DNA of 64,000 nucleotides. Origin: Blastocatellia bacterium (GTDB lineage: Bacteria > Acidobacteriota > Blastocatellia > UBA7656 > JADIYM01). A program made the translations under genes and the position numbers. The stretch spans positions 1 through 64,000 of the forward strand of contig JAJTWZ010000012.1 of assembly GCA_021463145.1 (NCBI GenBank), read 5' to 3'. Positions 1-64,000 of the stretch are shown here, in pieces. How positions within the stretch are numbered: the first letter of the stretch is position 1; every line of letters starts with the position of its first letter. The notes beneath the pieces are model-generated. The model did no database searches. It saw nothing but the letters and a program-made list of their open reading frames with translations, and had not been told where the DNA came from.

Positions 1-180
1 CCAGATCTGTCCCGCGGCGTTGGAGTAGATGCCGATGGAATCGTCTCCGTCGTTGTCCCAGTCTCCAGCCACCGGCTTCCAGTCCGATCCGCCGGCCCCT
101 AACGTGAACGGAGCCACGTCGGCTCCTCCGGTGTTGTTGTTCCCCGGGGATTCCCCGGGAACAGGCTTTTCTCGCCACAT
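1..180 (-). CDS. Partial repeat-containing protein, 3' end beyond window
   Basis: Reading the minus strand, a frame beginning at ATG 180 runs off the left edge and encodes about 60 residues, including GDWDNDGDDSIGIYSN. That short motif matches the aspartate-rich calcium-binding-like repeats (FG-GAP/VCBS-type, 'GDWDGDG..D.IGVY') found in secreted bacterial surface proteins. The same frame stays open to the right through position 420 without a stop, so the true start could lie upstream of 180; no convincing ribosome binding site precedes ATG 180. Function is not assignable beyond a likely extracytoplasmic repeat protein. The preceding gene on the same strand is the alpha/beta hydrolase that ends at 380. 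Confidence 0.5.
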   Translation of the reverse strand, partial: MWREKPVPGESPGNNNTGGADVAPFTLGAGGSDWKPVAGDWDNDGDDSIGIYSNAAGQIW

Positions 181-379
181 CAGTTGACGCGAAGCGATAC
201 TGTCCCTGGCTGCAATCAGGACGGACGGTCTCGGCCAGTCGTCGTACCCGGAGCGAGGGGCCGGCTGGCCGTTGCGTGGGAGGTAGGCCGCACGGCCAGC
301 CCGCCGCTGTGTCACTCCGGGTATGACCGACGCGGGGATGCCTGTGCGGCACGCCGCGGACGTCTGGGGAACCGCTGGC

Positions 380-1192
380 CTAGCTCTTCCCCGCGTCGAT
401 CCGCCGGAGGAAATCAGCAACGGCCGAGGCGAATGCTCCGGGCGTCTCGAGATTGGCGAGGTGCCCGGCCGCGTTGATGGAAAGCAATTTCGCGCCCTCG
501 ATTGACTCGGCCATTGCCGCCACCTCGGCGTGGGGGATGAGTTGATCGCGTGTGCCCGCGACCACCAGCATGGGAAGCGATACGGCCGCGAGCAGCTCGG
601 ACGAATCGCTGCGCACGGCCATTCCGGTGAGCGCCGCAATGACCCCTTCCGGGTCGGCCTTCGCGGCCATTTCACGCACGTCGTCAGCCAGATCCGGTCG
701 CGAGCCGTAGGTCTCAGGAGCGAGCAGCCTTGGAACAAGGGCGTCGACGGCAGCGGCCGTCCCTCTCGCACGCACGGCCTCGATCAGCGCGAGCCTTCCC
801 GCGCGCGCGGCGTCCGTGTCGGCGGCTGCGCGCGTACTGGAGAGGACAAGCGCCGCAACATCGAGCGGATAACGCCTCAGGTACGCCATGGCCACGTATC
901 CACCCATCGACAGCCCGCCGATTGCCGCGCGTCCCACGGACTCGGCAAGGACGACGGCGCGCACGTCCTCGGCCATTCTATCCATCGCGCCGTCGGCGGC
1001 GACGCCGCTTTCGCCAAAACCTCTCAGGTCAACCGTGATGACGCGCCGCGAGACTGAAAGCTTCTCCGCAACTTCCAGCCACATCCCGCGATGAAGCGGA
1101 AATGCGTGAGCCAGCACCAGCGGCATCGCATCGCCAGCGGCCCCGCGCACGTCATAGGCAATCCGAACGCCTCGACTCTCGACGTACCCCAC
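380..1192 (-). CDS. Alpha/beta hydrolase fold protein
   Basis: A 270-residue alpha/beta hydrolase. The nucleophile elbow GLSMGG lies around residue 95, the oxyanion-hole region HAFPLH at about 29-34, the acid in GTRDQLIP near residue 213 and the catalytic histidine in AAGHLANLE near 240, so the triad is complete and in the usual order. The start is taken as GTG 1192 because GGAGG lies seven bases upstream; a longer frame continues to 1543 but would run antisense into the nuclease gene. The sequence resembles esterases and 3-oxoadipate enol-lactone hydrolases, but the substrate cannot be read from it. The gene is divergent from the OLD nuclease; about 118 bp between them must hold both promoters. 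Confidence 0.88.
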   Translation of the reverse strand: MGYVESRGVRIAYDVRGAAGDAMPLVLAHAFPLHRGMWLEVAEKLSVSRRVITVDLRGFGESGVAADGAMDRMAEDVRAVVLAESVGRAAIGGLSMGGYVAMAYLRRYPLDVAALVLSSTRAAADTDAARAGRLALIEAVRARGTAAAVDALVPRLLAPETYGSRPDLADDVREMAAKADPEGVIAALTGMAVRSDSSELLAAVSLPMLVVAGTRDQLIPHAEVAAMAESIEGAKLLSINAAGHLANLETPGAFASAVADFLRRIDAGKS

Positions 1193-1310
1193 TCCGATAC
1201 CTCCAGGACCCGACAAGGAACTCGCGGCATCATAGACCACTTGCATACAGGAAACGGGACAACGGCAGGAGTTCTTGCTCTGGCGCACGCAGGGTTGCAA
1301 CAATGCGCAA

Positions 1311-3023
1311 ATGCACCTGGCCTTCGTCGAGATCGAGAATTTCCGCGGCATCAAACGGCTTTCGATGGCGTTCTCACTGATCACGGCGATCATCGCGGAG
1401 AACAACTTCGGCAAGACGAGCGTGCTCAACGCCCTGCTCATTTGTATCGGCGTAGACACGACCGGCACCGAATTCGACTTCGACGACCGCGATTTCCACG
1501 TCGACGCAGCCGGGCCGGCCGAGCCCGCCAGCCGGCTCTCCATCGAACTGACGTTTCGCGAGTACCGGGCTGGCGACTGGAAGGCGCCCAGGTACGCGCG
1601 GCTGACGCCCGCAATGACTCCGTTCGAAGGACCTCTTCACCAGATTCGCTGCCGAATCGTCGCAAGGCGAACCGAATCGGGCGGCAGTCCGAATGTGGAG
1701 ATCAGTTTCCGGAACCTCGTTGGCTCGGAATTGCGAGTATTGGATCCACTCGGCCTGTTCGGTGAGATCAGAAGGCTCTCTCCCGTCGTAGCTCTGCGGT
1801 CGGCGCGATTCGTGACTCATCGACACGGACAGACGGATTCGGGCCCCGACGAACCGTGGGACGGCGATCCGATTCACGAGCAACTGGAAGACGGAGTTCG
1901 AGACACGTTCCGGTCGTTGGCGCTGAGCGAAGTCATAAGTAAGGACGACTTCGAACGCGCGGTCGCGTCGATGAGCCGCCTCGCCGGCTCGCTCGCCAGC
2001 CGGCTCGGGGGGTTCTCGGCCGATGAAGAACGGCTCGCCGAGGCGCTCCGCGCGCTGCCCGCCCGGTTCGAAAGTCAGGCAGCCGCGCCGCTGAAGTCCG
2101 TGCGACCCGGCTTCGGATCGCGAAGCGTGGCCCTTCTCGCCTTGCTCGGCGTGATGCTGGAGTCGCGACAGGCCATTTCGATATCCGATGACGCAACGCC
2201 GATAATCGTCGTCGAGGAACCCGAGGCCCATCACCACCCGATGATGCTCGCAGCGGTCTGGCGGCTCATCGACCGGCTCCCCACTCAGAAGATCATCACG
2301 ACGAATTCGGGCGACCTGCTCGCGCTCGTTCCGATCCGCTCCATTCGCCGGCTCACCAGGCGCCGAGATCGAGTGGAAGTACACCGCGTAAGCCGCAACG
2401 CGCTCACCGCGGATGACGTGCGGCGGATCGGCTATCACGTGCGATCCAATCGCGCATCGTCGGTTTTTGCCAGGTGCTGGCTACTCGTCGAGGGCGAGAG
2501 CGAGTACCACCTCCTGCCCGAGGTCGCACGGCAACTCGGCTACGACTTCGGCGCCGAAGGCATCCGGTGCATCGAGTTCGCGCAGTGCGGACTCACTCCG
2601 CTCCTCAAGGTTGCCACGGAACTGGCGATCGAGTGGCACGTGGTGACGGACGGCGATTCGGCGGGTGCGTCTTACGCAGTTACGGCTCGAAACGCTGCTG
2701 GCGGGTTCGACCGCATTGGAGACAGGCTCACGCAACTGGACGAGCGGACGATCGAATTGTTTATGTTCCGTAACGGATTCGACAGCGTGTATCGAGAGGC
2801 GGCCGGTGGCGTTCATCCGTCGTCGCGGCGACGGCGTCGCGGGGAGGAAGACGAAGCGAAGTTCTACATCGAACGCGCGATCGACAGATTCTCCAAGCCG
2901 AGGCTCGCGATCATGGCCGCCGAGGCAGCCGAAGAAGCTGGCCCGGCTTCCGTTCCGGCAAAGTTGCGAGCGGCTGTCGAGGCGTGCGTCCGGCTGGCAA
3001 GGCGGGTCGACGTCGCGAGCTGA
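1311..3023 (+). CDS. OLD-family ATP-dependent endonuclease (AAA + Toprim)
   Basis: A 570-residue protein of the overcoming-lysogenization-defect family. The N-terminus has the typical F-R-G-I strand, then a P-loop AENNFGKTS in which the usual first Gly is Ala. The Walker B segment VVEEPEAHHHP lies around residue 305 and is followed by the ITTNSGDLL segment. The C-terminal half carries a Toprim nuclease domain: LVEGESE near 395 supplies the acidic residue and VVTDGDSAG near 445 the metal-binding DxD. No UvrD-like helicase is adjacent, so this looks like a stand-alone (class 1) OLD protein rather than a GajAB (Gabija) pair. ATG 1311 is chosen because the OLD homology begins right after it. Biological role (DNA repair or phage defence) is unknown. 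Confidence 0.85.
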   Translation: MHLAFVEIENFRGIKRLSMAFSLITAIIAENNFGKTSVLNALLICIGVDTTGTEFDFDDRDFHVDAAGPAEPASRLSIELTFREYRAGDWKAPRYARLTPAMTPFEGPLHQIRCRIVARRTESGGSPNVEISFRNLVGSELRVLDPLGLFGEIRRLSPVVALRSARFVTHRHGQTDSGPDEPWDGDPIHEQLEDGVRDTFRSLALSEVISKDDFERAVASMSRLAGSLASRLGGFSADEERLAEALRALPARFESQAAAPLKSVRPGFGSRSVALLALLGVMLESRQAISISDDATPIIVVEEPEAHHHPMMLAAVWRLIDRLPTQKIITTNSGDLLALVPIRSIRRLTRRRDRVEVHRVSRNALTADDVRRIGYHVRSNRASSVFARCWLLVEGESEYHLLPEVARQLGYDFGAEGIRCIEFAQCGLTPLLKVATELAIEWHVVTDGDSAGASYAVTARNAAGGFDRIGDRLTQLDERTIELFMFRNGFDSVYREAAGGVHPSSRRRRRGEEDEAKFYIERAIDRFSKPRLAIMAAEAAEEAGPASVPAKLRAAVEACVRLARRVDVAS

Positions 3024-3059
3024 GGTCTCGCGAATCGAAGTTCGGGACCGCTCTGGCGA

Positions 3060-5171
3060 TCAGCGGACAACCGCCGGCGCGGCGAGCAGCACAACGGTCG
3101 ATCGGGCTCGCACGAAGTACGACCGCTGGTAAGAAAGCACGGGCGCCGAATCGGGCTCGCAGAAGTCCTCCGGCGACTCGAGCGACGTGTCGACGATGCG
3201 ACGCCAGGGCAGGTCCTCCATGACCGGCAGTTCGAACGTCGCGCTGTCCCAATGCGCGTTCGCCATCACGTACAGATGAGCGTCCGTGAGTCCCACCGGC
3301 CCGAAGATGTGCATCGCGAGCCGTCGCGCCTCGGGCGACCAGTCCGGATGGCCGAGCGAAGTACCGTGCCAGTCGACGGAAAGTCCACCGCCCCGGCGGT
3401 CCGACGCGAACCGCCGCCGCCGCAGGAGCGGCAATTCGCGGCGGAAGTGGATCAGTCCGCGAACGAAGCGATGAAGACCGCTGTTCTTCTCGAGAAGAGT
3501 CCAGTCGATCCAACTCGTCAGGTTGTCGTGGCAGTAGGCGTTGTTGTTTCCGCCCTGGGTCCGCCCCATCTCGTCTCCGGCCAATAGCATTGGAACGCCC
3601 TGCGACAGCAGCAGCAGGGTCATCACGTTGCGCACCTGCTGACGGCGCAGCTTCAATACGGCAGGATTGCCGGTCGGTCCTTCAGCCCCGCAGTTCCAGC
3701 TCAGGTTGTCGTTCAAACCGTCGGCGTTGGCCTCGCCGTTCGCGACGTTCACCTTGCGGTCGTACGAGACCAGATCCTCCAGTGTGAAGCCGTCGTGACA
3801 CGTTACGAAGTTGATGCTGTGGTACGGCTCACGATTGCTCGTCTGATAGAGGTCCGGGCTGCCCAGAAGTCGAGTGGCAAGCGAATAGGTCCGCCCTGGC
3901 TCTCCCCTCACGAAGCGCCGGACGTCATCGCGGAAGCGTCCGTTCCACTCGGCCCACCGTCCCCACGCGGGAAATGTGCCGACCTGGTAAAGGCCGGCCG
4001 CATCCCACGCTTCGGCAATCAGCTTCGTATGCGCGAGGACCGGATCGTGGGCGAGCGACTCAAGCAGCGGCGGGTTCGCCAGCACCGCCCCGTCGGTTCC
4101 GCGGCCGAGAATCGATGCGAGGTCGAACCGGAATCCGTCGACGTGCATCTCCGTGACCCAATAGTGAAGAGAATCGACGATCAGCGTCCGGACGATGGGA
4201 TGATTGCAGTTGAGCGTGTTTCCACAGCCGGAGTAATTCCTGTACTCGCCGGTCGCGCGATCGACGATGTAGTACACGGCGTTGTCGATGCCGCGGAACG
4301 AGTGCGTCGGCCCCCGCTCGTCGCCTTCGGCCGTGTGGTTGTAGACGACGTCGAGAATCACCTCGATGCCGGCGCCGTGGAAAGCCCGAACCATCTGCTT
4401 GAACTCGTGAACCGCTCCTCCGTTTGCCGGGTCCGCCGCGTATGCGGCATTCGGCGCGAAGAACGCGATGGGCTGATAGCCCCAATAGTTGAGCAGACGC
4501 TCGCCCGTGAGCGGGTTCACTCGATTCGTGTCCGCCTCTTCGAACTCCCAGATCGGCATCAACTCGACGGCGCTGACGCCGAGATCCTTCAGATAGGGGA
4601 TCTTCTCGACGAGCCCCGAGAACGTGCCGGGACGAACCGCGCACGAGGATGCGTCACGCGTGAAACCGCGCACGTGGAGCTCGTAGATGACCGAGTCCGA
4701 TAGCGGAATGTTCAGTGGCTGGTCGTCGCCCCAGTCGAATCCGTTGTCAACCAGGAGGCAGCGGCGTTGCGAGGTGTGCGGGGCGTCTCCCCACGCCGCA
4801 CCTCCGCAGATAGCGCGGGCATACGGATCGAGAAGTATCGCCGACCGTTCGAAGCGGTGCACCTCGGGTTGCGAGTTGGCGGCCCGGTCCATCCGGTACG
4901 CGTATTCAACCGACGGATGAACGTCGCCAACGAGCACGTGCCAGACGTCGCCCGTCCGGTTTATCCTCGGATCGAGCGGGATCTCGAGGGCCGGATGCGG
5001 GTCGCCCGGGGCGTAGAGTAGCAAGGACACCGACGTCGCGGCGGTCGATACTACCGAGAAATTGATACCGCCAGGCCGGCGCGTTGCGCCCAGGGGCAGC
5101 GGCGCGCCGCGTTCCAGCCCGAACGAGGGTCCCAGGATCTTCTCGAGCGCGCGCTCTTCGACCCGGCTCAT
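3060..5171 (-). CDS. glgX: Glycogen debranching enzyme GlgX (GH13, CBM48)
   Basis: A 703-residue isoamylase-type debranching enzyme that hydrolyses alpha-1,6 branches of glycogen in the cytoplasm. An N-terminal CBM48-like beta-sandwich (about 20-120) precedes a GH13 barrel with the four conserved regions: DVVYNH, GFRFDLAS (nucleophile Asp), LIAEAWD (acid/base Glu) and FVTCHDGF (transition-state Asp). The length is normal for GlgX/TreX. ATG 5171 (MSRVEER) is preferred over ATG 5186 because GGAG lies six bases before it. It is divergent from phosphofructokinase, so stored-glucan breakdown and glycolytic entry are neighbours, although not one transcript. Confidence 0.95.
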   Translation of the reverse strand: MSRVEERALEKILGPSFGLERGAPLPLGATRRPGGINFSVVSTAATSVSLLLYAPGDPHPALEIPLDPRINRTGDVWHVLVGDVHPSVEYAYRMDRAANSQPEVHRFERSAILLDPYARAICGGAAWGDAPHTSQRRCLLVDNGFDWGDDQPLNIPLSDSVIYELHVRGFTRDASSCAVRPGTFSGLVEKIPYLKDLGVSAVELMPIWEFEEADTNRVNPLTGERLLNYWGYQPIAFFAPNAAYAADPANGGAVHEFKQMVRAFHGAGIEVILDVVYNHTAEGDERGPTHSFRGIDNAVYYIVDRATGEYRNYSGCGNTLNCNHPIVRTLIVDSLHYWVTEMHVDGFRFDLASILGRGTDGAVLANPPLLESLAHDPVLAHTKLIAEAWDAAGLYQVGTFPAWGRWAEWNGRFRDDVRRFVRGEPGRTYSLATRLLGSPDLYQTSNREPYHSINFVTCHDGFTLEDLVSYDRKVNVANGEANADGLNDNLSWNCGAEGPTGNPAVLKLRRQQVRNVMTLLLLSQGVPMLLAGDEMGRTQGGNNNAYCHDNLTSWIDWTLLEKNSGLHRFVRGLIHFRRELPLLRRRRFASDRRGGGLSVDWHGTSLGHPDWSPEARRLAMHIFGPVGLTDAHLYVMANAHWDSATFELPVMEDLPWRRIVDTSLESPEDFCEPDSAPVLSYQRSYFVRARSTVVLLAAPAVVR

Positions 5172-5344
5172 CTCACACTCCGGCAAGGAAGGTAAGAACC
5201 GGGAAACTCCGAAGCAGGGTGAAATCGATTTGGGTCCATATGCCGCCCGTCGACCGCCTGCGACGTTACGTCGGCGCAGGCGCGGAGGTCAACCGGGCTT
5301 ACCCTGTTCGCGATCCGGCTGGAATCGATGGATACTACGCTGCC

Positions 5345-6655
5345 ATGAGCCAAGACTTGAGCATCGGATCCCTCGGCCACTGTCGATTCGAATCCCCACT
5401 CGTCCAGCGCCTCGGCAGCGTGCCCGAGTCGCCGGGTTTCGTCGAACCGGATGCGGCTGTCCTTCTCGACGACCGGATCTCGTCGCTCGGCGCCCTCGAG
5501 CGAATCGACGAAGCGCCGCGACTGGAGGTCGCCGGGCCCAGGCGCGAGATCTACTTCGAGCCGGCAGCGACCGGAATCGGGATCGTCACGTGCGGAGGTC
5601 TCTGCCCGGGGCTCAACAACGTCATTCGCGGGATAACCATGGAAGCCTGGCACGGCTATGGAGTCCGCCGGATTTACGGGATCCGGTACGGACTCGAAGG
5701 GTTCATCGAAAGCGCCGGCCATCAGGTGCTCGAACTGACACCGGATATTGTCAGCGACATCCACGAGCACGGCGGCAGCCTGCTAGGTTCGTCGCGGGGT
5801 CCGCAGGATCCAAAGGCGATCGTGGACCGGCTCGACAAGCTCGGCGTCCAGGTGCTGTTCGTTGTCGGCGGTGACGGATCCATGCGGGCGGCGCTCTCGA
5901 TTGCAACAGAAGCGCGCGCGCGCGATCGCAAACTCGCTGTCGTGGGCATTCCCAAGACCATCGACAACGACATGCGTTACCTGGACAAGACGTTCGGATT
6001 CGACACGGCCGTGGGCGAAGCGGTCAAGGTGATCCGTTGCGCGCACGCCGAGGCGCGCGGGGCCTTCAACGGTATCGGACTTGTGAAACTGATGGGGCGC
6101 CACAGCGGTTTCCTTGCGTGCGCGGCCACTCTTGCGACGAGCCACGTCAACTTCTGCCTGATTCCCGAGATGTTGGACAACGACACGCTCGGGCCGGCAT
6201 TTCTGGACCGGCTGAAGGCGCGCCTCGAAGACCGGCGGCACGCGGTCGTCGTGATAGCCGAAGGAACCGGCCAGGAGCGGCTTGCCGATCCAGACGTGCG
6301 CGATGCATCGGGAAATGTGAAGCTCGTCGACGTGGGCGCGATCCTTGCCGAACGCATAAAGGCTTATTTCGCCGGCAAGCCCATGGAGGTGACGCTCAAG
6401 TACATCGACCCGAGTTACACCGTCCGGAGCGTCGCGGCCTGTCCGTCCGACAGCGTCTACTGCTGGCAACTCGCCGCCGATGCCGTGCACGCGGCGATGA
6501 GCGGGCGAACGGAAATGATCGTCGGCCGATGGCACGGCAGGATGGTTCACGTTCCTATCGAGCGCGCGATTTCCGAGCGCAATCGCGTGGACCTCGAGAG
6601 TCCTCTCTGGCTGAGCGTTCTGGAAACTACAGGCCAGCCGACGACACTTCGGTGA
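5345..6655 (+). CDS. pfkA: ATP-dependent 6-phosphofructokinase (G104/K124 type)
   Basis: A 436-residue phosphofructokinase, longer than the 320-residue E. coli PfkA and of the size of the plant/trypanosome-like clade. The nucleotide-binding GGDGS (VVGGDGSMRAA) has Gly at the position equivalent to E. coli 104, which favours ATP over pyrophosphate. The catalytic loop reads PKTIDND, with Lys at the position equivalent to 124 as in PPi-type and trypanosomal enzymes. MGRHSGFLA and IPE are the sugar-phosphate loops. ATG 5345 is chosen by homology, but the frame is open upstream to 5084, so an N-terminal extension cannot be excluded; no strong ribosome site was seen at 5345. Confidence 0.92.
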   Translation: MSQDLSIGSLGHCRFESPLVQRLGSVPESPGFVEPDAAVLLDDRISSLGALERIDEAPRLEVAGPRREIYFEPAATGIGIVTCGGLCPGLNNVIRGITMEAWHGYGVRRIYGIRYGLEGFIESAGHQVLELTPDIVSDIHEHGGSLLGSSRGPQDPKAIVDRLDKLGVQVLFVVGGDGSMRAALSIATEARARDRKLAVVGIPKTIDNDMRYLDKTFGFDTAVGEAVKVIRCAHAEARGAFNGIGLVKLMGRHSGFLACAATLATSHVNFCLIPEMLDNDTLGPAFLDRLKARLEDRRHAVVVIAEGTGQERLADPDVRDASGNVKLVDVGAILAERIKAYFAGKPMEVTLKYIDPSYTVRSVAACPSDSVYCWQLAADAVHAAMSGRTEMIVGRWHGRMVHVPIERAISERNRVDLESPLWLSVLETTGQPTTLR

Positions 6656-6688
6656 GACAGCAGGCACACAGAAGTGCCGGATCGCCGC

Positions 6689-9600
6689 TCAGTCAGGCTG
6701 TTGCGTGCCGCCAACCGTCAAAGCCAGCCGAAGTGCTTCATCGATAGACAGGGCCAGCCCTTCCCCTGCCGCAACCGGGGCGTCGTCTCCGAGAGCTTTG
6801 CGCGCGGGCTCGACGAGGCCTGCGTAGTAAACGCGCTCGGATTCGGCCGTGGAGATCTCGCCGCGACGCTCCATCGCCCGAACCGAGCTCTCGATGACGA
6901 TGGCGGATCGCAGCTGCCCTGATTTCATCGCGACGACCGCCATTGCCTCGAGGCCAAAGGCGATGGCTCGGTGCTCGCCGGTGGCGTGAGACTCGACAAG
7001 TCCCTCCGCCACGCGGTCGCGGCCTCCAACCGCATCACCCAGCAAGGCCAGCGTCAAGCCAAGTCCGATACGGGAATAGTTGACGAGTTTTCGAAATCCG
7101 ATGCGCTCGGCGGTCGCCTCGGCCTCTTCGAATCGACGGCGAGCGTAGGGCAGATCGTCGAGCCGCAACCCGACCTCGCCCAGATTGTGAAGCATCAGAG
7201 TCGTGCGCCATTCGTCGCCGAAATCGCGCGACTGGACCAGCGTCGCCTCGAAGCGCTCTCGCGCGACCTCGTAGTCGCCACGCTCCATGGACACGAGGCC
7301 GAGATTGAACTCGAGGGTGACGATGTCGTTCGGTCTTCCAATCTTGCGAGTGGTCCGCCATTGGATGCCCGATCGAATGCAGGCCTCGGCTTCGTCGAAC
7401 CGGCCGAGAAAAATGAGGGCGTCGCCCTTGCCGTCGAGGGCCGTCGCGACGGCCACCGGATCGTCGATTGCGGTGGCGACGTCCAGGCTGCGCTCGTACT
7501 GCTCGAGGGCCCTGGCCGGGTTGCCGACGAACCCGAACAGAAATCCCGTCGAGAACGTGACCGCGGCAATCTCGCGACACGGCGGCAATCCGGCGGCTGC
7601 ATCCTGCGCCGCCAGCAGCCATTCCAGTCCCTCGACACCCCGCGACCTCATATCCCAGAAGTGGCACAGTTTCGCACTCAGGCTCAGTCCGCCGATCACA
7701 TCGCGGCCATCGCGGATCGCCCAGCGCAACCCCGCGCGGATGTTGTCGTACTCGCGATCGCACCGCGCAAGGTGTTTCTTCTGGCCGGTGCCCGTAGTGA
7801 TGCCGATCCGGGTCTCTTCGACTTCCGTTAGCAGCCAGGAAAAGAACCGTTCGCGGACTTCGCGTTCACGGCCGCTGGAGTCGAGCTTGTCGGCCGCGTA
7901 CTCGCGGATCGTTTCGAGCATCCGGTAACGCAAATGGTCGTCGCGCTCGCTCACCATTACCAGCGATTTGTCGATCAGCGACTCGACGACGTCGAGAATC
8001 TCGGTTGTGTCAATGGCCTCGCCAGCGCAAACGGCCTCGGCAGCTTCCAGCGTGCAGCCACCGGCGAACACGGACAGTCGCTGGAGAAGCACTCGCTCCG
8101 GCTCCGACAGCAGGCCGTAGCTCCAGTCCACCGTTGCGCGCAGCGCCGGCTGACGTCCCGAGCGTCCGCCTGACGTAAGCAGCGCAAAGCGATCGTCCAT
8201 CCGCGACAGAATCTGTTCGACAGACATGACGCCGACGCGCGACGCGGCCAGTTCAATGGCAAGCGGGATGCCGTCGAGCCGGGCGCACAATCGCGCGATC
8301 GCTTCGAGCGTGGGTGGCGTCAGTTCAAGAGTCTGGCGCTTGCTGCGCGCGCGGTCGACGAACAGGCGAACGGAGCCACACGCAAGCAGGTCCGCCGTAG
8401 AAACGTTCGGCCGGTCCACGTCGGGCAGATCCAGCGGCCGAACGTGCCGCAAAGACTCGCCGCCGACGTTGAGCGCTTCGCGGCTTGCAGCAAGCAGCCT
8501 GAGCCGGGGCGCCGCCCGGAGCAGCGAATCGACCGCTGACGCTACCTCACCGACAAGGTGCTCGCACGTGTCGACGATGACGAGCGCCGACCGGTCGCGC
8601 AGCGCGATGCCCAAAGTCTCGACGAGCGGACGGTCTTGCTCCTCCTTGACACCGAGCGCGGAAGCAATGGCGCGCAATACGCCGTCCGTGTGCGGCTTGA
8701 GGTCGATCATCCAGACGCCGTCGCTGAAGCTGCCGAGCAGTCGCCTTCCAGCTTCGATAGCGAGACGCGATTTTCCGATTCCGCCAGGTCCGACGAGGGT
8801 GACCAGCCTCTCGGCGCCGATAGCATCCACAAGCTCGTCGAGTTCGGCCTCCCGCGACACGAAACTGGTGAGGGATTCCGTCAGATTGTGGAGCGGAAGG
8901 ACATTGGAGGATGTCTCGGCGCCCGTCGGCAGGCTGCTCCCGCTCGTGACATACGTCGGGGCGGACGGCTCGACTCCACTCGCCCGGCGCAACTCCGCCT
9001 CGAGTTCCCCCACGCTCGCAAACCTGTCGGCCGGGGCCTTGGCAAGTGCGCGAAGCACGACGTCGTCGATCGCCCCCGGCAGGCTGGATTCGATCGACGA
9101 AGGCGGGCGAGGGGCTTCACTTATGTGCTGCAGGATCAGTTGGACGGACGACCGGCCCGAAAACGGCGGGTAACCGGTCAGGCACTGGTAGGCGACGCAG
9201 CCGAGAGAGTAGATGTCCGACCGGGTGCCGAGGCGTTCGCCGCGGCACTGCTCGGGCGACATGTATGACGGCGTACCGATCAGCGCCCCGGCTAGTGTGA
9301 TCTGATCGGCCTCCTCCTCGTCCGGTCTCTGCAGCTTCGCGATTCCGAAGTCGAGAACCTTCACGATCTCGGTTCCACGCGGACCGATCTCCAGAAAGAT
9401 ATTGTCTGGCTTGAGATCGCGATGGATTATTCCCGAGTCGTGCGCCGCCTGGACCGCCTGGCAAGCCTGACCGAGCAAGCGGGCGGTGCGCTCTATCGAC
9501 AACCTGCCGCGTGCCCTCAGTTCGTCGGCGAGCGAGCGTCCGTCGAGCATCTCCATCACAAAGTAGGCTCCGGCGTCGGTAGAGACCCCGAAATCGTAGA

Positions 9601-10081
9601 TCGACACGATATTCGGATGTTTCAGTCTGGCCATTGCAACCGCTTCGCGCTCGAAGCGTTGGCGCGCGCCTTCGTCGATGACCAGCGCCGACGTGAGCAC
9701 CTTGAGGGCCACGGCGCGCTCCAGTGAGATTTGCGTCGCGCGATAGACGACGCCCATTCCGCCCTGACCGATGAGGCGATCGATCCTGTACTTCCCGTCG
9801 ATTTCCGCACCGGATTGGAGGACGCCGTGGGCACGATCCGTGAGATCTCGAGCCATGCGAACAAGTCCGGGCCCGTCCGCCACGATCGTGCCTTCGGGTC
9901 CGGCACCGTCATCCCAGACTTGCGTCCTGACGGGCCGCTCCAGGAGCTCCACGACCTGCTGACGAAGGCCGGAATTCCCGCCACAGACCCGGTCGAGAAA
10001 AGCCGGACGATCGGTTTCAGGGATCCTGCACGCTTCCTCGAAGATCCACTTCAGGCGGTCGCTGGGCTCGGTTGGATCCAT
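6689..10081 (-). CDS. Ser/Thr protein kinase - STAND ATPase - TPR protein
   Basis: An 1130-residue signalling protein. Residues 1-90 are a helical leader. A Hanks-type kinase follows (about 98-360) with IGQGGMGVVY, the VALK lysine, HRDLKPDN, DFG and the SPEQ activation-segment end, so it should be active. A STAND/NB-ARC-type ATPase comes next (Walker A GPGGIGKS near residue 430, Walker B LVIVDTCEH near 505), then winged-helix-like and helical segments, and finally TPR-like repeats (about 760-1090). No HTH DNA-binding domain or transmembrane segment is evident. This is a known myxobacterial-style architecture in which ligand sensing by the TPR part may gate the ATPase and kinase; the signal is unknown. 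It lies downstream of the SRAP gene on the same strand (27 bp gap). Confidence 0.9.
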   Translation of the reverse strand: MDPTEPSDRLKWIFEEACRIPETDRPAFLDRVCGGNSGLRQQVVELLERPVRTQVWDDGAGPEGTIVADGPGLVRMARDLTDRAHGVLQSGAEIDGKYRIDRLIGQGGMGVVYRATQISLERAVALKVLTSALVIDEGARQRFEREAVAMARLKHPNIVSIYDFGVSTDAGAYFVMEMLDGRSLADELRARGRLSIERTARLLGQACQAVQAAHDSGIIHRDLKPDNIFLEIGPRGTEIVKVLDFGIAKLQRPDEEEADQITLAGALIGTPSYMSPEQCRGERLGTRSDIYSLGCVAYQCLTGYPPFSGRSSVQLILQHISEAPRPPSSIESSLPGAIDDVVLRALAKAPADRFASVGELEAELRRASGVEPSAPTYVTSGSSLPTGAETSSNVLPLHNLTESLTSFVSREAELDELVDAIGAERLVTLVGPGGIGKSRLAIEAGRRLLGSFSDGVWMIDLKPHTDGVLRAIASALGVKEEQDRPLVETLGIALRDRSALVIVDTCEHLVGEVASAVDSLLRAAPRLRLLAASREALNVGGESLRHVRPLDLPDVDRPNVSTADLLACGSVRLFVDRARSKRQTLELTPPTLEAIARLCARLDGIPLAIELAASRVGVMSVEQILSRMDDRFALLTSGGRSGRQPALRATVDWSYGLLSEPERVLLQRLSVFAGGCTLEAAEAVCAGEAIDTTEILDVVESLIDKSLVMVSERDDHLRYRMLETIREYAADKLDSSGREREVRERFFSWLLTEVEETRIGITTGTGQKKHLARCDREYDNIRAGLRWAIRDGRDVIGGLSLSAKLCHFWDMRSRGVEGLEWLLAAQDAAAGLPPCREIAAVTFSTGFLFGFVGNPARALEQYERSLDVATAIDDPVAVATALDGKGDALIFLGRFDEAEACIRSGIQWRTTRKIGRPNDIVTLEFNLGLVSMERGDYEVARERFEATLVQSRDFGDEWRTTLMLHNLGEVGLRLDDLPYARRRFEEAEATAERIGFRKLVNYSRIGLGLTLALLGDAVGGRDRVAEGLVESHATGEHRAIAFGLEAMAVVAMKSGQLRSAIVIESSVRAMERRGEISTAESERVYYAGLVEPARKALGDDAPVAAGEGLALSIDEALRLALTVGGTQQPD

Positions 10082-10108
10082 CGATATGGCGAATGAAGCG
10101 GCGCGCGG

Positions 10109-10795
10109 TCAGAACTCGAAGAGCCGGCCGGACGATACTGGCTCGACGAGAGACTCGTCGTCCACCGCAGGTGAATTGACCCGGATCGAAACGGGAACGG
10201 CTTCCATCTCCTCCGGTGCAAGAGATTTGAGCAACCCGAGGCGCGCGACCGGCGGCGTTTCGGGATCGAGCCACGCAGCCTCGTCCCCGGGATCGAGTAT
10301 TACCGGCATCCGGTTGTGAATTGGCGCCACCAACTTGTTGGGCTCGGTCGTGAGGATGGTGCAGGTCGATACGGCCGGCCCGCCGGGAGGGGTCCACGAC
10401 TCCCACAATCCCGCGAAAGCGAACAGCCGGCCATCGCGAAACCTGATGTGCATCGGCGTCTTTCCACCCGGTCCCTTCTTCCATTCGTAGAACCCGTCAG
10501 CGGGAATCAGGCACCTGCGTTTAGCGAGAGCGTGCCGAAAGGACGGTTTCTCGGCGATGGTCTCGGACCTGGCATTTATCAATTTGTTGCCGATGCTCGC
10601 GTCCTTGGCCCAGAACGGAATCAGCCCCCAGCGAAGCAGTCTTGCGACGCGTCCGGCCTCTTCGGAAACACCGAGAATCTGCTGTGTTGGCGCGATGTTG
10701 TAGCGGGGTTCGAGAGATTCGAGCTCGAAGAGATTCACGGCAAACCGCTCGGCGATGGCCGCTGTTCGATGCCTGAGGGTGAATCTGCCGCACAC
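10109..10795 (-). CDS. SRAP domain protein (YedK/HMCES), abasic-site shielding
   Basis: A 228-residue SOS-response-associated peptidase family protein. These proteins crosslink through Cys2 to abasic sites in single-stranded DNA. The sequence begins (GTG)CGRFTL, exposing Cys2 after removal of the initiator. The conserved RYNIAPTQ supplies the active-site Asn, FYEWKK the catalytic Glu, and IHNRMPVIL the His. A GTG start at 10795 is required to place Cys at position 2. It probably shares a transcript with the kinase gene that begins 27 bp downstream. No LexA-type box was seen in the short upstream region. Confidence 0.93.
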   Translation of the reverse strand: MCGRFTLRHRTAAIAERFAVNLFELESLEPRYNIAPTQQILGVSEEAGRVARLLRWGLIPFWAKDASIGNKLINARSETIAEKPSFRHALAKRRCLIPADGFYEWKKGPGGKTPMHIRFRDGRLFAFAGLWESWTPPGGPAVSTCTILTTEPNKLVAPIHNRMPVILDPGDEAAWLDPETPPVARLGLLKSLAPEEMEAVPVSIRVNSPAVDDESLVEPVSSGRLFEF

Positions 10796-10973
10796 GGACC
10801 GGATGATAGCCCGTTGGCCCGATGACCGCTACCGGACCGCCTTCCGAAAAGTTTATTGTCGACATTCGGTTCGAGTTCACGTATCAAGTCGAGTTCTCGG
10901 GGCAAAAGTGCCGGTCCCATGGCACACGGATTGATTCGGACTGAGCATCCGAACTCGAGGGGGCTTTTCAACC

Positions 10974-11705
10974 GTGGAAATCTTGACGGGCAGACCGACG
11001 CCGATCGTGTTGCGATCGGGTCCGCAGCGCATTGTGCTCGGCGAGCTGATACAGGCGATCCGATCGTGCCGGACTGAAACTTACGAACTGTGGAAGCATT
11101 CCCTGGCGGTCGCTGCCACTGCCAGGCAACTTGCGGCAGCTCTCGGACTGTCGCGCGAACATCGCCGGATGGCGTATCTCAGCGGCTTGCTGCACGACGT
11201 CGGAAAGTCGGCGATGTGCCACGCCACGCTCTTCAAACCCGGACCGCTTTCCCCCGACGAGCGGCTCTATCTTCGTGAGCATCCACAGGTTGGCGCCGAT
11301 ATGGTCGAAGAGTTGCGGTCGCCGGAGGTTCACGAGGCAGTGAACTGTCATCACGAGCTCTTCGACGGGAGCGGGTATCCATTCGGCCTGAAGGAAAGGC
11401 AGATTCCGATACTCGCGCGCATCGTCGGCGTTGCCGACTACTATGAGGCGCTGTGCGAGTCGCGTCCTTACAGGCCTATCGCCTGCACCCACGAAGAGGC
11501 CGTCGCGATAATCGATTGCCTGGCCGAGGCCGGCAAGCTCGACGCGAACATCTGTGGAAGACTGGAAGACGCCGTTGCTTCGCGGTCACAAGGACCAGTC
11601 AAGATGTTCGAACGATTTTCAGTTTTCTTTGAGTTGACGGTATCGAGTTCTGAAGGAGCGGGCACAAGAGCGCGCGCGACGCTCTCTCTCTCGGAAGTTC
11701 GATAA
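10974..11705 (+). CDS. HD-GYP-type phosphohydrolase
   Basis: A 243-residue HD-GYP protein, the family that degrades cyclic di-GMP. It shows the metal-binding GLLHDVGKS around residue 82 and the downstream signature HHELFDGSGYPFGL around 125-140, followed by ARIVGVADYYEAL. There is no receiver, GAF or PAS domain; the short N-terminus and the hydrophilic C-terminus have no recognised fold. Translation starts at GTG 10974 after a G-rich sequence. A secretion/motility-type regulator lies 730 bp away, but a functional link is only inference. Confidence 0.85.
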   Translation: MEILTGRPTPIVLRSGPQRIVLGELIQAIRSCRTETYELWKHSLAVAATARQLAAALGLSREHRRMAYLSGLLHDVGKSAMCHATLFKPGPLSPDERLYLREHPQVGADMVEELRSPEVHEAVNCHHELFDGSGYPFGLKERQIPILARIVGVADYYEALCESRPYRPIACTHEEAVAIIDCLAEAGKLDANICGRLEDAVASRSQGPVKMFERFSVFFELTVSSSEGAGTRARATLSLSEVR

Positions 11706-11738
11706 CCCTTACGCCTCCTCGAACAGGCGCCAGGTAGA

Positions 11739-12098
11739 TCAGAGCGCCGACAGACTCCCATCCAGCAGAATCAGGATGCCTTCCAGTTGCGGCTTCGACT
11801 GGCGGGTGCAGCGTGACTTCTGAGGCTCGCTTGCCTTGCGACACCTGGAATTGCGGCGGACCCTGCGGCGCGACTGACCCGATTTCGGACTCGAGGCGGC
11901 CGCATCGTCCTCGCCGAACACGCGGAACACGCCACGTACACGACGCGCCGACTCGACCAGCGCGGCTTCGCCCGAAACCTGCACCACCGGTTCGACGGAG
12001 AGCCGAGTGGGTTTGAGGTTCGGGGGACAAGTGGAGTCGGCAAAGACGCTCGCCGAAGCGAACAGCACCGTGGCAATGACCGTGACGACACGCTTCAT
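11739..12098 (-). CDS. Hypothetical small secreted protein
   Basis: A 119-residue frame preceded by GGGAG about eight bases from ATG 12098. The first 20 residues (MKRVVTVIATVLFASASVFA) form a clear Sec signal peptide. After a short stretch with Cys-Pro-Pro, the C-terminal half is rich in Arg, Lys and Ser and is compositionally odd, so either the protein is basic or the frame is disturbed near 11900. No family was recognised. The gene is convergent with the HD-GYP gene. Confidence 0.45.
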   Translation of the reverse strand: MKRVVTVIATVLFASASVFADSTCPPNLKPTRLSVEPVVQVSGEAALVESARRVRGVFRVFGEDDAAASSPKSGQSRRRVRRNSRCRKASEPQKSRCTRQSKPQLEGILILLDGSLSAL

Positions 12099-12437
12099 TT
12101 GGCGATCTCCCTGCCCAAGTTCGCGGAAACCCGCGCGAGAGTTCCGAATTCTCGCGGCAATGCGACTTCGCATCGTACTTCCGATCTTCTCCGAGCGCTA
12201 CTGAATTCCCGGCTTTCCTGAGCGCTGCAACGCCCGGCGAGATGAACTCTTTCGCTCCGGCTGCGCGGAAAGGATCCCCTCCAGCAGTCAAACTTTTCAC
12301 CGCATCCGCCGGCACTTTGCACGATCCTTTTCATCTCTCGCTTCCGAAGTTGAACCGAATCAATCGTTTCCGTCATGGCACGGCCATTGCACACAGCGTG
12401 TCGGTCGCAAGACCGAATCCCGAACCGGAGTAGAGCC
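12099..12437. other. Intergenic region before the secretion operon
   Basis: About 340 bp between the divergent secreted protein gene and the sigma factor gene. It must contain the promoters for both directions. No coding frame, repeat or terminator was convincing. A GGAG lies seven bases before the sigma factor start. Confidence 0.5.
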
Positions 12438-13109
12438 ATGCGAGCTGTCCAAGCGGAACAAGCATCAATAGACCCGCCGCCCCTGTGCGCCCTCGACGGC
12501 ATCGAGCTCGAGCGGCGCAACGACTTGATAATGAGCTTTCGGCCGTACGTGATACGAGTCGCCCGCTCGGTAGTCGTGACGGTGCCGACCTATGTCGAAC
12601 TCGACGACCTCATCGGCTGGGGCTATCTGGGCCTCATCGAGGCCGCGGACCGATTCGACGAGTCGCGCGGAGTCCCGTTCCGCTCGTTCGCGCATTACCG
12701 GATCAAGGGCGCGATCTACGACGGACTGAGACGCGAGTTCGGCGCGCACGTTCCATCCCAACTCTCGAGCGACGAGGCGGACAGCGTCACGCCGGAGCTC
12801 ATCTGCGGCGATGCGGCCTACGGAGGCGGCAGCCGTCTGGAGCTCTACGGCCTCTCGAGAGACCTCTCCCCGGACCACCACGTCTGGATCGCGGAACTCA
12901 TTGCGCTTGTGGACGAAGTGATGGATACGCTCTCGCCGATGGAGCGCGACGTGCTCCGTCATCGCTACTTCCTCGACAAACCGATCGTTTCGCTTGCTGG
13001 CGCGCGAAACTTCTCGAAGTCGTGGCTGTCTCGCATCCACGCACGCGCGATAGCGAAGCTGCGCGCAAAAGTCGTGCTTCGCATGCGCAAGAGAGGAGCG
13101 GCATCGTGA
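12438..13109 (+). CDS. Sigma-70 family factor, sigma-28 (FliA/WhiG)-like, first gene of T3SS operon
   Basis: A 223-residue alternative sigma factor. Region 2 is clear (DLIGWGYLGLIEAADRFD at about 57-75, then FRSFAHYRIKGAIYDGLR), which is the sigma-28 signature. Region 3 is poorly conserved. Region 4 includes LSPMERDVLRHRYF, followed by a helix-turn-helix SLAGARNFSKSWLSRIHARA. ATG 12438 has GGAG at seven bases. The stop overlaps the GTG of the rod gene (GTGA), so it is translated with the secretion apparatus. It probably directs transcription of secretion genes; target promoters were not identified. Confidence 0.85.
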   Translation: MRAVQAEQASIDPPPLCALDGIELERRNDLIMSFRPYVIRVARSVVVTVPTYVELDDLIGWGYLGLIEAADRFDESRGVPFRSFAHYRIKGAIYDGLRREFGAHVPSQLSSDEADSVTPELICGDAAYGGGSRLELYGLSRDLSPDHHVWIAELIALVDEVMDTLSPMERDVLRHRYFLDKPIVSLAGARNFSKSWLSRIHARAIAKLRAKVVLRMRKRGAAS

Positions 13110-13393
13110 GCCCGCGCATTGCCGGAACGCCGCTGCCAGCGTCGCCCTCTCGCGAATCGGCGCCGATGCGAGGCTCGAGCCCTTCGTTCGCCCAGGTGTT
13201 TCGAGACGCGATGCGGGCCGCGGATCGGAGCAGGCCCGAGACGCCGCGTGCCTCGGCCATACCGACGGATGCGTCGCGCGCCCTGGCACTTCAAGCCGAG
13301 ATCTATCGGGATGCCGAACGAGTCGAACTGGTCTCGAAGCTCGTGGACCACGCGGTGAGCGCGGTGAAGACGCTCCTTCAAACGAGGTTCTGA
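13106..13393 (+). CDS. sctI: T3SS inner rod-like protein SctI
   Basis: A 95-residue protein from GTG 13106, which overlaps the sigma factor stop and follows GAGAGGAG. The N-terminal half is Pro/Ser/Ala-rich and likely disordered. The C-terminal 40 residues form an amphipathic helix ending VSKLVDHAVSAVKTLLQTRF, the pattern seen at the C-terminus of YscI/HrpB rod proteins. Position immediately before sctJ matches the yscI-yscJ order. Assignment rests on size, helix pattern and location, since this family is highly divergent; a flagellar FliE-like role is the main alternative. Confidence 0.6.
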   Translation: MSPRIAGTPLPASPSRESAPMRGSSPSFAQVFRDAMRAADRSRPETPRASAIPTDASRALALQAEIYRDAERVELVSKLVDHAVSAVKTLLQTRF

Positions 13394-13395
13394 AC

Positions 13396-14139
13396 ATGCG
13401 CCCTTGCCACGTATCGTTGCGCCCCGCCGCACTCCTTGTCGTCGCGGTCCTTGCCACCGGATGCGCGCGGCGCGCGGTACTCGAAGACCTTCCGCGACGT
13501 GAGGCCGGCCGCTGCACGGTTGCCCTTCGCGCCGCCGGGCTCGATGCGGCGGTCGAGGGCGCCGGGGACGAGTCCACGGTCACCGTCGGCGGCGACGATG
13601 CGGACTTCAGAACGGCGCTCCAGATTCTCGCCGACCACGGACTTCCCCGGCGTGCTGCGCCCGGTTTCGATTCCGAGGGTGGCTCGCTGATTCCAAGTCC
13701 GTCAGAAGAGCGCGCCCGATACATCAAGGGCCTCTCCGGCGAGATCGAGACATTGCTCGAAAGCGTCGACGGCGTAGTGTCAGCCGAAGCGCTCGTCAGC
13801 CTGCCGGAGCGCCGCCCACTCTCTACCCAGGCCGAACCTGCATCGGCGTCCGTTGTGCTGTCGTTCGCAGGACCCGAGACACCTGTTGCCGAGTCGGAGG
13901 TTCGGAACATCGTGGTGAGCAGCATCGGCGCCGACATTTCCGGCGACCGGGTGTCGGTCGTCGCCAAGCCAGTGGTGCGGGCAACCGCCTTGCCGCCTGT
14001 CGTTCGGTACGAGCGTGACCGAATTGTCGAGTTCGGATTCCTCGCCGCGGTGCTGCTGCTCGCGATCCTCGAGGCCGTCACGATCTGGCGGCTTCGCGCG
14101 ACACGCCGCGCGCGAATCGGAGGTGAGTCACGTGACTGA
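13396..14139 (+). CDS. sctJ: T3SS inner-membrane ring lipoprotein SctJ
   Basis: A 247-residue SctJ (YscJ/PrgK/FliF N-terminal) homologue. It has a lipoprotein signal peptide with lipobox LATGC (Cys23), two ring-building domains (about 35-90 and 110-200; the second includes a SVDGVVSAEALVSLPE segment typical of FliF/YscJ), and one C-terminal transmembrane helix (about 216-236). Lipidation and the single C-terminal helix distinguish SctJ from flagellar FliF, so this is the non-flagellar ring. It starts three bases after the rod gene and ends inside the next gene. Confidence 0.9.
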   Translation: MRPCHVSLRPAALLVVAVLATGCARRAVLEDLPRREAGRCTVALRAAGLDAAVEGAGDESTVTVGGDDADFRTALQILADHGLPRRAAPGFDSEGGSLIPSPSEERARYIKGLSGEIETLLESVDGVVSAEALVSLPERRPLSTQAEPASASVVLSFAGPETPVAESEVRNIVVSSIGADISGDRVSVVAKPVVRATALPPVVRYERDRIVEFGFLAAVLLLAILEAVTIWRLRATRRARIGGESRD

Positions 14140-14815
14140 GGAGGCAACGAACGTGTGCCGGCTCCTGGACCTCGCGTGCTCGACGGCGGATGACTCGATT
14201 CGCGTCAGGGCAATCGAACGGATCGTCGCACGCTGCGAACCACGATCGCGGCGTCCGCCGGGGGGCGTGCGAGGCACAAGCCTGGCGGTCGAACGATTGC
14301 TCGACCGCTTCGCGCGATTCGGCGTTCCGGCGCAGCCCCGTATCCTTCGTCCTGCATCGGTGCGTCTGGCGCGGGCGCTGCTCGCACTCGACGATGCGCG
14401 CCTCGACAGACTGGAACTCGACCTCGGATTGGTCGAGGCCGCCGTGCTGGTAAGATCGCTGGACCGGCCGGCTGCCGCGGACGTTGCGCGAGCGCTGTCG
14501 ACGCTCCGCGATCGGCTTGACGCGGCTACGGCGCTCGCGCCGTGTCTCGGCGAACCGGGGGTCAGGGAATCGGCGCGGCGCTTCGCAGCGCTTGCCCCCA
14601 GGGGATTCACGGGTGGCGCCCTGGTGCGAGCTCTTGGACGTTCGCTTGCCGGACATCTGGTATCGGACGCAGAGCCCGACGCGGTCGCAACGCTTCGACG
14701 GCGGCTTCCGCGCATCGGCGACAGCGACGCACAGGTCGACGAAGCCTGGTTTCCGGTTGCAACCCAACTCGCCCTCGGCAACTCGGCTTCTGCAACTGGA
14801 GGTATCGCGAGGTGA
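14132..14815 (+). CDS. sctK: SctK-like accessory protein
   Basis: A 227-residue, mainly helical, Arg/Ala/Leu-rich protein starting at GTG 14132 with GGAGG upstream and overlapping the end of sctJ by 8 bp. There is no recognisable motif. Its place between sctJ and sctL is that of SctK (YscK/OrgA), the protein that links the sorting platform to the inner-membrane ring. The call is therefore mainly positional. The stop overlaps the sctL GTG. Confidence 0.5.
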   Translation: MTEEATNVCRLLDLACSTADDSIRVRAIERIVARCEPRSRRPPGGVRGTSLAVERLLDRFARFGVPAQPRILRPASVRLARALLALDDARLDRLELDLGLVEAAVLVRSLDRPAAADVARALSTLRDRLDAATALAPCLGEPGVRESARRFAALAPRGFTGGALVRALGRSLAGHLVSDAEPDAVATLRRRLPRIGDSDAQVDEAWFPVATQLALGNSASATGGIAR

Positions 14816-15447
14816 GACTCACAGTCGTCAAGGGACCGGTCGCGCCGATGCGTCGTCTCGAGCCGGAAGCCGGTGTCAGACTTCGAACCGCCGTGCAGGA
14901 CGCGGCCCGGCGCGAGGCGAACGCCATTGTAGACGAAGCGAGGGAGGACGCGCGGCGGCTCGTCGCCGCTGCGAGAGCCGAGGCCGCAGGAGTCGAGGAC
15001 GAAGCCCGGCGGCTCGGAACCCGCGACGGTGCGGACCGCTGGACTCAGGCCGCTCTCGCTCTGGCATCCGCGCACGCCGAGGCGCTCGCGACGCTCGAAC
15101 GCGAAGCCCTGGCCCTGGCGCTCGAGGTTGCGCGCAGGATAGTCCGATCCCACGTCGCCTCATCGAGCGAGGCATGGGCCGAACTCGTGGCGACGTCGAC
15201 CAGCCGCCTCCGGCGCGACGGCACCCTTGTCATTCGCTTCGCGCCGTCCGACGAGTCACGCCTCGAGGCCGTTCGTGAGCGTCTCGCCAGCTTCCGCGAA
15301 GTGACCTTCGAGCGAGACGACACGCTCGAAGCTGGCGACTGCATTGCCGAATGCTCCGGCGTTCGAGTCGACGCGCGCATCGACGTTCAAATCGCGGCGA
15401 TCGAGCGGCTGCTTTGTTCCGGCCAGGACAAAGGGGCAACGCAATGA
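14812..15447 (+). CDS. sctL: T3SS ATPase stator SctL (FliH/YscL family)
   Basis: A 211-residue SctL/FliH-like protein that would bind and regulate the SctN ATPase. After a short N-terminus, residues 28-90 are an Ala/Glu/Arg-rich coiled coil (REANAIVDEAREDARRLVAA), the region that dimerises in FliH. The C-terminal globular part (about 100-205) contains ALALEVARRIV, the FliH/AtpE-like helix, and ends in IAECSGVRVDARIDVQI, a typical end of this family. The start at GTG 14812 overlaps sctK by four bases, and the stop overlaps sctN by four bases. Confidence 0.82.
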   Translation: MRLTVVKGPVAPMRRLEPEAGVRLRTAVQDAARREANAIVDEAREDARRLVAAARAEAAGVEDEARRLGTRDGADRWTQAALALASAHAEALATLEREALALALEVARRIVRSHVASSSEAWAELVATSTSRLRRDGTLVIRFAPSDESRLEAVRERLASFREVTFERDDTLEAGDCIAECSGVRVDARIDVQIAAIERLLCSGQDKGATQ

Positions 15448-16823
15448 GCGGCTTCTCGGCGCGTCCGTACATCGATCGCCTCGCGGGTTCCGACCCGCTC
15501 GAGACACACGGCAGCGTGCGAAGCGCCGTCGGATTGATCGTGCGCTGCGCGCTACCCGAGACGTGGATCGGAGAGCTCTGCGAGATCAGGGCCGATCGGG
15601 ATTCGAAGCCGATGCTCGCCGAGGTCGTCGGGTTTCGCGGCGACGAGGCGCTTCTGATGCCACTCGGCTCGATGTATCGCGTCGGCACCTCGAGCATAGT
15701 AAACCGGCTCGACCGCGCACTAACGGTCCAGGCAGGCGACGGCCTGATCGGCAGGGTCCTCGACGGACTTGGACGGCCCGCCGACGGGCGGCCCATCGCC
15801 GGCGTCGTGAGCGAACGGCCCGTGCACGCCGCACCTCCACCGCCCCTTACGCGCACTCCGCTCTCGGAGCCCTTCGCGACCGGCGTGCGCGCGATCGACG
15901 GAATGTTGACGATGGCCGAGGGTCAGCGCGTCGGAATCTTTGCAGGCGCCGGCGTTGGCAAGAGCACCCTGCTTGGGATGATCGCCCGCAACGCCAGCGC
16001 AGATGTGGTCGTCGTCGGACTGGTTGGGGAAAGAGGACGCGAAGTAAGGGAGTTCCTCGAGGTTGACCTCGGGCCGCGTGGAATGGCTCGAACGGTGGCT
16101 GTCGTCGCGACGAGCGACCAGCCTGCCCTCGTGCGGATGCACGCAGCGTACGTGGCGACGGCAATCGCGGAGCACTACCGGGCCGACGGCCTTCGAGTGC
16201 TGCTCCTCATGGACTCCGTTACGCGATTCGCGCGCGCGCTGCGGGAGATTGGACTCGCCGCCGGCGAACCGCCGGCCCGCGCCGGCTTTCCGCCTTCCGT
16301 ATTTGCCGAGCTGCCCCGATTGCTCGAGCGGACGGGAACCGACTCGCGCGGTTCGATCACCGCCATCTATACCGTGCTCGTCGAGGGCGACGATCACAAC
16401 GAACCGGTGGCGGACGAATGCCGCTCAATCCTCGACGGGCACCTGGTGCTCTCGTCCGAGAGAGCCGGGCGGGGCTACTTTCCGGCAATCGACATTGCCC
16501 GCAGCGCCAGCCGCGTGATGTCGCGCGTTGCCTCGGCCGATCACCTCGCTGCGTCCAGGCACGTCAGGGCGTTGCTCGGCGCCTACGAACGCGAGCGCGA
16601 CCTCATCCTGCTCGGCGCGTACGAACCCGGCACCGATCTGCTGGTCGACGAGGCAATCGCGAAGGTGGACGATCTCGACGCGTTTCTCGCGCAGCAACCC
16701 GACGAGTTCACGCCGCTGCCGGCAAGCGTCGCGGCCGTCGAAGCTTTCGCTCTGCCATTCGAACCTCCGGACGAGGCGTTCGGTGACGACTCCATCGACG
16801 ACGAGGACCTTGATCTCGAATGA
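15444..16823 (+). CDS. sctN: T3SS ATPase SctN (FliI/YscN family)
   Basis: A 459-residue hexameric ATPase that detaches chaperones and unfolds substrates at the export gate. Walker A is GAGVGKST (about residue 172), the family motif GERGREV follows near 199, and Walker B is LLLMDSVTR near 255. The C-terminal domain includes GRGYFPAIDI and ends in an unusually acidic tail (DDSIDDEDLDLE) that is not typical. The start ATG 15444 overlaps sctL. Homology to both FliI and YscN is strong, so it is the lipoprotein SctJ and the gene order that make it non-flagellar. Confidence 0.95.
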   Translation: MSGFSARPYIDRLAGSDPLETHGSVRSAVGLIVRCALPETWIGELCEIRADRDSKPMLAEVVGFRGDEALLMPLGSMYRVGTSSIVNRLDRALTVQAGDGLIGRVLDGLGRPADGRPIAGVVSERPVHAAPPPPLTRTPLSEPFATGVRAIDGMLTMAEGQRVGIFAGAGVGKSTLLGMIARNASADVVVVGLVGERGREVREFLEVDLGPRGMARTVAVVATSDQPALVRMHAAYVATAIAEHYRADGLRVLLLMDSVTRFARALREIGLAAGEPPARAGFPPSVFAELPRLLERTGTDSRGSITAIYTVLVEGDDHNEPVADECRSILDGHLVLSSERAGRGYFPAIDIARSASRVMSRVASADHLAASRHVRALLGAYERERDLILLGAYEPGTDLLVDEAIAKVDDLDAFLAQQPDEFTPLPASVAAVEAFALPFEPPDEAFGDDSIDDEDLDLE

Positions 16824-17323
16824 ACCGGAACTGCTATCGATTCGAACCGCTTGCCCTGCTCAGCGAACGCGGCCGGAAGCTGGCGCAGGGCCGTGTCGCC
16901 CTGGCCGCGCGGCGTGTCCGCGCGTGCGAGCGACGCGTCAGACAGATGGACGACCTCGCCGCTCGAGAGCAGGGGCGGGCAGCCGCCGCCGTGCGCGAGT
17001 CGCGCGCCGATGCCTTGGCAGTTCGCGCGGCGATCGACGCGACTGTCGATGCGATGATCTCGGCGGCAAGGGATCATCGCGCGGATGCGGCGGGGGCGCG
17101 GGTCGCGCTCGACCGGTCGATCGCCGAATGCGAGCGCCGCCGCAGCGAGGCTCGCGTCGCGGTCTCGGACGCCGAACTTCATCGCTCGGCCCGCGAGCGC
17201 GCAATGGCTCTCTCGCGGGCCAGGGCCCGCCGGAAGTGCGAGAGCCGATCGGCTGAGGACGCGTGTGCGGCCTGGGCTGCCGCGCGCAGAGACCTCGACC
17301 AGGAGGACGATCGTGCGAGTTGA
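16820..17323 (+). CDS. sctO: T3SS ATPase stalk protein SctO-like
   Basis: A 167-residue, almost entirely alpha-helical, Arg/Ala/Glu-rich protein predicted to form a two-helix antiparallel coiled coil. Size, coiled-coil character and position directly after the ATPase gene match SctO/FliJ, the central stalk that inserts into the SctN hexamer. The ATG overlaps the sctN stop (ATGA). Confidence 0.7.
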   Translation: MNRNCYRFEPLALLSERGRKLAQGRVALAARRVRACERRVRQMDDLAAREQGRAAAAVRESRADALAVRAAIDATVDAMISAARDHRADAAGARVALDRSIAECERRRSEARVAVSDAELHRSARERAMALSRARARRKCESRSAEDACAAWAAARRDLDQEDDRAS

Positions 17324-17825
17324 AACAGTGCCTGCTCAAACGAAGGCGGAAGAGCAATCGCCCGGCCGCGCGCGCTCGAACAGATCGAAGTTCCGGCAGA
17401 CGCTCGAGGATCTGCGTTCTCTTCAGTCGTGCGCGGAGATTGCTCAGGCTCCGTCCGCGCCGCTCTCGGGTGGCGCCGGACCTGTTCCCGTCGAGTTCGC
17501 CGATTCCTCGAAGGGCGCGGCGCAGGCGCGCGGCATCGATCGGGTGAAGGCGGCCGAAGCGTCTTCGGCTGTTCCGCCACTAGTTACCGGCGTTCGCACG
17601 ACATTCGTCACAGAGGACCGGCACTTGGTAGACGTCCAGGTTCGGGCGGCCGGCGAGCAGGTCATCGTGGCGATGGCCGCCGCGCCGCATCACGCCGAGC
17701 GGCTCGCCACGCACGCCGGAACGCTTGGCCGTAAACTCTCGGAACGCGGCGTCCGGGCCCGGTCGCTCAGGGTGACATCGGGCGAACATCGGCAGGGCGA
17801 CAGCAAGTCGAGGCCGTCGCGATGA
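17313..17825 (+). CDS. sctP: SctP/FliK-like length-control protein
   Basis: A 170-residue protein from GTG 17313 (AGGAGG upstream), overlapping sctO by 11 bp. The N-terminal 90 residues are low-complexity Ser/Ala/Gln-rich. The C-terminal part (LVDVQVRAAGEQVIVAMAAA followed by a helix, then SERGVRARSLRV) resembles the substrate-specificity domain of FliK/HpaP: a beta hairpin, a helix and a final strand. It is short for a ruler protein. Position between sctO and sctQ supports SctP. Confidence 0.6.
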   Translation: MRVETVPAQTKAEEQSPGRARSNRSKFRQTLEDLRSLQSCAEIAQAPSAPLSGGAGPVPVEFADSSKGAAQARGIDRVKAAEASSAVPPLVTGVRTTFVTEDRHLVDVQVRAAGEQVIVAMAAAPHHAERLATHAGTLGRKLSERGVRARSLRVTSGEHRQGDSKSRPSR

Positions 17826-19234
17826 GCGCCTCGAACACGTTGCTCGAAATCGAATCGCTGGACCAGCGACACGTGACCGTGGGCGGCGCGATCGTGCGGA
17901 CTCCGATGCCAACTGGGCTTGCCGCGAGAGTCGCGCGAGCCGCTCACGACGCAATCGCCCAACTCGCCCCGTCGAACACGCGTCCGTCGCTCGATCTCGA
18001 CTGGGACGGTGGCTCGTACAGGCTCACGGCGGACGAGACGGACTCGGGACGAGCGCTGGCGGACGCCCTGGGCGCCGATGTCATCGTTCACCGGGGCCGC
18101 GAGGGCGGACGTCTTGTCGTCGGAAGTGACGTGGTCGCCTTCTGCCAGGGGTGGCCCTTGGATCCGGGCGTCCCCTTTCGCATCGGTCACGGCGACGTCT
18201 TGCGGATCGACGGCCGTCACGTTGCCGTGCGAAACGACCCTCCGCAACTCCCGCTCGTTCGGACGGGTGGCATCGCCCTCGCTCCGATGCCGAAGGACGT
18301 GGCCTTCACAGCGCGATTCGCCATTGAACCTTCAGGCGAGCCGCTCGAGCTTCGGTGCGACCCGTTGCTCACGCGGGCTCTCGTGTGTCTGGTTCTGCGC
18401 CACGATGCGGAGCGGCCGTTCGATCCGACGGCGCTAACGAACGTCGAGCAGGCAACTCTTGACTGGCTGACAACCCGGATCGCCGAGCGGATCGGCACCG
18501 ATGTGTTCGCCAACAGGGTTGCGTTCCGACTCGCTGCCAGCGATGTTCAAACGGAAACCTGGGTCTCGGCAGTGATCGGCGTGGGGCCGGTGGCCGGCAC
18601 CGCCTGGATCGGCACCAGCGCCGCCGGAAGCGCCGCCATCGCAAGCGCACTGGCACACACGTCGGCACGTCAGGTGGCTTCGAGCCCGGCTCTTCGCGGT
18701 GTCTTCGTGACGATGGCGGCACGAATCGCGCTCGGCCGTCTGGATGCCGCAACCGTCGCCGCGGTGGAGCCGGGCGACGTGTTCGCGTCATCGGACGTGC
18801 CGTGGATCGGTGACGCAGGCTGGTCGAGCCACGGATCGCTCGTGCTGACGAGCGCCGACTCGATGGCAACGCACGTGTCATTGGAACGCGACGACCGTGG
18901 TCAACTCCGGGCTACTTTGCTCGGGCGCACCATTGAAGGAGGAAACGACGATATGCGGATCGCGGAACCACGTGAAGCTCTTGAAGACGACGCTCGGCCA
19001 TTCGCCGACGCGCTCGATGCCATCGGGGTCGACGTCGCCATCGAGGTTGCCAGGCGCCGGATCAGGCTCTCCGAAGCGCTTGCCCTTTCGACCGGCGACG
19101 TATTCGAGCTCGGATCGCCTGTCACCGCCAGGGTGTCGCTCATGATTGACGGCGCGCCATTCGCCACGGGCGAACTGGTGAACGTGGACGGCGCACTAGG
19201 CGTTCGCGTCGTCGGAACCGGAGGACGGCGATGA
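17822..19234 (+). CDS. sctQ: T3SS cytoplasmic ring/sorting platform protein SctQ
   Basis: A 470-residue SctQ. The N-terminal two thirds are divergent. The C-terminal 80 residues are a SpoA (FliN-like) domain, with RIRLSEALALSTGDVFELG, VSLMIDGAPFATGELVNVDG and LGVRVV in the expected order. A strong internal ribosome site precedes an in-frame ATG at 18953, so a separate 93-residue C-terminal SctQ is likely, as described for YscQ, SpaO and related proteins. The start overlaps sctP and the stop overlaps the FliO-SctR gene. Confidence 0.85.
   Translation: MSASNTLLEIESLDQRHVTVGGAIVRTPMPTGLAARVARAAHDAIAQLAPSNTRPSLDLDWDGGSYRLTADETDSGRALADALGADVIVHRGREGGRLVVGSDVVAFCQGWPLDPGVPFRIGHGDVLRIDGRHVAVRNDPPQLPLVRTGGIALAPMPKDVAFTARFAIEPSGEPLELRCDPLLTRALVCLVLRHDAERPFDPTALTNVEQATLDWLTTRIAERIGTDVFANRVAFRLAASDVQTETWVSAVIGVGPVAGTAWIGTSAAGSAAIASALAHTSARQVASSPALRGVFVTMAARIALGRLDAATVAAVEPGDVFASSDVPWIGDAGWSSHGSLVLTSADSMATHVSLERDDRGQLRATLLGRTIEGGNDDMRIAEPREALEDDARPFADALDAIGVDVAIEVARRRIRLSEALALSTGDVFELGSPVTARVSLMIDGAPFATGELVNVDGALGVRVVGTGGRR
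18936..18955 (+). promoter_or_regulatory. Internal ribosome site and start for short SctQ-C
   Basis: GAAGGAGG is followed after 10 bases by ATG 18953, in frame with sctQ codon 378. The product would run to 19234: 93 residues made up of the SpoA domain. The Shine-Dalgarno is the strongest within the gene and falls in the linker between the two parts of the protein, the expected place for the known SctQ-C internal start. Confidence 0.7.
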
Positions 19235-20451
19235 TCGCGAAACTCGCTCTGCCGCCAATCGGAATTGCAGCCATAGGCCTCGTCGCCGTGCTTTCACTAG
19301 TATCGGGGGGAGGCTCTGCCATTGCGCTCTCGACATTGGCGGTACTGTCTGCCGGAGCGATCGCCGTCTCACGAAACCGGCGACGTGCCCAGGCCTCCGG
19401 CGTTCGTGCTTCGATCGAGCGACTGGGCGGGTGCGGGCTCGGACCGGGCGTGGCGGTGCACGCGGTTCGAGTCGCCGACCGGGTGCTCATCGTCGGAGTC
19501 AGCGGCTCGTCGGTGACCCTTCTCGACCGAACCACCGTGGACGAGCTTGCTCCGGCCGAAATCGCAGAGATCGAAGAGGACGCGCGTGCGGCTCCGAACA
19601 CGACCCGAGCCATGCTGCGGTGGATTGGGCGCGGAGGACTCGCGATCCTGCTTCTGTCCGGTGCTGTGCTGGCCGCACCCGAGGCTTACGCGCAGTCGGA
19701 ATCGCCTCGACAGTCCGCCGACCTCGCACCGGCCGGGCGTTCTGACAGGCAGTCGAAGGATCCGCCGGCGCTGCCGGCCATCGACGTGCCTCCGGCCTCG
19801 CCGGTCGAAATGCCCGTTCCAGGTTCGACGCCGCTGGGGCCGATGCTCTGGTTAGCGGGACTCGCCGTGCTTCCCTTCGCGCTGATGGGTGTCACGTCGT
19901 TCGTGAAAATCTCGATCGTGCTGTCGCTATTGAGAAGCGCGCTTGGTACGCCGCAGGTTCCTTCTGACCCGCTGCTTGCGGGAATCGCTCTGTCACTGAC
20001 CACATTCGTGATGGCTCCCGTCGCAAGCGAGGCCTGGTCGCGCGTCGCGGCCGCCAATGCCGACCTGTCGACAACTGGCGGAGTCGTGACGGCTCTGACG
20101 GCGGCTGCGCCTCCAATCCGGCAGTTCCTCGAGCGCAATGCGCGGCCTGACGAAGTCGGCATGTTCGTCAGTCTGTCGACACGTGACGGTCACGAAGCGG
20201 CCGATCCCGGCTCGTTCGGGATTCTCGTGCCGGCATTCGTCACCAGCGAACTTCGTGAAGCATTCGTCGCCGGATTCTTTCTCTTCATACCGTTTCTGGT
20301 CGTGGACCTCGTGGTTTCCAACATCCTCATGTCGATGGGAATGGTCATGGTCTCGCCTACGACGGTCTCGTTGCCCTTCAAGGTCCTGTTGTTCGTGCTC
20401 GTCGACGGGTGGCCGCTGCTCGCGAAGGCGCTCGCGCTCAGCTACCACTGA
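19231..20451 (+). CDS. sctR: FliO-like domain fused to export gate protein SctR
   Basis: A 406-residue fusion. Residues 1-50 contain two hydrophobic helices. Residues 60-112 are a FliO-like cytosolic beta domain (DRVLIVGVSGSSVTLLDR). Residues 128-154 (from Met128) form a second signal-peptide-like segment ending AAPEAYAQ. Residues 200-406 are SctR/FliP, with VTSFVKISIVLSLLRSALGT, the segment VPAFVTSELREAFVAGFFLF and MSMGMVMVSPTTVSLPFK. FliO is a flagellar assembly factor for FliP and is normally a separate gene or absent from injectisomes. The retained FliP signal peptide suggests that signal peptidase could split the fusion. The ATG overlaps the sctQ stop. Confidence 0.88.
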   Translation: MIAKLALPPIGIAAIGLVAVLSLVSGGGSAIALSTLAVLSAGAIAVSRNRRRAQASGVRASIERLGGCGLGPGVAVHAVRVADRVLIVGVSGSSVTLLDRTTVDELAPAEIAEIEEDARAAPNTTRAMLRWIGRGGLAILLLSGAVLAAPEAYAQSESPRQSADLAPAGRSDRQSKDPPALPAIDVPPASPVEMPVPGSTPLGPMLWLAGLAVLPFALMGVTSFVKISIVLSLLRSALGTPQVPSDPLLAGIALSLTTFVMAPVASEAWSRVAAANADLSTTGGVVTALTAAAPPIRQFLERNARPDEVGMFVSLSTRDGHEAADPGSFGILVPAFVTSELREAFVAGFFLFIPFLVVDLVVSNILMSMGMVMVSPTTVSLPFKVLLFVLVDGWPLLAKALALSYH

Positions 20452-20463
20452 AGGAGGAACCCG

Positions 20464-20727
20464 ATGGACTCGATCGTCGTCACCACCTGCCAGCAGGCAT
20501 TGCTGGCCGTTCTGATCCTGTCGGCGCCGGCGGCACTTACCGCCGTCCTGGTCGGACTCGTAGTCAGCGTCCTGCAGACCGCAACGCAGATCCAGGAGCA
20601 GACGCTCTCTTACGTGCCGAAACTGGTGGCCGTCAGCGCCGCGCTCGCAGTCGCGGGACCGTGGATGCTTGCGGAGCTCGTTCGATTGGCCACATCGATG
20701 TTCGAACGGGTCGCGGAGGCGATGTGA
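20464..20727 (+). CDS. sctS: Export gate protein SctS (FliQ family)
   Basis: An 87-residue protein with two hydrophobic helices (about 12-37 and 51-75) and the conserved loop QTATQIQEQTLSYVPK between them, the hallmark of FliQ/SctS. It lies 12 bp after sctR with AAGGAGG just before the ATG. It forms the export gate with SctR and SctT. Confidence 0.95.
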   Translation: MDSIVVTTCQQALLAVLILSAPAALTAVLVGLVVSVLQTATQIQEQTLSYVPKLVAVSAALAVAGPWMLAELVRLATSMFERVAEAM

Positions 20728-21479
20728 ACCTCGCACTCGAGTCGTGGCTGCTCGTTTTCACCCGCATTGCGCCGATCGTCGCGCTTCATCCGGTCTTCGG
20801 CGGCCGCGCGACGCCTTCAATCGTGAAGGCGTCGGTCGCGTGCGTACTGGCAACGGTCTTCTGGTCCGATCGGGCCGTTGCGAGCCCCCAGGGCCCTCTG
20901 CTCGTGAACGCAGTGACGCAGGCAGCGATCGGACTCGCGGTCGCAGCAGTTGGCATCGCCGTTTTCGGCGCGATAGAGGCGGCCGGGCGATTCGTCGACG
21001 ACGCCCGAGGTGCGAACGCGGCCCGTCTTTTCGCGCCACACCTGGAAGCGTCGACGAGTCCGCTCGGCGCACTCGACGCTGCCGCTTCGCTTGCACTGTT
21101 CTGGTCTGCTGGCCTTCATTCCGTGCTCATCGAGTCGATCAGCTCGAGCTTCGATACTCTGCCGGTTGGTGCAAGGCCGGCCGGCCCAATCGCGGACCGC
21201 GCCGCCTTTCTGACCTTCACGGTCGACGCCATCGGCGCGCTCTGCAGAGCGGGACTCGCGATGGCAGGACCGGCGGCCGCGGCAACGGTCACCGTCGACG
21301 CATTCTTCGGCCTGGTCAACCGCTCGAGCCCACAGGCGCCTGTCTTCTCGCTGAGCCTTCCGGTGAAGCTCGTGGCCGCTCTGGCAGTAACGGCATTGGC
21401 GGTTCCGGGACGCGCCGGGCAGTGGGCCGAGGCGTTCAGGCTTCACGACGGATGGATCCGATCGATACTTGGAGGATGA
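20724..21479 (+). CDS. sctT: Export gate protein SctT (FliR family)
   Basis: A 251-residue integral membrane protein starting at GTG 20724 and overlapping sctS by four bases. It has about six hydrophobic segments and FliR/SctT features: the early RIAPIVALHPVFGG, the region IEAAGRFVDDARG, and the late FFGLVNRSSPQAPVFSLSLP. It is completed by SctR and SctS to form the export gate. Confidence 0.93.
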   Translation: MNLALESWLLVFTRIAPIVALHPVFGGRATPSIVKASVACVLATVFWSDRAVASPQGPLLVNAVTQAAIGLAVAAVGIAVFGAIEAAGRFVDDARGANAARLFAPHLEASTSPLGALDAAASLALFWSAGLHSVLIESISSSFDTLPVGARPAGPIADRAAFLTFTVDAIGALCRAGLAMAGPAAAATVTVDAFFGLVNRSSPQAPVFSLSLPVKLVAALAVTALAVPGRAGQWAEAFRLHDGWIRSILGG

Positions 21480-21480
21480 A

Positions 21481-22293
21481 ATGCTCTTTGCAATAGCGGT
21501 CGATCCGAGGGGCTCGTCCTCGGCCTTGATGCTGTGGCGCGATGGCGAGATGGGCGAACTGGTTCGAGCCGGCGAACACGCCACCTGCGACATGCGCCTT
21601 CCAGGCGCAGGTATCGCGTCCTGCGACGTCTGGCGAGGCGAGAGCAACTGGCAGGTCCGCCGCCCCGACGGTTCGGTGCGCGACGTAGAGGACGGCGACA
21701 ACTTCGTGGTCGGCCGTTGGTGGCTGCTACTGCTTGTCGACGAAGCGCCGATGGCATCGGGCCCCCCTACTGGATCGCATCGACGGTTCGGCGTGCCTGA
21801 TTGCCCCGCTGCCCAGGGATTCGAATCCGAAGACCGGCGGCTGGCGGACATCGACGACGACCTCCCACGACTCCTTGGCGGCGGCGACGGGTGCGCCATC
21901 AGAATCGCCCTGACGCGAGAGCGATTCTGCGCCGTCGTTCGGCGGGCAGGGCGTGCGACGAGAATCTATCCGGTGCCTGGCACGCGCCTCGCCGTCGACG
22001 GCAAGCAGATCGCCGGCCCGATGCAGCTGGGCGACGGCAATGTCCTCGCCGTACCCGACTCGCCGCCAATTCGTTTTGTCGACGCGGATCAGGAGCTCGA
22101 CAGATTGCTCGACTCGCTCAGAGACGAGCACCCGGACAGGCCTGAGCCTGACTCCGCCACGCCGCCCGGAAACGCGGCGCCAGAGACAACGGCCCGGCGC
22201 GATCCGTTCCTGACGCCGGTCGAGGCGGCGCTGGCGTGCGGCACGCTAGCCGCGATCGTCGCTCAATCCGTCGTGACGATCGCGCGATGGTGA
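21481..22293 (+). CDS. SctD-like protein with two FHA-like domains and a C-terminal membrane anchor
   Basis: A 270-residue protein from ATG 21481 (GGAGG five bases upstream), directly after sctT. Two FHA-like beta-sandwiches can be seen: residues 1-88, and about 140-205 with LLGGGDGCAIRI, RERFCAVVRR, a GT segment and LGDGNVLAV. An acidic/Pro-rich linker leads to one transmembrane helix at about 246-268, and the protein ends there. SctD proteins have a cytoplasmic FHA domain, one membrane helix and then a periplasmic ring domain. Here the periplasmic part is missing. It is the best SctD candidate of the operon, but a different FHA membrane protein is possible. Confidence 0.6.
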   Translation: MLFAIAVDPRGSSSALMLWRDGEMGELVRAGEHATCDMRLPGAGIASCDVWRGESNWQVRRPDGSVRDVEDGDNFVVGRWWLLLLVDEAPMASGPPTGSHRRFGVPDCPAAQGFESEDRRLADIDDDLPRLLGGGDGCAIRIALTRERFCAVVRRAGRATRIYPVPGTRLAVDGKQIAGPMQLGDGNVLAVPDSPPIRFVDADQELDRLLDSLRDEHPDRPEPDSATPPGNAAPETTARRDPFLTPVEAALACGTLAAIVAQSVVTIARW

Positions 22294-22306
22294 AGCCGGC
22301 AGACGG

Positions 22307-22876
22307 CTAACGAACACGCTTCACGAACTCGCCGGTGGTCGTATCGACGAGGATGCGCTCGCCCGAGTCGAGGTAGAGCGGCACCCTGACGGTTGCTCCC
22401 GTCGCGACCTTCGCTTCCTTCATGACCTTTCCCGCCGCCGTATCGCCCCTCGCCGCGCTCTCGACCTCGACGACTTCGACTTCCACGAACTGTGGGAGCT
22501 CGATGCTGACGACCGCGCCGTTGTATATCGTGGACTTCACGATCGTGTTCTCGGCCAGAAATCCGACGGCGTCGCCGAGGGCTTCCGCGGAGAATGCGAA
22601 CTGTTCGTAGGACTCCTGATCCAGGAAGTTGTACTCTCCCCCTCCTTCGTAGAGGTACTGTGCATCTCGCTGCTCTACATCGGGCTCGTCGAACTTGTCT
22701 CCGGCCTTGAAAGTCTTCTCGAGCACCTGCGAAGTGAGTATGTGACGGATCTTGGTTCGGTAAAGCGTAGCCGCGCCACGAGCCGATGGCGATTGCACGG
22801 AATATTCGAGAACCGTGAACGGCTGACCGTCGACGAGAATCTGGGCGCCGCGTTTGAAATCGGATGTGCTGATCAT
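22307..22876 (-). CDS. efpL: Elongation factor P family protein, EfpL (YeiP)-type
   Basis: A 189-residue, three-domain EF-P family protein that relieves ribosome stalling at proline-rich sequences. The loop at the tip of domain I reads SPSARGAATLY, as in E. coli YeiP/EfpL (SPTARGAATLY), where an Arg stands in place of the modifiable Lys/Arg34 of canonical EF-P; no modification enzyme is seen nearby. Domains II/III include GGEYNFLDQESYEQ and the C-terminal DSGERILVDTTTGEFVKR. It is convergent with the T3SS operon, 13 bp away. Whether the genome also has a canonical EF-P cannot be told from here. Confidence 0.92.
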   Translation of the reverse strand: MISTSDFKRGAQILVDGQPFTVLEYSVQSPSARGAATLYRTKIRHILTSQVLEKTFKAGDKFDEPDVEQRDAQYLYEGGGEYNFLDQESYEQFAFSAEALGDAVGFLAENTIVKSTIYNGAVVSIELPQFVEVEVVEVESAARGDTAAGKVMKEAKVATGATVRVPLYLDSGERILVDTTTGEFVKRVR

Positions 22877-22921
22877 GCGTGTGGGTATGGGCGCGCGAAT
22901 TCGCGGCGCGAGATTGGGCCG

Positions 22922-23263
22922 TCAGTATCGGGGAACGCTGCGGTCGACGTCGGTCGACCAGGCGTCGATGCCGCCGGACAGGTTGTGAACGTCGAGGCAG
23001 CCTTCGCGGACGAGCCATCCGCAAGCCGAGGCGCTTCTGACGCCGTGGTGACAGACAACGACTACGGGCCGGTCGCGGGCGACTTCACCAAGCCGTCCCG
23101 GGAGGGTCCGAAGTGGAATGTGACAGGCCCCGGGAATCGCCGCGATCTGAAGCTCGAACGGCTCGCGCACGTCGATGACCTGCAACCGATCGCCGCGCGA
23201 AAGCCGTTCCGACAGTTCGCGCGGCGTGATCGATCCAAATCCGTTGCCCGTACCGGCAATCAC
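22922..23263 (-). CDS. Single-domain rhodanese-like sulfurtransferase
   Basis: A 113-residue rhodanese domain with VIDVREPFE, IPGACHIPL and the active-site loop CHHGVRSA (catalytic Cys about residue 71). The start ATG 23263 overlaps the stop of the upstream gene (ATGA), so the two are co-translated. Likely substrates are thiosulfate or protein persulfides. There is no signal peptide, so it should be cytoplasmic. Confidence 0.9.
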   Translation of the reverse strand: MIAGTGNGFGSITPRELSERLSRGDRLQVIDVREPFELQIAAIPGACHIPLRTLPGRLGEVARDRPVVVVCHHGVRSASACGWLVREGCLDVHNLSGGIDAWSTDVDRSVPRY

Positions 23264-24282
23264 GGCTTGGGCTTCGCTGCCTTGATGGCCTCCGCAAGGC
23301 CGTCGAGCTTGCCGTAGCGCTGCTTCCAGTGCTCTTCGAGCATTGAGTTCGACTGCGTCATCACGCCGGCGAGCTCGGGCTTGCCCTCGCTGAGCGCGAC
23401 GGCTTTCACGAGCGCCTCGAGTACCTTGTCGAGCTCGGTCTCGGCGGCGGTGAGCAGCTTCTTCGCCTCATCGGTCTTCTTGTCGATCTTTGCGTTGTAG
23501 GCCTTGGCGGCCGCCTCGTACCCCGAATAGCGCGCGTTCGCCAGAAGCAGGAAGTTGAACGGGTCCGCAGGAGTCGCCAGCGTTGCCTTGGTGATGTAGG
23601 TGTTGGCGCTGGCCGAGTCGCCGGTCACCAGTGCGATCAGTCCGAATGACTGATACGCGGGCCCAAGGCTTTCATTCTTGAAAGTGGTCCACTCGGCGTC
23701 CGTTTCGAAGTCCACCGGCCGCGTTGGCGACTCGAGAGCCGCGATGGCCTTTGCGCCGTGCTCACGCCCGGAGGCAAGGTGGGAGTTGTCACTCTTCTTC
23801 AGTGCATCGACAGCCACGCGAAGCATGAGGTAGTGCGTACGGGTGTCGTCGGGATGTTTTCCGAGATAGGCATCGCACACTTTCATGAGTGTGCCGAGAT
23901 CGCCCTTCGCGAGATAGTAGTCCGCCATCCGCCGATCCAGCTGGAGACCCAGTTCGTGTCCGGGAAACGTGGTCTTGAACTTCTCGACCATTGCCAGTCG
24001 AGACGCGTCCATCGGCGCCTTGTCGATTGTCGCGGCGATGTCGTACGGAATCTGCACGAGGGCCGCGCTTTTCGGATACTTGGCCGTGAACGCCGCCGCC
24101 GCAGTGAAGGCCTCATCGGGCGTCCTGGCGGCCTGGACTGGCCCGTAAGCCTTAAGTTCGTCGGGCGGAAGGTTGATCGACCCCTGGGCGGCCCCGCTCT
24201 GAATGGTCAGGGCGTTCGTCACCGGCGCGGAAGCGAGAACGAAGGCCGTCAATGCGGCGATGAGGAAAGTTCGGTTCACCAT
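23260..24282 (-). CDS. Secreted/periplasmic TPR-like protein of unknown function
   Basis: A 340-residue protein with a Sec signal peptide (MVNRTFLIAALTAFVLASAP...NALT). The rest is helical, Ala/Lys-rich, with degenerate TPR-like segments such as YYLAKGDLGTLMKVCDAYLG and FGLIALVTGDSASANTYITK, and a Lys-rich coiled end. The gene overlaps the rhodanese gene. GGAG lies near the ATG. Similar signal-peptide TPR proteins are common in Acidobacteria and Myxococcota; the role is unknown. Confidence 0.75.
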   Translation of the reverse strand: MVNRTFLIAALTAFVLASAPVTNALTIQSGAAQGSINLPPDELKAYGPVQAARTPDEAFTAAAAFTAKYPKSAALVQIPYDIAATIDKAPMDASRLAMVEKFKTTFPGHELGLQLDRRMADYYLAKGDLGTLMKVCDAYLGKHPDDTRTHYLMLRVAVDALKKSDNSHLASGREHGAKAIAALESPTRPVDFETDAEWTTFKNESLGPAYQSFGLIALVTGDSASANTYITKATLATPADPFNFLLLANARYSGYEAAAKAYNAKIDKKTDEAKKLLTAAETELDKVLEALVKAVALSEGKPELAGVMTQSNSMLEEHWKQRYGKLDGLAEAIKAAKPKP

Positions 24283-24330
24283 GAATCTCCTTGAAACTGG
24301 GGGAATCGATCCGGGATTCGGATTCGACGG

Positions 24331-24645
24331 CTAACCACTGTCGCCATCGTCGCCATCCCGTTCCTGCCGGCGCGCTTCGCGCGCGTTTTCGAGCTCGATA
24401 TGGGCCGTCACGGCCCTGGCGAACTCGTGCATGTCATCGTGGACCCGCTCGAGCTTTCGCTTCGCCTCCAGGTAGGCGAGCCACGACGGATCCTGCTGCA
24501 GCGGGCGTGCGGCTTCTTCGCCAAGCATCTGGGCCATCCGGGCGATGAGGTCGCTCGACGCCGTGAGCGTCTCGACGAGCGTCGTGATGATTCTATAGGC
24601 CGTCGTCAGATCGACGCGTGATGGAGTAGGGATGTCGTCACTCAT
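24331..24645 (-). CDS. Conserved-looking helical protein, unknown function
   Basis: A 104-residue, mainly alpha-helical protein with Thr-rich helices (AYRIITTLVETLTASSDLIA) and a charged coiled C-terminus. The ATG overlaps the stop of the ygfZ gene (ATGA), which supports expression. No family was recognised. Confidence 0.65.
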   Translation of the reverse strand: MSDDIPTPSRVDLTTAYRIITTLVETLTASSDLIARMAQMLGEEAARPLQQDPSWLAYLEAKRKLERVHDDMHEFARAVTAHIELENAREARRQERDGDDGDSG

Positions 24646-25730
24646 GCGGATTGCCCGTTACACGTGCCCGGTCGCCGTTCGGCCACAGTGGCAGCGATCG
24701 TTTCGCCGTCACAGGGGATCAGGACGGCCGTACCAGGGGTGTAGTAGCGACGCTTCACGATCGCGAAGACCGTCGGGCCGCCCTTCGTCGCGCCGCTGAC
24801 ACTGGTGACACGGCCCGCGGACTTCTCCGGATCGCTGGCGGCAACGATCTCGTCGCCAACCTCGGGCAATCGGTCGCCATCGAGGACTAGGCGGCGAAGA
24901 AGCTTGCTCGGCTGTCCCTGGAAGTGCAGTCGCGCAACTATTTCCTGGCCGAGATAGCACCCCTTGTGGAAGCTGACGATCTCGGGAGAGTCCATTTCCT
25001 GCAACACCGTGTCGTTGTCGAAGTCGCGCGAGAACCGGGCGATGCCGGCCTCGAGTCGCGCGATCTCGAGCGCATCCGTCCCGATAGGGCGGGCACCCGC
25101 GTCAACGAGCGATGTCCAGAGCCTGGAGACCTGCTCCGCGCGGCCGTGGATGTCGAAGGAAGGCGCCTGGCATCTCGGCAAAGCGAGAATCGAGACACTT
25201 TCGCCGCCGGTTCGGACTCTCGAAGCGTGGAGACTTGCTGGCGGTTCGGCGCCGAGCACGGACTCGATCAGGCGTGGAGCATCCGGGCCGGCAATGGCGA
25301 GCATTCCGAAACCTTCCGAAAGGCGGGTCAGGTCGAATCCTCCGGCCAGCCTGAACCGGCCGAGGTTCTTCTCCACCCAACCCGCGGCCTCGGGCGATGT
25401 GTGGAGGATGAGGCCGTCATCGACCCGAAATATGTGCACGTCGGCTTCGATCCGTCCGTGAACGTTCAGGAACGCCGCGTAACATCCTTTTCCGGTCTCG
25501 AGTGCCGCCACATCGTTCGTGACAAGTCCCTGCAGATACTTGACCGCATTTGCACCAGACAGTCGAAACGCGCCCCAGTGCGAAACATCCGCGACTCCGG
25601 CGCCCGTGCGCGTAGCCTCGGCTTCCGCACCCACATCACCGTAGGAAGTAGAAACCGCCCAGCCGTCAGACCCATCGGATCGTGAGGCCGCGGTTTCCAT
25701 TGTCACGGAGATTGGGGACGTCCAGGTCAT
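24642..25730 (-). CDS. ygfZ: Folate-binding iron-sulfur assembly protein YgfZ
   Basis: A GcvT-like, tetrahydrofolate-binding protein needed for assembly or repair of certain Fe-S enzymes. The diagnostic motif KGCYLGQE lies at about residue 255. Other typical parts are LQGLVTNDV near the N-terminus and a C-terminal barrel. ATG 25730 gives 362 residues; an in-frame ATG at 25700 would remove 10 residues and neither has an ideal ribosome site. Confidence 0.93.
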   Translation of the reverse strand: MTWTSPISVTMETAASRSDGSDGWAVSTSYGDVGAEAEATRTGAGVADVSHWGAFRLSGANAVKYLQGLVTNDVAALETGKGCYAAFLNVHGRIEADVHIFRVDDGLILHTSPEAAGWVEKNLGRFRLAGGFDLTRLSEGFGMLAIAGPDAPRLIESVLGAEPPASLHASRVRTGGESVSILALPRCQAPSFDIHGRAEQVSRLWTSLVDAGARPIGTDALEIARLEAGIARFSRDFDNDTVLQEMDSPEIVSFHKGCYLGQEIVARLHFQGQPSKLLRRLVLDGDRLPEVGDEIVAASDPEKSAGRVTSVSGATKGGPTVFAIVKRRYYTPGTAVLIPCDGETIAATVAERRPGTCNGQSA

Positions 25731-25891
25731 CGGTTCGGATCAGCCTCGGTTTCGAAGCTGGTGATGATACCGCACGCAACGAGCGCCGCTCAATCACGGC
25801 CGGCAATACCGGACACGATTGAGCGGCGCGAAATGAAAGCTCCTCCCTGTCGTCGCGAGCCAGCACACGCGACGGCTCGGGGGCCGGTGAA

Positions 25892-26308
25892 TCAAACCGA
25901 TGCTGGTACCAGGCTCCTCAACCGGGAGCGAACGAACGAAATTGGCATGCGAAGCGTCTGCGTGCCGGTCGGAAGCGAGCGGGCCGTCGAGATGAGGTCC
26001 GCTGCGGCCTGGCGCTCGATGTACTGGGCGCCAACACCGCTGATCGCTTCGAAAATGGAGGATCCGCGCCCCCAGGTTGTGGATTCGAGCATTGACCTGA
26101 CTTCATCGGGAAACTCGACACGGACATGAAGGTCTCGTTCCCCGTCGGCGCCATCCGGCACCGTCACGTCGTACTCGACCCGAACCGTCCCGGACAAAAG
26201 TACGGTTCGTGCTTTCGCCACCGTGCCCGGACCTGCGGATTGGCCCAAATCGGCAACGGCGAATGTTGCACGCTCGCTTCGAGGCCGCCGGCCTGACGTG
26301 CGTGGCAT
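25892..26308 (-). CDS. Hypothetical protein
   Basis: A 138-residue frame with AGGAGG nine bases before ATG 26308. A basic N-terminus is followed by alternating strands (VRVEYDVTVPDG, LHVRVEFPDE) and a helical region. No family or active site was recognised. It lies alone between ygfZ and the divergent beta-helix gene. Confidence 0.6.
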   Translation of the reverse strand: MPRTSGRRPRSERATFAVADLGQSAGPGTVAKARTVLLSGTVRVEYDVTVPDGADGERDLHVRVEFPDEVRSMLESTTWGRGSSIFEAISGVGAQYIERQAAADLISTARSLPTGTQTLRMPISFVRSRLRSLVPASV

Positions 26309-26615
26309 AGTTGACTACCTCCTGTCCCGCGATCCGAAATCGCCGGATGCGAAGCCTTCCGCTCGCGCCCGCTGCGCAAGTGCCGGTCGGTTCGTGTGAC
26401 TCGTCGGGATATTGTCCCGATCTAATGTCGACCAAGTCTCGCAGCAGCCTCGCAAAGAAGGAAGGCGAAGATCTGGCAACCCTATTGTAGGAAGGTTGGG
26501 GACTCGTGCCAACTGAAATCTTCCTCGAGCGCCGGAAAAGCGGTGTGGTAGGCGGAGTCGCCGTTTCGGGTTAAGATGCTGCGACCGATTTCATTCATTG
26601 ACGGAGAGGTTTTCC
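26309..26615. other. Divergent intergenic region
   Basis: About 305 bp between divergent genes. It is locally less GC-rich, as expected for two promoters. A GAGAGG lies just before the beta-helix start. Nothing else was identified. Confidence 0.5.
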
Positions 26616-28484
26616 ATGCGCCGATTCGTGTTCGCACTCATGTGGCTTTTTGCAGCCGTACTCTTCTCTTCCGCCAGCGCCAGTGCAGCGACGTACTACG
26701 TCGCGCCGCCGCCTGCCGGCGCCGATACGAACGCCGGGACGCAGGCGGCGCCGTTTGCCACCATTCAAAAGGCAGCCAACGTGGCTATCGCCGGCGATAC
26801 CATCATCGTCACCCCGGGCACCTATGCTGGCGCCAAGTTCACGACATCCGGCACTGCAGGCCTGCCGATTACCCTGCACGGGCAGGACGGCGCGATCATC
26901 GCGTCCCCGGGTGCTCTCAACGGCAATCTTGCCGGTATCTGGGTTACCGAGGCTCAGCACATAGTAATCGAGAACCTCGAGATCAAGACGGTGTCCGGAA
27001 GCGGCATCGTCGTGGCCGGGCCGCTTCCAAATGCGGCACTCGCCCTTGGGATCACCATCCGGGACAACTTCATTCACGACACGTCCGGCGGCGGCATCGC
27101 CGTCGTTTCCGTGTTCGGCTGCACGATCTCCAACAACGAGATTGCCAACTGCGCTGGCCAGGCGGGCGTCACTGCGGTTGCACCGAGCGACAACCTCCTC
27201 GTATCGAAGAACTCGATTCACGGTTGCGCCCAGGGAGGCGTCCGTCTCGCGACGTCGAACACACTGCTTACGACCCTCCAACAAGCGGTGATCGACAGCA
27301 ACGTGATCTTCGAAAACGGATCGGGCGGGGGCGCCGGAATCCTGCTCGAGTCCGTACGCAACTCGCTGGTCGTGAATAACCTGATCCACGACAACGCAGC
27401 GCGTGGCGTCGAAATCAACGACACGGCCAACGCGGCGATCGACGACGCGAACCAGATCTTCAACAACACTATCGTGCAGTCGCTCGGCGACGGCTATCCG
27501 CTCGCAGTCCTGAACGGATCGAGCGGCAATGCAATCCTCAACAACATTCTTCTTCACACCGGTGCTCTTGGATCGATCGAGGCCGACTCGGCCAGCCTGT
27601 TCCGAATGCAGTCCGACTTCAACAACCTGTTCGGCCCGATCAGCCTCGACAGCGTCAACATTACGCTCGCCTCCTGGCAGGGACTGGGATTCGAGGCGAA
27701 CTCGATCAGCTTTCCGGCCGGCGATATCTTCGTGAACCTGGCCGGTGGAAACTACGATTTGAAGGAAGGCAGCGAGGCCATCGACGAGGGACGATTCGTT
27801 ACTGGGGCAAGCCTCGACATCCGCGGAGTGTCGCGGCCTCAGGGTCCTTCGTTCGACATTGGCGCCTACGAGTTCCAGAAGTCGGAGCCTCCCCCGCCCA
27901 ATCAGAATCCTGTCGCCGCTGCCGGTCCGGATCAGACCGTCGACGCCGGCGATCTCGTTACGCTTTCGGGCGCGTCGAGCTCGGACCCCGACAGCGATCC
28001 CCTTACCTTCACGTGGGCACAGACGGCCGGGCCATCTGTCACGTTGACGGGCGCGACGACGGTGTCTCCGACGTTTACGGCGCCAACTCTCGTCGACGAC
28101 GTCGTGCTGTCCTTCCTGTTGACCGTTTCCGATGGCCGTGGCGGCCTGTCGACCGACTCTGTCTCCGTGACGGTGATAGCGCCGCCTCCTGCACCGACGA
28201 TCATCATCCTGAAGCCGACGATCGGTCAGGTCTGGAAAATCGGGTCGAAGAAGGCGATCAAGTTCGTGGCGCCGCCTTCGACCGTTGGAGACGTCCGGTT
28301 CGAGTTGTCTCGCGACGGCGGAGTTACGTTCCAGACGATAATTGCTTCAGTGCCCGTCTCGAAGGGCAAGAAGAAGTGGGTCGTCATAGGGCCGGCGACG
28401 AACAACGCCATCGTGCGCGTGGTGCTGAACCAGAACCCCGACGTTTACGGGATCATGCCTGCACCATTCATCATTCAGCCGTAG
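26616..28484 (+). CDS. Secreted parallel beta-helix protein with Ig-like C-terminal domains
   Basis: A 622-residue exported protein. The signal peptide (to about residue 24, ...SASASA) is followed by YYVAPPPAGADTNAGTQAAPFATIQKA-type leader residues that open right-handed beta-helix proteins. Residues 30-400 are beta-helix repeats rich in N/I/V (pattern NNxI, GGGIAVVS, DNSx), as in pectate-lyase-like and poly-epimerase folds. Residues 425-530 form a PKD/REJ-like domain (PVAAAGPDQTVDAGD start). Residues 535-622 resemble a Kre9/Knh-like domain (GQVWKIGSKKAIKF). Probable roles are polysaccharide binding or cleavage; no catalytic site is evident. Confidence 0.85.
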   Translation: MRRFVFALMWLFAAVLFSSASASAATYYVAPPPAGADTNAGTQAAPFATIQKAANVAIAGDTIIVTPGTYAGAKFTTSGTAGLPITLHGQDGAIIASPGALNGNLAGIWVTEAQHIVIENLEIKTVSGSGIVVAGPLPNAALALGITIRDNFIHDTSGGGIAVVSVFGCTISNNEIANCAGQAGVTAVAPSDNLLVSKNSIHGCAQGGVRLATSNTLLTTLQQAVIDSNVIFENGSGGGAGILLESVRNSLVVNNLIHDNAARGVEINDTANAAIDDANQIFNNTIVQSLGDGYPLAVLNGSSGNAILNNILLHTGALGSIEADSASLFRMQSDFNNLFGPISLDSVNITLASWQGLGFEANSISFPAGDIFVNLAGGNYDLKEGSEAIDEGRFVTGASLDIRGVSRPQGPSFDIGAYEFQKSEPPPPNQNPVAAAGPDQTVDAGDLVTLSGASSSDPDSDPLTFTWAQTAGPSVTLTGATTVSPTFTAPTLVDDVVLSFLLTVSDGRGGLSTDSVSVTVIAPPPAPTIIILKPTIGQVWKIGSKKAIKFVAPPSTVGDVRFELSRDGGVTFQTIIASVPVSKGKKKWVVIGPATNNAIVRVVLNQNPDVYGIMPAPFIIQP

Positions 28485-28678
28485 CGGCTTCTCTGCGCGA
28501 AACCCATTGGATTGCGGCGTGAAGTGCCGCTCTGGCCGTTGCTGAATCGAACTGGTTGCGCGACCTCGAAACTCGTCTTTTCACCACTCGAGGTTGCGCA
28601 ACCTGCTACGTCCTGCTCTCCCCACACCTGGAAAGCGGCACCTCACGCAGCGCTCCAAAACGCTTAGCGAGTCGACTA

Positions 28679-29140
28679 TCAGCGCGCGCGATTGACGCGC
28701 ACGTAGCGATCGAAGTCGAGAATCGCATCGATCTGCTCGCGCAGCGGACACGCGTTGCGACGCTTCGCGATGACCTCGTCGAGCGCCGACCGCGCGTTCC
28801 ATCGGTCGGGATCGCTTGCAACCAGATAACACGCCCCGACCGTCACGGCGCGTTGCAATCCGGCAAAGCAATGCAGGTAGACGCGATGGCCTTCGCCGTG
28901 AAAAGCGCCGATCCGGCTGACCGCCTCCTCGAGCCTGCCGAGCGGCGGTGCCCGAAAATCGTCGCAGGCGACCCGGGCGTGGACGATGCCGTGCTCGGCA
29001 AGCGCATCTTCGGGATCGGCCGCTTCGGACTGCAGATTCACGACGGCTCCGACGCGCAACTCGCACAGGAGTGGCACATCCTCCGCCCGGAACGCCGAGC
29101 CGATGATCAGCGAGTCGTCAATGGCATCGAAATCGAGCAT
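28679..29140 (-). CDS. Dual-specificity/tyrosine phosphatase-like protein
   Basis: A 153-residue phosphatase with the P-loop HCFAGLQR (HCx5R) around residue 92 and an upstream acidic loop (VACDDFRAPPL) that may supply the general acid Asp. No signal peptide. It is the last gene of a minus-strand chain beginning with FxsA or the ABC permeases and may counteract one of the nearby Ser/Thr kinases (inference). Confidence 0.85.
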   Translation of the reverse strand: MLDFDAIDDSLIIGSAFRAEDVPLLCELRVGAVVNLQSEAADPEDALAEHGIVHARVACDDFRAPPLGRLEEAVSRIGAFHGEGHRVYLHCFAGLQRAVTVGACYLVASDPDRWNARSALDEVIAKRRNACPLREQIDAILDFDRYVRVNRAR

Positions 29141-29153
29141 CGTTGCCGGGACA

Positions 29154-30293
29154 CTACCACGGCCATATCCCCCGCCGACACGGCCTGTCGTCTGTCGCCG
29201 GAGCACCGGTCGGGTCGAGCGCGACGACTGTAGTCGCGAAGTCGCTTCCGCCTGGAACTCTCGAGAAGCGGGCGTCGCGCAGAGCGACCTCTTCGGTGCC
29301 GTCCTGCGCGATCCTGGGCTCGGCATAGAGCACGCGGTTGAACGCGAGCGCAACAGACCCAGGACAGGTACGCAACGCGGCCCGCACGCGAGGATCGTCG
29401 AGGTTCCGCCGGTAGGCCGTCAGAGGAATGCTTTCGCGACCGAGGTAGACCTGCGACGATCGAACCTCCGATTCGCGCACCGAAAGGACACGCCACCTGT
29501 CGGGACGCATCAATGTCGGCGACGCTACGGTCAGCGCCGCGGGTTCTTCCTGCCCTGCCTGCACGGCCTTCAGGGCGGCGGCGTTTGCGATGCCGAGCAC
29601 GCACCAGTAGGACACGACCGCGACGATCGCCAGGCGCGCGGCACCCAGGGCGGGAATCTCACGCCACCTGGCCCGAATCGTCAAAACGGCCGAAAGCAGC
29701 GCGAACCAAATGGCGACGGCGCCCGGTCCGCCACTTTCTTGCGATGGCATCGCGAGGCTGAAGGCGACCGCGGCCGACATCGCTGCAAATACGAGTCCCC
29801 AGCCGATGTTCGCCGTCCATTTGCGGCGGGCCCCCACGAAAAGCGCGCCCCCGAGCAAGAGCCACATCCACGGGTCGACTATGAACACGAGGTCGCCGTA
29901 CCACCACGCGCTGTCGAACGGGACAAGCGGCCTGACTCCGTAGTTGTTCGTCCAGTCGAGAAGCAGATGGACGAAGAGTCCGGCCAGCGCGACGACGGCG
30001 AGCCGGCCGAAGCGAGCAGGCGGCGCGTCAGGCTTCCGGGGTCTTCGCACCAGGCGGTCGAACGCGAGCACTGCTCCGGCCAGGACTGGAGCCTCGATGA
30101 GGAGTCCGGCCAGCGAATGCGTCACACCTCGATGGTGCTCCAGGTATGCCAGATCGCCCCACCAGAGACTGAAGACGTCGATGTCGGGCATGTTCGACGC
30201 AACAAGCAGCGTTGCTGTCGCAAGCGGCGTCGTCCGGTCGAGGCCGGCGCGGGCAAGCACGGCGCCAGCGAGCGTGTGACAGAGATTCTCCAT
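29154..30293 (-). CDS. YdjM-like membrane-bound metal-dependent hydrolase
   Basis: A 379-residue integral membrane protein of the LexA-regulated YdjM family. The N-terminus shows NLCHTLAGAVLA, then ASNMPDIDV and HHRGVTHSLAG, which hold the conserved His/Asp metal-binding residues. Several transmembrane helices follow to about residue 250. The C-terminal extension (about 250-379) is hydrophilic and specific to this longer version. It starts five bases after the thioesterase gene. Confidence 0.85.
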   Translation of the reverse strand: MENLCHTLAGAVLARAGLDRTTPLATATLLVASNMPDIDVFSLWWGDLAYLEHHRGVTHSLAGLLIEAPVLAGAVLAFDRLVRRPRKPDAPPARFGRLAVVALAGLFVHLLLDWTNNYGVRPLVPFDSAWWYGDLVFIVDPWMWLLLGGALFVGARRKWTANIGWGLVFAAMSAAVAFSLAMPSQESGGPGAVAIWFALLSAVLTIRARWREIPALGAARLAIVAVVSYWCVLGIANAAALKAVQAGQEEPAALTVASPTLMRPDRWRVLSVRESEVRSSQVYLGRESIPLTAYRRNLDDPRVRAALRTCPGSVALAFNRVLYAEPRIAQDGTEEVALRDARFSRVPGGSDFATTVVALDPTGAPATDDRPCRRGIWPW

Positions 30294-30297
30294 CGAG

Positions 30298-30705
30298 TCA
30301 GCGTGTCAGGGCCGCCATTCTCCTGCGCTGGGCTTCGGGGATCTCGACTTTCGTGAGCGTGTCGAGATTCGTGCAGACCTTCGTATGCGTCGAGCGCAGG
30401 ACAATGCGATTGGCGACCGACGCTTCGAACTCGAACACGACCGACGACGTGCCGACCTTCGAGATCCAAACCGTGAAAGTCACACAATCGCCATATCGCG
30501 CCGGGCTGAGGAAGTCCGTCTCGACGTGAACGGTGGGATAGCCTAGACGTTCTCGCTCGATCAGCCGGGAATACGGCATACCGAGCGAATCTCCCCAGGC
30601 GCGTTCGAAGGCGACGTGGCAGTAGTGGAACAGCGTCGGGTAGTAGACGATTCCCGCGGGATCGCAGTCACCGAACTGGACGTCAATCGTTGTCGTGATC
30701 GCCAT
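30298..30705 (-). CDS. Hotdog-fold acyl-CoA thioesterase (YbgC/4HBT family)
   Basis: A 135-residue hotdog protein. The active-site signature GDCDPAGIVYYPTLF (Asp about 16) matches the 4-hydroxybenzoyl-CoA thioesterase family. It overlaps the creatininase gene by 23 bp, which suggests translational coupling. The substrate is unknown. Confidence 0.9.
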   Translation of the reverse strand: MAITTTIDVQFGDCDPAGIVYYPTLFHYCHVAFERAWGDSLGMPYSRLIERERLGYPTVHVETDFLSPARYGDCVTFTVWISKVGTSSVVFEFEASVANRIVLRSTHTKVCTNLDTLTKVEIPEAQRRRMAALTR

Positions 30706-31474
30706 CGGGTATCGCGTAGGTCTCCTTAACGGACGTTACGAGCATTCTCGCCAGGATGTCGTATGTAGTTGCGCCTTCCCCGGCCGTCGCCGATGCCGGC
30801 ACTCCGAAATACGCCCGTTCGCCGCCCGCCTCGCGAAAGGTCGCGAGGCCTCTGCGGATCGCGTCCGTGAGGCTGATGTCGACGCGGGGCAGTTGGGAGC
30901 GAATGCCGTTTCGCACGAGATCGGGGCGGTCGGCGAGCACGAGCGACGTTTCGTACTGACCGGCGTGGCACGCTCCTGACTGAAACTCCTCGGTCAGGAG
31001 CGTCGCCCAGCGCCGTCTGCGCTTGTCGGGAAATGCCACCTCGACGCCAGTCGTGTCGCGGATAGTGGCGATCGCCGACGCGATCGAATCGACGTGACCG
31101 GGCTCGAGGTGCGAATTGGCGATCGCAAATCGCCGGAATCCGTCGCGAATCGCGGCCGTGATCACATCCACCAGCACGTTCGCGGCGGTCTCCGGACGAA
31201 TGGAGAGTCCGCCCGCAAACCCGTTCGCGAACTCGGTGACCGAATAGGCGATCGACGGCAGAACGAACGCGCCGGCTCCTTCACGGCGAAGCACCGCAGC
31301 GGCACGGAGCGCCATTCCCTCCGAGATGATTACGTCAGTGGCGAGCGGCAGGTGCGGCCCGTGCGGCTCCGTGGAACCGACCGGCAGCAGTAGAACCGTC
31401 GACGCGCGGGGGAGGCAGTCGATCTCCTCCCAGGTGCAGTCACCGAATCGCAATGGCAGATCGGCCAGGCTCAC
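30683..31474 (-). CDS. Creatininase family amidohydrolase
   Basis: A 263-residue member of the creatininase/MftE family. Metal ligands are visible in STEPHGPHLPLATD and in ANSHLEPGH, and CHAGQYETS supplies the conserved acidic residue. No mycofactocin or cofactor genes are adjacent, so the substrate cannot be inferred. It follows the permease gene by 48 bp on the same strand. Confidence 0.88.
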   Translation of the reverse strand: MSLADLPLRFGDCTWEEIDCLPRASTVLLLPVGSTEPHGPHLPLATDVIISEGMALRAAAVLRREGAGAFVLPSIAYSVTEFANGFAGGLSIRPETAANVLVDVITAAIRDGFRRFAIANSHLEPGHVDSIASAIATIRDTTGVEVAFPDKRRRRWATLLTEEFQSGACHAGQYETSLVLADRPDLVRNGIRSQLPRVDISLTDAIRRGLATFREAGGERAYFGVPASATAGEGATTYDILARMLVTSVKETYAIPDGDHDND

Positions 31475-31522
31475 GCGGCGAAGCTTGCCACAGGTCAGTG
31501 AACGCTTCCCACCCGTCGCGCC

Positions 31523-32773
31523 CTACTCGTAGCGCAGGGCGTCGATCGGATCCAGCCTGGAAGCCCTGATCGCCGGCCACAGGCCGAAGCCCAGGCCGAT
31601 ACTGACTGACACCGCGAATCCGAAAATCGGCGCCCAGAGAGGGACGAACGATGGAAGGATGAGGCTGATCAGAAGCGCAACTCCCCAACCGAGCAGGATG
31701 CCTATGACGCCTCCCATTCCGGTCAGGACCGCGGCTTCAATGAGGAACTGAACGATGATGTCGCCGCGACGCGCGCCAATTGCCTTTCGCACGCCGATCT
31801 CCTTGGTTCGCTCCGTGACCGACACCAGCATTATGTTCATCACGCCGATTCCGCCGATCGCAAGCCCTGCCGAGCTGAGGGCGATCATCAGGAGGAAGAC
31901 GCCGCTGGTCATTGCCTGGAACTTCTGCGTCACGGAGTCGGGCGAGAAGAGCGCGAAGTTATCAGGCGCGTTGAACGGAACCTCGCGCCGCTGCCGGAGG
32001 ATCTGCCGGACCTCGTCGTAGGCGGCTTCGCGCTTCCCGGCGAAGTACTGGCACGTGACGAAGTTCTCCTTCATCTCCTCGCTCGCTGCCGAGTAGAACT
32101 TCAGCATCGTCTGGTAAGGAATGTAGACCCCCCGATTGACGTTGCCGCCATCGTCCTCGTCGATGAAGAAATTGTCCCGCTTCTCGAGGACGCCGACGAC
32201 CTCGAGCTCGTTGTTGTCGATCATGAACTTCTTGCCGAGCGGGCTCATCGTCGGCCAGAAGGTCGTCGCGATGTCAGCGCCGATTACGGCGACCGGGCGG
32301 CGATTGAGGTTCTCTGTCTCGTTGAAGAACCGGCCCTGCGTCAATTGCACGGATTCGATCCGCTCGTAGTCGGGTGTCGTTCCGTTCACGTTATCGAGAA
32401 AAAGCTCTTCACCGTTCGCGTGCACTCGGGGCTCGTCGGGCTGCACCATCGGCGCGACAATCTCGATCGAAGGACAGTGCTCTCGTATGGCGACCGCGTC
32501 TTCGTAAGAGATCGGCTTTCGCGTCCGTTCCTCGAACGAGCGCCGGCCGGTCGAGAAGGTCGGATCGAACTTGTAGACCCATATGCTGCGCGTGCCGAAC
32601 GCGGTCATCTCGTCCTCGAACTTCTTGTCCAGACCAGAGACGAACGACGACACGGCCATAACGGTCAGCGTCCCGATCACGACGCCGAATATCGTCAGGA
32701 ACGACCGGAACTTGTTCGAGCGCAGGGTCTCGAACGCGATCGACAGGCTTTCCGCGAATCGTCGAAAATTCAT
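31523..32773 (-). CDS. MacB-type ABC transporter permease
   Basis: A 416-residue FtsX/MacB permease. It has an N-terminal helix with FRSFLTIFGVVIGTLTVMAV, a large periplasmic domain (about 45-280), and three C-terminal helices with GGIGVMNIMLVSVTERTKEIG. The start ATG 32773 has GAGGAA upstream. It lies 10 bp after its paralogue. No ATPase or HlyD-type adaptor is adjacent. Confidence 0.92.
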   Translation of the reverse strand: MNFRRFAESLSIAFETLRSNKFRSFLTIFGVVIGTLTVMAVSSFVSGLDKKFEDEMTAFGTRSIWVYKFDPTFSTGRRSFEERTRKPISYEDAVAIREHCPSIEIVAPMVQPDEPRVHANGEELFLDNVNGTTPDYERIESVQLTQGRFFNETENLNRRPVAVIGADIATTFWPTMSPLGKKFMIDNNELEVVGVLEKRDNFFIDEDDGGNVNRGVYIPYQTMLKFYSAASEEMKENFVTCQYFAGKREAAYDEVRQILRQRREVPFNAPDNFALFSPDSVTQKFQAMTSGVFLLMIALSSAGLAIGGIGVMNIMLVSVTERTKEIGVRKAIGARRGDIIVQFLIEAAVLTGMGGVIGILLGWGVALLISLILPSFVPLWAPIFGFAVSVSIGLGFGLWPAIRASRLDPIDALRYE

Positions 32774-32783
32774 TGCCGGTTCC

Positions 32784-34004
<1,221 letters not shown>

Positions 34005-34101
34005 TCACTCCTCCGTCCGGATGTGCGGCCTGAAACGAACGGGTCTGGCGCAAAGTTTCCGCAAAGTCGCCGATGCGGGTTGCTCGCCGGCGGGATGGCT
34101 C

Positions 34102-34593
34102 TCAGCGGCCCGGCTTCGGGATGTCTTCGGCGTCGATCACTTCGCCACCGTGTCCGCCGCCAAACGGGGCGCCGCCGAATCCGTTGAAGGTCGACACGTG
34201 GAAACTCCCCTGCGAGAGGCGGCTGTCGATCATCAACCGGACGCGACGGCGGATCAGATCGCGCGCGATGGCGCGAATGGCCGGCACCAGCAGCGCAAGT
34301 CCGGTCAGGTCCGAGAGCACGCCGGGCGTAATGAGGAGCACGCTTGCGACGAGGACGAGCAGTCCGTCGAGGATCGCCTCCGCGGGTTCTCGCTGTAGCG
34401 ACACGGCTTCGGTTACCGCGCGAAGTGCTTTCGCGCCCTCTCGCTTCAACAGCCAGGCGCCTACGATTCCCGGAACGACGATCGTAGCGACAGAAACCCA
34501 CCAACTCGTGTACCTGGCAAGCTCGAGCAGCAGGAACAGTTCAACCGTGGTCACTACCGTGAAGAGCAGAAAGATCTTTCCGATCGTCTTCAT
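34102..34593 (-). CDS. fxsA: FxsA family membrane protein
   Basis: A 163-residue protein with four hydrophobic helices in the first 115 residues. It contains VELFLLLELARYTSWW at the N-terminus and LLVLVASVLLITPGVLSDLTG, which are diagnostic for FxsA. The C-terminus is Gly-rich. GGGAGG lies just before ATG 34593. FxsA counteracts F-plasmid exclusion of phage T7 in E. coli; its normal role is unknown. Confidence 0.9.
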   Translation of the reverse strand: MKTIGKIFLLFTVVTTVELFLLLELARYTSWWVSVATIVVPGIVGAWLLKREGAKALRAVTEAVSLQREPAEAILDGLLVLVASVLLITPGVLSDLTGLALLVPAIRAIARDLIRRRVRLMIDSRLSQGSFHVSTFNGFGGAPFGGGHGGEVIDAEDIPKPGR

Positions 34594-34820
34594 GTGCCTC
34601 CCGTAAGTCCCCGCCCTGCCAGTACGAGCCGCCGCTTCGATTCTGCCCGAGTTTTTCTCGCCGGCGCCACGCAACATTTTTCTCGGCCGCTCGATCATGG
34701 GGCGGGCACGGCGAGCGCACGCTTGGAACGACTCACGCGGTAGGGATACCGGGATCATCGAGCTCTAGGCGCCTCGTGCGCTCGCCAGTGTCTTCTCGAC
34801 TTTCCTGGAGGTCCAAACCA

Positions 34821-35171
34821 ATGCCACGAACACAGTCCACTACCCAGATCGCACCGCTGATTCGACCGGACGAATACGCGACCCGGCCCCGATCGCGGGC
34901 CAGGTCGGTTTTCGCCAATATCCTTCGAACCGCCGGAGCCGTCGCGTCCGTGGCCGTGCCGGGAATCGGACCGGCAATTGGCGCAATCGCGAATGCAGCA
35001 AACCGGAATGCCGCGCAGGCCTTGGCGTTCGACGGCGAAAGCAATGCCGTGCGCTATCTCGAGTTGCAGCGCGCAATCTCTGAGGAGACGCGCGTCATCG
35101 AGTCGACGTCGAACGTGATGAAGGCCCGCCACGACGCGATGATGAACTCGATACGGAATATGAAGTCGTAG
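34821..35171 (+). CDS. Small T3SS-linked protein upstream of sctU
   Basis: A 116-residue protein with GGAGG nine bases before ATG 34821. Residues 26-58 form a Gly/Ala-rich hydrophobic stretch (AVPGIGPAIGAIANAA). The C-terminal 40 residues are an amphipathic helix ending SNVMKARHDAMMNSIRNMKS. It lies four bases before sctU, so it very likely belongs to the secretion system. Size and C-terminal helix would suit an early substrate (needle, rod or translocation-related), but I do not recognise the family with certainty. Confidence 0.6.
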   Translation: MPRTQSTTQIAPLIRPDEYATRPRSRARSVFANILRTAGAVASVAVPGIGPAIGAIANAANRNAAQALAFDGESNAVRYLELQRAISEETRVIESTSNVMKARHDAMMNSIRNMKS

Positions 35172-35175
35172 CAGC

Positions 35176-36327
35176 GTGGCGAGCTCTTCAACATCGGAGC
35201 GCACCGAGCAGCCGACTCCGAAGCGCCTTCGCGAAGCCCGGCGAAAGGGACAGGTCGCAGTCAGCCGCGACCTGGCGTCGGCAGCTGGATTCGCGTGCGC
35301 CCTCGGCGTTCTCGCTGCTTCGCTTCCATTCGCGGCACGGCGTCTTGCGAGCACCGCAAGCCTGGCAATCGAACGAGCCGTCAGCACCGAATCGCTGGAC
35401 GCCGCGGCCGCCCTGGCGACCGTGGACGATGCGTTGTGGACGATGCTCTCGGTATCTCTTCCAATCGTGGCGGCAGCACTCGTGGGAGGGGCGGTTCTGA
35501 CGTTACTGCAGACGAAGGCGTTGATTACTGCCGAGTCGTTCGCTCCCAAGCTCGAGAGGTTCGATCCAGTAGCCGGCATCAAGCGATTGTTCGCCCATCG
35601 CACTCTCATCGAGCTTGGCAAGACGTGGCTGAAGCTGTCCGCCGTCGGCGTCGCAGTCGTCTGGGCGGCGGGCGGAGAAGGACTGCGCACGCTTGTGCAG
35701 TCGGCAGCCTCGGGCCCAGGCGATGCGATTTTCGCCGGTGTGCGCGTATGCCTGCTCGCCGCTGGTGCAGTCGCCGTATCTTCCGTGGTCCTTGGCGGTA
35801 TCGACGTGCTGTTGCAGCGCTGGCTGCACAACAGGGACCTGCGCATGACGAAAGACGACGTGCGGCGGGATCACAAGGAGGAAGAGGGCGACCCGCACGT
35901 CAAGAACACGCGCATGCAGATCCATCGCGAACTGGCGCTATCGACGATGCTGCGCAACACACGTACGGCGAACTTCGTCGCCGTAAACCCGACACACCTT
36001 GCGGTTGCGGTCGCGTGGGACGAGTCGTGCGACGGCGCACCGAGAATCGTGGCGAAGGGCGCCGGAGAAGCGGCCAGGCGCATACGTCGCGAGGGCGAAT
36101 GGAACGGCGTGCGCATCGTCCGTGACAAACCGCTGGCGCGGGCGCTCTACGCTGTCCCGACTGAGGCGGAGATCCCGGAAGCGCTCTACGTCGCTGTCGC
36201 CGAGACACTCGCTTTCATTGCAAACGAGACTGCGGATGCGCTGGCGGACCGAGTCGAACCTACGACGGCTCGGTCCTTAGCTTCGCGATCTTTGCCCGGA
36301 ACTCCTGAATCTGGTGATCAGGCATGA
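35176..36327 (+). CDS. sctU: T3SS export switch protein SctU (FlhB/YscU family)
   Basis: A 383-residue SctU. The N-terminus ERTEQPTPKRLREARRKGQV is the family hallmark, four membrane helices follow to about residue 210, and the cytoplasmic domain contains the self-cleavage site NPTH (about 270), so substrate switching should work. Translation starts at GTG 35176. It is separated from the main operon by about 13 kb of minus-strand genes. Its last 68 bp overlap the 3' end of the convergent TPR gene. Confidence 0.95.
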   Translation: MASSSTSERTEQPTPKRLREARRKGQVAVSRDLASAAGFACALGVLAASLPFAARRLASTASLAIERAVSTESLDAAAALATVDDALWTMLSVSLPIVAAALVGGAVLTLLQTKALITAESFAPKLERFDPVAGIKRLFAHRTLIELGKTWLKLSAVGVAVVWAAGGEGLRTLVQSAASGPGDAIFAGVRVCLLAAGAVAVSSVVLGGIDVLLQRWLHNRDLRMTKDDVRRDHKEEEGDPHVKNTRMQIHRELALSTMLRNTRTANFVAVNPTHLAVAVAWDESCDGAPRIVAKGAGEAARRIRREGEWNGVRIVRDKPLARALYAVPTEAEIPEALYVAVAETLAFIANETADALADRVEPTTARSLASRSLPGTPESGDQA

Positions 36328-37336
36328 ACGGCGCCAGGAGGATGAATCGCTCGTATGCGTCGGCTGCCTGGGTGCGTAGCCCGCGAGATTCCAGAATCTG
36401 AGCAAGCGACAGGAAGTACTTCGACTGCTGGTCGTTCGGGCATTCCTTGCAGACGTCGATGGCTTTCTGAAGCGCCTCTGTGGCACCGGGCAGATCCGGC
36501 TTGCCGTTCAGGGCCGTCGCAAGCGCGTACCAGGCACTGGCGCTTCCCTGATTGTCGGGGCCGATCTCGCCGATCGCCTGCCGGGCCGATGACTCGGCCT
36601 CCGCCAGCTTGCCGGACTCGAAATAGGAGCGGGAGAGGTTGATGCGGGCCTCGGGAAACGGGCCCTGACGTGCTGCAATCGCCTTCTCGAAGTACGGGAT
36701 CGCGTCGCCGTAGCGCTTGAGCGCCTTATAGGTTAGCGCGATGTTGTAGATCGCTTCGGGATCGTCGGGACTTAGCTTGAGAACCTCGGTGTACTGGCGC
36801 AACGCTTCGTCGTAGTCACGGAGCGCGTAGCTCGCGCGGCCGATCCGGTTCCGGGCGTCTACGTTCTTGCGGTCGACCACGAGCGCGCGCTTGTAGGAAT
36901 CCGCGGCATTCTGCACGTCAGAAATATCGAAATAGGCGTCGCCAAGATCGATAAGCGCGTCGACGAACCGGCTTTCGAGACGAATTGCCGCTTCGTATTG
37001 GGTGATCGCGCCTTCGAAGTCACCCTTCTCGTAAAGACGACGGCCGGCCTCGTAGCGCTTGGTGGCCTCGGGTGAGATGGCCATCGTCGCGGGATCCTCG
37101 TTGACTTCCGAAGGATCGGGAGACTTCGGCTTTCCAGGTGTGTGCTTGACGGGCTTGGGTTTGGCGACGATTCGCGTGCGTGCGCGCAAGTACGGCCGAT
37201 CCAGTCCACCGCCCCGTTCGATATCGCGAATCTGTGCCGAAACGACTCCAGACAGCGCAAAGGCTGCGATAACGACCACGGCACCGCACGGCCCGATTAT
37301 GCGCACCTTTCGATGCGACCTCCTGACGCTGTCCAT
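36260..37336 (-). CDS. TPR repeat protein with N-terminal membrane anchor or signal
   Basis: A 358-residue protein. Residues 10-35 form one hydrophobic segment (VVVIAAFALSGVVSAQ) that may be a signal peptide. Residues 85-350 contain about seven TPR units (for example AGRRLYEKGDFEGAITQYEAAI, and ALRQYTEVLKLSPDDPEAI). It starts 31 bp after the kinase-FGE gene with GAGGAG upstream, so both are probably one operon and may act together at the envelope. Confidence 0.85.
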   Translation of the reverse strand: MDSVRRSHRKVRIIGPCGAVVVIAAFALSGVVSAQIRDIERGGGLDRPYLRARTRIVAKPKPVKHTPGKPKSPDPSEVNEDPATMAISPEATKRYEAGRRLYEKGDFEGAITQYEAAIRLESRFVDALIDLGDAYFDISDVQNAADSYKRALVVDRKNVDARNRIGRASYALRDYDEALRQYTEVLKLSPDDPEAIYNIALTYKALKRYGDAIPYFEKAIAARQGPFPEARINLSRSYFESGKLAEAESSARQAIGEIGPDNQGSASAWYALATALNGKPDLPGATEALQKAIDVCKECPNDQQSKYFLSLAQILESRGLRTQAADAYERFILLAPFMPDHQIQEFRAKIAKLRTEPS

Positions 37337-37367
37337 GCTTACTCCTCGGTCGACTGTTCGACCGAGC

Positions 37368-39401
37368 TTATTGTACAGACTTCGCGCAACGGAACCCGAG
37401 ACCCTCGACGGATTTTTCCGGCGGATACCAGTTGCGGAACGATGTGGTTGCGCGCTCCTTTGGCGAGCCGAGGTTGCCGCCACGCACGATCTTGAACGTC
37501 AGGTCCTTCGGTACCGCTGTCGAGCCGGGATAAGGGCTGAAGTTGTCGCTGCACCATTCCGCTACGTTTCCGCAAAGGTCGAGAACGCCGAACGGGCTGG
37601 CGCCGTCGGGCTCCGAGCCAACCGGTTGGAGGGTAAGTAACTTCGAATCCGCTGTGTACGCGCGGCCGGGAATCCAGTCCATTCCCCATGGATAAAGCCG
37701 TCCGTCCGTGCCACGAGCGGAATACTCCCACTCGGCCTCGGTCGGGAGGCGCTTGTTCGCCCAGTCGGCATAGGCCCGGGCATCCGCCCAGTCGACGGTG
37801 TCGACCGGAAGGTCGCCCGTCCCAACCTTGTAGGTGTTGTTGGCCCAGCCCGATGGCGCCTTGTACCCGGTCGCCTGGACGAACTCCGCGTACTGCTTGT
37901 TCGTCACCTCCGTCTTGTCCATGAAGAACGGTTTGACCTCGACCTCGTGCGGCGGGCCCTCGTATTCGTCTCCACCCTCGCGTCCCATCACGAACTTCCC
38001 GCCCGGAACGAGCACCATTCCCGGGGGCGGCTCGGACGGGTTCGCCGGGACCGACGGACCGGCGACCGGAGGGCCGGCAGGCGATGGGGTGCGAGAGAAT
38101 GCACCAGCAAAAAAAGCAATGGCGAGTCCGACGACGATGACGACGACGGCGCCGACTGCCAGGTGCAGGCCTGTTTTCGATTTCGGGGAAGCTTCGGTCG
38201 TCGCGCCGGGGACGTAGATTCGCGTGCTGGGAGTATCGGTACCAAACGCCGGCACAGAAGAAGGCGGAGGAGTGGCCTGGTCACGCGCACCGGGAATCGC
38301 AACATTCGACGACATGGCGACGGTCTCGCCGACAGTCGCCTCACCACTTCGAAGGCCTGATCCGGTCCCCGTCCCTCCTGGAGGCGTATTCAACGCCTTC
38401 GGCATTACCGAGGTCGCGCGGAGCGACCCGTCCGCCGGCGGCGTGCGCCGAGGAATGCCCGATAGCCCGGACGTCGACGTGCCGAGGCTGCCTGTCCCAG
38501 TCGACTCTCGTCCGGGGGCATCTCCGAAAACGGCTGCGTACAGATCCTGGGCGAAGTCGATCGTCGATGCGTAACGATTGTCGCGCTTCTTTTCGAGCGC
38601 CTTGAATATGACGGCTTCCGCCTCCGGCGGAAGGTCGGGAACGCGGTCGAGTAGTGTCGGCGGCTCGTCGGAGATGTGCATCATTGCGACGGCGATGGGC
38701 GTCGCCGCCAGAAAAGGGACCGATCCGCAGAGCATCTCGTACGCCACCACGGCGAGCGAATAAAGGTCCGAGCGAGCGTCCAGGTCAGCCGCGGCTCGAC
38801 ATTGTTCGGGTGACAGGTAATGCGGCGTCCCGATGATCGTGCCGGTGATCGTCAGGTTGTCGACATTCGACTTCTGATCGACCATCTTCGCGATGCCGAA
38901 GTCGAGCACCTTCACTTCGTCGTCACCGTTAGGCAACTCGCGAAGCATTACGTTGTCGGGCTTGACGTCACGATGGACGATACCCTGCTGGTGCGCCGCG
39001 TCGAGCGCCGCCGAAACGCGGTCGACGATCCGTACGGTCCGCTCGACCGAGAAAGCACCCTCGGCTCTCATGATTTCGCGCAGGCTTCGCCCAGGGAAGT
39101 ACTCCATCACGAGATAGACAATGTTGTCGCTCGTGATCCCGAAGTCGTTCACCAGGATGGCGTTCATGTGCCGGATGCGCGCGGCGGCCTTGGCCTCGCG
39201 CTGAAATCGCGGGATCGACGCCGGGTCCGAGAGCATCGCAGAATGCAGGACTTTCACGGCGCACTGGTGATCCATGAGGATGTGCGTCGCACGGTAGACC
39301 GAACCCATGCCCCCTTTACCGAGCAATGCGTCGATTCGGTACTTTCCGTCGAGCACCTGCCCAATGTACGGATCGTCGCCGCCTGGCTTATTCGAAGTCA
39401 T
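37368..39401 (-). CDS. Ser/Thr kinase fused to an extracytoplasmic formylglycine-enzyme (FGE/SUMF1) domain
   Basis: A 677-residue receptor-like kinase. The kinase domain (about 20-290) has GKGGMGSVY, the VKVL lysine, HRDVKPDN, DFG and SPEQ, so it is complete. A Pro/Thr-rich linker leads to one membrane helix (about 405-428), and the C-terminus (about 455-677) is an FGE-sulfatase domain, with MVLVPGGKFVMG, PTEAEWEYSARG, and CGNVAEWCSDN. The FGE-like part would face the periplasm and probably acts as a sensor or binding domain rather than a sulfatase maturase; the two catalytic Cys of true FGE were not verified. It forms an operon with the TPR gene. Confidence 0.92.
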   Translation of the reverse strand: MTSNKPGGDDPYIGQVLDGKYRIDALLGKGGMGSVYRATHILMDHQCAVKVLHSAMLSDPASIPRFQREAKAAARIRHMNAILVNDFGITSDNIVYLVMEYFPGRSLREIMRAEGAFSVERTVRIVDRVSAALDAAHQQGIVHRDVKPDNVMLRELPNGDDEVKVLDFGIAKMVDQKSNVDNLTITGTIIGTPHYLSPEQCRAAADLDARSDLYSLAVVAYEMLCGSVPFLAATPIAVAMMHISDEPPTLLDRVPDLPPEAEAVIFKALEKKRDNRYASTIDFAQDLYAAVFGDAPGRESTGTGSLGTSTSGLSGIPRRTPPADGSLRATSVMPKALNTPPGGTGTGSGLRSGEATVGETVAMSSNVAIPGARDQATPPPSSVPAFGTDTPSTRIYVPGATTEASPKSKTGLHLAVGAVVVIVVGLAIAFFAGAFSRTPSPAGPPVAGPSVPANPSEPPPGMVLVPGGKFVMGREGGDEYEGPPHEVEVKPFFMDKTEVTNKQYAEFVQATGYKAPSGWANNTYKVGTGDLPVDTVDWADARAYADWANKRLPTEAEWEYSARGTDGRLYPWGMDWIPGRAYTADSKLLTLQPVGSEPDGASPFGVLDLCGNVAEWCSDNFSPYPGSTAVPKDLTFKIVRGGNLGSPKERATTSFRNWYPPEKSVEGLGFRCAKSVQ

Positions 39402-39691
39402 TTCCGGTCTGGAATCGTCCTGCTGCGGTCATCGGATTTGTGCGCGTGCTAGCCTAGCCGTCCGGCCGGTCCGAGTCAATTTCATGTCGTGCGGACGTTC
39501 TGCCATTCCTACACTCCTGTGCTCTCGATATGAAGCGGTAGTGTCGGAACGCCTTCCGCGCCAACTCTCGACAGTCGGCCGAGATGTCCGGAATCGTTGC
39601 CGAAATCAACGGATCCGTTCGGTGTCGTACGGTTTGTGTTCCCCCTGCGCGGATCGACGATCGATGCTCGTGCCTGCCCGCGACACGATGC
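39402..39691. other. Intergenic region
   Basis: About 290 bp between the ferredoxin gene and the kinase gene (both minus strand). It should hold the kinase promoter. No convincing gene or repeat was seen; overlapping frames here are short and antisense to each other. Confidence 0.4.
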
Positions 39692-39988
39692 TCATTTGGA
39701 CAGGTCCGCCTCCAGGTAACGCGAAAGCCGGACGACACGCAGACCGGGTTCGACTCGGGTCTTGCAAGCGAGCACGGACTTCTTGTGGCCACGATGGTTC
39801 AGCACGATGACTTCACAGTGGGCGCATTCTCCGGCGCCGCAGTAGTTGCCTTCGACGATGGCGCGCCCGCCGATCGAGGCGAGCGCACTCAGTAGACTGA
39901 CGCCGCCTGGCACATCGACCTCGCGAGTTACGAGCCGGATCGTGACGCTCTTTGGCGGGCGCCGCTTTCGTGAGTCGGGTTGGGTCAT
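39692..39988 (-). CDS. Plant-type [2Fe-2S] ferredoxin
   Basis: A 98-residue ferredoxin with the cluster motif CGAGECAHC (Cx4Cx2C) at about residue 50 and the fourth Cys in LACKTRV near 77. The N-terminus is basic (KRRPPKSVTIRL). It is monocistronic here; partners are unknown. Confidence 0.9.
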   Translation of the reverse strand: MTQPDSRKRRPPKSVTIRLVTREVDVPGGVSLLSALASIGGRAIVEGNYCGAGECAHCEVIVLNHRGHKKSVLACKTRVEPGLRVVRLSRYLEADLSK

Positions 39989-40084
39989 TCGACGAATCGG
40001 GGCGCGTAGTCCTCTTGCGGAAGACTACACGCCCCGGATCGAACCACGATCAGGGCGCCATCGTTTAGCGGCGCCGGTAGTGCA

Positions 40085-41416
40085 TCAGCGGCCGAGGATC
40101 ACGAATTCGGCCGAGCGCGCGGCCGGCGCGTACTTCACGATGTCGTCCAGCGTAGCCGACTTCGCCGAACTGGCCATACATACCTGCGGGTCTGCCGCTG
40201 CGATCGCAGCCACGTCGGGATGGGTAAGCGAGGTTCCATACTTCGCGTTGATTGCATCGACGGCCAGCGACGCGATGATTGCGTGGCCAGTCGCCGACGG
40301 GTGAACGCCGTCCAGGCCGAAAAGTCCGCCAAGATAGGCGGTCGTGATAGTTCCGACGCCGTCGACAGCGAGACCGTCACGAGCGATTTCCGTGAGGACG
40401 GAGTTGATGTCGACGAATGCCCAGCCGTTCGCATCGGCAAGCGCCTTGAGCTTTGCGTTGTACTTCTTGGTCGCCTTGCGGATCTTCTTTACTTCCTTTC
40501 GAGTGAGGATCTGGTGTGCCGCGAGCTGGCCCTGCTGGGTTCCGCCCGCGATGGCCTGGATCGTGGGAAGCGCCGAAAGCGGCACGAAGGCATCCTTCTG
40601 TACGCCGAAGAGCAACTTGATCTGCGCCGCGTCGAGACCCGTGATCGCCGAAAGTTCGGCAACCGAGAACAGGTTCGCGATGACCGTAACGTCCGGAACG
40701 TTGAATACAACGGCTTTGGCTCCCGTTGCGGCGAGCGCGCCGAAGGCCGTGTCGGCCTGCGTATTGAACGTCTGGGTCGGAGTCAGCGTCGTATCGTCCA
40801 CTGTCGCGGCGAGTGCGGCGCCGAGGGCGTCGTTACTCCCAAGCCAGATAGAGAGGAACGTCGGCTGCAGGCCGACAGCCGTCTCAACCTGGGTCCGCGG
40901 CGTGTTCGCCGGCGCGGGCGCGAAGGCATACGGGAAGCCCAGGACGAAATCCTCAGCCGTGTCGACCGTGGCGAGATTCGATAGATCGATCGACCACTTC
41001 GTCGTGATCGCTTCGCCCATGTTCTGCCCCGGAATCGCGACGTCGGTTGCCGGCAACGTAGGATTTACCCTTCCGGTCGTCTGGCCGGTAGCAAACGTCG
41101 TGGCTCCAACCCGGCACGTGCCTGGGATCTGGAGAAGCAATCCCTGGCCGGTAGCCGGATTCGGAGTAGGAATACCCGGATACGCAATCGACGGAATGAC
41201 TACCTGGGTGCCCATCGAGGTGGCAAGTCGCCCGTAAAAGCCCGTCGCCTGTCCGTCGGCAAACAGAGCCCCGTCCTTGAATCCGGCCGTCAGGCTATCG
41301 CCCACGCCGACGAATCGTGAGAAGTCGGCGCCGCCACCACGTGCAAACGTTACTGGATTCGCAATGGAAGAAAGGACCAGTGCCGCAGCGGACACGTACA
41401 GAAACAGTCTTTTCAT
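40085..41416 (-). CDS. Secreted SGNH/GDSL-type hydrolase
   Basis: A 443-residue exported hydrolase. A signal peptide (to about residue 26, ...VTFARG) is followed by block I GVGDSLTAG (catalytic Ser), block III WLGSNDAL (Asn) and block V DGVHPSATGH (Asp/His). All four family residues are present, so it should be an active esterase or lipase. It is long for the family because of an insert after block I. It has an inactive-looking paralogue at 60.7 kb. Confidence 0.9.
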   Translation of the reverse strand: MKRLFLYVSAAALVLSSIANPVTFARGGGADFSRFVGVGDSLTAGFKDGALFADGQATGFYGRLATSMGTQVVIPSIAYPGIPTPNPATGQGLLLQIPGTCRVGATTFATGQTTGRVNPTLPATDVAIPGQNMGEAITTKWSIDLSNLATVDTAEDFVLGFPYAFAPAPANTPRTQVETAVGLQPTFLSIWLGSNDALGAALAATVDDTTLTPTQTFNTQADTAFGALAATGAKAVVFNVPDVTVIANLFSVAELSAITGLDAAQIKLLFGVQKDAFVPLSALPTIQAIAGGTQQGQLAAHQILTRKEVKKIRKATKKYNAKLKALADANGWAFVDINSVLTEIARDGLAVDGVGTITTAYLGGLFGLDGVHPSATGHAIIASLAVDAINAKYGTSLTHPDVAAIAAADPQVCMASSAKSATLDDIVKYAPAARSAEFVILGR

Positions 41417-41667
41417 GACTTTTACTCCTGAATGTTACTGAAAACTATGACGAGTCGATGAGAGGTCACGAGATTATCACGCGTCGAAAACGTCGTCCAA
41501 GAGTCGACGTGTCGCGGGGCGCTCGTGCAGTTCCCTGGAACGGGCCCCCGCCGCCGTAAGGGCGAACTTAGCCTCGAGAATTCGTGGAAATGGATTGCGT
41601 GGGGGATGGAGGGGTATCGGCCAGCCCGAATCGTTCCGCGACCGATCTCGACGGGCGATCGGCGAAT

Positions 41668-42987
41668 TCAGAGTTTCAACTTCCGGACCAGGGTGTCGCG
41701 AAACGCGTCGGCAGATTGAATCTCGCCCTTTCCGTCGATCTTGCTCCACTGACTGTTTGCAATGAAGTGGAACCAGCCATTCACGGCAACGCCAAGTGTC
41801 GGTTCGTCGAAGACCGGATTGGCTCCGTCGAGCACGTCGAGTCCTTCGACGGTCCGGAATCCCTTTCCCATGCGCACCCTCGCCACCCGGTGCGGCTGGA
41901 TGCCATTCTGAATGACGATCAGGTCGTTTCCCGACACGGTGACGCCATCGATTCCCGGAAGGCAGACCGAATCCGGTGAAGGAACCCTCTCGACCGATCT
42001 GGTCGTGAGGTCAACCGAGCAAAGTCCCAGCACATAGTCGGCGACGATAAGTCGCGCGCCGTCTGGTGTAAGCGCCATGCCCTGCGGCGAAACGAGCTGG
42101 CCCTCCGGAATCAGCACATCGAGCCTGCCGCGACCCGCTCTTGCGACGAACAGAGCTCCACCCGTTCCGTCGCTTGCATAGACGTCGCCGTTCGGCGCAA
42201 GCAGGACATCGCCAATTGCGTGCGACTTGCCATCGGTGGATTCGAGCGAATGGACGACCTTTCCCGTAGCGATATCGAAGCCAACGAGCGCCGACTTGCC
42301 TGTATCAGCCTCGAGGACGTCCGCGGTTTGTGGCACGGCCGCGGTTGCGGCCCACAGAATCCGCCGTCTGGAGTCGACGGCGATACCGAACACGCTCCAA
42401 AGGCCCGCCGTTCGATCGGCGAAGACCAATACCCGTCCTTCCCGGTCGATTCGCAGGATTTTTCTTTCTCGAATGCTGCTCGCAAACCAGGAATTCGTCT
42501 GAGGATCGAAGGCAAGTCCCTCGAGAATCAGACCACGGCCGGGAATCGTGAACGCCGTCTCGCTGGAGCCGGACGCGATCGAGTTCGCGTCCAGTCGATC
42601 GCAAACGGAACGAAATCGTGCAGTGCCCGCAAGCGATCGGAAGTCCTGGTCCTTGCCGGCTGGCATCGACAGGCCCATCGCCGCGAGCCGTTCGAGAAGG
42701 GCCAACGCCTCGTTCGATTTACCGTTCAGGGCCAGTGCACAGGCCAATTTGTATATGAAACGAGGATGGTCGTTTCGAATCGCTGACGCTTTCCGCATCT
42801 CCGACAGGAAAACGTCGAACTTGCCTGCTTCGTATGCATCCAGTCCGCGCCGCCCCGCGCGATTAGCTTCGATATGCGCTGCGGCGAGCGTCTGCTTCGA
42901 CTGCGCGATTCCGGAATAGACCATTGTCGAAAGAAGAAGACTGACGCCCATCAACCTGACAGGCAGATAGATCGACGATGCGCTCAT
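41668..42987 (-). CDS. TPR-like plus beta-propeller (NHL/SMP-30-like) protein
   Basis: A 439-residue protein with GGGAG before ATG 42987. Residues 10-30 form a signal or anchor helix, 40-110 contain one or two TPR-like helices (CALALNGKSNEALALLERL) and 145-430 form a six-bladed propeller-like domain (repeats such as LEGLAFDPQTNSWFAS, and SPQGMALTPDGARLIVADY). Similar proteins act as lactonase-like or scaffold proteins; no catalytic residues are evident. Confidence 0.8.
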   Translation of the reverse strand: MSASSIYLPVRLMGVSLLLSTMVYSGIAQSKQTLAAAHIEANRAGRRGLDAYEAGKFDVFLSEMRKASAIRNDHPRFIYKLACALALNGKSNEALALLERLAAMGLSMPAGKDQDFRSLAGTARFRSVCDRLDANSIASGSSETAFTIPGRGLILEGLAFDPQTNSWFASSIRERKILRIDREGRVLVFADRTAGLWSVFGIAVDSRRRILWAATAAVPQTADVLEADTGKSALVGFDIATGKVVHSLESTDGKSHAIGDVLLAPNGDVYASDGTGGALFVARAGRGRLDVLIPEGQLVSPQGMALTPDGARLIVADYVLGLCSVDLTTRSVERVPSPDSVCLPGIDGVTVSGNDLIVIQNGIQPHRVARVRMGKGFRTVEGLDVLDGANPVFDEPTLGVAVNGWFHFIANSQWSKIDGKGEIQSADAFRDTLVRKLKL

Positions 42988-43238
42988 TCTGCTCACTCCC
43001 TGATCACTCGTTTGCGTGCCGAGACCAAAACGAATCCGATTGGACAGTCTTTCTGCGTGAGCCGGTGCGGGACGCAGCAAATTTACAGAAGTTTACGGGC
43101 CAGAAAGCACGGAAATAGCTTTAACGAGCGGTGCCGCGGCCCGTCAGTTTTGACACGAAAGAGTGGCGTGGGCTATTCTCCGGTGGTTACGGATAAATTC
43201 GGGAACCTACCCAATTCACAGGCATTTCGGCGACGAGG

Positions 43239-44570
43239 ATGGAGACGCTTCGGCCACCGGATCAGACGTCGGCTCGGATCATCGAAGCCTACTGCGAGCT
43301 TCTCGAATCTCCTGCGCTTCGGCTTCGCTTCATACGCAAAGCGGTGGCGAGATGCCAGGACGAGGGTGTCGGCCAGGGGTCGAAATGGCCGCTTTTCGAC
43401 CGTTTCCGGTTGCGAAAGATCGTCGTCGAGGAGCTCGTGCCACTACTCCCCGCCGAGTCAACCGTCCCAATGCCGGTGAGGCTGGCTATGACGGCCTATC
43501 GATTCCGGGTGCCGATCTATGCCGTGTCGGCCGTGGCCAGCGTGGGACTGGTTAGCGTCATCGCCTATCTTGCGGTGCAGGTCGTGCTTGCGTCGTATCC
43601 CGTGCCGGCCGATTCGATCGTTCCGCCCGTTGCCACGGCAGCGCCGGCTGTTGCAGGGGCCACGGACTTGCCGCAATACGCGCCGGAGCAGATCTGGCTC
43701 GTCGAGCAGGGCGACGGCTACGAGGTGTACTCGAACGGCGCTCGCATCCTCACCGAGTTCGAGACCGACGGCCCACCGCGCCGGTACTTTGCGTTCCCGA
43801 AGGGTGCGACTTCGCCGGATGCGGCAGTCGAGCACACGGCGACTCCGAAAGGCATCGTGTATCACACGTCGCAAAGCCACATCGCGCCTTTCAAGGAGGA
43901 GTTCAACGACAAGTTGCAGACGAGCGCGCGAGCGCTTCTCGAGTTCGTGTCGCGACGGCGTTTGTACAACTACGTCATCGACCGCTTCGGCCGTGTTTAT
44001 CGGGTCGTTCGTGACGAGGACGCTGCCGATCACGCCGGAAATTCGGTATGGGCGGATGCGGAGTTCGAGTATCTGGATTTGTCTGGGGGGACTATTGGCA
44101 TCTGTTTCGAAGCCGAATGGCGGCCCGACACGAAGCTCGCTCCGGACGAGATCAACGAGGCTCAGATCTACGCTGGGCGGGTGTTGACGGCGATGCTGCG
44201 GAGCAAGTACGGGATCTCCGACGCGATGTGCGTTACGCACGCTCTCGTGTCGGTCAGTCCTTCTTCCAGGCTCATCGGATTTCACATGGATTGGGCTCGC
44301 GCGTTTCCATTTGCAGCCATTGGCTTGTCGGACAAGTACGCCGTGGAAAATCCAGGTGTCGCGCTTTTCGGGTTCGATCACGACGGACAATTCGATCGTG
44401 CGATCGGTGAGATGTGGCCTGGCATTCCCCTCGCGGAAAGGCGACTTGCGGAAACGGCCCTTGCAACCGGACAGAAAGACGTGGAACTTCGTCGTGATTT
44501 GCAGTTGCGGTATCGCTCCTTCAAGAGCTGGCTCAGTGCCCGCGACGTGGAGGCTGGCAACGGAGAATGA
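43239..44570 (+). CDS. Membrane-anchored peptidoglycan amidase (Amidase_2/PGRP)
   Basis: A 443-residue protein with a cytoplasmic N-terminus (1-88), one membrane helix (about 90-118) and an extracytoplasmic amidase domain. The fold shows IVYHTSQSH (metal His), NYVIDRFGRVYRVV, DHAGNS and TIGICFEAEW, and a C-terminal MDWARAFPF. One of the usual Zn ligands near the C-terminus (HxDF in the family) is not obvious, so activity is uncertain. It is followed after 57 bp by the HU-actin gene. Confidence 0.8.
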   Translation: METLRPPDQTSARIIEAYCELLESPALRLRFIRKAVARCQDEGVGQGSKWPLFDRFRLRKIVVEELVPLLPAESTVPMPVRLAMTAYRFRVPIYAVSAVASVGLVSVIAYLAVQVVLASYPVPADSIVPPVATAAPAVAGATDLPQYAPEQIWLVEQGDGYEVYSNGARILTEFETDGPPRRYFAFPKGATSPDAAVEHTATPKGIVYHTSQSHIAPFKEEFNDKLQTSARALLEFVSRRRLYNYVIDRFGRVYRVVRDEDAADHAGNSVWADAEFEYLDLSGGTIGICFEAEWRPDTKLAPDEINEAQIYAGRVLTAMLRSKYGISDAMCVTHALVSVSPSSRLIGFHMDWARAFPFAAIGLSDKYAVENPGVALFGFDHDGQFDRAIGEMWPGIPLAERRLAETALATGQKDVELRRDLQLRYRSFKSWLSARDVEAGNGE

Positions 44571-44627
44571 TGTGCAGGGACGAGAGTGGAACGGGGTTCG
44601 CAACGGCCGGCGCCCAAAGGTGTGCCG

Positions 44628-45938
44628 ATGAACCGCGAACAGTTGCGGCGCAAAGTCGCCTTGCAGACTTCGGTGGAATCGACGAAGGTAGCCCGCGCCA
44701 TCGAGGCGATGCTCGAAATCATGGGTGCCGCACTCGTAAGGGGCGAGTCCGTCTCGATGCGGGGACTCGGAATGCTCGAGCCTCGTACGGCACGCAGCGG
44801 ATTGCGGTCGGTGCGATTGCGGCCTGCCAGGGTACGCCACCCGGCGAAATCAGGAACTGAATCGACAACAACACTTTTCGGAGGAGTCATGGATCAAAGA
44901 GCTCACCAGGACGAGCGAGGCGGGGGCGATCAAGGCGATCAGCGTTCCCAGGATACCGCACCGCTCGGTCTCGACATCGGGACCAGCCGGATCGTGCTAT
45001 CGCGCGGAACGGGTCACGGCGCGAAGACCGAAACCCAACTGAACGCGTTCGTTTCGGTCCCCTACTCGAAGTTCACCGAGAACATCCTCAAACAGAACAA
45101 GGTCGGCTATTACCTGAACGGTGGGCGGGAGATTTTCATTTTTGGTAACGAGTCCGAGAAGTTTGCGTCGTTCTTCAACGTCGATGCACGCAGGCCGATG
45201 AAGGCAGGCGTCCTGAACCCGTCCGAAGAGAACGGACTGCTCGTCATCCAGACGATCATCGAGAAGTTGCTGCCAAAGACCAAAAAGCACGAGATGGTCT
45301 GCTTCAGCGTGCCGGGGCCGGGACGCGACATGACGTCGGACCTCGTGTACCACGAAGCGATGCTCAAGAACCTGCTTCAAGGTCTCGGCTACCGGGCCAA
45401 GGCGATCAACGAGGGCCTGGCGGTCATATTCTCGGAACTCGAGAGCGAGAACTTCACGGGCATCGGCATCAGCGCCGGCGGCGGTATGTGCAACGTGTGT
45501 CTGGCCTACATGTCGGTACCGGTCTTCCAGTTCAGCACGAACCGGGCAGGCGACTACATCGACCAGAGCGTGGCTTCGGTGGTTGGCGACGCAACGACTC
45601 GGGTGCGAGTTGCAAAGGAAGAGAGCCTGGACCTGCGAAGGACGCCACAGACGAAGATCGAGCAGGCCCTGTCGATCTACTACGAGGAAATGATACTTTC
45701 GCTCGTAGAAGCACTGCGGACCGATTTCGTGCGGGCCGCGAACCTGCCGAGGATGGACCGGCCGATTCCGATCGTGCTCAGCGGCGGCACCGCATCGCCG
45801 AAAGGATTCGTGGAGAAATTCGCAAGCGCTCTCGAACAGGCCGACCTGCCGTTCAAGGTTTCGGATGTAAGAATCGCGTCCGATCCGCTCACAGCCACGG
45901 CGCGCGGATGCGCCATTGCCGCAATGCACGAAGAGTAA
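44628..45938 (+). CDS. HU-like domain in frame with an actin-like (MreB/ParM-type) ATPase
   Basis: One open frame of 436 residues. Residues 1-70 resemble HU/IHF DNA-binding proteins (MNREQLRRKVALQTSVES, GESVSMRGLGMLEPRTA), though the long beta arm is short. Residues 104-436 are an actin-like ATPase: phosphate-1 LGLDIGTSRIVLS, phosphate-2-like GIGISAGGGMCNV and adenosine motif PIVLSGGTASPKG. A strong internal ribosome site lies before Met88 (44889), so the actin-like part can also be made alone. Either it is a true fusion, or two genes whose stop was lost. A cytoskeletal, DNA-linked role is inference. Confidence 0.75.
   Translation: MNREQLRRKVALQTSVESTKVARAIEAMLEIMGAALVRGESVSMRGLGMLEPRTARSGLRSVRLRPARVRHPAKSGTESTTTLFGGVMDQRAHQDERGGGDQGDQRSQDTAPLGLDIGTSRIVLSRGTGHGAKTETQLNAFVSVPYSKFTENILKQNKVGYYLNGGREIFIFGNESEKFASFFNVDARRPMKAGVLNPSEENGLLVIQTIIEKLLPKTKKHEMVCFSVPGPGRDMTSDLVYHEAMLKNLLQGLGYRAKAINEGLAVIFSELESENFTGIGISAGGGMCNVCLAYMSVPVFQFSTNRAGDYIDQSVASVVGDATTRVRVAKEESLDLRRTPQTKIEQALSIYYEEMILSLVEALRTDFVRAANLPRMDRPIPIVLSGGTASPKGFVEKFASALEQADLPFKVSDVRIASDPLTATARGCAIAAMHEE
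44879..44891 (+). promoter_or_regulatory. Internal ribosome site and start of the actin-like part
   Basis: CGGAGGAGTC directly precedes ATG 44889, in frame with the HU-like region. This is one of the strongest Shine-Dalgarno sequences around and would give a 349-residue actin-like protein ending at 45938. Confidence 0.7.
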
Positions 45939-45957
45939 CTGGGTGCTTTTTCTGACC

Positions 45958-45993
45958 GGGGCCGACTATTACTGTCGGCCCCTTGTTGATTTT
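45958..45993 (+). terminator. Rho-independent terminator after the actin-like gene
   Basis: A perfect 9-bp stem GGGGCCGAC / GTCGGCCCC with a 7-base loop, followed by TTGTTGATTTT. It sits 20 bp after the stop codon. Confidence 0.85.
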
Positions 45994-46201
45994 CCTTCGG
46001 CTTTTCCTTCGGCTTTCGAAGCAGGCGGCTTTCGAACGAGGGACGCAGCATCGAAGTCATCTGGCGGAGCTGTATGCCGATTGCAGACAGCACCCCTGAA
46101 GGCGTCGCCTGATGGCGTAATTGCGCCCGCCCGCGGCCGGGATGCCCCGCTCGAGGCACCCGGGCGCGGGCGCCCGTTTCCAAGGCCGAATTCCGATATG
46201 G
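45994..46201. other. Intergenic region with GC-rich imperfect inverted repeat
   Basis: About 200 bp between convergent genes. Positions 46123-46174 can fold into a long GC-rich imperfect hairpin (arms GCGCCCGCCCGCGG and CCCGGGCGCGGGCG), perhaps ending transcription of the erpA gene, although there is no T-run on either side. Confidence 0.4.
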
Positions 46202-46531
46202 CTATGCGCTGAACGACGACCCGCAGCCGCAGCCTCCCGTCGAGTTCGGGTTCTTGAACGTGAATCCCGAACCCATGACCGAGCTGACGTAGTCGATCTC
46301 AACGTTGTCCAGGTACTGGGCGCTGAACATATCGACAAATACCCGCACGCCGTTCATCTCCGACACACTGTCGTCCTCGCGGGGCGACTCTTCGATCTCC
46401 ATGGCGTACTGGAATCCCGAGCAGCCACCGGGAATCACACGAACGCGCAGTCCGCCCTCGTCCGAGAGTTCCTCTTCCGACATGAACTTCTTGACCTCGA
46501 GGGCCGCGGCTTCCGTCATCATGAGATTCAT
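46202..46531 (-). CDS. erpA: A-type iron-sulfur carrier (ErpA/IscA/HesB family)
   Basis: A 109-residue carrier with the three conserved Cys: GGCSGFQY (about residue 37) and GCGC near the C-terminus (GGCGCGSSFSA). It would deliver Fe-S clusters to apoproteins. It lies in an island with NifU-type, Mrp-type and SufR-type genes. Confidence 0.93.
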   Translation of the reverse strand: MNLMMTEAAALEVKKFMSEEELSDEGGLRVRVIPGGCSGFQYAMEIEESPREDDSVSEMNGVRVFVDMFSAQYLDNVEIDYVSSVMGSGFTFKNPNSTGGCGCGSSFSA

Positions 46532-46583
46532 CTTGATTCGTTCTCCTTAGCTGAAACAGAACTGACTTTTACGAACAACTAAA

Positions 46584-46919
46584 TTATCGCGACGCAAAGT
46601 CGCGCGTCACAAGCTTTCTCCACGCCGTGCTGAGCCGGCCGGATACGGAAGGTGGCTCTTCGGCGATCAATTCGCCAAATCCGGCGAGTTCCTGCCGGAA
46701 CTGTCGCTCGACCGACTCGCGAAGCGTCAAGAGCGAGCTTGGGCATCCGACACACGCTCCACGCAGCATGACGCGCACGTTGCAGCCTTCGACGCAGACG
46801 AGCTCGATGCCTCCACCGTGACGCGCGAGCGCGGGCCGGACCGACTCGAGAACTCGCTCGACGTCGGCGGCCTGAAAGGACTGCCCTGGCACGGTGCTGT
46901 TTGTCTGGTCGACGATCAT
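46584..46919 (-). CDS. NifU C-terminal domain-type Fe-S scaffold
   Basis: A 111-residue NfuA/NifU-C-like protein with VRPALARHGGGIELV and the cluster-binding CVGC (GACVGCPSS at about residue 56). It lacks the NifU N-terminal domain, as expected for stand-alone Nfu. A C-terminal extension of about 25 residues has no known role. Confidence 0.93.
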   Translation of the reverse strand: MIVDQTNSTVPGQSFQAADVERVLESVRPALARHGGGIELVCVEGCNVRVMLRGACVGCPSSLLTLRESVERQFRQELAGFGELIAEEPPSVSGRLSTAWRKLVTRDFASR

Positions 46920-47021
46920 GGTGGCTCGGTCACTTGCCGGTTGGTTGATTGACTGACTTCACGCCCGGCGTCCTTCGCCGTACTTAGTCCTGCGTCCGAG
47001 GACTCACTCCTTACATGCTTC

Positions 47022-47846
47022 TTACATGGAAATTGTCGGAAGCGCCTTTGCCGAAGCACCCGACGAAACAGCGTCGGCCACTTTGTCCGCGACCGATGCG
47101 AGCGCCCGCGCCTGGGGCGTGTCGGGATCGCGCAAGACGACAGGAATGCCGGCATCGCCGCTTTCGCGAACCGACGTCGCTAAAGGAATCCGGCCGAGCA
47201 ACTCACTGCTGAACTGCTCGGCAAGCGCCTGCCCACCGCCACTTCCGAAAATGTCGTGAACTGTCGAGCAGGAACTGCAAGTGAAGGAGCTCATGTTCTC
47301 CACGATGCCGATGAGCGGCACGCCGACCTGTTCGAACATGTTGATCGCCTTTCGCACGTCGGCGGTCGCGACGTCCTGAGGCGTCGTGACGACGACCGCA
47401 CCCTGGACGGGAACGAGCTGCGCCAGCGAGAGTTGAACGTCGCCCGTTCCCGGCGGCATGTCGACTACGAGCAAATCCAGCTCGCCCCACAGCACGTCCG
47501 AGAGGAACTGCCGAACTACCGTGTGCAGCATTGGACCACGCCAGACTACGGGCTTGTCGCCAGGGTTCAGAAATCCCATCGACATGACCTTCAGGCCGTG
47601 CGCCTCGAGCGGGATGATCTTCTGACCGTCGACTTCCGGTTGGCCAGCGAGGCCAACCATAAGCGGCACGTTGGGTCCATAAACATCCGTGTCGAGCAGG
47701 CCGACGCGCAATCCCTTTCGAGCAAGTGCGGCAGCTACGTTTACGGCGACTGTCGTCTTACCGACACCGCCCTTACCGGAACTCACCGCGACAATGCTGC
47801 GAATTCCGGTAATCGGCTCTTTGGGAGCCTGCTGATTTGCGCTCAT
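47022..47846 (-). CDS. mrp: Mrp/NBP35-type P-loop Fe-S carrier
   Basis: A 274-residue Mrp/ApbC carrier. The deviant Walker A is SGKGGVGKTT (about residue 24), the D-T-D-V-YGPN motif and VVDMPPGTGD follow, and the CxxC cluster site is CSSC (about residue 190). The N-terminal MIP18 domain of longer Mrp proteins is absent. ATG 47846 is preferred because of GAGGAGG; the frame extends to 47891. Confidence 0.93.
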   Translation of the reverse strand: MSANQQAPKEPITGIRSIVAVSSGKGGVGKTTVAVNVAAALARKGLRVGLLDTDVYGPNVPLMVGLAGQPEVDGQKIIPLEAHGLKVMSMGFLNPGDKPVVWRGPMLHTVVRQFLSDVLWGELDLLVVDMPPGTGDVQLSLAQLVPVQGAVVVTTPQDVATADVRKAINMFEQVGVPLIGIVENMSSFTCSSCSTVHDIFGSGGGQALAEQFSSELLGRIPLATSVRESGDAGIPVVLRDPDTPQARALASVADKVADAVSSGASAKALPTISM

Positions 47847-47986
47847 TCGCGCCTCCTCGATTTGTTTCCCTTCCCTGCTGCGGCCCAGCAACGGGCAACT
47901 TCGCGATCACTCGACCAATACGTATCCAAGGAAATCACGGCAGAAAGGGCTTCCGGAGAATCCAAGGCATCGCGGGCATCCGACGA

Positions 47987-49087
47987 CTACACATCCTGGT
48001 CACCGTTCAGACTCAGCGCGGCGAGCATCTCGTCGAGACGTTCGATGGTCACGCCATCCGAAAACTGGCCGTCTATCTCGACATTCGGCCCCGAGTCACA
48101 GGCCCCGAAGCAGTACGTAAGCTCCAGGGACAGCCCTGCTTCGGTCGGTACATCCGGAGCTACACCGTAGTTCGCGACGAGATGCTCGACAAGTTCGTCT
48201 GCACCGTTCATCGAACAGTGTACGTTCACGCAAACCGACATGCATATCTTGCGCGATGACTTGCGAAACGCCGAGTCTCCGTTCCCCTCAAGAATGGATT
48301 CGCCGGAATCGCCCGGTCCGGTCGTGGCGGACGAAGAGATTGCTGGCTCGTGAGTAAGTTCCAGAGAGACCAACTCCGGACCCGGCCGCACGGGACTGGC
48401 CGCCTCTGCCGATTCTGCGAGTGCACGCTGGGGTTCTGGCACTGTCCCTTCGAAAGGCAATATGCGGTACTCGCAAGAGCGGGCATCGTTAGCGATCATG
48501 CAACAAGTCTTCACGACCGATCCGCCAGTGACTTCGCTGTAAACCCGAAGTTCTTCGCGGCATACCTGCGGATAAAGGTCAGCAACGTCGCGAATCGGAC
48601 AGTTGTGCTCGACGATGCGATAACTGCCGTCGTCGAGCCTCTCGATGTCAGCAACGTAACCGCGATCGTTGAACTGCTTCGCGACGGCCTGAACCCGGGA
48701 GTCAAAATCCCGACCCTCCAGGTCGTGCTTGAGCGACGCAATGTTCACATCTGCCTGGTCCATCAACAACGCGTCGATAGCGCCAGCGCCATATCTCGTT
48801 CCAATCTGCGCAAGGAGGTCGCAAGCAAAGTCGGCGGATCTGTTAGGGAACAGCCCGTCACCTTCATCTGTCAATGAATAGATGAACTTAGGTCTGCCGC
48901 GTTCGCAACGTTCCAGGCTGTGGCCGATGAATCCCTGGTCCTCGAGTTGGTCGAGATGGCGACGGACGGCGACTTTGGAGATCTCGAGTTCCGTGGCAAG
49001 TGTCTCGACGCTCATCGTCCCCTGCCGCTTCAGCAGGTTGACAATTTCTGCGCGTGTGGACTGGAGCAGTTCGATGTGCGTCGACAT
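47987..49087 (-). CDS. SufR-like Fe-S repressor fused to a NuoE-like [2Fe-2S] thioredoxin-fold domain
   Basis: A 366-residue fusion. Residues 1-75 form a DeoR/ArsR-type winged helix (VETLATELEISKVAVRRHLDQL), 76-220 the SufR effector domain with HNCPI, a second Cys 12 residues on, and CC/C near 205-220, matching the [4Fe-4S] sensor arrangement. After a Ser/Pro-rich linker, residues 280-360 are a thioredoxin-like [2Fe-2S] domain like NuoE (SVCVNVHCSMNGA with Cx4C, then YCFGACDSGPNV with Cx3C). Normal SufR is about 220 residues and has no such domain. It is divergent from the ferritin-like gene and probably regulates this Fe-S island. Confidence 0.88.
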   Translation of the reverse strand: MSTHIELLQSTRAEIVNLLKRQGTMSVETLATELEISKVAVRRHLDQLEDQGFIGHSLERCERGRPKFIYSLTDEGDGLFPNRSADFACDLLAQIGTRYGAGAIDALLMDQADVNIASLKHDLEGRDFDSRVQAVAKQFNDRGYVADIERLDDGSYRIVEHNCPIRDVADLYPQVCREELRVYSEVTGGSVVKTCCMIANDARSCEYRILPFEGTVPEPQRALAESAEAASPVRPGPELVSLELTHEPAISSSATTGPGDSGESILEGNGDSAFRKSSRKICMSVCVNVHCSMNGADELVEHLVANYGVAPDVPTEAGLSLELTYCFGACDSGPNVEIDGQFSDGVTIERLDEMLAALSLNGDQDV

Positions 49088-49550
49088 TGCAGTTCAAAAT
49101 ACGCCGTTGTTTGGATTTGGTCAACTCCATCGTTACTAAATTCCGACGACTCGGGACGACTAGGTTTATTGCGAGCAACGGTCCTGGTTCGTGCGCGAGT
49201 GCTGTCACGGGGATCAAGGTTTGCTTCGTGTCGATCAGTTGATCCCCGAATCGTTTAACAGGTCGCAACGACAGTACGGGCAGGTATCACCATCGGTATG
49301 GGCGGAATAGACACCAGCAATGCCCAAGAAAGACCCAGGGACAGGCCTCGACAACCGCTCAAGTACTGCTCAAGTTGGTATCACGCCAACTGAACCTGAA
49401 TTTGTTGTTGAGACCCGTGTCCGGCAGGCGGCGCCCCTCTTGCAACCAAACTGCCGCTACGAAACACGGCCGTGCTCATACTTCCGCTCTTTGCCAGTAT
49501 TGTCGATCGAGGAGCGCAGCGGCCGCGCGTGGACCTGCACGATTCGCAGC

Positions 49551-49590
49551 ATGACTGAACATGACTGAACGTGACTGAACATGACTGGAT
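49551..49590 (+). repeat. Tandem 10-bp repeat
   Basis: Four contiguous copies of ATGACTGAAC (third copy GTGACTGAAC, fourth ATGACTGGAT). The unit contains in-frame stops in all copies, so it is not coding. Confidence 0.85.
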
Positions 49591-49625
49591 GAATTGGATG
49601 TGCTGGGTGTCGGCTCTGACTTGAC

Positions 49626-49664
49626 CCAATCGGGCAGTCGTCACATACTGCCCGTCCCGATTGG
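49626..49664. repeat. Imperfect inverted repeat
   Basis: CCAATCGGGCAGT and ACTGCCCGTCCCGATTGG form a stem with a small bulge and an eight-base loop. There is no T-run, so an operator or mRNA structure is more likely than a terminator. Confidence 0.5.
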
Positions 49665-49831
49665 CTCTTCGAGTCGGCCGCGTTTCCGCCACGGATCGGC
49701 CACGGATCGGCCACGGTTGGATACTTGGGGGCCTGGCGGTTGTTCGAGCTCGGATAGTGCACTTCAGCGAAGGGTGCCCGACAGCGCGACCAACTGGAAT
49801 CTATTGATACACTTAATGTTAGAGGTCAGGC

Positions 49832-50263
49832 GTGGAAGATATTGAGGCCGATTTACTGCTGCTTCGCGGGTTGGTTGCCCGCGAACTTGATACAATCAAC
49901 GTGTATCGGAGTCTTGCTGCCGAGACCGATGACGGACCGGCGCGTGAGTTTATTCTGCATGTCGTTGAGGAGGAAAAGTCGCATATTTCCGAAACTCTCA
50001 GGGTGATAGTAGGGCTCGATCCGGATCAGGCCGGGTTGCTTCAATCCGGATTTGCGGAAGGCCATCAGACTGGGCAGATTCCGGAACCTGTATCGACTAT
50101 AGGGTCGCTCGCCGTCGGGCCGATCTCGGCCGAGTCCGGCGCGAATCGTACTACCTCGGTCGCTGAAGATTCCTTCGCGGTCGAATCATCTACCCGAAGT
50201 CGACCCGTCGTGCCTAACGCCTGGACCGTGGGCAGTCTGCGAGGGCTTCCGTACCCTGAGTAG
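49832..50263 (+). CDS. Ferritin-like protein with encapsulin cargo-loading peptide
   Basis: A 143-residue protein from GTG 49832 (AGAGG upstream). The first 65 residues are two helices with E18 and E48-x-x-H51 (VARELDTINVYRSL, HVVEEEKSHISETL), the pattern of encapsulated ferritins (EncFtn), which form iron-oxidising decamers. A 60-residue Ser/Thr-rich linker ends in WTVGSLRG at 131-138, which matches the known cargo-loading peptide of encapsulin systems (consensus TVGSLRR/GSLKG). No encapsulin shell gene is in the window. It is probably packed into an encapsulin made elsewhere. Confidence 0.82.
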   Translation: MEDIEADLLLLRGLVARELDTINVYRSLAAETDDGPAREFILHVVEEEKSHISETLRVIVGLDPDQAGLLQSGFAEGHQTGQIPEPVSTIGSLAVGPISAESGANRTTSVAEDSFAVESSTRSRPVVPNAWTVGSLRGLPYPE

Positions 50264-50519
50264 ACGCTTCCTGTTACCCTATCTCATTGAATCTCATTGT
50301 ATTACTGTCCTTGTTCATGGTTCTGACTTGGCGTATATAGAGGCGCGTGATCCAAGAGTTCGCCCGAACTGAGAACGTTGCCAACTCGGAAGCAATTGAC
50401 GGTTCGGTGCTTGCGCGACTATTCTCAACGGTCTGACTTCGAGTTGGTCCCCACTGCTGCGCGAAGCCAGGCTTTGGGATCATCCCGGGAGACTCACCGA
50501 CTCATAACGGAGAATTCTG
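50264..50519. other. Intergenic region
   Basis: About 255 bp before the nuoI-like gene; relatively AT-rich. A GGAG lies just before ATG 50520. No other element was identified. Confidence 0.4.
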
Positions 50520-51008
50520 ATGTCAATTCTTTCAGAGGTCGTCGACACCGTCCGAACACTCGCTGGCGGTCTGGCGCATACAATTGCCAGAATTCCCCAA
50601 CCGAAGACCACGATCAGCTATCCCGAGGATCCAGTTCCCCTCTCGGCGCGGTTTCGAGGCGAACACTTCTTGGACACGGATGAAACGGGTCGGGAGCGTT
50701 GCGTAGCCTGCTTTCTCTGTTCGGCGATCTGCCCGGCCGAGGCGATCTACATCGAAGGCGCGGACGATCCTAGAGCATATCCAGATCGAGTGGGTGTCGA
50801 TGCGCGATTCGCGTCTGTTTATCGAATCGACTACGGCCGATGCATTCTGTGCGGGTTCTGTGTCGAGGCGTGCCCAAAGGATGCCATCAAGCATGGGCAT
50901 GATTTCGAAATGGCGTCCTATACACGCGAAGGATTGATCCGGGAGAAAGATGCGCTTCTGGCGAATCGAGATCGTCAAAGGGGCCTTCACATCACGATCC
51001 GGACGTAG
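50520..51008 (+). CDS. nuoI: NADH-quinone oxidoreductase subunit I-like ferredoxin
   Basis: A 162-residue NuoI homologue. The preceding RFRGEHFL, the two 4Fe-4S motifs CVACFLCSAICP and CILCGFCVEACP, and the C-terminal YTREGLIREKDALLA are all typical, so the electron path to the quinone should be intact. It is isolated: no other nuo genes are adjacent, apart from the NuoE-like domain in the SufR fusion 1.4 kb away. It could serve a partial complex I or a dedicated ferredoxin role for the neighbouring iron genes. Confidence 0.9.
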   Translation: MSILSEVVDTVRTLAGGLAHTIARIPQPKTTISYPEDPVPLSARFRGEHFLDTDETGRERCVACFLCSAICPAEAIYIEGADDPRAYPDRVGVDARFASVYRIDYGRCILCGFCVEACPKDAIKHGHDFEMASYTREGLIREKDALLANRDRQRGLHITIRT

Positions 51009-51047
51009 GACCGATCGGACGGGAGTTGCAGTGCTGGGGAGTCGCCG

Positions 51048-51079
51048 CGGGCTCGTCTAAGAGACGGGCCCGTTCTTTC
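51048..51079 (+). terminator. Rho-independent terminator after nuoI
   Basis: An 11-bp stem (CGGGCTCGTCT and AGACGGGCCCG, one G-T pair) with a three-base loop, followed by TTCTTTC. It lies 40 bp after the nuoI stop. Confidence 0.8.
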
Positions 51080-51180
51080 GTCCGGACGGACCCTAACCTG
51101 TCCGGTGTTTGTTGGCTTCTGTTGATACGCGCCGCACGAGGACGACTGGATGGCGAGCCACCATCCCGGCTTGAACCAAC

Positions 51181-51212
51181 ATGTAGCGGGCAAGTAGCGG
51201 GCATGTAGCGGG
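51181..51212 (+). repeat. Short direct repeats near parB
   Basis: Three copies of an 11-bp unit (ATGTAGCGGGC, AAGTAGCGGGC, ATGTAGCGGGA) in tandem, 130 bp from the parS-like site. Possibly part of the partition region. Confidence 0.6.
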
Positions 51213-51335
51213 ATGGCTCGGCCGAAACATTGGTAAACACCCCTGCTTGCCATGCTTGCATTCCTGAGGTTCTGAATTCGAGGCGCTGCTACTTCCTGGT
51301 TTCGTGTGTCGTCGTGTCGAATGAAGGGCACGAAT

Positions 51336-51351
51336 CGTTCCACGTGGAGCA
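51336..51351. promoter_or_regulatory. parS: parS-like palindrome
   Basis: CGTTCCACGTGGAGCA matches the bacterial parS consensus TGTTNCACGTGNAACA at 14 of 16 positions and lies about 90 bp after the parB stop. It is the obvious loading site for the adjacent ParB. Confidence 0.8.
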
Positions 51352-51438
51352 GCAGGTGTGCCGAGCGCACCGCAGAAGCGAAAGCGTTTGGGGGCGATCG
51401 ATTAATCCTGGCGGTATAGACTGTGGATTCGGTTGCGT

Positions 51439-52518
51439 CTACAGCACTCTCAGGAGCGCATCTATCGCCGCCGCTATCTCCGTCCTGCGCGCCGGGCCAT
51501 AATTGTCGGCATTCGTCGTCTCCAGCCGGTCGATAAGATCGTTGAATCTCACGTCAAGCATTGAGGTTCCTCGGCGCTGAAAACTCCTGACAGATTCGAC
51601 TGTCGTCGAAGATCGCTCTGTAACATGTTCGGGACCAGCCTCTGGATCGCCGATGAGCTTCAAAACCTCAGACTGGAGTGCGCGCACGGAGAGGCCGCCG
51701 GACTTTGCGCGTTCGATAAGCTCTACACGAAGCGACCTGGCGCGCTGCTCGTCTCCGCCCAGTCGTTCGGGCGTCAGCCGGGCAATCGCTCGGGCCTTGG
51801 AATAAGTAATCTGCCCGGCGCGAAGAGCGTCGAGTAGCTCGTCAGGTAGACTGAGAAGTGGCAGCCGGTGCGAGACGAACGACTGCCACGTAATCCTACC
51901 TACGCGATGAAAGACTTCCGCAACAAGCGGTTCGAGTCGAAGGACGGCGTCGTCCTTGGAGTTCCCGGCGAGGCGGTTGTTCAGCGCTCTCAGTAAACGA
52001 ATCGCTCCGACGTGAGGCCTCTCCGCGTCACGATATATCGACAAATCGGGATCAAGGCTGATCTTATCGGACAAGAGATCCAAGTAGCCTTCGGCCTCCT
52101 CCAGCACGTTCAGGTCTTCGCGCTGCAGATTTTCGACCATTGCTACAGTCCTGACATTGACGTCGTCGATTTCAACCACTCGGGCAGGTACAGTTTCGAG
52201 GCCCGCCGCCTGGGCGGCGCGCCAGCGCCTTTCTCCCGCAATAATCTCGAAAAACCCATCTCCGTCCGATGATCTGCGGACCAGGATGGGCTGAAGCACG
52301 CCGTGAACGCGAATGGACTCCGTCAGTTCTCGTAGCGACGCCGCGTCAAACGTCACACGCGGCTGATGTCTACCGGGCCTTAAGTGTGTTACCTGTATCT
52401 CCAATCCCGACGGCTCAGCAACGTCAGGGTCGCCAGCCTCGACGGCACGGCGAGTCGGATCGGCTACAGGCACAGAGCTCTGAAAGAGCGCGTCAATTCC
52501 AATTTGCTTCTTAGCCAC
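51439..52518 (-). CDS. parB: Partition protein ParB
   Basis: A 359-residue ParB. The N-terminal CTPase part has LRPGRHQPR, GVLQPILVR and the diagnostic GERRWRAAQAAG, followed by MVENLQREDLNVLEEAEGY. The central helix-turn-helix region is divergent and contains an insert (about 150-230) compared with chromosomal ParB. The C-terminal part should dimerise. The start GTG 52518 is chosen because GGAGG lies just before it; an ATG at 52533 would add five residues. Same strand and order as parA. Confidence 0.93.
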   Translation of the reverse strand: MAKKQIGIDALFQSSVPVADPTRRAVEAGDPDVAEPSGLEIQVTHLRPGRHQPRVTFDAASLRELTESIRVHGVLQPILVRRSSDGDGFFEIIAGERRWRAAQAAGLETVPARVVEIDDVNVRTVAMVENLQREDLNVLEEAEGYLDLLSDKISLDPDLSIYRDAERPHVGAIRLLRALNNRLAGNSKDDAVLRLEPLVAEVFHRVGRITWQSFVSHRLPLLSLPDELLDALRAGQITYSKARAIARLTPERLGGDEQRARSLRVELIERAKSGGLSVRALQSEVLKLIGDPEAGPEHVTERSSTTVESVRSFQRRGTSMLDVRFNDLIDRLETTNADNYGPARRTEIAAAIDALLRVL

Positions 52519-52723
52519 GAAATCCTCCACCATTGACTCACAAGCTGGACAGGCTCTGGCAGTCCCTCAACCATGGTCGGCCATCGCGAGCCGGTCTATT
52601 CCGCATCCCGCGATCAGCCGTTAACACGAGACCGCGCGAGAATCCATCCTGACAAATAAGAAAGCAAGTCGACAATCAAGCCGGCAAGCAAGCCGGACGA
52701 CGTAGTCCTTACCCAGCAACTCC

Positions 52724-53467
52724 TCATCCGCCGAGGGCATCCGCCAACCTTCGAATGTCAGCGATCCCATCGTAGCCAGGTTGGTGTTTCTGAACCGGCA
52801 CGGCATGGGCGCTCGCCTCCGCGAATGCAACTCCTCGACGAATCGGTTCGAACACCGTCAGCTTTTCACCGAGTCGGTTCTTTAGAACCTCATAACTCTC
52901 CGTATTCAGTCGCGTCCTCCGATCCAGAAGAGTCGGAACGACGCCAGCGATCTTCAGCTTCGGATTCAGTCCGCGCACTCGATCGATCGTCTCGAACAGG
53001 TGACGGGTCCCGCGCAGAGCCTTGATCTCACATTGGACTGGAATCAGGATCTCGGTGGCCGCGACAAGCACGTTGATTGAGATGTTACCGAGCGACGGCG
53101 GAGCATCGACAAAGATTACGTCGAAATCCGCCTCGACTTTCTCGAGCACCTGCCGCAACCGTAACTCTCGCCCGATTTCAGCAGCCAGTAGGAAGTCCGC
53201 TGCGGCCAAATCAATCGACGACGGGAGCACCGTCAGTCCGTGCATTTCTACAAGGCTCGGCAAAGCGCCGTGAAGAAGTGCATCGAACAAACTCGACTCG
53301 AGCCTGTCCGACTCGACGCCGAAGAACTCAGTCAGTGAAGCCTGCGGATCTGCATCCACGAGCAGGACCCGAGAACCGCGGATTGCGAACTCGTAGCCAA
53401 GATCTCGGGTAAGGGACGTCTTTCCGACGCCACCGGCCTGATTGAATACCGCGATTACACGTGCCAC
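52724..53467 (-). CDS. parA: Partition ATPase ParA with variant Walker A
   Basis: A 247-residue ParA. Walker A is NQAGGVGKTS, with Ala in the position of the signature Lys of the KGGVGKT motif. Walker A' VLLVDADPQ and Walker B IFVDAPPSLG are present. This NQAGGV form occurs in a subgroup of plasmid ParA proteins. The start is GTG 53467 with GGAG upstream. Iteron-like repeats precede it (53489-53552), suggesting RepA or ParA control of expression. Confidence 0.93.
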   Translation of the reverse strand: MARVIAVFNQAGGVGKTSLTRDLGYEFAIRGSRVLLVDADPQASLTEFFGVESDRLESSLFDALLHGALPSLVEMHGLTVLPSSIDLAAADFLLAAEIGRELRLRQVLEKVEADFDVIFVDAPPSLGNISINVLVAATEILIPVQCEIKALRGTRHLFETIDRVRGLNPKLKIAGVVPTLLDRRTRLNTESYEVLKNRLGEKLTVFEPIRRGVAFAEASAHAVPVQKHQPGYDGIADIRRLADALGG

Positions 53468-53488
53468 GTCTCATACTCCAGGTCTGCC

Positions 53489-53552
53489 AATTGCTGATAC
53501 TTGCAGAAAGATCCCAGACAGTTGGCATAGAACTATTGATACTTGGAGGAAA
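53489..53552 (+). repeat. Three iteron-like repeats upstream of parA
   Basis: Contiguous copies at 53489-53510 (TTGCTGATACTTGCAGAAAG core), 53511-53530 (degenerate) and 53531-53552 (ATTGATACTTGGAGGAAA core). They match the array at 54034-54252 and lie where the parA promoter should be, so initiator binding may repress parAB. Confidence 0.75.
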
Positions 53553-54033
53553 CCCCCACGCTGACCCTTTCAATGTGATATATGCCGAGAGACTTTTTAG
53601 GTTGCTCGTGGTGCTCTTTGACAAGCTGTGACAGGCTATGGCATCTCTCGACAGTTCCGACTCGCACTATCGCATAAACGTCCTTCCTTGTCATGGTCGA
53701 GAATCAGGGCAGAAGAGTTGCGTGAACTTGGCGTTTTTTTTTGGGGGGGGGATTTGGGCGCGTGCCCCAGGCAGGACGGTGGCGATACGACGGCGCACTT
53801 CCACCGAATCCAGCGTCACCAATCCAAATTTTGCCACCGATGCAGCCGCCGATGGTCCGAAGCGCACTAGTGGCCGGCACGCGCAGACTTGTTCAGGAGC
53901 AGGACCGGTTCCGTTCAGCCGATAGCACGGAAAGGGCAGTTCGTCTGACTCTGATCCCTCCGTAACCGACCGAAGCGTGGCTGCCCGTGGCACTACTCCG
54001 AACCTGCAACCAACAGCCGCCATTGCGACGGCA
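53553..54033. other. Left part of the origin region
   Basis: About 480 bp with no gene that I trust. It contains a homopolymer block of nine T then nine G (53734-53751). Several short frames cross it but change at the homopolymer and have no ribosome site. Confidence 0.5.
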
Positions 54034-54252
54034 GACTGCTGACATTTGGCGTAAAGATTGCTGATACTTGACGTAAATCCAGTGATTATTGACGTAAAGA
54101 TTGCTGATCAATGGCGGAAAGACTCGCGACTCATGGCGAAAACTGCATGAACAATGGAGGAACTACGGTCTCGACAACCCCGAACGATTACAGACACTTG
54201 GGGGAACCGATTGCTGACACTTGACGGAAGGGTCGCGACAGATGGAATAAGG
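54034..54252 (+). repeat. Iteron array of a replication origin
   Basis: Direct repeats of about 22 bp, consensus core TTGCTGACACTTGACG followed by GAAA. Copies start at 54034, 54056, 54078, 54099, 54121, 54143, 54186, 54209 and 54231. The spacing of two helical turns is typical for initiator binding. The array lies 500 bp before repA and on its strand. AT-rich sequence follows (54255-54300). Confidence 0.85.
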
Positions 54253-54756
54253 AGGCGTACCTAACATCTTTATTTGCAGTACTTATGGCACCTGCCCGGA
54301 TGTCTTCTTGTTGTCAGTGATGTTTTGATTGTCATGAGATTGTTCTGCCATCCGGTTGTCGAACAACAGATTTCCAGTCTTCGGGTCCGTTCTCGGTGTG
54401 TACACACGAGCTAAAGCTCTTTTTCGGTCGCAGCCTCGGACGAGCCAGGCATTCGGCAACTTCTGTACCGAACCCAGACTGGAAAGCCGAGACTGTTTCC
54501 GGTTCACACTTGTCTGGTTGCTATCTGTCTGGTTGTTCCCGGTTCGGCCGTAATCGAGCCGGTTGACACTTGGAGTAAGTGAAGTATGAAAGAAGACCGA
54601 AAGAAGACCGAAAGAAGACTGAAGGCGCACTGGAAGAGGGCTGAAGGAAGCGAGGGAGAAGCGCGGGATAAGCGCGGGATAAGCGTGTAGGAAGCGTAGG
54701 GAAAGCGTAAGTGGGAGAGTTGTGGGGTTGGAGGAAGTCACTTCCAGTCGGGGCAG
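54253..54756. other. Origin region between iterons and repA, with purine-strand tract
   Basis: It contains an AT-rich stretch, one more iteron-like copy at 54559-54579 (TTGACACTTGGAGTAAG core) and, at 54585-54715, a strand made almost wholly of A and G, with tandem 11-bp units GAAAGAAGACC and later GCGCGGGATAA. Such 11-bp-phased asymmetric tracts are common next to origins and may help melting. An antisense 212-residue frame spans this area but is produced by the purine tract. Confidence 0.6.
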
Positions 54757-56367
54757 GTGCCGAGCGTTGAACAGTTCACCCAGGATGATGTCGTAATGAC
54801 TAAATCGCGCGAGTCGAAGTCTGCGATCTCGGTTGCGTCGGATCGAAGCAGTGGGACCGGCGGACGCAGCCACTCTTCCAAGCGATCCGCCGTGGGCGGA
54901 CTCGCTGGTCGAATAGGTCATGATCGAAATGCCAGCGACCTTGTGCGTGTTGCTTTCGACGAGTTCAACCTTGCTACGTTTCCGATCTCAGTACTCGACA
55001 AGAAGGCCCAGTCGAGCAAGGAGCCGCTCCAGTTCAACGACACCATCACCTGGAACGGCGAGCGAGTCGACCGGATGTGGAAAGTATTTCCGCACCCCGA
55101 GAAGGGATTTCCGGGACCGATCGACGACGACGTTATGATGGCGCTACTCGAGCTGACCCGCGAGCAGGGAGGATCCAAGCGCGTTTTCTTCTCGCGCTAT
55201 GACCTCCTCAAGCGACTCGGCTGGCCAATCAACGCGACCTACTACACTCGGCTCGAGACGAGCTTCAAGAAACTGGCGGCAGTGCGTGTCGAAGCCATCA
55301 ACGCCTTTGGCGACAGGGCTCGCAAGCGCTTCGTCAACATGGGACTTACTTTCATACAAGAGTGGAAACTGAACAGTGAGACGCGAGGAGGCGAGAAGTC
55401 GAGCTACATCCTATGGTCCGATCGCATAGCCGATTCGATCAATCAGGAACTCACGCGATATCTTGATGCGACGTTCTATTTCGAGGAGCTCACTTCCGCA
55501 ATCGAGCGTCGACTCTTCCGGTATCTCGATAATTACTTCGACAACAAACAGTTCTCTCTAGTGCTAAACGTCCGAGACCTCTCACACGAGCACCTGGGAG
55601 TCAGCCGCCAGTACAAGTACATTTCCCAGGTAATGCAGCGCCTCGAACCGGCGTTGAACACGCTTGTCGAGAAGGGCTATCTCGAGAGTTGGCTGCTTTC
55701 CGGTGAGAACCTCTACGTGTACAAGCGTCCAGACTTCGGCGCGCGCCTTCAGCTCGCACTTCCGTTCCTTGCTGCTTGCGAACCTGCTGGCCCCGATGCA
55801 TCTTCTGACATCCGAGTGCTGGAACGCCTGCTCGTAGAACGCGGAGTCGTCGCCCCAGTCGCCGCTCGACTTTGCAGCGACGACTCTGCAGACCAGCGCG
55901 ATCGCATCGACCGGGCGATCCGATATCTGGACGGCGAACTTGCAGCAGGCAAGCGATTCGCCAATCCCGGTGGATTCCTGGTAAGTCTCATTGGCCGTGG
56001 AGCGCCCGAGGCACCGAGCCGCCGCGCCACTGTCGCCAGGCAAGGACCGGAGTTGCCCTCGTCCAATCAGCCCGCGGCTTCCGTACCCAAAGCGGCACGG
56101 CCGAGCTACGAAATCGAGTACGCCTATCAGTCCTACCTCAACGAACTCGGACTTCGCTCATACGAAGGGACGCCGCCAGAGGAACTCGAGGCTCTCGTTG
56201 CTGCAAAACGTCGCGAACTACTCTCGTCGAAGCACGAAAAGACATTCCGCAAGATGCCAGAACAGGCCTTCGACGAACACGTTCGCTACGTGATTCGCAA
56301 AGACATGGCCGCAGCGCGTGCCGTCCCGTTTGAAGTATGGCTCGGCAAGTGGAATCAGAATGCATGA
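54757..56367 (+). CDS. repA: Plasmid-type replication initiator protein (RepA/RPA-like)
   Basis: A 536-residue initiator-like protein. After a basic, Ser-rich N-terminus (1-50), residues 60-330 resemble the RepA/TrfA-like winged-helix initiators (TFPISVLDKKAQSSKEPLQF, SRYDLLKRLGWP, ERRLFRYLDNYFDNK, and VSRQYKYISQVMQRLEPAL). The C-terminus (about 350-536) is a mixed helical region unlike common plasmid Reps. The start is GTG 54757; ATG 54796 is an alternative. Position next to iterons and parAB makes replication initiation very likely. Confidence 0.8.
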   Translation: MPSVEQFTQDDVVMTKSRESKSAISVASDRSSGTGGRSHSSKRSAVGGLAGRIGHDRNASDLVRVAFDEFNLATFPISVLDKKAQSSKEPLQFNDTITWNGERVDRMWKVFPHPEKGFPGPIDDDVMMALLELTREQGGSKRVFFSRYDLLKRLGWPINATYYTRLETSFKKLAAVRVEAINAFGDRARKRFVNMGLTFIQEWKLNSETRGGEKSSYILWSDRIADSINQELTRYLDATFYFEELTSAIERRLFRYLDNYFDNKQFSLVLNVRDLSHEHLGVSRQYKYISQVMQRLEPALNTLVEKGYLESWLLSGENLYVYKRPDFGARLQLALPFLAACEPAGPDASSDIRVLERLLVERGVVAPVAARLCSDDSADQRDRIDRAIRYLDGELAAGKRFANPGGFLVSLIGRGAPEAPSRRATVARQGPELPSSNQPAASVPKAARPSYEIEYAYQSYLNELGLRSYEGTPPEELEALVAAKRRELLSSKHEKTFRKMPEQAFDEHVRYVIRKDMAAARAVPFEVWLGKWNQNA

Positions 56368-56483
56368 AACCTCCCACGAGATCGTCACGCAGACCCGGGA
56401 ATACCTCTGTGTCGTCACACGTATCTGCCTGGAATCGACTTGCCTGCCGGCCAGTTGCACGCACTTACGTGTCGAGGTCCCTC

Positions 56484-56505
56484 GATTGTTGACAGTTGGC
56501 GGAAG
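56484..56505 (+). repeat. Single iteron downstream of repA
   Basis: GATTGTTGACAGTTGGCGG plus AAG matches the array consensus. It lies 117 bp after repA and 90 bp before the MglA-like gene. Confidence 0.65.
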
Positions 56506-56594
56506 CAGGCCTGGCGCAGATCCAGACGCGCGCAAACAGGAAATTCACCAGTTGCGCATGGTTGCCGTTCGGCGGAGGGAAGGAAAGTGACCCG

Positions 56595-57191
56595 ATGAGC
56601 ACTGCGAAGACACCGGCCGCCGGACGCGCTATCCGCATCGTCTATTGCGGTCCAAGTGAAGGTGGCAAGACGACGAATCTGGAAGCACTGTCGCGCATGC
56701 TCCCGTCGCACTCCCTGCACAAGCTGCTGCAACTCGCGACCGAGACGCAGCGCACTCTTTATTTCGATCTGTTGTCGTTGCAGCTTGCAATCGATGCCGA
56801 CACGATGCTCCGGATGGAGCTCTTCACGGTTCCCGGCCAGAGTTTCTATCTGAACGCGCGCCGCCGTGTGCTTCGCGAAGCCGACGGTATCGTGTTCGTC
56901 GCAGACAGCCGTCGCCATCGGCTCGATGCGAACATCGAGGCCCTCGCGGAGGTTGCCGCCGCGATCGAAGATGCAGGGCGAGATGTCGAGGACGTGCCCG
57001 CAGTCCTGCAACTCAATAAATGCGACGAAGACAACGCCATTCCGCATGCCGAACTGATGAGGTTACTTGGATGTGACGGCGAACCGTTCGTCGAAGCGAT
57101 CGCCAGCGACGGGAAAGGCGTCGTCGAGACACTGCGATTGATCTCGCGCCAGGTACTTGCGCCTCGCCGACAGTTCGAGCCGACATTCTAG
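56595..57191 (+). CDS. mglA: MglA-like small GTPase
   Basis: A 198-residue Ras-like GTPase of the MglA group. The P-loop is GPSEGGKTT, switch I includes TETQRTLYFDLL, switch II is FTVPGQSFYLNARRRVL with the MglA-type TVPGQ, and LNKCD supplies base recognition. MglA sets cell polarity in myxobacteria and related groups. No MglB (roadblock) gene is adjacent. GGAAAG lies before ATG 56595. Confidence 0.9.
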   Translation: MSTAKTPAAGRAIRIVYCGPSEGGKTTNLEALSRMLPSHSLHKLLQLATETQRTLYFDLLSLQLAIDADTMLRMELFTVPGQSFYLNARRRVLREADGIVFVADSRRHRLDANIEALAEVAAAIEDAGRDVEDVPAVLQLNKCDEDNAIPHAELMRLLGCDGEPFVEAIASDGKGVVETLRLISRQVLAPRRQFEPTF

Positions 57192-57635
57192 CTTCGCGTT
57201 CGGCTCTGTGTTCGAAGATGCGTGCTTCGTCGCGCCAAAGAAGACTTCGAGGCGGCGCAGTCCGGTCGAGGAATCCCAGCGAGCCGCCAGGTCACTGGAT
57301 ATGGGGACACTGGACGGATACTTCGTTGAAACGCTCTGCGGCGGACTCGGTCAGGCTTGTGGCAACGTGAAGCGTCTCCGAACGCTTGCCCGGAGACCCA
57401 ATAGCCTGAGGGCCCACAGGCCCAAGGGCCCAAAGGCTCAAAAGCCCAGAGGCTCAAAGGCCCACAGGCCCAAAAAACCACAGGCCCAAAGATGCGAAAA
57501 CTGGGAAAGACGGGAGCGATGGGAAAGTTGGGGATTTCACCAGTGCCCGTCCCACACGGGATGCAGACTGTCCCAGGCCATCGCAGCGGGTTCGGGTCGG
57601 GGAGCCACCCGCAGCGAGAGCACCTGCTCAGGTCC
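57192..57635. other. Intergenic region with degenerate repeats
   Basis: About 440 bp between convergent genes. No gene is convincing. It contains the repeat at 57411-57490. Confidence 0.5.
57411..57490 (+). repeat. Degenerate tandem repeat (GGCCCAAA units)
   Basis: About eight units of 9-10 bp based on GGCCCAAAG / GGCTCAAAG / GGCCCACAG. Low complexity; any reading through it is compositionally biased. Confidence 0.8.
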
Positions 57636-58064
57636 TCAACCGTGATCTCGAAACGCGCGAGCCATCAATCCGACACCGCCCGCCATACACCCGAAGATGA
57701 TCAGCGTGTGAACCAGTGACGTCGGCACGAAGTTGAACGTCAGGCTGGCGACAACGGCGCCGAGGATGGCCAGTAACCCAAGTCCCGTACACGCCCAACC
57801 GACGATTGACCGGCCATTGAAGAACAGGATTCCAACTCCGGCCACGAACGGAATCATCGTGATGCCGAACGTGTGATCGCCGAACCACCGCGGGAAGTAC
57901 GAGAACACCGTTACACGCGATAGAACCAGATACAGGCCAAGTGCGAACAGCGCCACCCCGCCCAGGAACTCGAGCACTCCCCCTGGCGTTCCGCCAGCGC
58001 CGCGAAAAGTCGGCCCCTCGCCCACTGGCGTCTCCCCATTTGGATCGTTGGTCGAATCGGCCAT
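57636..58064 (-). CDS. Membrane protein with four predicted helices
   Basis: A 142-residue protein. A Gly/Thr-rich N-terminus is followed by four hydrophobic helices (about 30-50, 63-85, 90-110, 115-137). AGGAAGG lies before ATG 58064. It starts one base after the vWA stop, so it is probably cotranscribed. No family was recognised. Confidence 0.75.
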   Translation of the reverse strand: MADSTNDPNGETPVGEGPTFRGAGGTPGGVLEFLGGVALFALGLYLVLSRVTVFSYFPRWFGDHTFGITMIPFVAGVGILFFNGRSIVGWACTGLGLLAILGAVVASLTFNFVPTSLVHTLIIFGCMAGGVGLMARAFRDHG

Positions 58065-58065
58065 C

Positions 58066-59346
58066 TCAATCCTTCCTGAGAGTAGTACCCGGCTGAACTG
58101 CTCTGGGCGAAACGATCGGCACGAAGAGTCTTGCCGGCGCATAGACTTCAATGTCGCCGCGAGTGACGAATGTCGAGAACGCCCTCACAGGACCTGGAGC
58201 GCGAACGTCCGTGGGCCTATCCGGAACGTACGAGACCATCACCTGGCCTTCAATCTGCTGCCAGACAAGCTGAGGCAGCCGCGAAGAATCGTCATCGGGC
58301 GCTACCATGAACAACTTTCCGCCTGAATCTCTGGTCGCTTCGACCATCTTGGAAGGAGCCTGTCCAAGTTGCTCGGCATAATTCCGCAACTCGCGGCGCC
58401 GCCCGATGTAGGAGGGACTTTGGATGACGTTGATGACGCCGTTCATTCCGAAGGCTTCCTTTCGGATGCCCTCCTCCAGGTAGCGGCTCAGGTTGACGAT
58501 ATGGAGTGTCGCCCCCGATTCGCGAAGCAATTCCGAAGCGCGTCCATACGTGCCGTCGCGGCCCGCGTCGTCTACGCCGTCTGTCACCACCACGATCATC
58601 CGATGGCCGAGTTTGCCGGCGAGCAAGTCCGTCACCGCGTATGCCACGCTGTCCCATAGCTGACCGTCGAGTCCGGATTGAAACTTCTCTTCGACGGCAG
58701 TCTCGGCCACGCGCGAGTCCTGTGTCCACGGCTGAATGAGGTCGATTCCGTCCGAGTACTGCACGAGTGCCACGTGGTCGTCTTCGCCGAGCGCATAGAG
58801 CAGGTCGTAAACGAGCTGCCGATGAACGGAAAGCTGCTTGGCCGGACCAATCTGGCGGCCAACGTCGAGCACGATCACCAGCCAGAGAGGCCACCGTTCG
58901 ATTGCCGTAGCTCGTTGACGAACTCCGTTCTCGATAATGCCGACGTCAGCGAGCGCAACGTTCGGGACGCGGCCGCCAGAGCGATTCACTATCGTCACCG
59001 GCACCCAGCGCGGAGCCGTCGGCACCAAGGCAGCCGAAGTTGCTGCGGCGACGTTGATGCGGTCGACCGCGTAGGCTCCGACCGGTCCCGCAACTGGTGC
59101 CGGAGCGCCAGCGGGCCGCGCAGTTGGCGCAACAGGGGCCGCTGTTCGTGGCGCGCCAGCGGAAGGCGCCGGACGCTCGAGCGGAACCCCGGCCGGCTTT
59201 GCGCCAGGCGCCAGTGCCGATGCCGGAGTACCTCGCTTTGCGCCGTCGTTCTTCTGCCTTGGGACAGGCGTCTGAGATCGAACAGTCGCCGGCGACAGGG
59301 CAAACGTTGCCAGCATTCCAAAGACGAGAAGTCGTCGTAACGGCAC
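58066..59346 (-). CDS. Secreted von Willebrand factor A domain protein
   Basis: A 426-residue exported protein. Signal peptide to about residue 24, then an Ala/Pro-rich linker (25-95), an Ig-like part and a vWA domain (about 150-345). The MIDAS loop reads DVGRQ instead of DxSxS, but the later VVTDGVDD is normal, so metal binding may be altered. The architecture matches 'VWFA-related' Acidobacteria-type proteins. Confidence 0.85.
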   Translation of the reverse strand: MPLRRLLVFGMLATFALSPATVRSQTPVPRQKNDGAKRGTPASALAPGAKPAGVPLERPAPSAGAPRTAAPVAPTARPAGAPAPVAGPVGAYAVDRINVAAATSAALVPTAPRWVPVTIVNRSGGRVPNVALADVGIIENGVRQRATAIERWPLWLVIVLDVGRQIGPAKQLSVHRQLVYDLLYALGEDDHVALVQYSDGIDLIQPWTQDSRVAETAVEEKFQSGLDGQLWDSVAYAVTDLLAGKLGHRMIVVVTDGVDDAGRDGTYGRASELLRESGATLHIVNLSRYLEEGIRKEAFGMNGVINVIQSPSYIGRRRELRNYAEQLGQAPSKMVEATRDSGGKLFMVAPDDDSSRLPQLVWQQIEGQVMVSYVPDRPTDVRAPGPVRAFSTFVTRGDIEVYAPARLFVPIVSPRAVQPGTTLRKD

Positions 59347-59534
59347 GGCACCTCCCAGCGGTCGAGAAACTTGCCGTCAGTGTACACGACGACGGCGGCC
59401 CTCGCGCCGGGAACAAAGTCGAATATCGTTTCAACCGTCCGTATTGCTGGCCGTGGCCGGCGTTGACCGGACTCGAGAGGGTCCGCTACCGTCCGGGAGT
59501 GACCGCCGAATTGCCGCCCGATTCGACTCCGTCC

Positions 59535-60140
59535 ATGACGGTCTTTCGCCCTACGCGAAGATGTCCCAAGTGCGGACTCGTCAATGTCACCGGCGCAAAG
59601 CGGTGCCGGCGCTGCGAGCGGGTCCTCGAGGCATTCGACCGCGGCGAGGCTTCGGAGAGGTTAGTGAACCGGATGCGGTCGCGGCGCCGGATGTTCGGCA
59701 TCGCTATCGCGCTCTCGATCGGAGCGCTCGTGGTGATGGGGATCGGCCTGAAGTGGCGCCTGGATTCCGCCTCGCGATTCGGAGAGGAGTCCCGGGCGGT
59801 CGACGCGGACGTAACGACGCTCCTGCGCGGTGCGCGCACCGATGCGGCAATACTCGTCGAGGCTTTCGACGATCGCGAGTTCACGGCCTTGCTTGCTGCT
59901 CAGGGACCGATCTGGGCCGAGCGCCAGCTCTCGTGTGAGACGCTTCGCGACCGGGCACGCGAACTGGCGCCTCGCGGCGAACAGCAGACCCGTATTGCCG
60001 CCGACATCGAAAGGAGACTCGACGAAGTGAGCGCGGCTTCGGCTCAGTTGGCGCGGGCAGCCGAATCGTCCGATATCGCGGCCGGCCGCGCAGCCGCCGC
60101 GCAGTTGATAGCCAGCGCAGTTGATAACCAGCAAGGATAG
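59535..60140 (+). CDS. Zinc-ribbon membrane protein
   Basis: A 201-residue protein with an N-terminal zinc ribbon (CPKCG...CRRCE), one transmembrane helix (about 55-78) and a helical C-terminal domain. ATG 59535 has no good ribosome site; a GTG at 59500 would add 12 residues. Function unknown. Confidence 0.7.
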   Translation: MTVFRPTRRCPKCGLVNVTGAKRCRRCERVLEAFDRGEASERLVNRMRSRRRMFGIAIALSIGALVVMGIGLKWRLDSASRFGEESRAVDADVTTLLRGARTDAAILVEAFDDREFTALLAAQGPIWAERQLSCETLRDRARELAPRGEQQTRIAADIERRLDEVSAASAQLARAAESSDIAAGRAAAAQLIASAVDNQQG

Positions 60141-60192
60141 CGGAGCGGAAATCGGCGATTCTTGAGGTGAGCGTCCTAGAACAACCGCAGCG

Positions 60193-60549
60193 TCAGACCT
60201 GCCCGACCCGCCTCGCGTAGTAGCGCTCGAATCCGGCAGCAGCGGCATCGAGCTCCGCGTCATCGAGCAACTCGCCGTCAGCCGTGGGGGCAGCCGCTGG
60301 CCGGCCGTCTTCCCCAGGTTCGATTCGGAACGCCCCGGTTGGCGTTTCGATGTCGACGGCACCATCGAAAACCTCGTCAGACAGGATTGCCACGTAACCG
60401 CCGCCACCGTACGAATAGATCTTCTCGTCGCCTGCGGCAATGAACGCCACCGTATGTTCACGGTGGAGGCGTTCGACGACCTCGATGAGACGGGCTAGTC
60501 CGGCACTCCCGGTCATCGGCGAATCGGCTTCGGCGTTTGCATCGCTCAT
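60193..60549 (-). CDS. Hypothetical acidic protein
   Basis: A 118-residue acidic protein with an N-terminal helical half (GLARLIEVVERLHREHTVAF) and a beta-rich middle. No known domain. No clear ribosome site was seen. Confidence 0.55.
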   Translation of the reverse strand: MSDANAEADSPMTGSAGLARLIEVVERLHREHTVAFIAAGDEKIYSYGGGGYVAILSDEVFDGAVDIETPTGAFRIEPGEDGRPAAAPTADGELLDDAELDAAAAGFERYYARRVGQV

Positions 60550-60714
60550 GCGTCGGCGATGATAGCACCCTCGCAGCGATTCAAGTCGCCGCCTCGAGTT
60601 GAAAAGTTCTCTCACAATCTGTCGACGCGCCGGACTCGGCCAAATCCGCATGTGAGACGCGAAGTCGCCGCCAGCGGCGCGCATGGTGCTATCCTTGAAG
60701 CCCCCACCGGATCT

Positions 60715-61986
60715 ATGGGCTCAGCCTGCGCACACTTTCGCCCGACTGGCTGCGGCCGGTTCTCGATCCTGGTGGCGATCGCTCTGATCGTCGCCGGTCA
60801 GTTGACGATTGTCCGGGGACAGGGAAACGTGAGCTTCGATCGGCTCGTGGCGCTTGGTGACGGCCAGACTGCGGGATTTCAGGATGGAGCGCTTCGCGAA
60901 GCGAGCCAGTCGCGTTCCTGGGTCAAGCTGTTGGCAGAGTCAGCCGAAGCTGATTTCGAGTTGCCGCTCATCGGAGATCCCGGACTGCCGGCACCGAGTT
61001 CGATCACTGGACTCGGACTCCTCCTTCAGCGTCCGGGAACCTGTGAGTACGGCGAGTTCGACACTGCGACCGGTGTAAGCCCTGGCCGTCTCGACCCGGA
61101 ACGCGCGCCCGCAAACCTGGCAGTCCCGTATCACCGGATAGGCGACGCACTCGACCGGCGATGGAACATCGAACCTGGCAATCCAAACGATCCGGACACG
61201 TTCGAGGATTACATTCTCGGGATTCCTGCCGCGTCGCTTGGATCGCCGCCACGGTCACAGGTCGAGACCGCCGTCTCCTTGAATCCGACGTTCGTTGCCG
61301 TGTGGCTCGGCCCGATGGACCTCTTGCTGCCGGCGCTCGCCGGTGAGGTCGAGGCGGGAACGCTTCCAACCGGGCCAGCGTTCGAGCAGCGACTCGTCGA
61401 GGTGCTAGCCAGGTTGTCTGCGGCCGGCGCCGAAGGCGTCGTGCTCAACATCCCCGAAGTGACTTCGACGGCGCTGGTCGTGTCGGCGAAGGAACTCAAG
61501 CGGCGAACCGGTCTCTCGAACAAGCAGCTTCGAAACAGACTTGGAGTCGAAAAATCGTCGTCGGTGCTCGTCACATCGCTTCCAACGATCGACGCAATCG
61601 TCCGAGGTCAGGCGGCCGGTCCGCTCGACACGTCACAGATTCTGGACAAACAGGAGTTGCGCAGACTGGGCGATGCCGTAGCCGCGTGGAACGAAGCCAT
61701 CGAGCGGCGCGCCAGGCTCATCGGGTGGGCGCACGTCGACCTTCACGCGCTCTTCGATCGATACCGGCGCCGCGGCGTCAGGATCGACGGCGTGGGAGTT
61801 TTCAACACCGGATACCTTGGCGGACTCTACGGTCTCGACGGATTCCATCTGTCGAATACCGGTCAGGCCCTGGTTGCCGCGGCGGCGGTCGACGCCATCA
61901 ACGTCCATTACGGAACGAGCCTGCAGCAGCCACCTGTCGCGGCCACGGCAATGACCGACCCCCACACGTGCGCGATCGAGCGTTGA
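60715..61986 (+). CDS. Secreted SGNH-fold protein, probably catalytically inactive
   Basis: A 423-residue paralogue of the 40.1-41.4 kb hydrolase, colinear along its length (shared GLGLLLQRPGTC-type and SQVETAVSLNPTF segments). Block I reads ALGDGQTAG, so Ser is replaced by Gly; block III reads WLGPMDLL, so Asn is replaced by Met; block V keeps DGFHLSNTG with Asp and His. Loss of the nucleophile predicts a pseudoenzyme with a binding role. It has a signal peptide (to about residue 37). Confidence 0.85.
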   Translation: MGSACAHFRPTGCGRFSILVAIALIVAGQLTIVRGQGNVSFDRLVALGDGQTAGFQDGALREASQSRSWVKLLAESAEADFELPLIGDPGLPAPSSITGLGLLLQRPGTCEYGEFDTATGVSPGRLDPERAPANLAVPYHRIGDALDRRWNIEPGNPNDPDTFEDYILGIPAASLGSPPRSQVETAVSLNPTFVAVWLGPMDLLLPALAGEVEAGTLPTGPAFEQRLVEVLARLSAAGAEGVVLNIPEVTSTALVVSAKELKRRTGLSNKQLRNRLGVEKSSSVLVTSLPTIDAIVRGQAAGPLDTSQILDKQELRRLGDAVAAWNEAIERRARLIGWAHVDLHALFDRYRRRGVRIDGVGVFNTGYLGGLYGLDGFHLSNTGQALVAAAAVDAINVHYGTSLQQPPVAATAMTDPHTCAIER

Positions 61987-62011
61987 GATTGAAGCGCGCG
62001 GACGGCGCCGG

Positions 62012-63457
62012 TCAGCTTTCGGTAAACGGTTGGATAATCGCCGTTCCAGCGTGTGATCTCAGCTTGCCCATCTCGCGCTGTGCTTCCTCGCGTGACTGGA
62101 AGCGGCCGACGCGCACCCGAAACCAGACTCCTTTCCCGCCGAGGTCAGCCCTCATCACGTAAGCGTCGAACCCGGCTGACTTGAGCGAGTCCGCGAACTG
62201 CTTCGCATCCGCTTCGTTCGGACTGCTGCGAACCTGGATCGTAAATCCCCCGGTATCCGCCGCCGGCTTCGATGAAACCGGTGGCATCGGGTCGTTGGCT
62301 GCAGGCCCCTCAGTCGACGCGCCCGGCGTTGCCGTTGGCGCCGTCGATGGTGCTGTCGCCGGACTGGCAGGCGCGGAAGGCGCCGAATCCCCGGGCGCGC
62401 TTGCAACCGGCGCCGCCTGCGAAGCGGGCGCTGCAGGCTGGGTCGACATCCGGCCCACGATCAGGTCCTTCAATACGAACTGCCAAGCCAGACCCAGGCA
62501 CACGGCAACCACCAGGACAGCCACGATCGCGAGCAGGCCGAACCTCGAGCGGGCCTCAGGTTCCTGCACCTCGGGCGCCACCCAGGCCCGCTGTTGGTCG
62601 ACCGCCATCTCGCTTGGCGTCATCCGGTTCTCACTGCCTCGTAGTGTGGGTGGTTCAACTGGATCGGGCGCGGCGGTCTGTTCATCCCGCTCGAGGCCAG
62701 CCGGACGCTCGAAAGGCGCGGTCGGCAGCAACTCCTGCTCGTCGAGCGGCTCCTGACGCCGAGCCACGGAAGCTTCAGTTTCGAGCGCTGGAAAGTCGAG
62801 TGCCGACATGGGCTGGGTGACGGAGATCGACTGAGGAAGCGAGATCGGCGGCGGCACAGGCCTGAAAGTTGACTGCCCGCCTGAAGTCGACGCAGTCTGA
62901 GCGATCTCAGCGCTGTCAGCGCTCAGGGAGCCAAACGCGACAGTCTTGGAAGCGCCCGGCCCCGGATCGGGTGTCGTGGCGGCGAAGTCCGTGATTGATG
63001 AAGTGGTTTCCGCCGTTGCAGGAAACCCGATGTCGATCACGTCATCGACCGGCAGTCGAGCTCCCTCGACCGGCTCGATCGGAGGAAGATCGAGTACGTC
63101 GTCACCTTGAAGTCTCTCGAGCGCGTCCCGCGGGATGCTGCCGGTCACACGCTTCGGAGGCTCGGAAGCGATCGCAGGCGCCACGCCGCTCTCGGAAGCC
63201 ATCTGACGCGTCAGAGTCGCTTCCGCAGCGAGCGACTCGAAGAAGCGCATTGCCGACGGCGGCACGTTCGGATCGGCGTCCGGAACGGCCGGTCGCGTCG
63301 GCATCGACGATGGCTGCGCCATCGCATCGGTGTTGCCGAGCGGATCCACCCGAACGGTCGCGCGGCAACTCCAGCACGTGAACGAAGTCCCTCCAACAGG
63401 AATCCTCGTCGTGTCGATCTGGTAGTTCCGCTTGCAGTTCGGGCACGCGATGACCAT
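62012..63457 (-). CDS. MJ0042 zinc-ribbon / SPOR domain membrane protein
   Basis: A 481-residue protein. N-terminal zinc ribbon (CPNCKRNY...CWSC), a long disordered Pro/Ser-rich region, one transmembrane helix (about 312-335), an Ala/Pro linker and a C-terminal SPOR domain (about 400-478, FTIQVRSSPNEADAKQFADS), which binds denuded glycan strands at the division site. Acts at the inner membrane/septum. It is divergent from the PilP-like gene. Confidence 0.88.
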   Translation of the reverse strand: MVIACPNCKRNYQIDTTRIPVGGTSFTCWSCRATVRVDPLGNTDAMAQPSSMPTRPAVPDADPNVPPSAMRFFESLAAEATLTRQMASESGVAPAIASEPPKRVTGSIPRDALERLQGDDVLDLPPIEPVEGARLPVDDVIDIGFPATAETTSSITDFAATTPDPGPGASKTVAFGSLSADSAEIAQTASTSGGQSTFRPVPPPISLPQSISVTQPMSALDFPALETEASVARRQEPLDEQELLPTAPFERPAGLERDEQTAAPDPVEPPTLRGSENRMTPSEMAVDQQRAWVAPEVQEPEARSRFGLLAIVAVLVVAVCLGLAWQFVLKDLIVGRMSTQPAAPASQAAPVASAPGDSAPSAPASPATAPSTAPTATPGASTEGPAANDPMPPVSSKPAADTGGFTIQVRSSPNEADAKQFADSLKSAGFDAYVMRADLGGKGVWFRVRVGRFQSREEAQREMGKLRSHAGTAIIQPFTES

Positions 63458-63600
63458 TCGGCTGTCTCCAAGATGTTTCGATCAGGTGAGGCACTATGAA
63501 TCGCACGTGCGCAACCATCTTGTCAATTCTCCCGGGCTGAACCTCTTGCGCGGTAGTCGCCTCGCCGATAGTCTTCGCCAGGAAGGAGACACTGCGACTC

Positions 63601-64000
63601 GTGATCCGCAAGCTATGCCTCGCATTCGTTGTCCTGCTCGTTCCGGTCGCTGCCTGGGCGCCGGCAAGCGCGCAGACCGGGTCCGCCAAGGTCTCGAAGT
63701 CGCGGGGAAAGGCGAGGCCGTCAGGCAAATCGTCGAAGGCCGCGAAGCCATCGGTGTCTAGTTTCGAGACGCGGCGCGCCGACTGGATTCGACGCAAAGA
63801 AGCGGCGAACGCCACCGGCGCGGCCGGGCCGGACCCGCTGGAGCAGTACCTCGTGAGCGAAGTGATCGTCACGGGACTCTTCGAAACTGACTCCGGGTTT
63901 GGCGTATTCCTGCACGCAACTCCAACCGGCAACACATTCTTCGCGACGAACGGGGCAAAGCTCTTCAATGGACGGCTCGTTTCGATCGAGAAACGCACCG
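63601..64000 (+). CDS. PilP-like type IV pilus assembly protein, partial
   Basis: The first 133 residues of a gene running off the window. The N-terminus is a signal peptide (LCLAFVVLLVPVAAWAPASA), then a Lys/Ser-rich part, and a PilP-like beta segment (DPLEQYLVSEVIVTGLF, GVFLHATPTGNTFF, NGRLVSIEK). The start is GTG 63601; AAGGAG lies 12 bases before. PilP is a pilus alignment-complex lipoprotein, but no lipobox Cys was seen, so the call is tentative. Confidence 0.6.
   Translation, partial: MIRKLCLAFVVLLVPVAAWAPASAQTGSAKVSKSRGKARPSGKSSKAAKPSVSSFETRRADWIRRKEAANATGAAGPDPLEQYLVSEVIVTGLFETDSGFGVFLHATPTGNTFFATNGAKLFNGRLVSIEKRT

Follow-up and report, generated by a model that had tools for sequence, protein, structure and literature searches.

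A predicted non-flagellar type III secretion system without a secretin, from a family that appears to branch between flagella and injectisomes

What kind of machine is encoded by a type III secretion locus that has neither a secretin nor SctV beside it and that carries a flagellar FliO domain? The locus lies within the window, by which we mean the whole 64,000-nucleotide stretch of Blastocatellia DNA analysed here. An initial annotation of the window had read positions 12438–22293 as a type III secretion system (T3SS) locus running from sctI to sctT, and had proposed that it may represent an intermediate or a new variant. Genes were called with Pfam and NCBIfam models together with HMMs of relatives built leaving the window out (leave-window-out HMMs), giving the following features.

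12438–13109, plus strand: FliA/WhiG-type sigma factor that opens the cluster (Pfam Sigma70_r2 6e-14, r4 2e-6; FliA_WhiG 4e-24)
13106–13393, plus strand: sctI, inner rod subunit, GTG start (leave-window-out HMM 7e-8; NCBIfam SctI 0.01)
13396–14139, plus strand: sctJ, inner-ring lipoprotein, 247 aa (Pfam YscJ_FliF 3e-15; TIGR02544 SctJ 119 bits versus FliF 20.7; leave-window-out HMM 2.8e-45)
14132–14815, plus strand: protein in the SctK position (positional call; no family match)
14848–15447, plus strand: sctL/FliH stator, likely ATG at 14848 (Pfam FliH 4e-12; leave-window-out HMM 6e-28)
15441–16823, plus strand: sctN, export ATPase, Walker A intact (TIGR02546 SctN 570 bits, exceeding FliI models)
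16820–17323, plus strand: sctO/FliJ-like stalk (positional call from its place between sctN and sctP, which relatives share; without a significant match)
17319–17825, plus strand: sctP/FliK-like length regulator, start uncertain (Pfam Flg_hook 0.0015; relatives' HMM weak, 0.067)
17822–19234, plus strand: sctQ, C-ring/sorting platform (FliMN_C 3e-14; SctQ TIGR02551 4e-19 versus FliM 2e-5; leave-window-out HMM 5e-28)
19231–20451, plus strand: sctR with an N-terminal FliO domain, a FliO-FliP fusion (Pfam FliP 1e-63, FliO 2.8e-7)
20464–20727, plus strand: sctS (Bac_export_3 2e-26)
20724–21479, plus strand: sctT, GTG start (FliR 3e-33; SctT 3e-30)
21481–22293, plus strand: SctD-like protein without a periplasmic domain (positional call; hydropathy gives a single helix, residues 243–268 of 270)
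34821–35171, plus strand: Fx, conserved small protein, candidate needle or filament subunit (leave-window-out HMM 2.5e-16; weak matches to SseC, 0.0045, and needle_F, 0.036)
35176–36327, plus strand: sctU, substrate-specificity switch, NPTH intact (Bac_export_2 5e-97; TIGR01404 SctU 295 versus FlhB 275 bits)
C115:4602–6557, strand not given: sctV, alone on another contig (genome-wide search)

The T3SS reading thus holds for 13106–22293, the first open reading frame of the annotated span being the sigma factor. Within the annotated operon, sctI, J, L, N, Q, R, S and T are supported by HMMs; sctK, sctO and sctP rest on position, sctP with a weak match besides. Leave-window-out HMMs miss the window's K, O and D, and these proteins, like P, are too diverged for homology tests. 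SctJ was correctly described as a lipoprotein with one C-terminal helix, its lipobox cysteine being invariant in six homologues, and the fusion of SctR to FliO was borne out. SctQ, at 470 aa, is longer than the canonical SctQ proteins compared. Non-flagellar models outscore flagellar ones for J, N, Q, U and V, and flagellar models score slightly higher for SctS and SctT. As annotated, sctU lies elsewhere, 13 kb from the main cluster and directly downstream of Fx. Secretin and SctV, said to be missing from the window, are absent from its entire contig; once the off-contig SctV is counted, the export apparatus is complete. That SctV had gone unmentioned in the initial annotation, as had Fx and a SycD/LcrH-like chaperone encoded on contig C108 of the same genome. 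A periplasmic TPR protein near sctU (36260–37483) was weighed as a partner of the system, but its TPR match is generic.

The rest of the genome bears on whether this is a flagellum or an injectisome in disguise. Its two secretins are PilQ, in a pilMNOPQ operon, and a GspD-like protein adjoining gspF/gspE; the SctC model scores both far below its cut-off, so that no T3SS secretin was found in the genome. The only YscJ/FliF protein encoded genome-wide is the window's SctJ, and no match to the flagellar rod family Flg_bb_rod was found anywhere in the genome. Because there is a single YscJ/FliF protein, no rod gene and no secretin outside the pilus and gsp loci, the system is, by gene content, non-flagellar and secretin-less. 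Neither a complete flagellar cluster nor a canonical secretin/SctV operon, either of which would have refuted the initial annotation, came to light.

How, then, might substrates leave the cell? The transmembrane helix of SctD is C-terminal in 9/9 proteins (the window's and eight FHA-containing SctD proteins of relatives) and lies mid-protein in 3/3 canonical SctD, so SctD is predicted to have no periplasmic half with which to hold a secretin. The annotated truncation therefore stands as to the missing periplasmic domain and the C-terminal helix, while homology of the window protein to SctD is only suggestive (P 0.045). An SctD profile run against the genome matched partial stretches elsewhere (best E 0.004) and left the window's reading frame unmatched, and a single-sequence AlphaFold model (pLDDT 42.6) was not interpretable. 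A serious contender, to which we give just short of an even chance, is that the system takes its substrates across the inner membrane and no further, or passes cargo to a type IV pilus or type II secretion secretin, as proposed for Kil and T3SS* in Myxococcus xanthus. The form of SctD, the presence of PilQ and GspD-like secretins, and peptidoglycan-acting enzymes in some clusters all speak for it; no physical or genetic link to a pilus was found. This reading concerns the outer-membrane step and is compatible with our main explanation.

Related loci occur in 23 of the 162 genomes of the class, the window's own included (22 others), and in 11 genomes outside the class from a phylum sample of 396. 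The secretin-less layout and the form of SctD recur across many of these genomes; in the 11 genomes searched for secretins, matches numbered 1–4 each, all off-contig or distant from the T3SS cluster. Family traits comprise FliO (a separate adjacent gene in relatives, fused to SctR in the window), an SctQ that bears an FHA domain, a homologue of FliG at the SctK position and an SctD ending in its transmembrane helix. FliG-like and FliM-like domains occur in relatives, and a FliA/WhiG-type sigma gene is co-located in most related loci (G029, G033, G012, G088, G053, G147, G185, G220 and others). An SctR search of a contig collection returned only more distant FliP/SctR-bearing loci (12/17 from Chloroflexi MAGs), none of them of this family.

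The likeness of the relatives' SctK-position protein to FliG is supported by Pfam FliG_M (1.1e-6), a flagellar FliG HMM (2.9e-7) and hhalign (95.6%, controls 0.1–0.2%). The window's own protein was missed by the relatives' HMM, gave no significant hhalign result and is too diverged to be tested for FliG likeness; its single-sequence AlphaFold model (pLDDT 40.7) was likewise not interpretable. No link was detected between canonical SctK and the relatives' FliG-like protein, so descent of SctK from FliG is suggested at most.

To place the family, a tree was built from six genes of the export apparatus, with rhizobial and Hrp1/Hrp2-like systems (L114–L121) as secretin-bearing references and several of the distant FliP/SctR loci as flagellar ones; myxobacterial sequences and pathogen virulence plasmids were not among the references. 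Relatives, secretin-bearing non-flagellar references and flagella were each monophyletic (100/100), with the relatives' clade between the other two. AU tests rejected nesting inside flagella or inside the sampled secretin-bearing systems (at most 7.5e-8), and LG+C20 PMSF gave the same placement. The window itself joins this node by a long branch, and three placements there fit equally (AU 0.33–0.56). From these sequences we infer that the family branches between flagella and secretin-bearing injectisomes, with the window's own attachment within the node unresolved, in keeping with the intermediate or new variant first proposed.

Could the system instead belong to the Myxococcales group of secretin-less non-flagellar T3SS (M. 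xanthus T3SS*), by inheritance or transfer, rather than form a separate variant? We consider this possible, if on balance doubtful. The reported gene content is the same (SctD, J, I, Q, RSTUV, N, L and LcrH homologues, no secretin; PMC10433427), as is the reported position at the base of non-flagellar T3SS (PMC3459982), and FliO has been reported in Myxococcota systems (PMC12248157). The FliG-like SctK, SctQ FHA domain, SctD without a periplasmic half and RNase-CdiI cargo go unmentioned for myxobacteria in the portions of these sources available to us, but such silence is no test, and membership is not excluded.

Decay of a former canonical injectisome, with loss of the secretin, the needle and part of SctD, could account for the dispersal of the genes (sctV on a separate contig, sctU at a distance of 13 kb), the long branch and the short SctK and SctD, but is highly improbable given that all reading frames of the locus are open with Walker A and NPTH motifs intact, that the same layout recurs in many genomes, and that nesting within the sampled secretin-bearing systems is rejected. 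We give equally little credence to a reduced flagellum, or a flagellar export gate put to another purpose such as nanotubes: FliO, the relatives' FliG-like SctK, the sigma factor and the SctS and SctT scores point that way, but the short lipoprotein SctJ, the preference of J, N, Q, U and V for non-flagellar models, the presence of SctI, the failure to find a rod gene and the rejected nesting do not, and two relatives (G088 and G053) carry the family's T3SS alongside a separate FliF-FliG-FliH-FliI cluster.

We therefore favour, at a probability of roughly 0.7, a working non-flagellar T3SS whose family spans one bacterial phylum (by inference, probably Acidobacteriota), stands between flagella and secretin-bearing injectisomes, and likely serves contact-dependent antagonism or predation. 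The parts evident from sequence are an inner-membrane export engine of SctRSTUV and FliO, an ATPase complex of SctN and SctL, a C-ring of SctQ, a single ring of SctJ lipoprotein and the rod protein SctI, with SctD stopping at the inner membrane and, in relatives, a FliG-like protein filling the SctK slot. SctD and SctJ would hold the cytoplasmic platform only; SycD/LcrH-type chaperones would deliver substrates to SctV and SctN; SctU would flip export from SctI and Fx to late cargo; Fx may polymerise to form a short filament or a tip; and the outer membrane would be crossed through a borrowed or unrecognised conduit. We do not claim that Fx is SctF, since its needle match is not significant and no needle came up when Fx was searched as a profile against the PDB.

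In five relatives, genes for a CdiA-type RNase (PF18431) and a CdiI immunity protein (CdiI_2, PF18593) lie beside those of the T3SS, which suggests antibacterial cargo and, with it, bacteria as targets. Given this likely cargo, contact-dependent antagonism or predation is the likely job, as for the needleless T3SS* of M. xanthus, which is reported to act on bacterial prey (PMC3459982, PMC10433427, PMC12075869). Neither such an RNase/immunity pair nor a DUF1521 protein was found in the window's genome.

A further step, that this is a separate phylum-wide lineage with a FliG-like C-ring adaptor and no secretin or periplasmic SctD domain, evolved for antibacterial toxins with immunity, so that flagella became injectisomes by way of interbacterial weapons and not host-cell injection, remains a tentative proposal that we hold to be rather less probable than its negation. 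The family could throw light on the origin of molecular syringes from flagella, with a hint that the targets of early syringes were other bacteria. Secretin-less systems of myxobacteria, known from the base of non-flagellar T3SS (PMC3459982), have been read as a surviving flagellum-injectisome intermediate, and a second group from another phylum, with a FliG homologue for SctK and an SctD that ends at the membrane, offers an independent handle on the order in which parts were gained. Beyond a remark on FliO, we found no description of a T3SS for this phylum in the literature, our coverage of which is incomplete.

Among known systems, the bacterial flagellum shares with the family FliO, the FliA/WhiG sigma factor and, in relatives, FliG-like and FliM-like domains, but here a rod gene was not found, a short SctJ replaces FliF and nesting within flagella is rejected. 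Secretin-bearing injectisomes (rhizobial, Hrp1/Hrp2-like) have the same SctI-J-K-L-N-O-P-Q-R-S-T-U-V parts, lipoprotein SctJ and TPR chaperones, and some relatives encode DUF1521/NopE-like proteins; unlike them, the family lacks SctC and a periplasmic ring domain on SctD, keeps FliO and FliG-like parts, has in Fx no provable needle, and falls outside their clade (100/100). The closest known system is the Myxococcales secretin-less T3SS. The window's family is inferred to come from a different phylum, and its FliG-like SctK, SctQ FHA domain, SctD ending at the membrane helix, FliA-type sigma factor and Fx, together with the CdiA-CT RNase and CdiI immunity of five relatives, are not established for myxobacteria. 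The two have in common a complete export gate, ATPase, SctJ, SctI, SctQ, an SctD and no secretin (PMC3459982, PMC10433427, PMC12075869), along with a basal position among non-flagellar T3SS, FliO (PMC12248157) and LcrH-like chaperones.

The initial annotation had proposed an sctI-J-K-L-N-O-P-Q-R-S-T run, of which sctI, J, L, N, Q, R, S and T (window 13106-21479) were confirmed by Pfam, NCBIfam and HMMs from which the window had been left out, as was sctU, correctly placed outside the run, at 35176. The K, O, P and SctD-position ORFs are assigned from gene order, with weak sequence support for P only, and the proposed span opens with a gene (12438-13109) for a FliA/WhiG-type sigma factor. The FliO domain attributed to SctR is present at its N-terminus, and because FliO in related loci is a separate gene adjoining sctR, the window protein is a fusion. 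SctN retains Walker A and SctU retains NPTH. Convergent with sctU, and overlapping its end, is a gene (36260-37483) for a TPR protein that apparently carries a signal peptide and weakly resembles exported TPR proteins near sctO in relatives.

Genome-wide searches for SctV, secretins and flagellar genes, advocated in the initial annotation, were performed on the 5.28-Mb assembly (173 contigs, 100% complete). The only FHIPEP gene encodes an SctV, solitary on contig C115 outside the window (NCBIfam HrcV 670 versus FlhA 578 bits); the single YscJ/FliF copy is the window's own, and no Flg_bb_rod was found genome-wide. Two secretins were recovered: one scoring above the PilQ cut-off, within a gene run beginning with pilM, and one GspD-like, adjoining gspF and a gspE/pilB gene. 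A SycD/LcrH-like chaperone on contig C108 shares 38% identity with one from the T3SS cluster of a relative (G012).

A single helix lies at the extreme C-terminus of eight FHA-type SctD proteins and of the window SctD-position ORF, whereas in canonical SctD (n = 3) the helix is mid-protein and a periplasmic part follows; homology of the window ORF to the FHA-type family is suggestive only. Because the secretin and SctD tests failed, the locus is not a canonical injectisome; it is classified as a non-flagellar T3SS (NF-T3SS), whose defining features it meets.

Using an SctJ alignment search, we detected short non-FliF SctJ in 23 of 162 class genomes, the window's included, and in 11 genomes beyond the class (phylum sample, 396 genomes). 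The gene order in G029 and G033 is sigma-I-J-K-L-N-O-P-Q-FliO-R-S-T-U, with a SycD-like gene in addition; the clusters of G012, G088, G075 and G053 contain SctD-V-J-K-L-N together with chaperones, the small protein Fx and further genes. The 11 relatives' genomes searched carry 1-4 secretins each, all on separate contigs or distant from the T3SS cluster, their type not established gene by gene. Most assemblies are draft or metagenomic and missing sequence could conceal a gene, yet the pattern recurs across genomes. Further proteins near the relatives' clusters are possible translocator-type substrates, candidate envelope components, and proteins with a possible wall-passage or cargo role, respectively:

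L080 17311-17910, L082 3900-4505: helical proteins of about 200 aa beside the SycD-like gene (G029, G033)
L036 16364-18804, L071 7465-9892, L155 12728-15181: near sctO, a conserved pair made up of an FGE-sulfatase-like protein with a membrane anchor and a TPR protein that is exported
L069 17424-19316, L070 17435-19321, L154 6036-7166: lytic transglycosylase/peptidoglycan-binding proteins

In the SctK slot, 11 of 15 proteins matched Pfam FliG_M (E up to 1; best 1.1e-6, above cut-off), three matched an HMM of four flagellar FliG sequences below 1e-4, and hhalign against FliG gave 95.6% (P 1.3e-8), with SctL, SctP, SctO and TPR controls near zero. Canonical SctK had no detectable relation to FliG or to the family protein. 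The likeness to FliG rests on relatives; the window's own protein is too diverged to bear on it. G029 SctQ combines FHA, FliM and FliN domains.

A concatenated phylogeny (SctN, R, S, T, U and V; 26 systems; 2012 columns; without Myxobacteria, Chlamydiae, Ysc or SPI types) separated the relatives (100/100) from seven secretin-bearing NF systems (100/100) and eight flagella (100/100). Nesting of the family within either was rejected (AU 3e-70 to 7e-8), and a site-heterogeneous model gave the same outcome. Attachment of the window to relatives, NF references or flagella was not resolved (AU 0.33-0.56).

Fx (50-155 aa; 13 loci) shows conservation of a helix motif at its C-terminus, and its gene lies just ahead of sctU in the window. 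The protein weakly matches needle_F (0.036) and SseC (0.0045), and a relative's Fx matches HrpA pilin (3.6e-4); these weak matches suggest a filament or translocator-type substrate. Profile searches of PDB with Fx found no needle.

Function throughout is inferred solely from gene content. In five relatives (G012, G088, G075, G078, G098), a gene beside those of the T3SS encodes a protein with a CdiA-CT RNase A domain (PF18431) at its C-terminus. A CdiI_2-type immunity gene adjoins it in every case; Pfam identified two of these, and an HMM made from that pair identified the other three. A protein with DUF1521, the domain of NopE, is encoded in 6 of 11 genomes:

L036 10396-12353, L069 2644-4954, L070 around 4201-4836, L072 655-1290, L184 1344-3367: PF18431 protein and CdiI_2 immunity gene, T3SS neighbourhood
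L036 13752-14783, L069 951-2012, L070 553-1635, L075 2791-3801, L184 4744-5793: NopE-like DUF1521 proteins with GDPH motif, inside T3SS clusters

Of the 162 class genomes, 8 contain PF18431, and 7 of these 8 also carry the T3SS (hypergeometric 3.5e-6, uncorrected for relatedness). Because the immunity gene accompanies the RNase, these relatives are implied to target bacteria; the window's genome has neither a PF18431 nor a DUF1521 protein.

Such inferred targets agree with the role in predation described for the needleless T3SS* of M. xanthus (PMC12075869). Published Myxococcales NF-T3SS share with the present systems a secretin-less core and LcrH chaperones (PMC10433427), a basal position (PMC3459982) and FliO (PMC12248157). 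By analogy, the window system may work like T3SS*, without our claiming membership.

Follow-up and report, generated by a model that had tools for sequence, protein, structure and literature searches.

A plasmid-type RepA/iteron and ParAB origin in an uncultured Blastocatellia bacterium, probably that of a second chromosome resembling chromosome 2 of Chloracidobacterium

Which replicon is served by a plasmid-type origin that lies among housekeeping genes? The question was raised by positions 51336-56505 of the window, i.e. the 64,000-nucleotide stretch analysed here, which represents the first 64 kb of the 80,177-bp contig C24 in the draft genome (173 contigs, 5.28 Mb) of an uncultured Blastocatellia bacterium. 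The original prediction had described a parS-like site, parB, parA, iterons, a phased purine tract and RepA, and had offered three readings: a chromid, an integrated plasmid origin, or a chromosome replicated by RepA and iterons. The module itself proved real, as Pfam, repeat finding and pattern scans recovered each element where it had been placed, in the following order:

51336..51351, no strand: parS-like 16-bp palindrome CGTTCCACGTGGAGCA, 88 bp past the 3' end of parB (genome-wide pattern search and local scan)
51439..52533, minus strand: parB, centromere-binding partition protein, 364 aa (Pfam ParB_N 2.7e-31, HTH_ParB 6.5e-9)
52724..53467, minus strand: parA, partition ATPase, 247 aa (Pfam AAA_31 3.1e-44)
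53489..53552, plus strand: two iterons upstream of parA, starting at 53495 and 53537 (repeat families D3/D5, mismatch scan)
54034..54252, plus strand: main array of direct iterons, about nine units of 21-23 bp with best consensus GATTGCTGATACTTGACGTAAA (repeat finding, mismatch scan)
54268..54278, plus strand: CTTTATTTGCA box directly after the array, candidate DNA-unwinding element
54558..54580, plus strand: single iteron between array and purine tract, copy at 54564 (repeat family D5, mismatch scan)
54588..54708, plus strand: 11-bp-phased purine-rich tract of GAAAGAAGACC / GAAGCGCGGGA units (TRF period 11)
54757..56367, plus strand: repA, predicted iteron-binding replication initiator, 536 aa (PF10134, Replication initiator protein A, 7.2e-11; alternative start ATG at 54796)
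56484..56505, plus strand: single iteron downstream of repA, TGACAGTTGGCGGAA at 56490 (among the six matches of motif TGAYNNTTGRCGKAA in the genome)

A 212-aa ORF opposite the origin (54283-54921, minus strand) belonged to no Pfam family and was taken as spurious.

RepA displayed no significant sequence match to the solved chains of the PDB. Its AlphaFold model was of moderate quality (pLDDT 65) and, among solved structures, best matched domains 2-3 of RctB (Foldseek 9.3e-8), followed by RepE (1.5e-3). Judged from this model, RepA probably belongs with RctB and RepE among the tandem winged-helix initiators, and the PF10134 match combined with the fold match of a moderate model places it in the iteron-type initiator family. 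Four or five RPA-type genes were present on different contigs of the same genome, at least two of them accompanied by their own iteron families.

The iterons fitted such an initiator, since 17-24-bp direct repeats at helical spacing near an initiator gene characterize iteron replicons and those of the window measured 21-23 bp. About nine units were readable in the main array, in agreement with the nine copies originally counted; the first four and the eighth were well conserved and the rest degenerate. Motif TGAYACTTGACGTAA, with up to three mismatches, occurred seven times within 53441-54756, always on the plus strand (shuffle mean 0.04), and only once in the other 75 kb of C24. The stricter motif TGAYNNTTGRCGKAA had six matches in the 5.28-Mb genome, five of which were located inside the module. 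Both copies upstream of parA are probably operators. The array was followed by a CTTTATTT(G/T)CA box in the window as well as in the relatives G013, G009 and G010, and the purine tract may contribute to bending or unwinding. No DnaA box (TTATNCACA, up to one mismatch) was found in the origin of C24 (53441-54760). Such boxes are common in iteron origins without being universal or required.

On the partition side, the parS-like site GTTCCACGTGGAGC at 51337 was one of five sites in the genome lying within one mismatch of GTTCCACGTGGAAC (genome-wide pattern search). Its 14-mer recurred at position 19497 of contig C96, and a perfect GTTCCACGTGGAAC was located at position 20480 of the same contig, next to another parAB pair. 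ParA of the window was 65-68 % identical to the repA-adjacent ParA of two uncultured Blastocatellia MAGs, G011 and G013, 42 % identical to ParA of C96 and 38 % identical to ParA of C. thermophilum chromosome 2; ParB shared 40 % identity with its counterparts in equivalent position on G011:C31 and G013:C22. parA, parB and parS occurred together, as is typical of a ParABS system, the binding of ParB to parS being putative. No integration scar was seen at the module on C24 and all elements were intact. The module has the make-up of an intact plasmid-style origin of replication and partition.

The original prediction had also remarked that no DnaA gene was visible. This applied to the window alone: elsewhere in the genome, dnaA was found on C96 (E 1.3e-73), accompanied by seven DnaA-box-like sites at 10.5-13.0 kb, parAB at 20.7-22.1 kb and parS sites at 19,497 and 20,480. 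The genome consequently possesses a standard oriC and, on C24, a second system. Replication of the main chromosome by RepA and iterons, a proposal that drew on the housekeeping genes of C24, was rejected because of dnaA on C96; its probability is negligible given the DnaA-box cluster, the parAB pair and both parS sites of that contig, together with the lack of a DnaA box in the C24 origin.

Homologues of RepA were detected in families f3, f4, f5 and f6 by a class-wide search (E < 1e-70), which did not find this RepA in f2, a family of the same order as the bacterium. A single-sequence search of genome contigs recovered no relatives, whereas an alignment-based search recovered eight MAG loci. 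Across the phylum (396 genomes, RepA profile, E <= 1e-30), 11 genomes were retained, of which 10 belonged to class Blastocatellia. In the tree, RepA of the window grouped with f4 (support 100/99), and this group was sister to the RepAs of the Chloracidobacterium family, f3 (98/98); the bacterium encodes another RepA on contig C84, and this one grouped with f5/f6. All three two-contig Chloracidobacterium genomes carried RepA on the smaller contig, C2 (1,075,403, 1,012,010 and 1,000,103 bp), and the 1,012,010-bp contig is presumably chromosome 2 of C. thermophilum B. Chromosome 2 of C. validum BV2-C is 1,000,103 bp long (PMC12816986), and Chloracidobacterium is counted among chromid carriers (PMC12456017).

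Iteron sequence and array layout were kept along with RepA from 34 to 63 % GC, the iterons being TGATACTTGACGTAAA in the window, TATTAACAGTTGAAATAAA in f4 and TATTGACCTTTGACATAAA in f3; co-evolution of an initiator and its iterons is illustrated over this range. From this co-conservation, RepA of the window is predicted to bind the iterons and to start replication. In C. thermophilum chromosome 2, repA was located at 993 kb, close to the cumulative GC-skew minimum (raw 1006 kb, detrended 979 kb; maximum 352 kb), which makes it very likely that replication starts at the homologous locus there. Skew was less informative for the window. The skew of C24 was too weak to place an origin and displayed no switch at the module.

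Exact TTGACCYTTGRCRTAA sites in the three Chloracidobacterium genomes were confined to chromosome 2; chromosome 1 had none. In C. thermophilum, 14 were part of the array, and six exact and one near-exact copies were scattered, a fourth-order Markov background giving none. Six of these seven scattered copies were situated inside predicted ORFs, on either strand, and a shared protein motif is thus not an easy explanation. They could titrate RepA.

The assignment of C24 to a replicon relied on gene content, and two genes served as markers:

22307..22876, minus strand: elongation factor P (EF-P) paralogue, replicon-identity marker (matched to Chloracidobacterium EF-Ps)
46202..46531, minus strand: erpA/iscA-type Fe-S carrier, sole copy of the genome (one match in own genome)

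Reciprocal matches to chromosome 2 of C. thermophilum were uninformative by themselves because other contigs matched it too, and a 0.8-Mb sample of the 2.68-Mb chromosome 1 was added. Against these, C24 genes with a good match were distributed nine on chromosome 2 vs two on chromosome 1, and those of C96 two vs seven (Fisher p = 0.02); compared with length share alone, nine out of 11 for C24 corresponded to p = 0.07. Each of the three Chloracidobacterium genomes displayed one erpA match, always on C2. EF-P of C24 was 64-65 % identical to the C2 copies of these genomes and 35-37 % identical to their C1 copies, and the second EF-P of the bacterium, on its own contig C1, scored like the Chloracidobacterium C1 copies. 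A cysteine-synthase/JAB/ThiF gene trio was collinear between C24 and Chloracidobacterium chromosome 2. For two neighbours of the module, an MglA-like GTPase and a ferredoxin-HTH (HTH-2Fe-2S) gene, the closest Chloracidobacterium homologues were found on chromosome 1. Codon use of C24 was closest to that of C96, contig C92 being the outlier. The contig combined several features expected of a chromid: plasmid-type replication and partition genes, a GC content close to that of the chromosome (62.7 % vs 61.8 %) and core genes, namely single-copy erpA, pfkA and the EF-P paralogue.

Globally, the best explanation is that the locus serves as functional origin and partition site for a chromid, homologous to Chloracidobacterium chromosome 2, that we infer to be a physically separate replicon in this genome (probability about 0.7). 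Among the readings originally offered, the chromid was the one best supported, by the location of RepA on the second chromosome of relatives and by a C24 gene content leaning the same way; replication of the chromosome by RepA and iterons alone fell away. The bacterium would accordingly be one that probably keeps core genes on a second chromosome resembling that of Chloracidobacterium. RepA would bind the 22-bp iterons, open the adjoining T-rich and phased region and recruit the replicative helicase, while the iterons of the parA promoter and those close to repA would provide a means of autoregulation and handcuffing. Segregation would depend on ParA and ParB working at the parS site close by, and the main chromosome would replicate separately from dnaA/oriC on C96.

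The module could also be left over from a plasmid or chromid fused with the main chromosome, and be either silent or a second origin. Fusions between a chromosome and a chromid have been described elsewhere among bacteria (PMC8729776), and housekeeping genes flank the module on both sides, some of its neighbours residing on chromosome 1 in Chloracidobacterium; the composition of C24, like that of the dnaA contig, and its lack of a skew switch agree with such an event. Nevertheless, the array, parAB and parS are all intact, complete relatives have RepA on a separate replicon and the gene content of C24 leans to chromosome 2, which makes a fusion unlikely. The gene content, erpA, EF-P, the trio and codon use fit a chromid, and a fused replicon less well. 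A still lower probability is assigned to C24 being part of an ordinary megaplasmid, with the shared RepA reflecting plasmid exchange among Blastocatellia rather than homology to chromosome 2. The several RPA-type genes of the genome, some with iterons of their own, the same-order relatives devoid of this RepA and the low identity to ParA of chromosome 2 speak in its favor. It is contradicted by the sole erpA of the genome, EF-P, pfkA and flagellar-type export genes, all on C24, by the absence of transfer genes among the annotated C24 proteins and by a codon use matching the dnaA contig, not the outlier C92. The ends of the 80-kb contig displayed neither terminal overlap nor circular closure.

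If the chromid is homologous to Chloracidobacterium chromosome 2, it was kept across families and orders, and the replicon is extended to a lineage outside the Chloracidobacterium family. A broader scenario is tentative and, in our estimation, rather doubtful: Blastocatellia would possess an ancient second chromosome of the RepA/iteron type, already present before several families and orders diverged, which retained core genes of its own, its replication being further controlled in the Chloracidobacterium branch by the scattered gene-borne iterons, absent from chromosome 1, as replicon-specific sites of titration or handcuffing. A literature search found no paper mentioning both Chloracidobacterium and iterons, and the origin of its second chromosome thus seems undescribed there; initiator, iterons and skew minimum now provide pointers to it.

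Compared with known systems, RPA-family plasmid initiators of Planctomycetes, Deinococcus and Rubrobacter were distant (25-30 % identity; plasmids of ~24-430 kb). The cisII region of Deinococcus radiodurans chromosome II contains 11 iterons of 18 bp upstream of parAB, with origin and parS-like function, and binding of DnaA to it was reported (PMC7671480); its iteron sequence differs, and no DnaA box was encountered in the window origin at up to one mismatch. Vibrio cholerae chromosome 2 likewise has an iteron-driven second-chromosome origin, and its initiator RctB, which recognizes 12-mers and 39-mers (PMC7858055), provided the best fold match, in contrast to the sequence of RepA, which resembled no solved chain significantly. 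Chloracidobacterium chromosome 2 was closer. Its parAB was situated ~18 kb from repA in C. thermophilum, with the ParA divergence noted above and no GTTCCACGTGGAAC-like parS found beside it, whereas parAB of the window adjoins the repA region, and its iteron core was TTGACCTTTGACATAA instead of TGATACTTGACGTAA. Its RepA, however, was homologous to that of the window (42 % identity, E 1e-111), and its related iterons formed a large array, divided into two sub-arrays, upstream of repA; ParAB was likewise encoded on this replicon, erpA occurred on chromosome 2 alone and an EF-P paralogue was present there. The f4 loci of G011 and G013 (JACQZQ01, JAEUQL01; GC 34-41 %) differed from the window by a very different base composition and mostly other flanking genes, but displayed an identical parB-parA/iteron/repA order, three iterons beside parA and further ones before repA and, in G011, a TTGATCTAGC tract phased at 10-11 bp in the same intergenic region.

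Lone RepA iterons, mostly perfect copies, were scattered over chromosome 2 of Chloracidobacterium thermophilum (G006:C2) at positions 9714, 174642, 348303, 555926, 741774, 908440 and 974066. They were spaced 66-208 kb apart and six of the seven lay within ORFs. Chromosome 2 of the two other two-contig Chloracidobacterium genomes (G001 and G007) displayed a similar dispersal, while exact iteron copies were absent from chromosome 1 in all three genomes searched. The dispersed chromosome 2 iterons are possibly initiator titration sites.

Besides repA of the window, the source genome harbored three or four more initiator genes of the RPA type ('Replication initiator protein A' family), located on contigs C84, C85, C92 and C154. 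C84 and C85 each displayed their own iteron families, unlike the iterons of the window, and codon use of C92 was deviant.

Other genes encountered in the window were the following:

15351-21479, genes for flagellar-type export (EscN/FliI-type ATPase, FliN-like, FliP, FliR)
44730-45938, MamK-like actin homologue (match scoring far under the family threshold)
49832-50263, gene for an EncB-like encapsulin ferritin cargo (match scoring under the family threshold)
50520-51008, nuoI-like gene, adjoining the EncB-like gene

Homologues of the export genes include chromosome 2 genes in Chloracidobacterium, which is non-motile. The MamK-like gene was found close to the replicon module.

Locus L210 (JAAFHI010000046.1) displayed a RepA and iterons of the Chloracidobacterium family; its title, 'Actinomycetota bacterium', is probably wrong, since the scaffold name reads Acidobacteria. 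Origins of this family (G006:C2, 992.2-992.7 kb; loci L209-L213; G009:C91) carried a palindrome close to ACCACAATATNTTGTGGT, which separates the two iteron sub-arrays and resembles an NrdR box.
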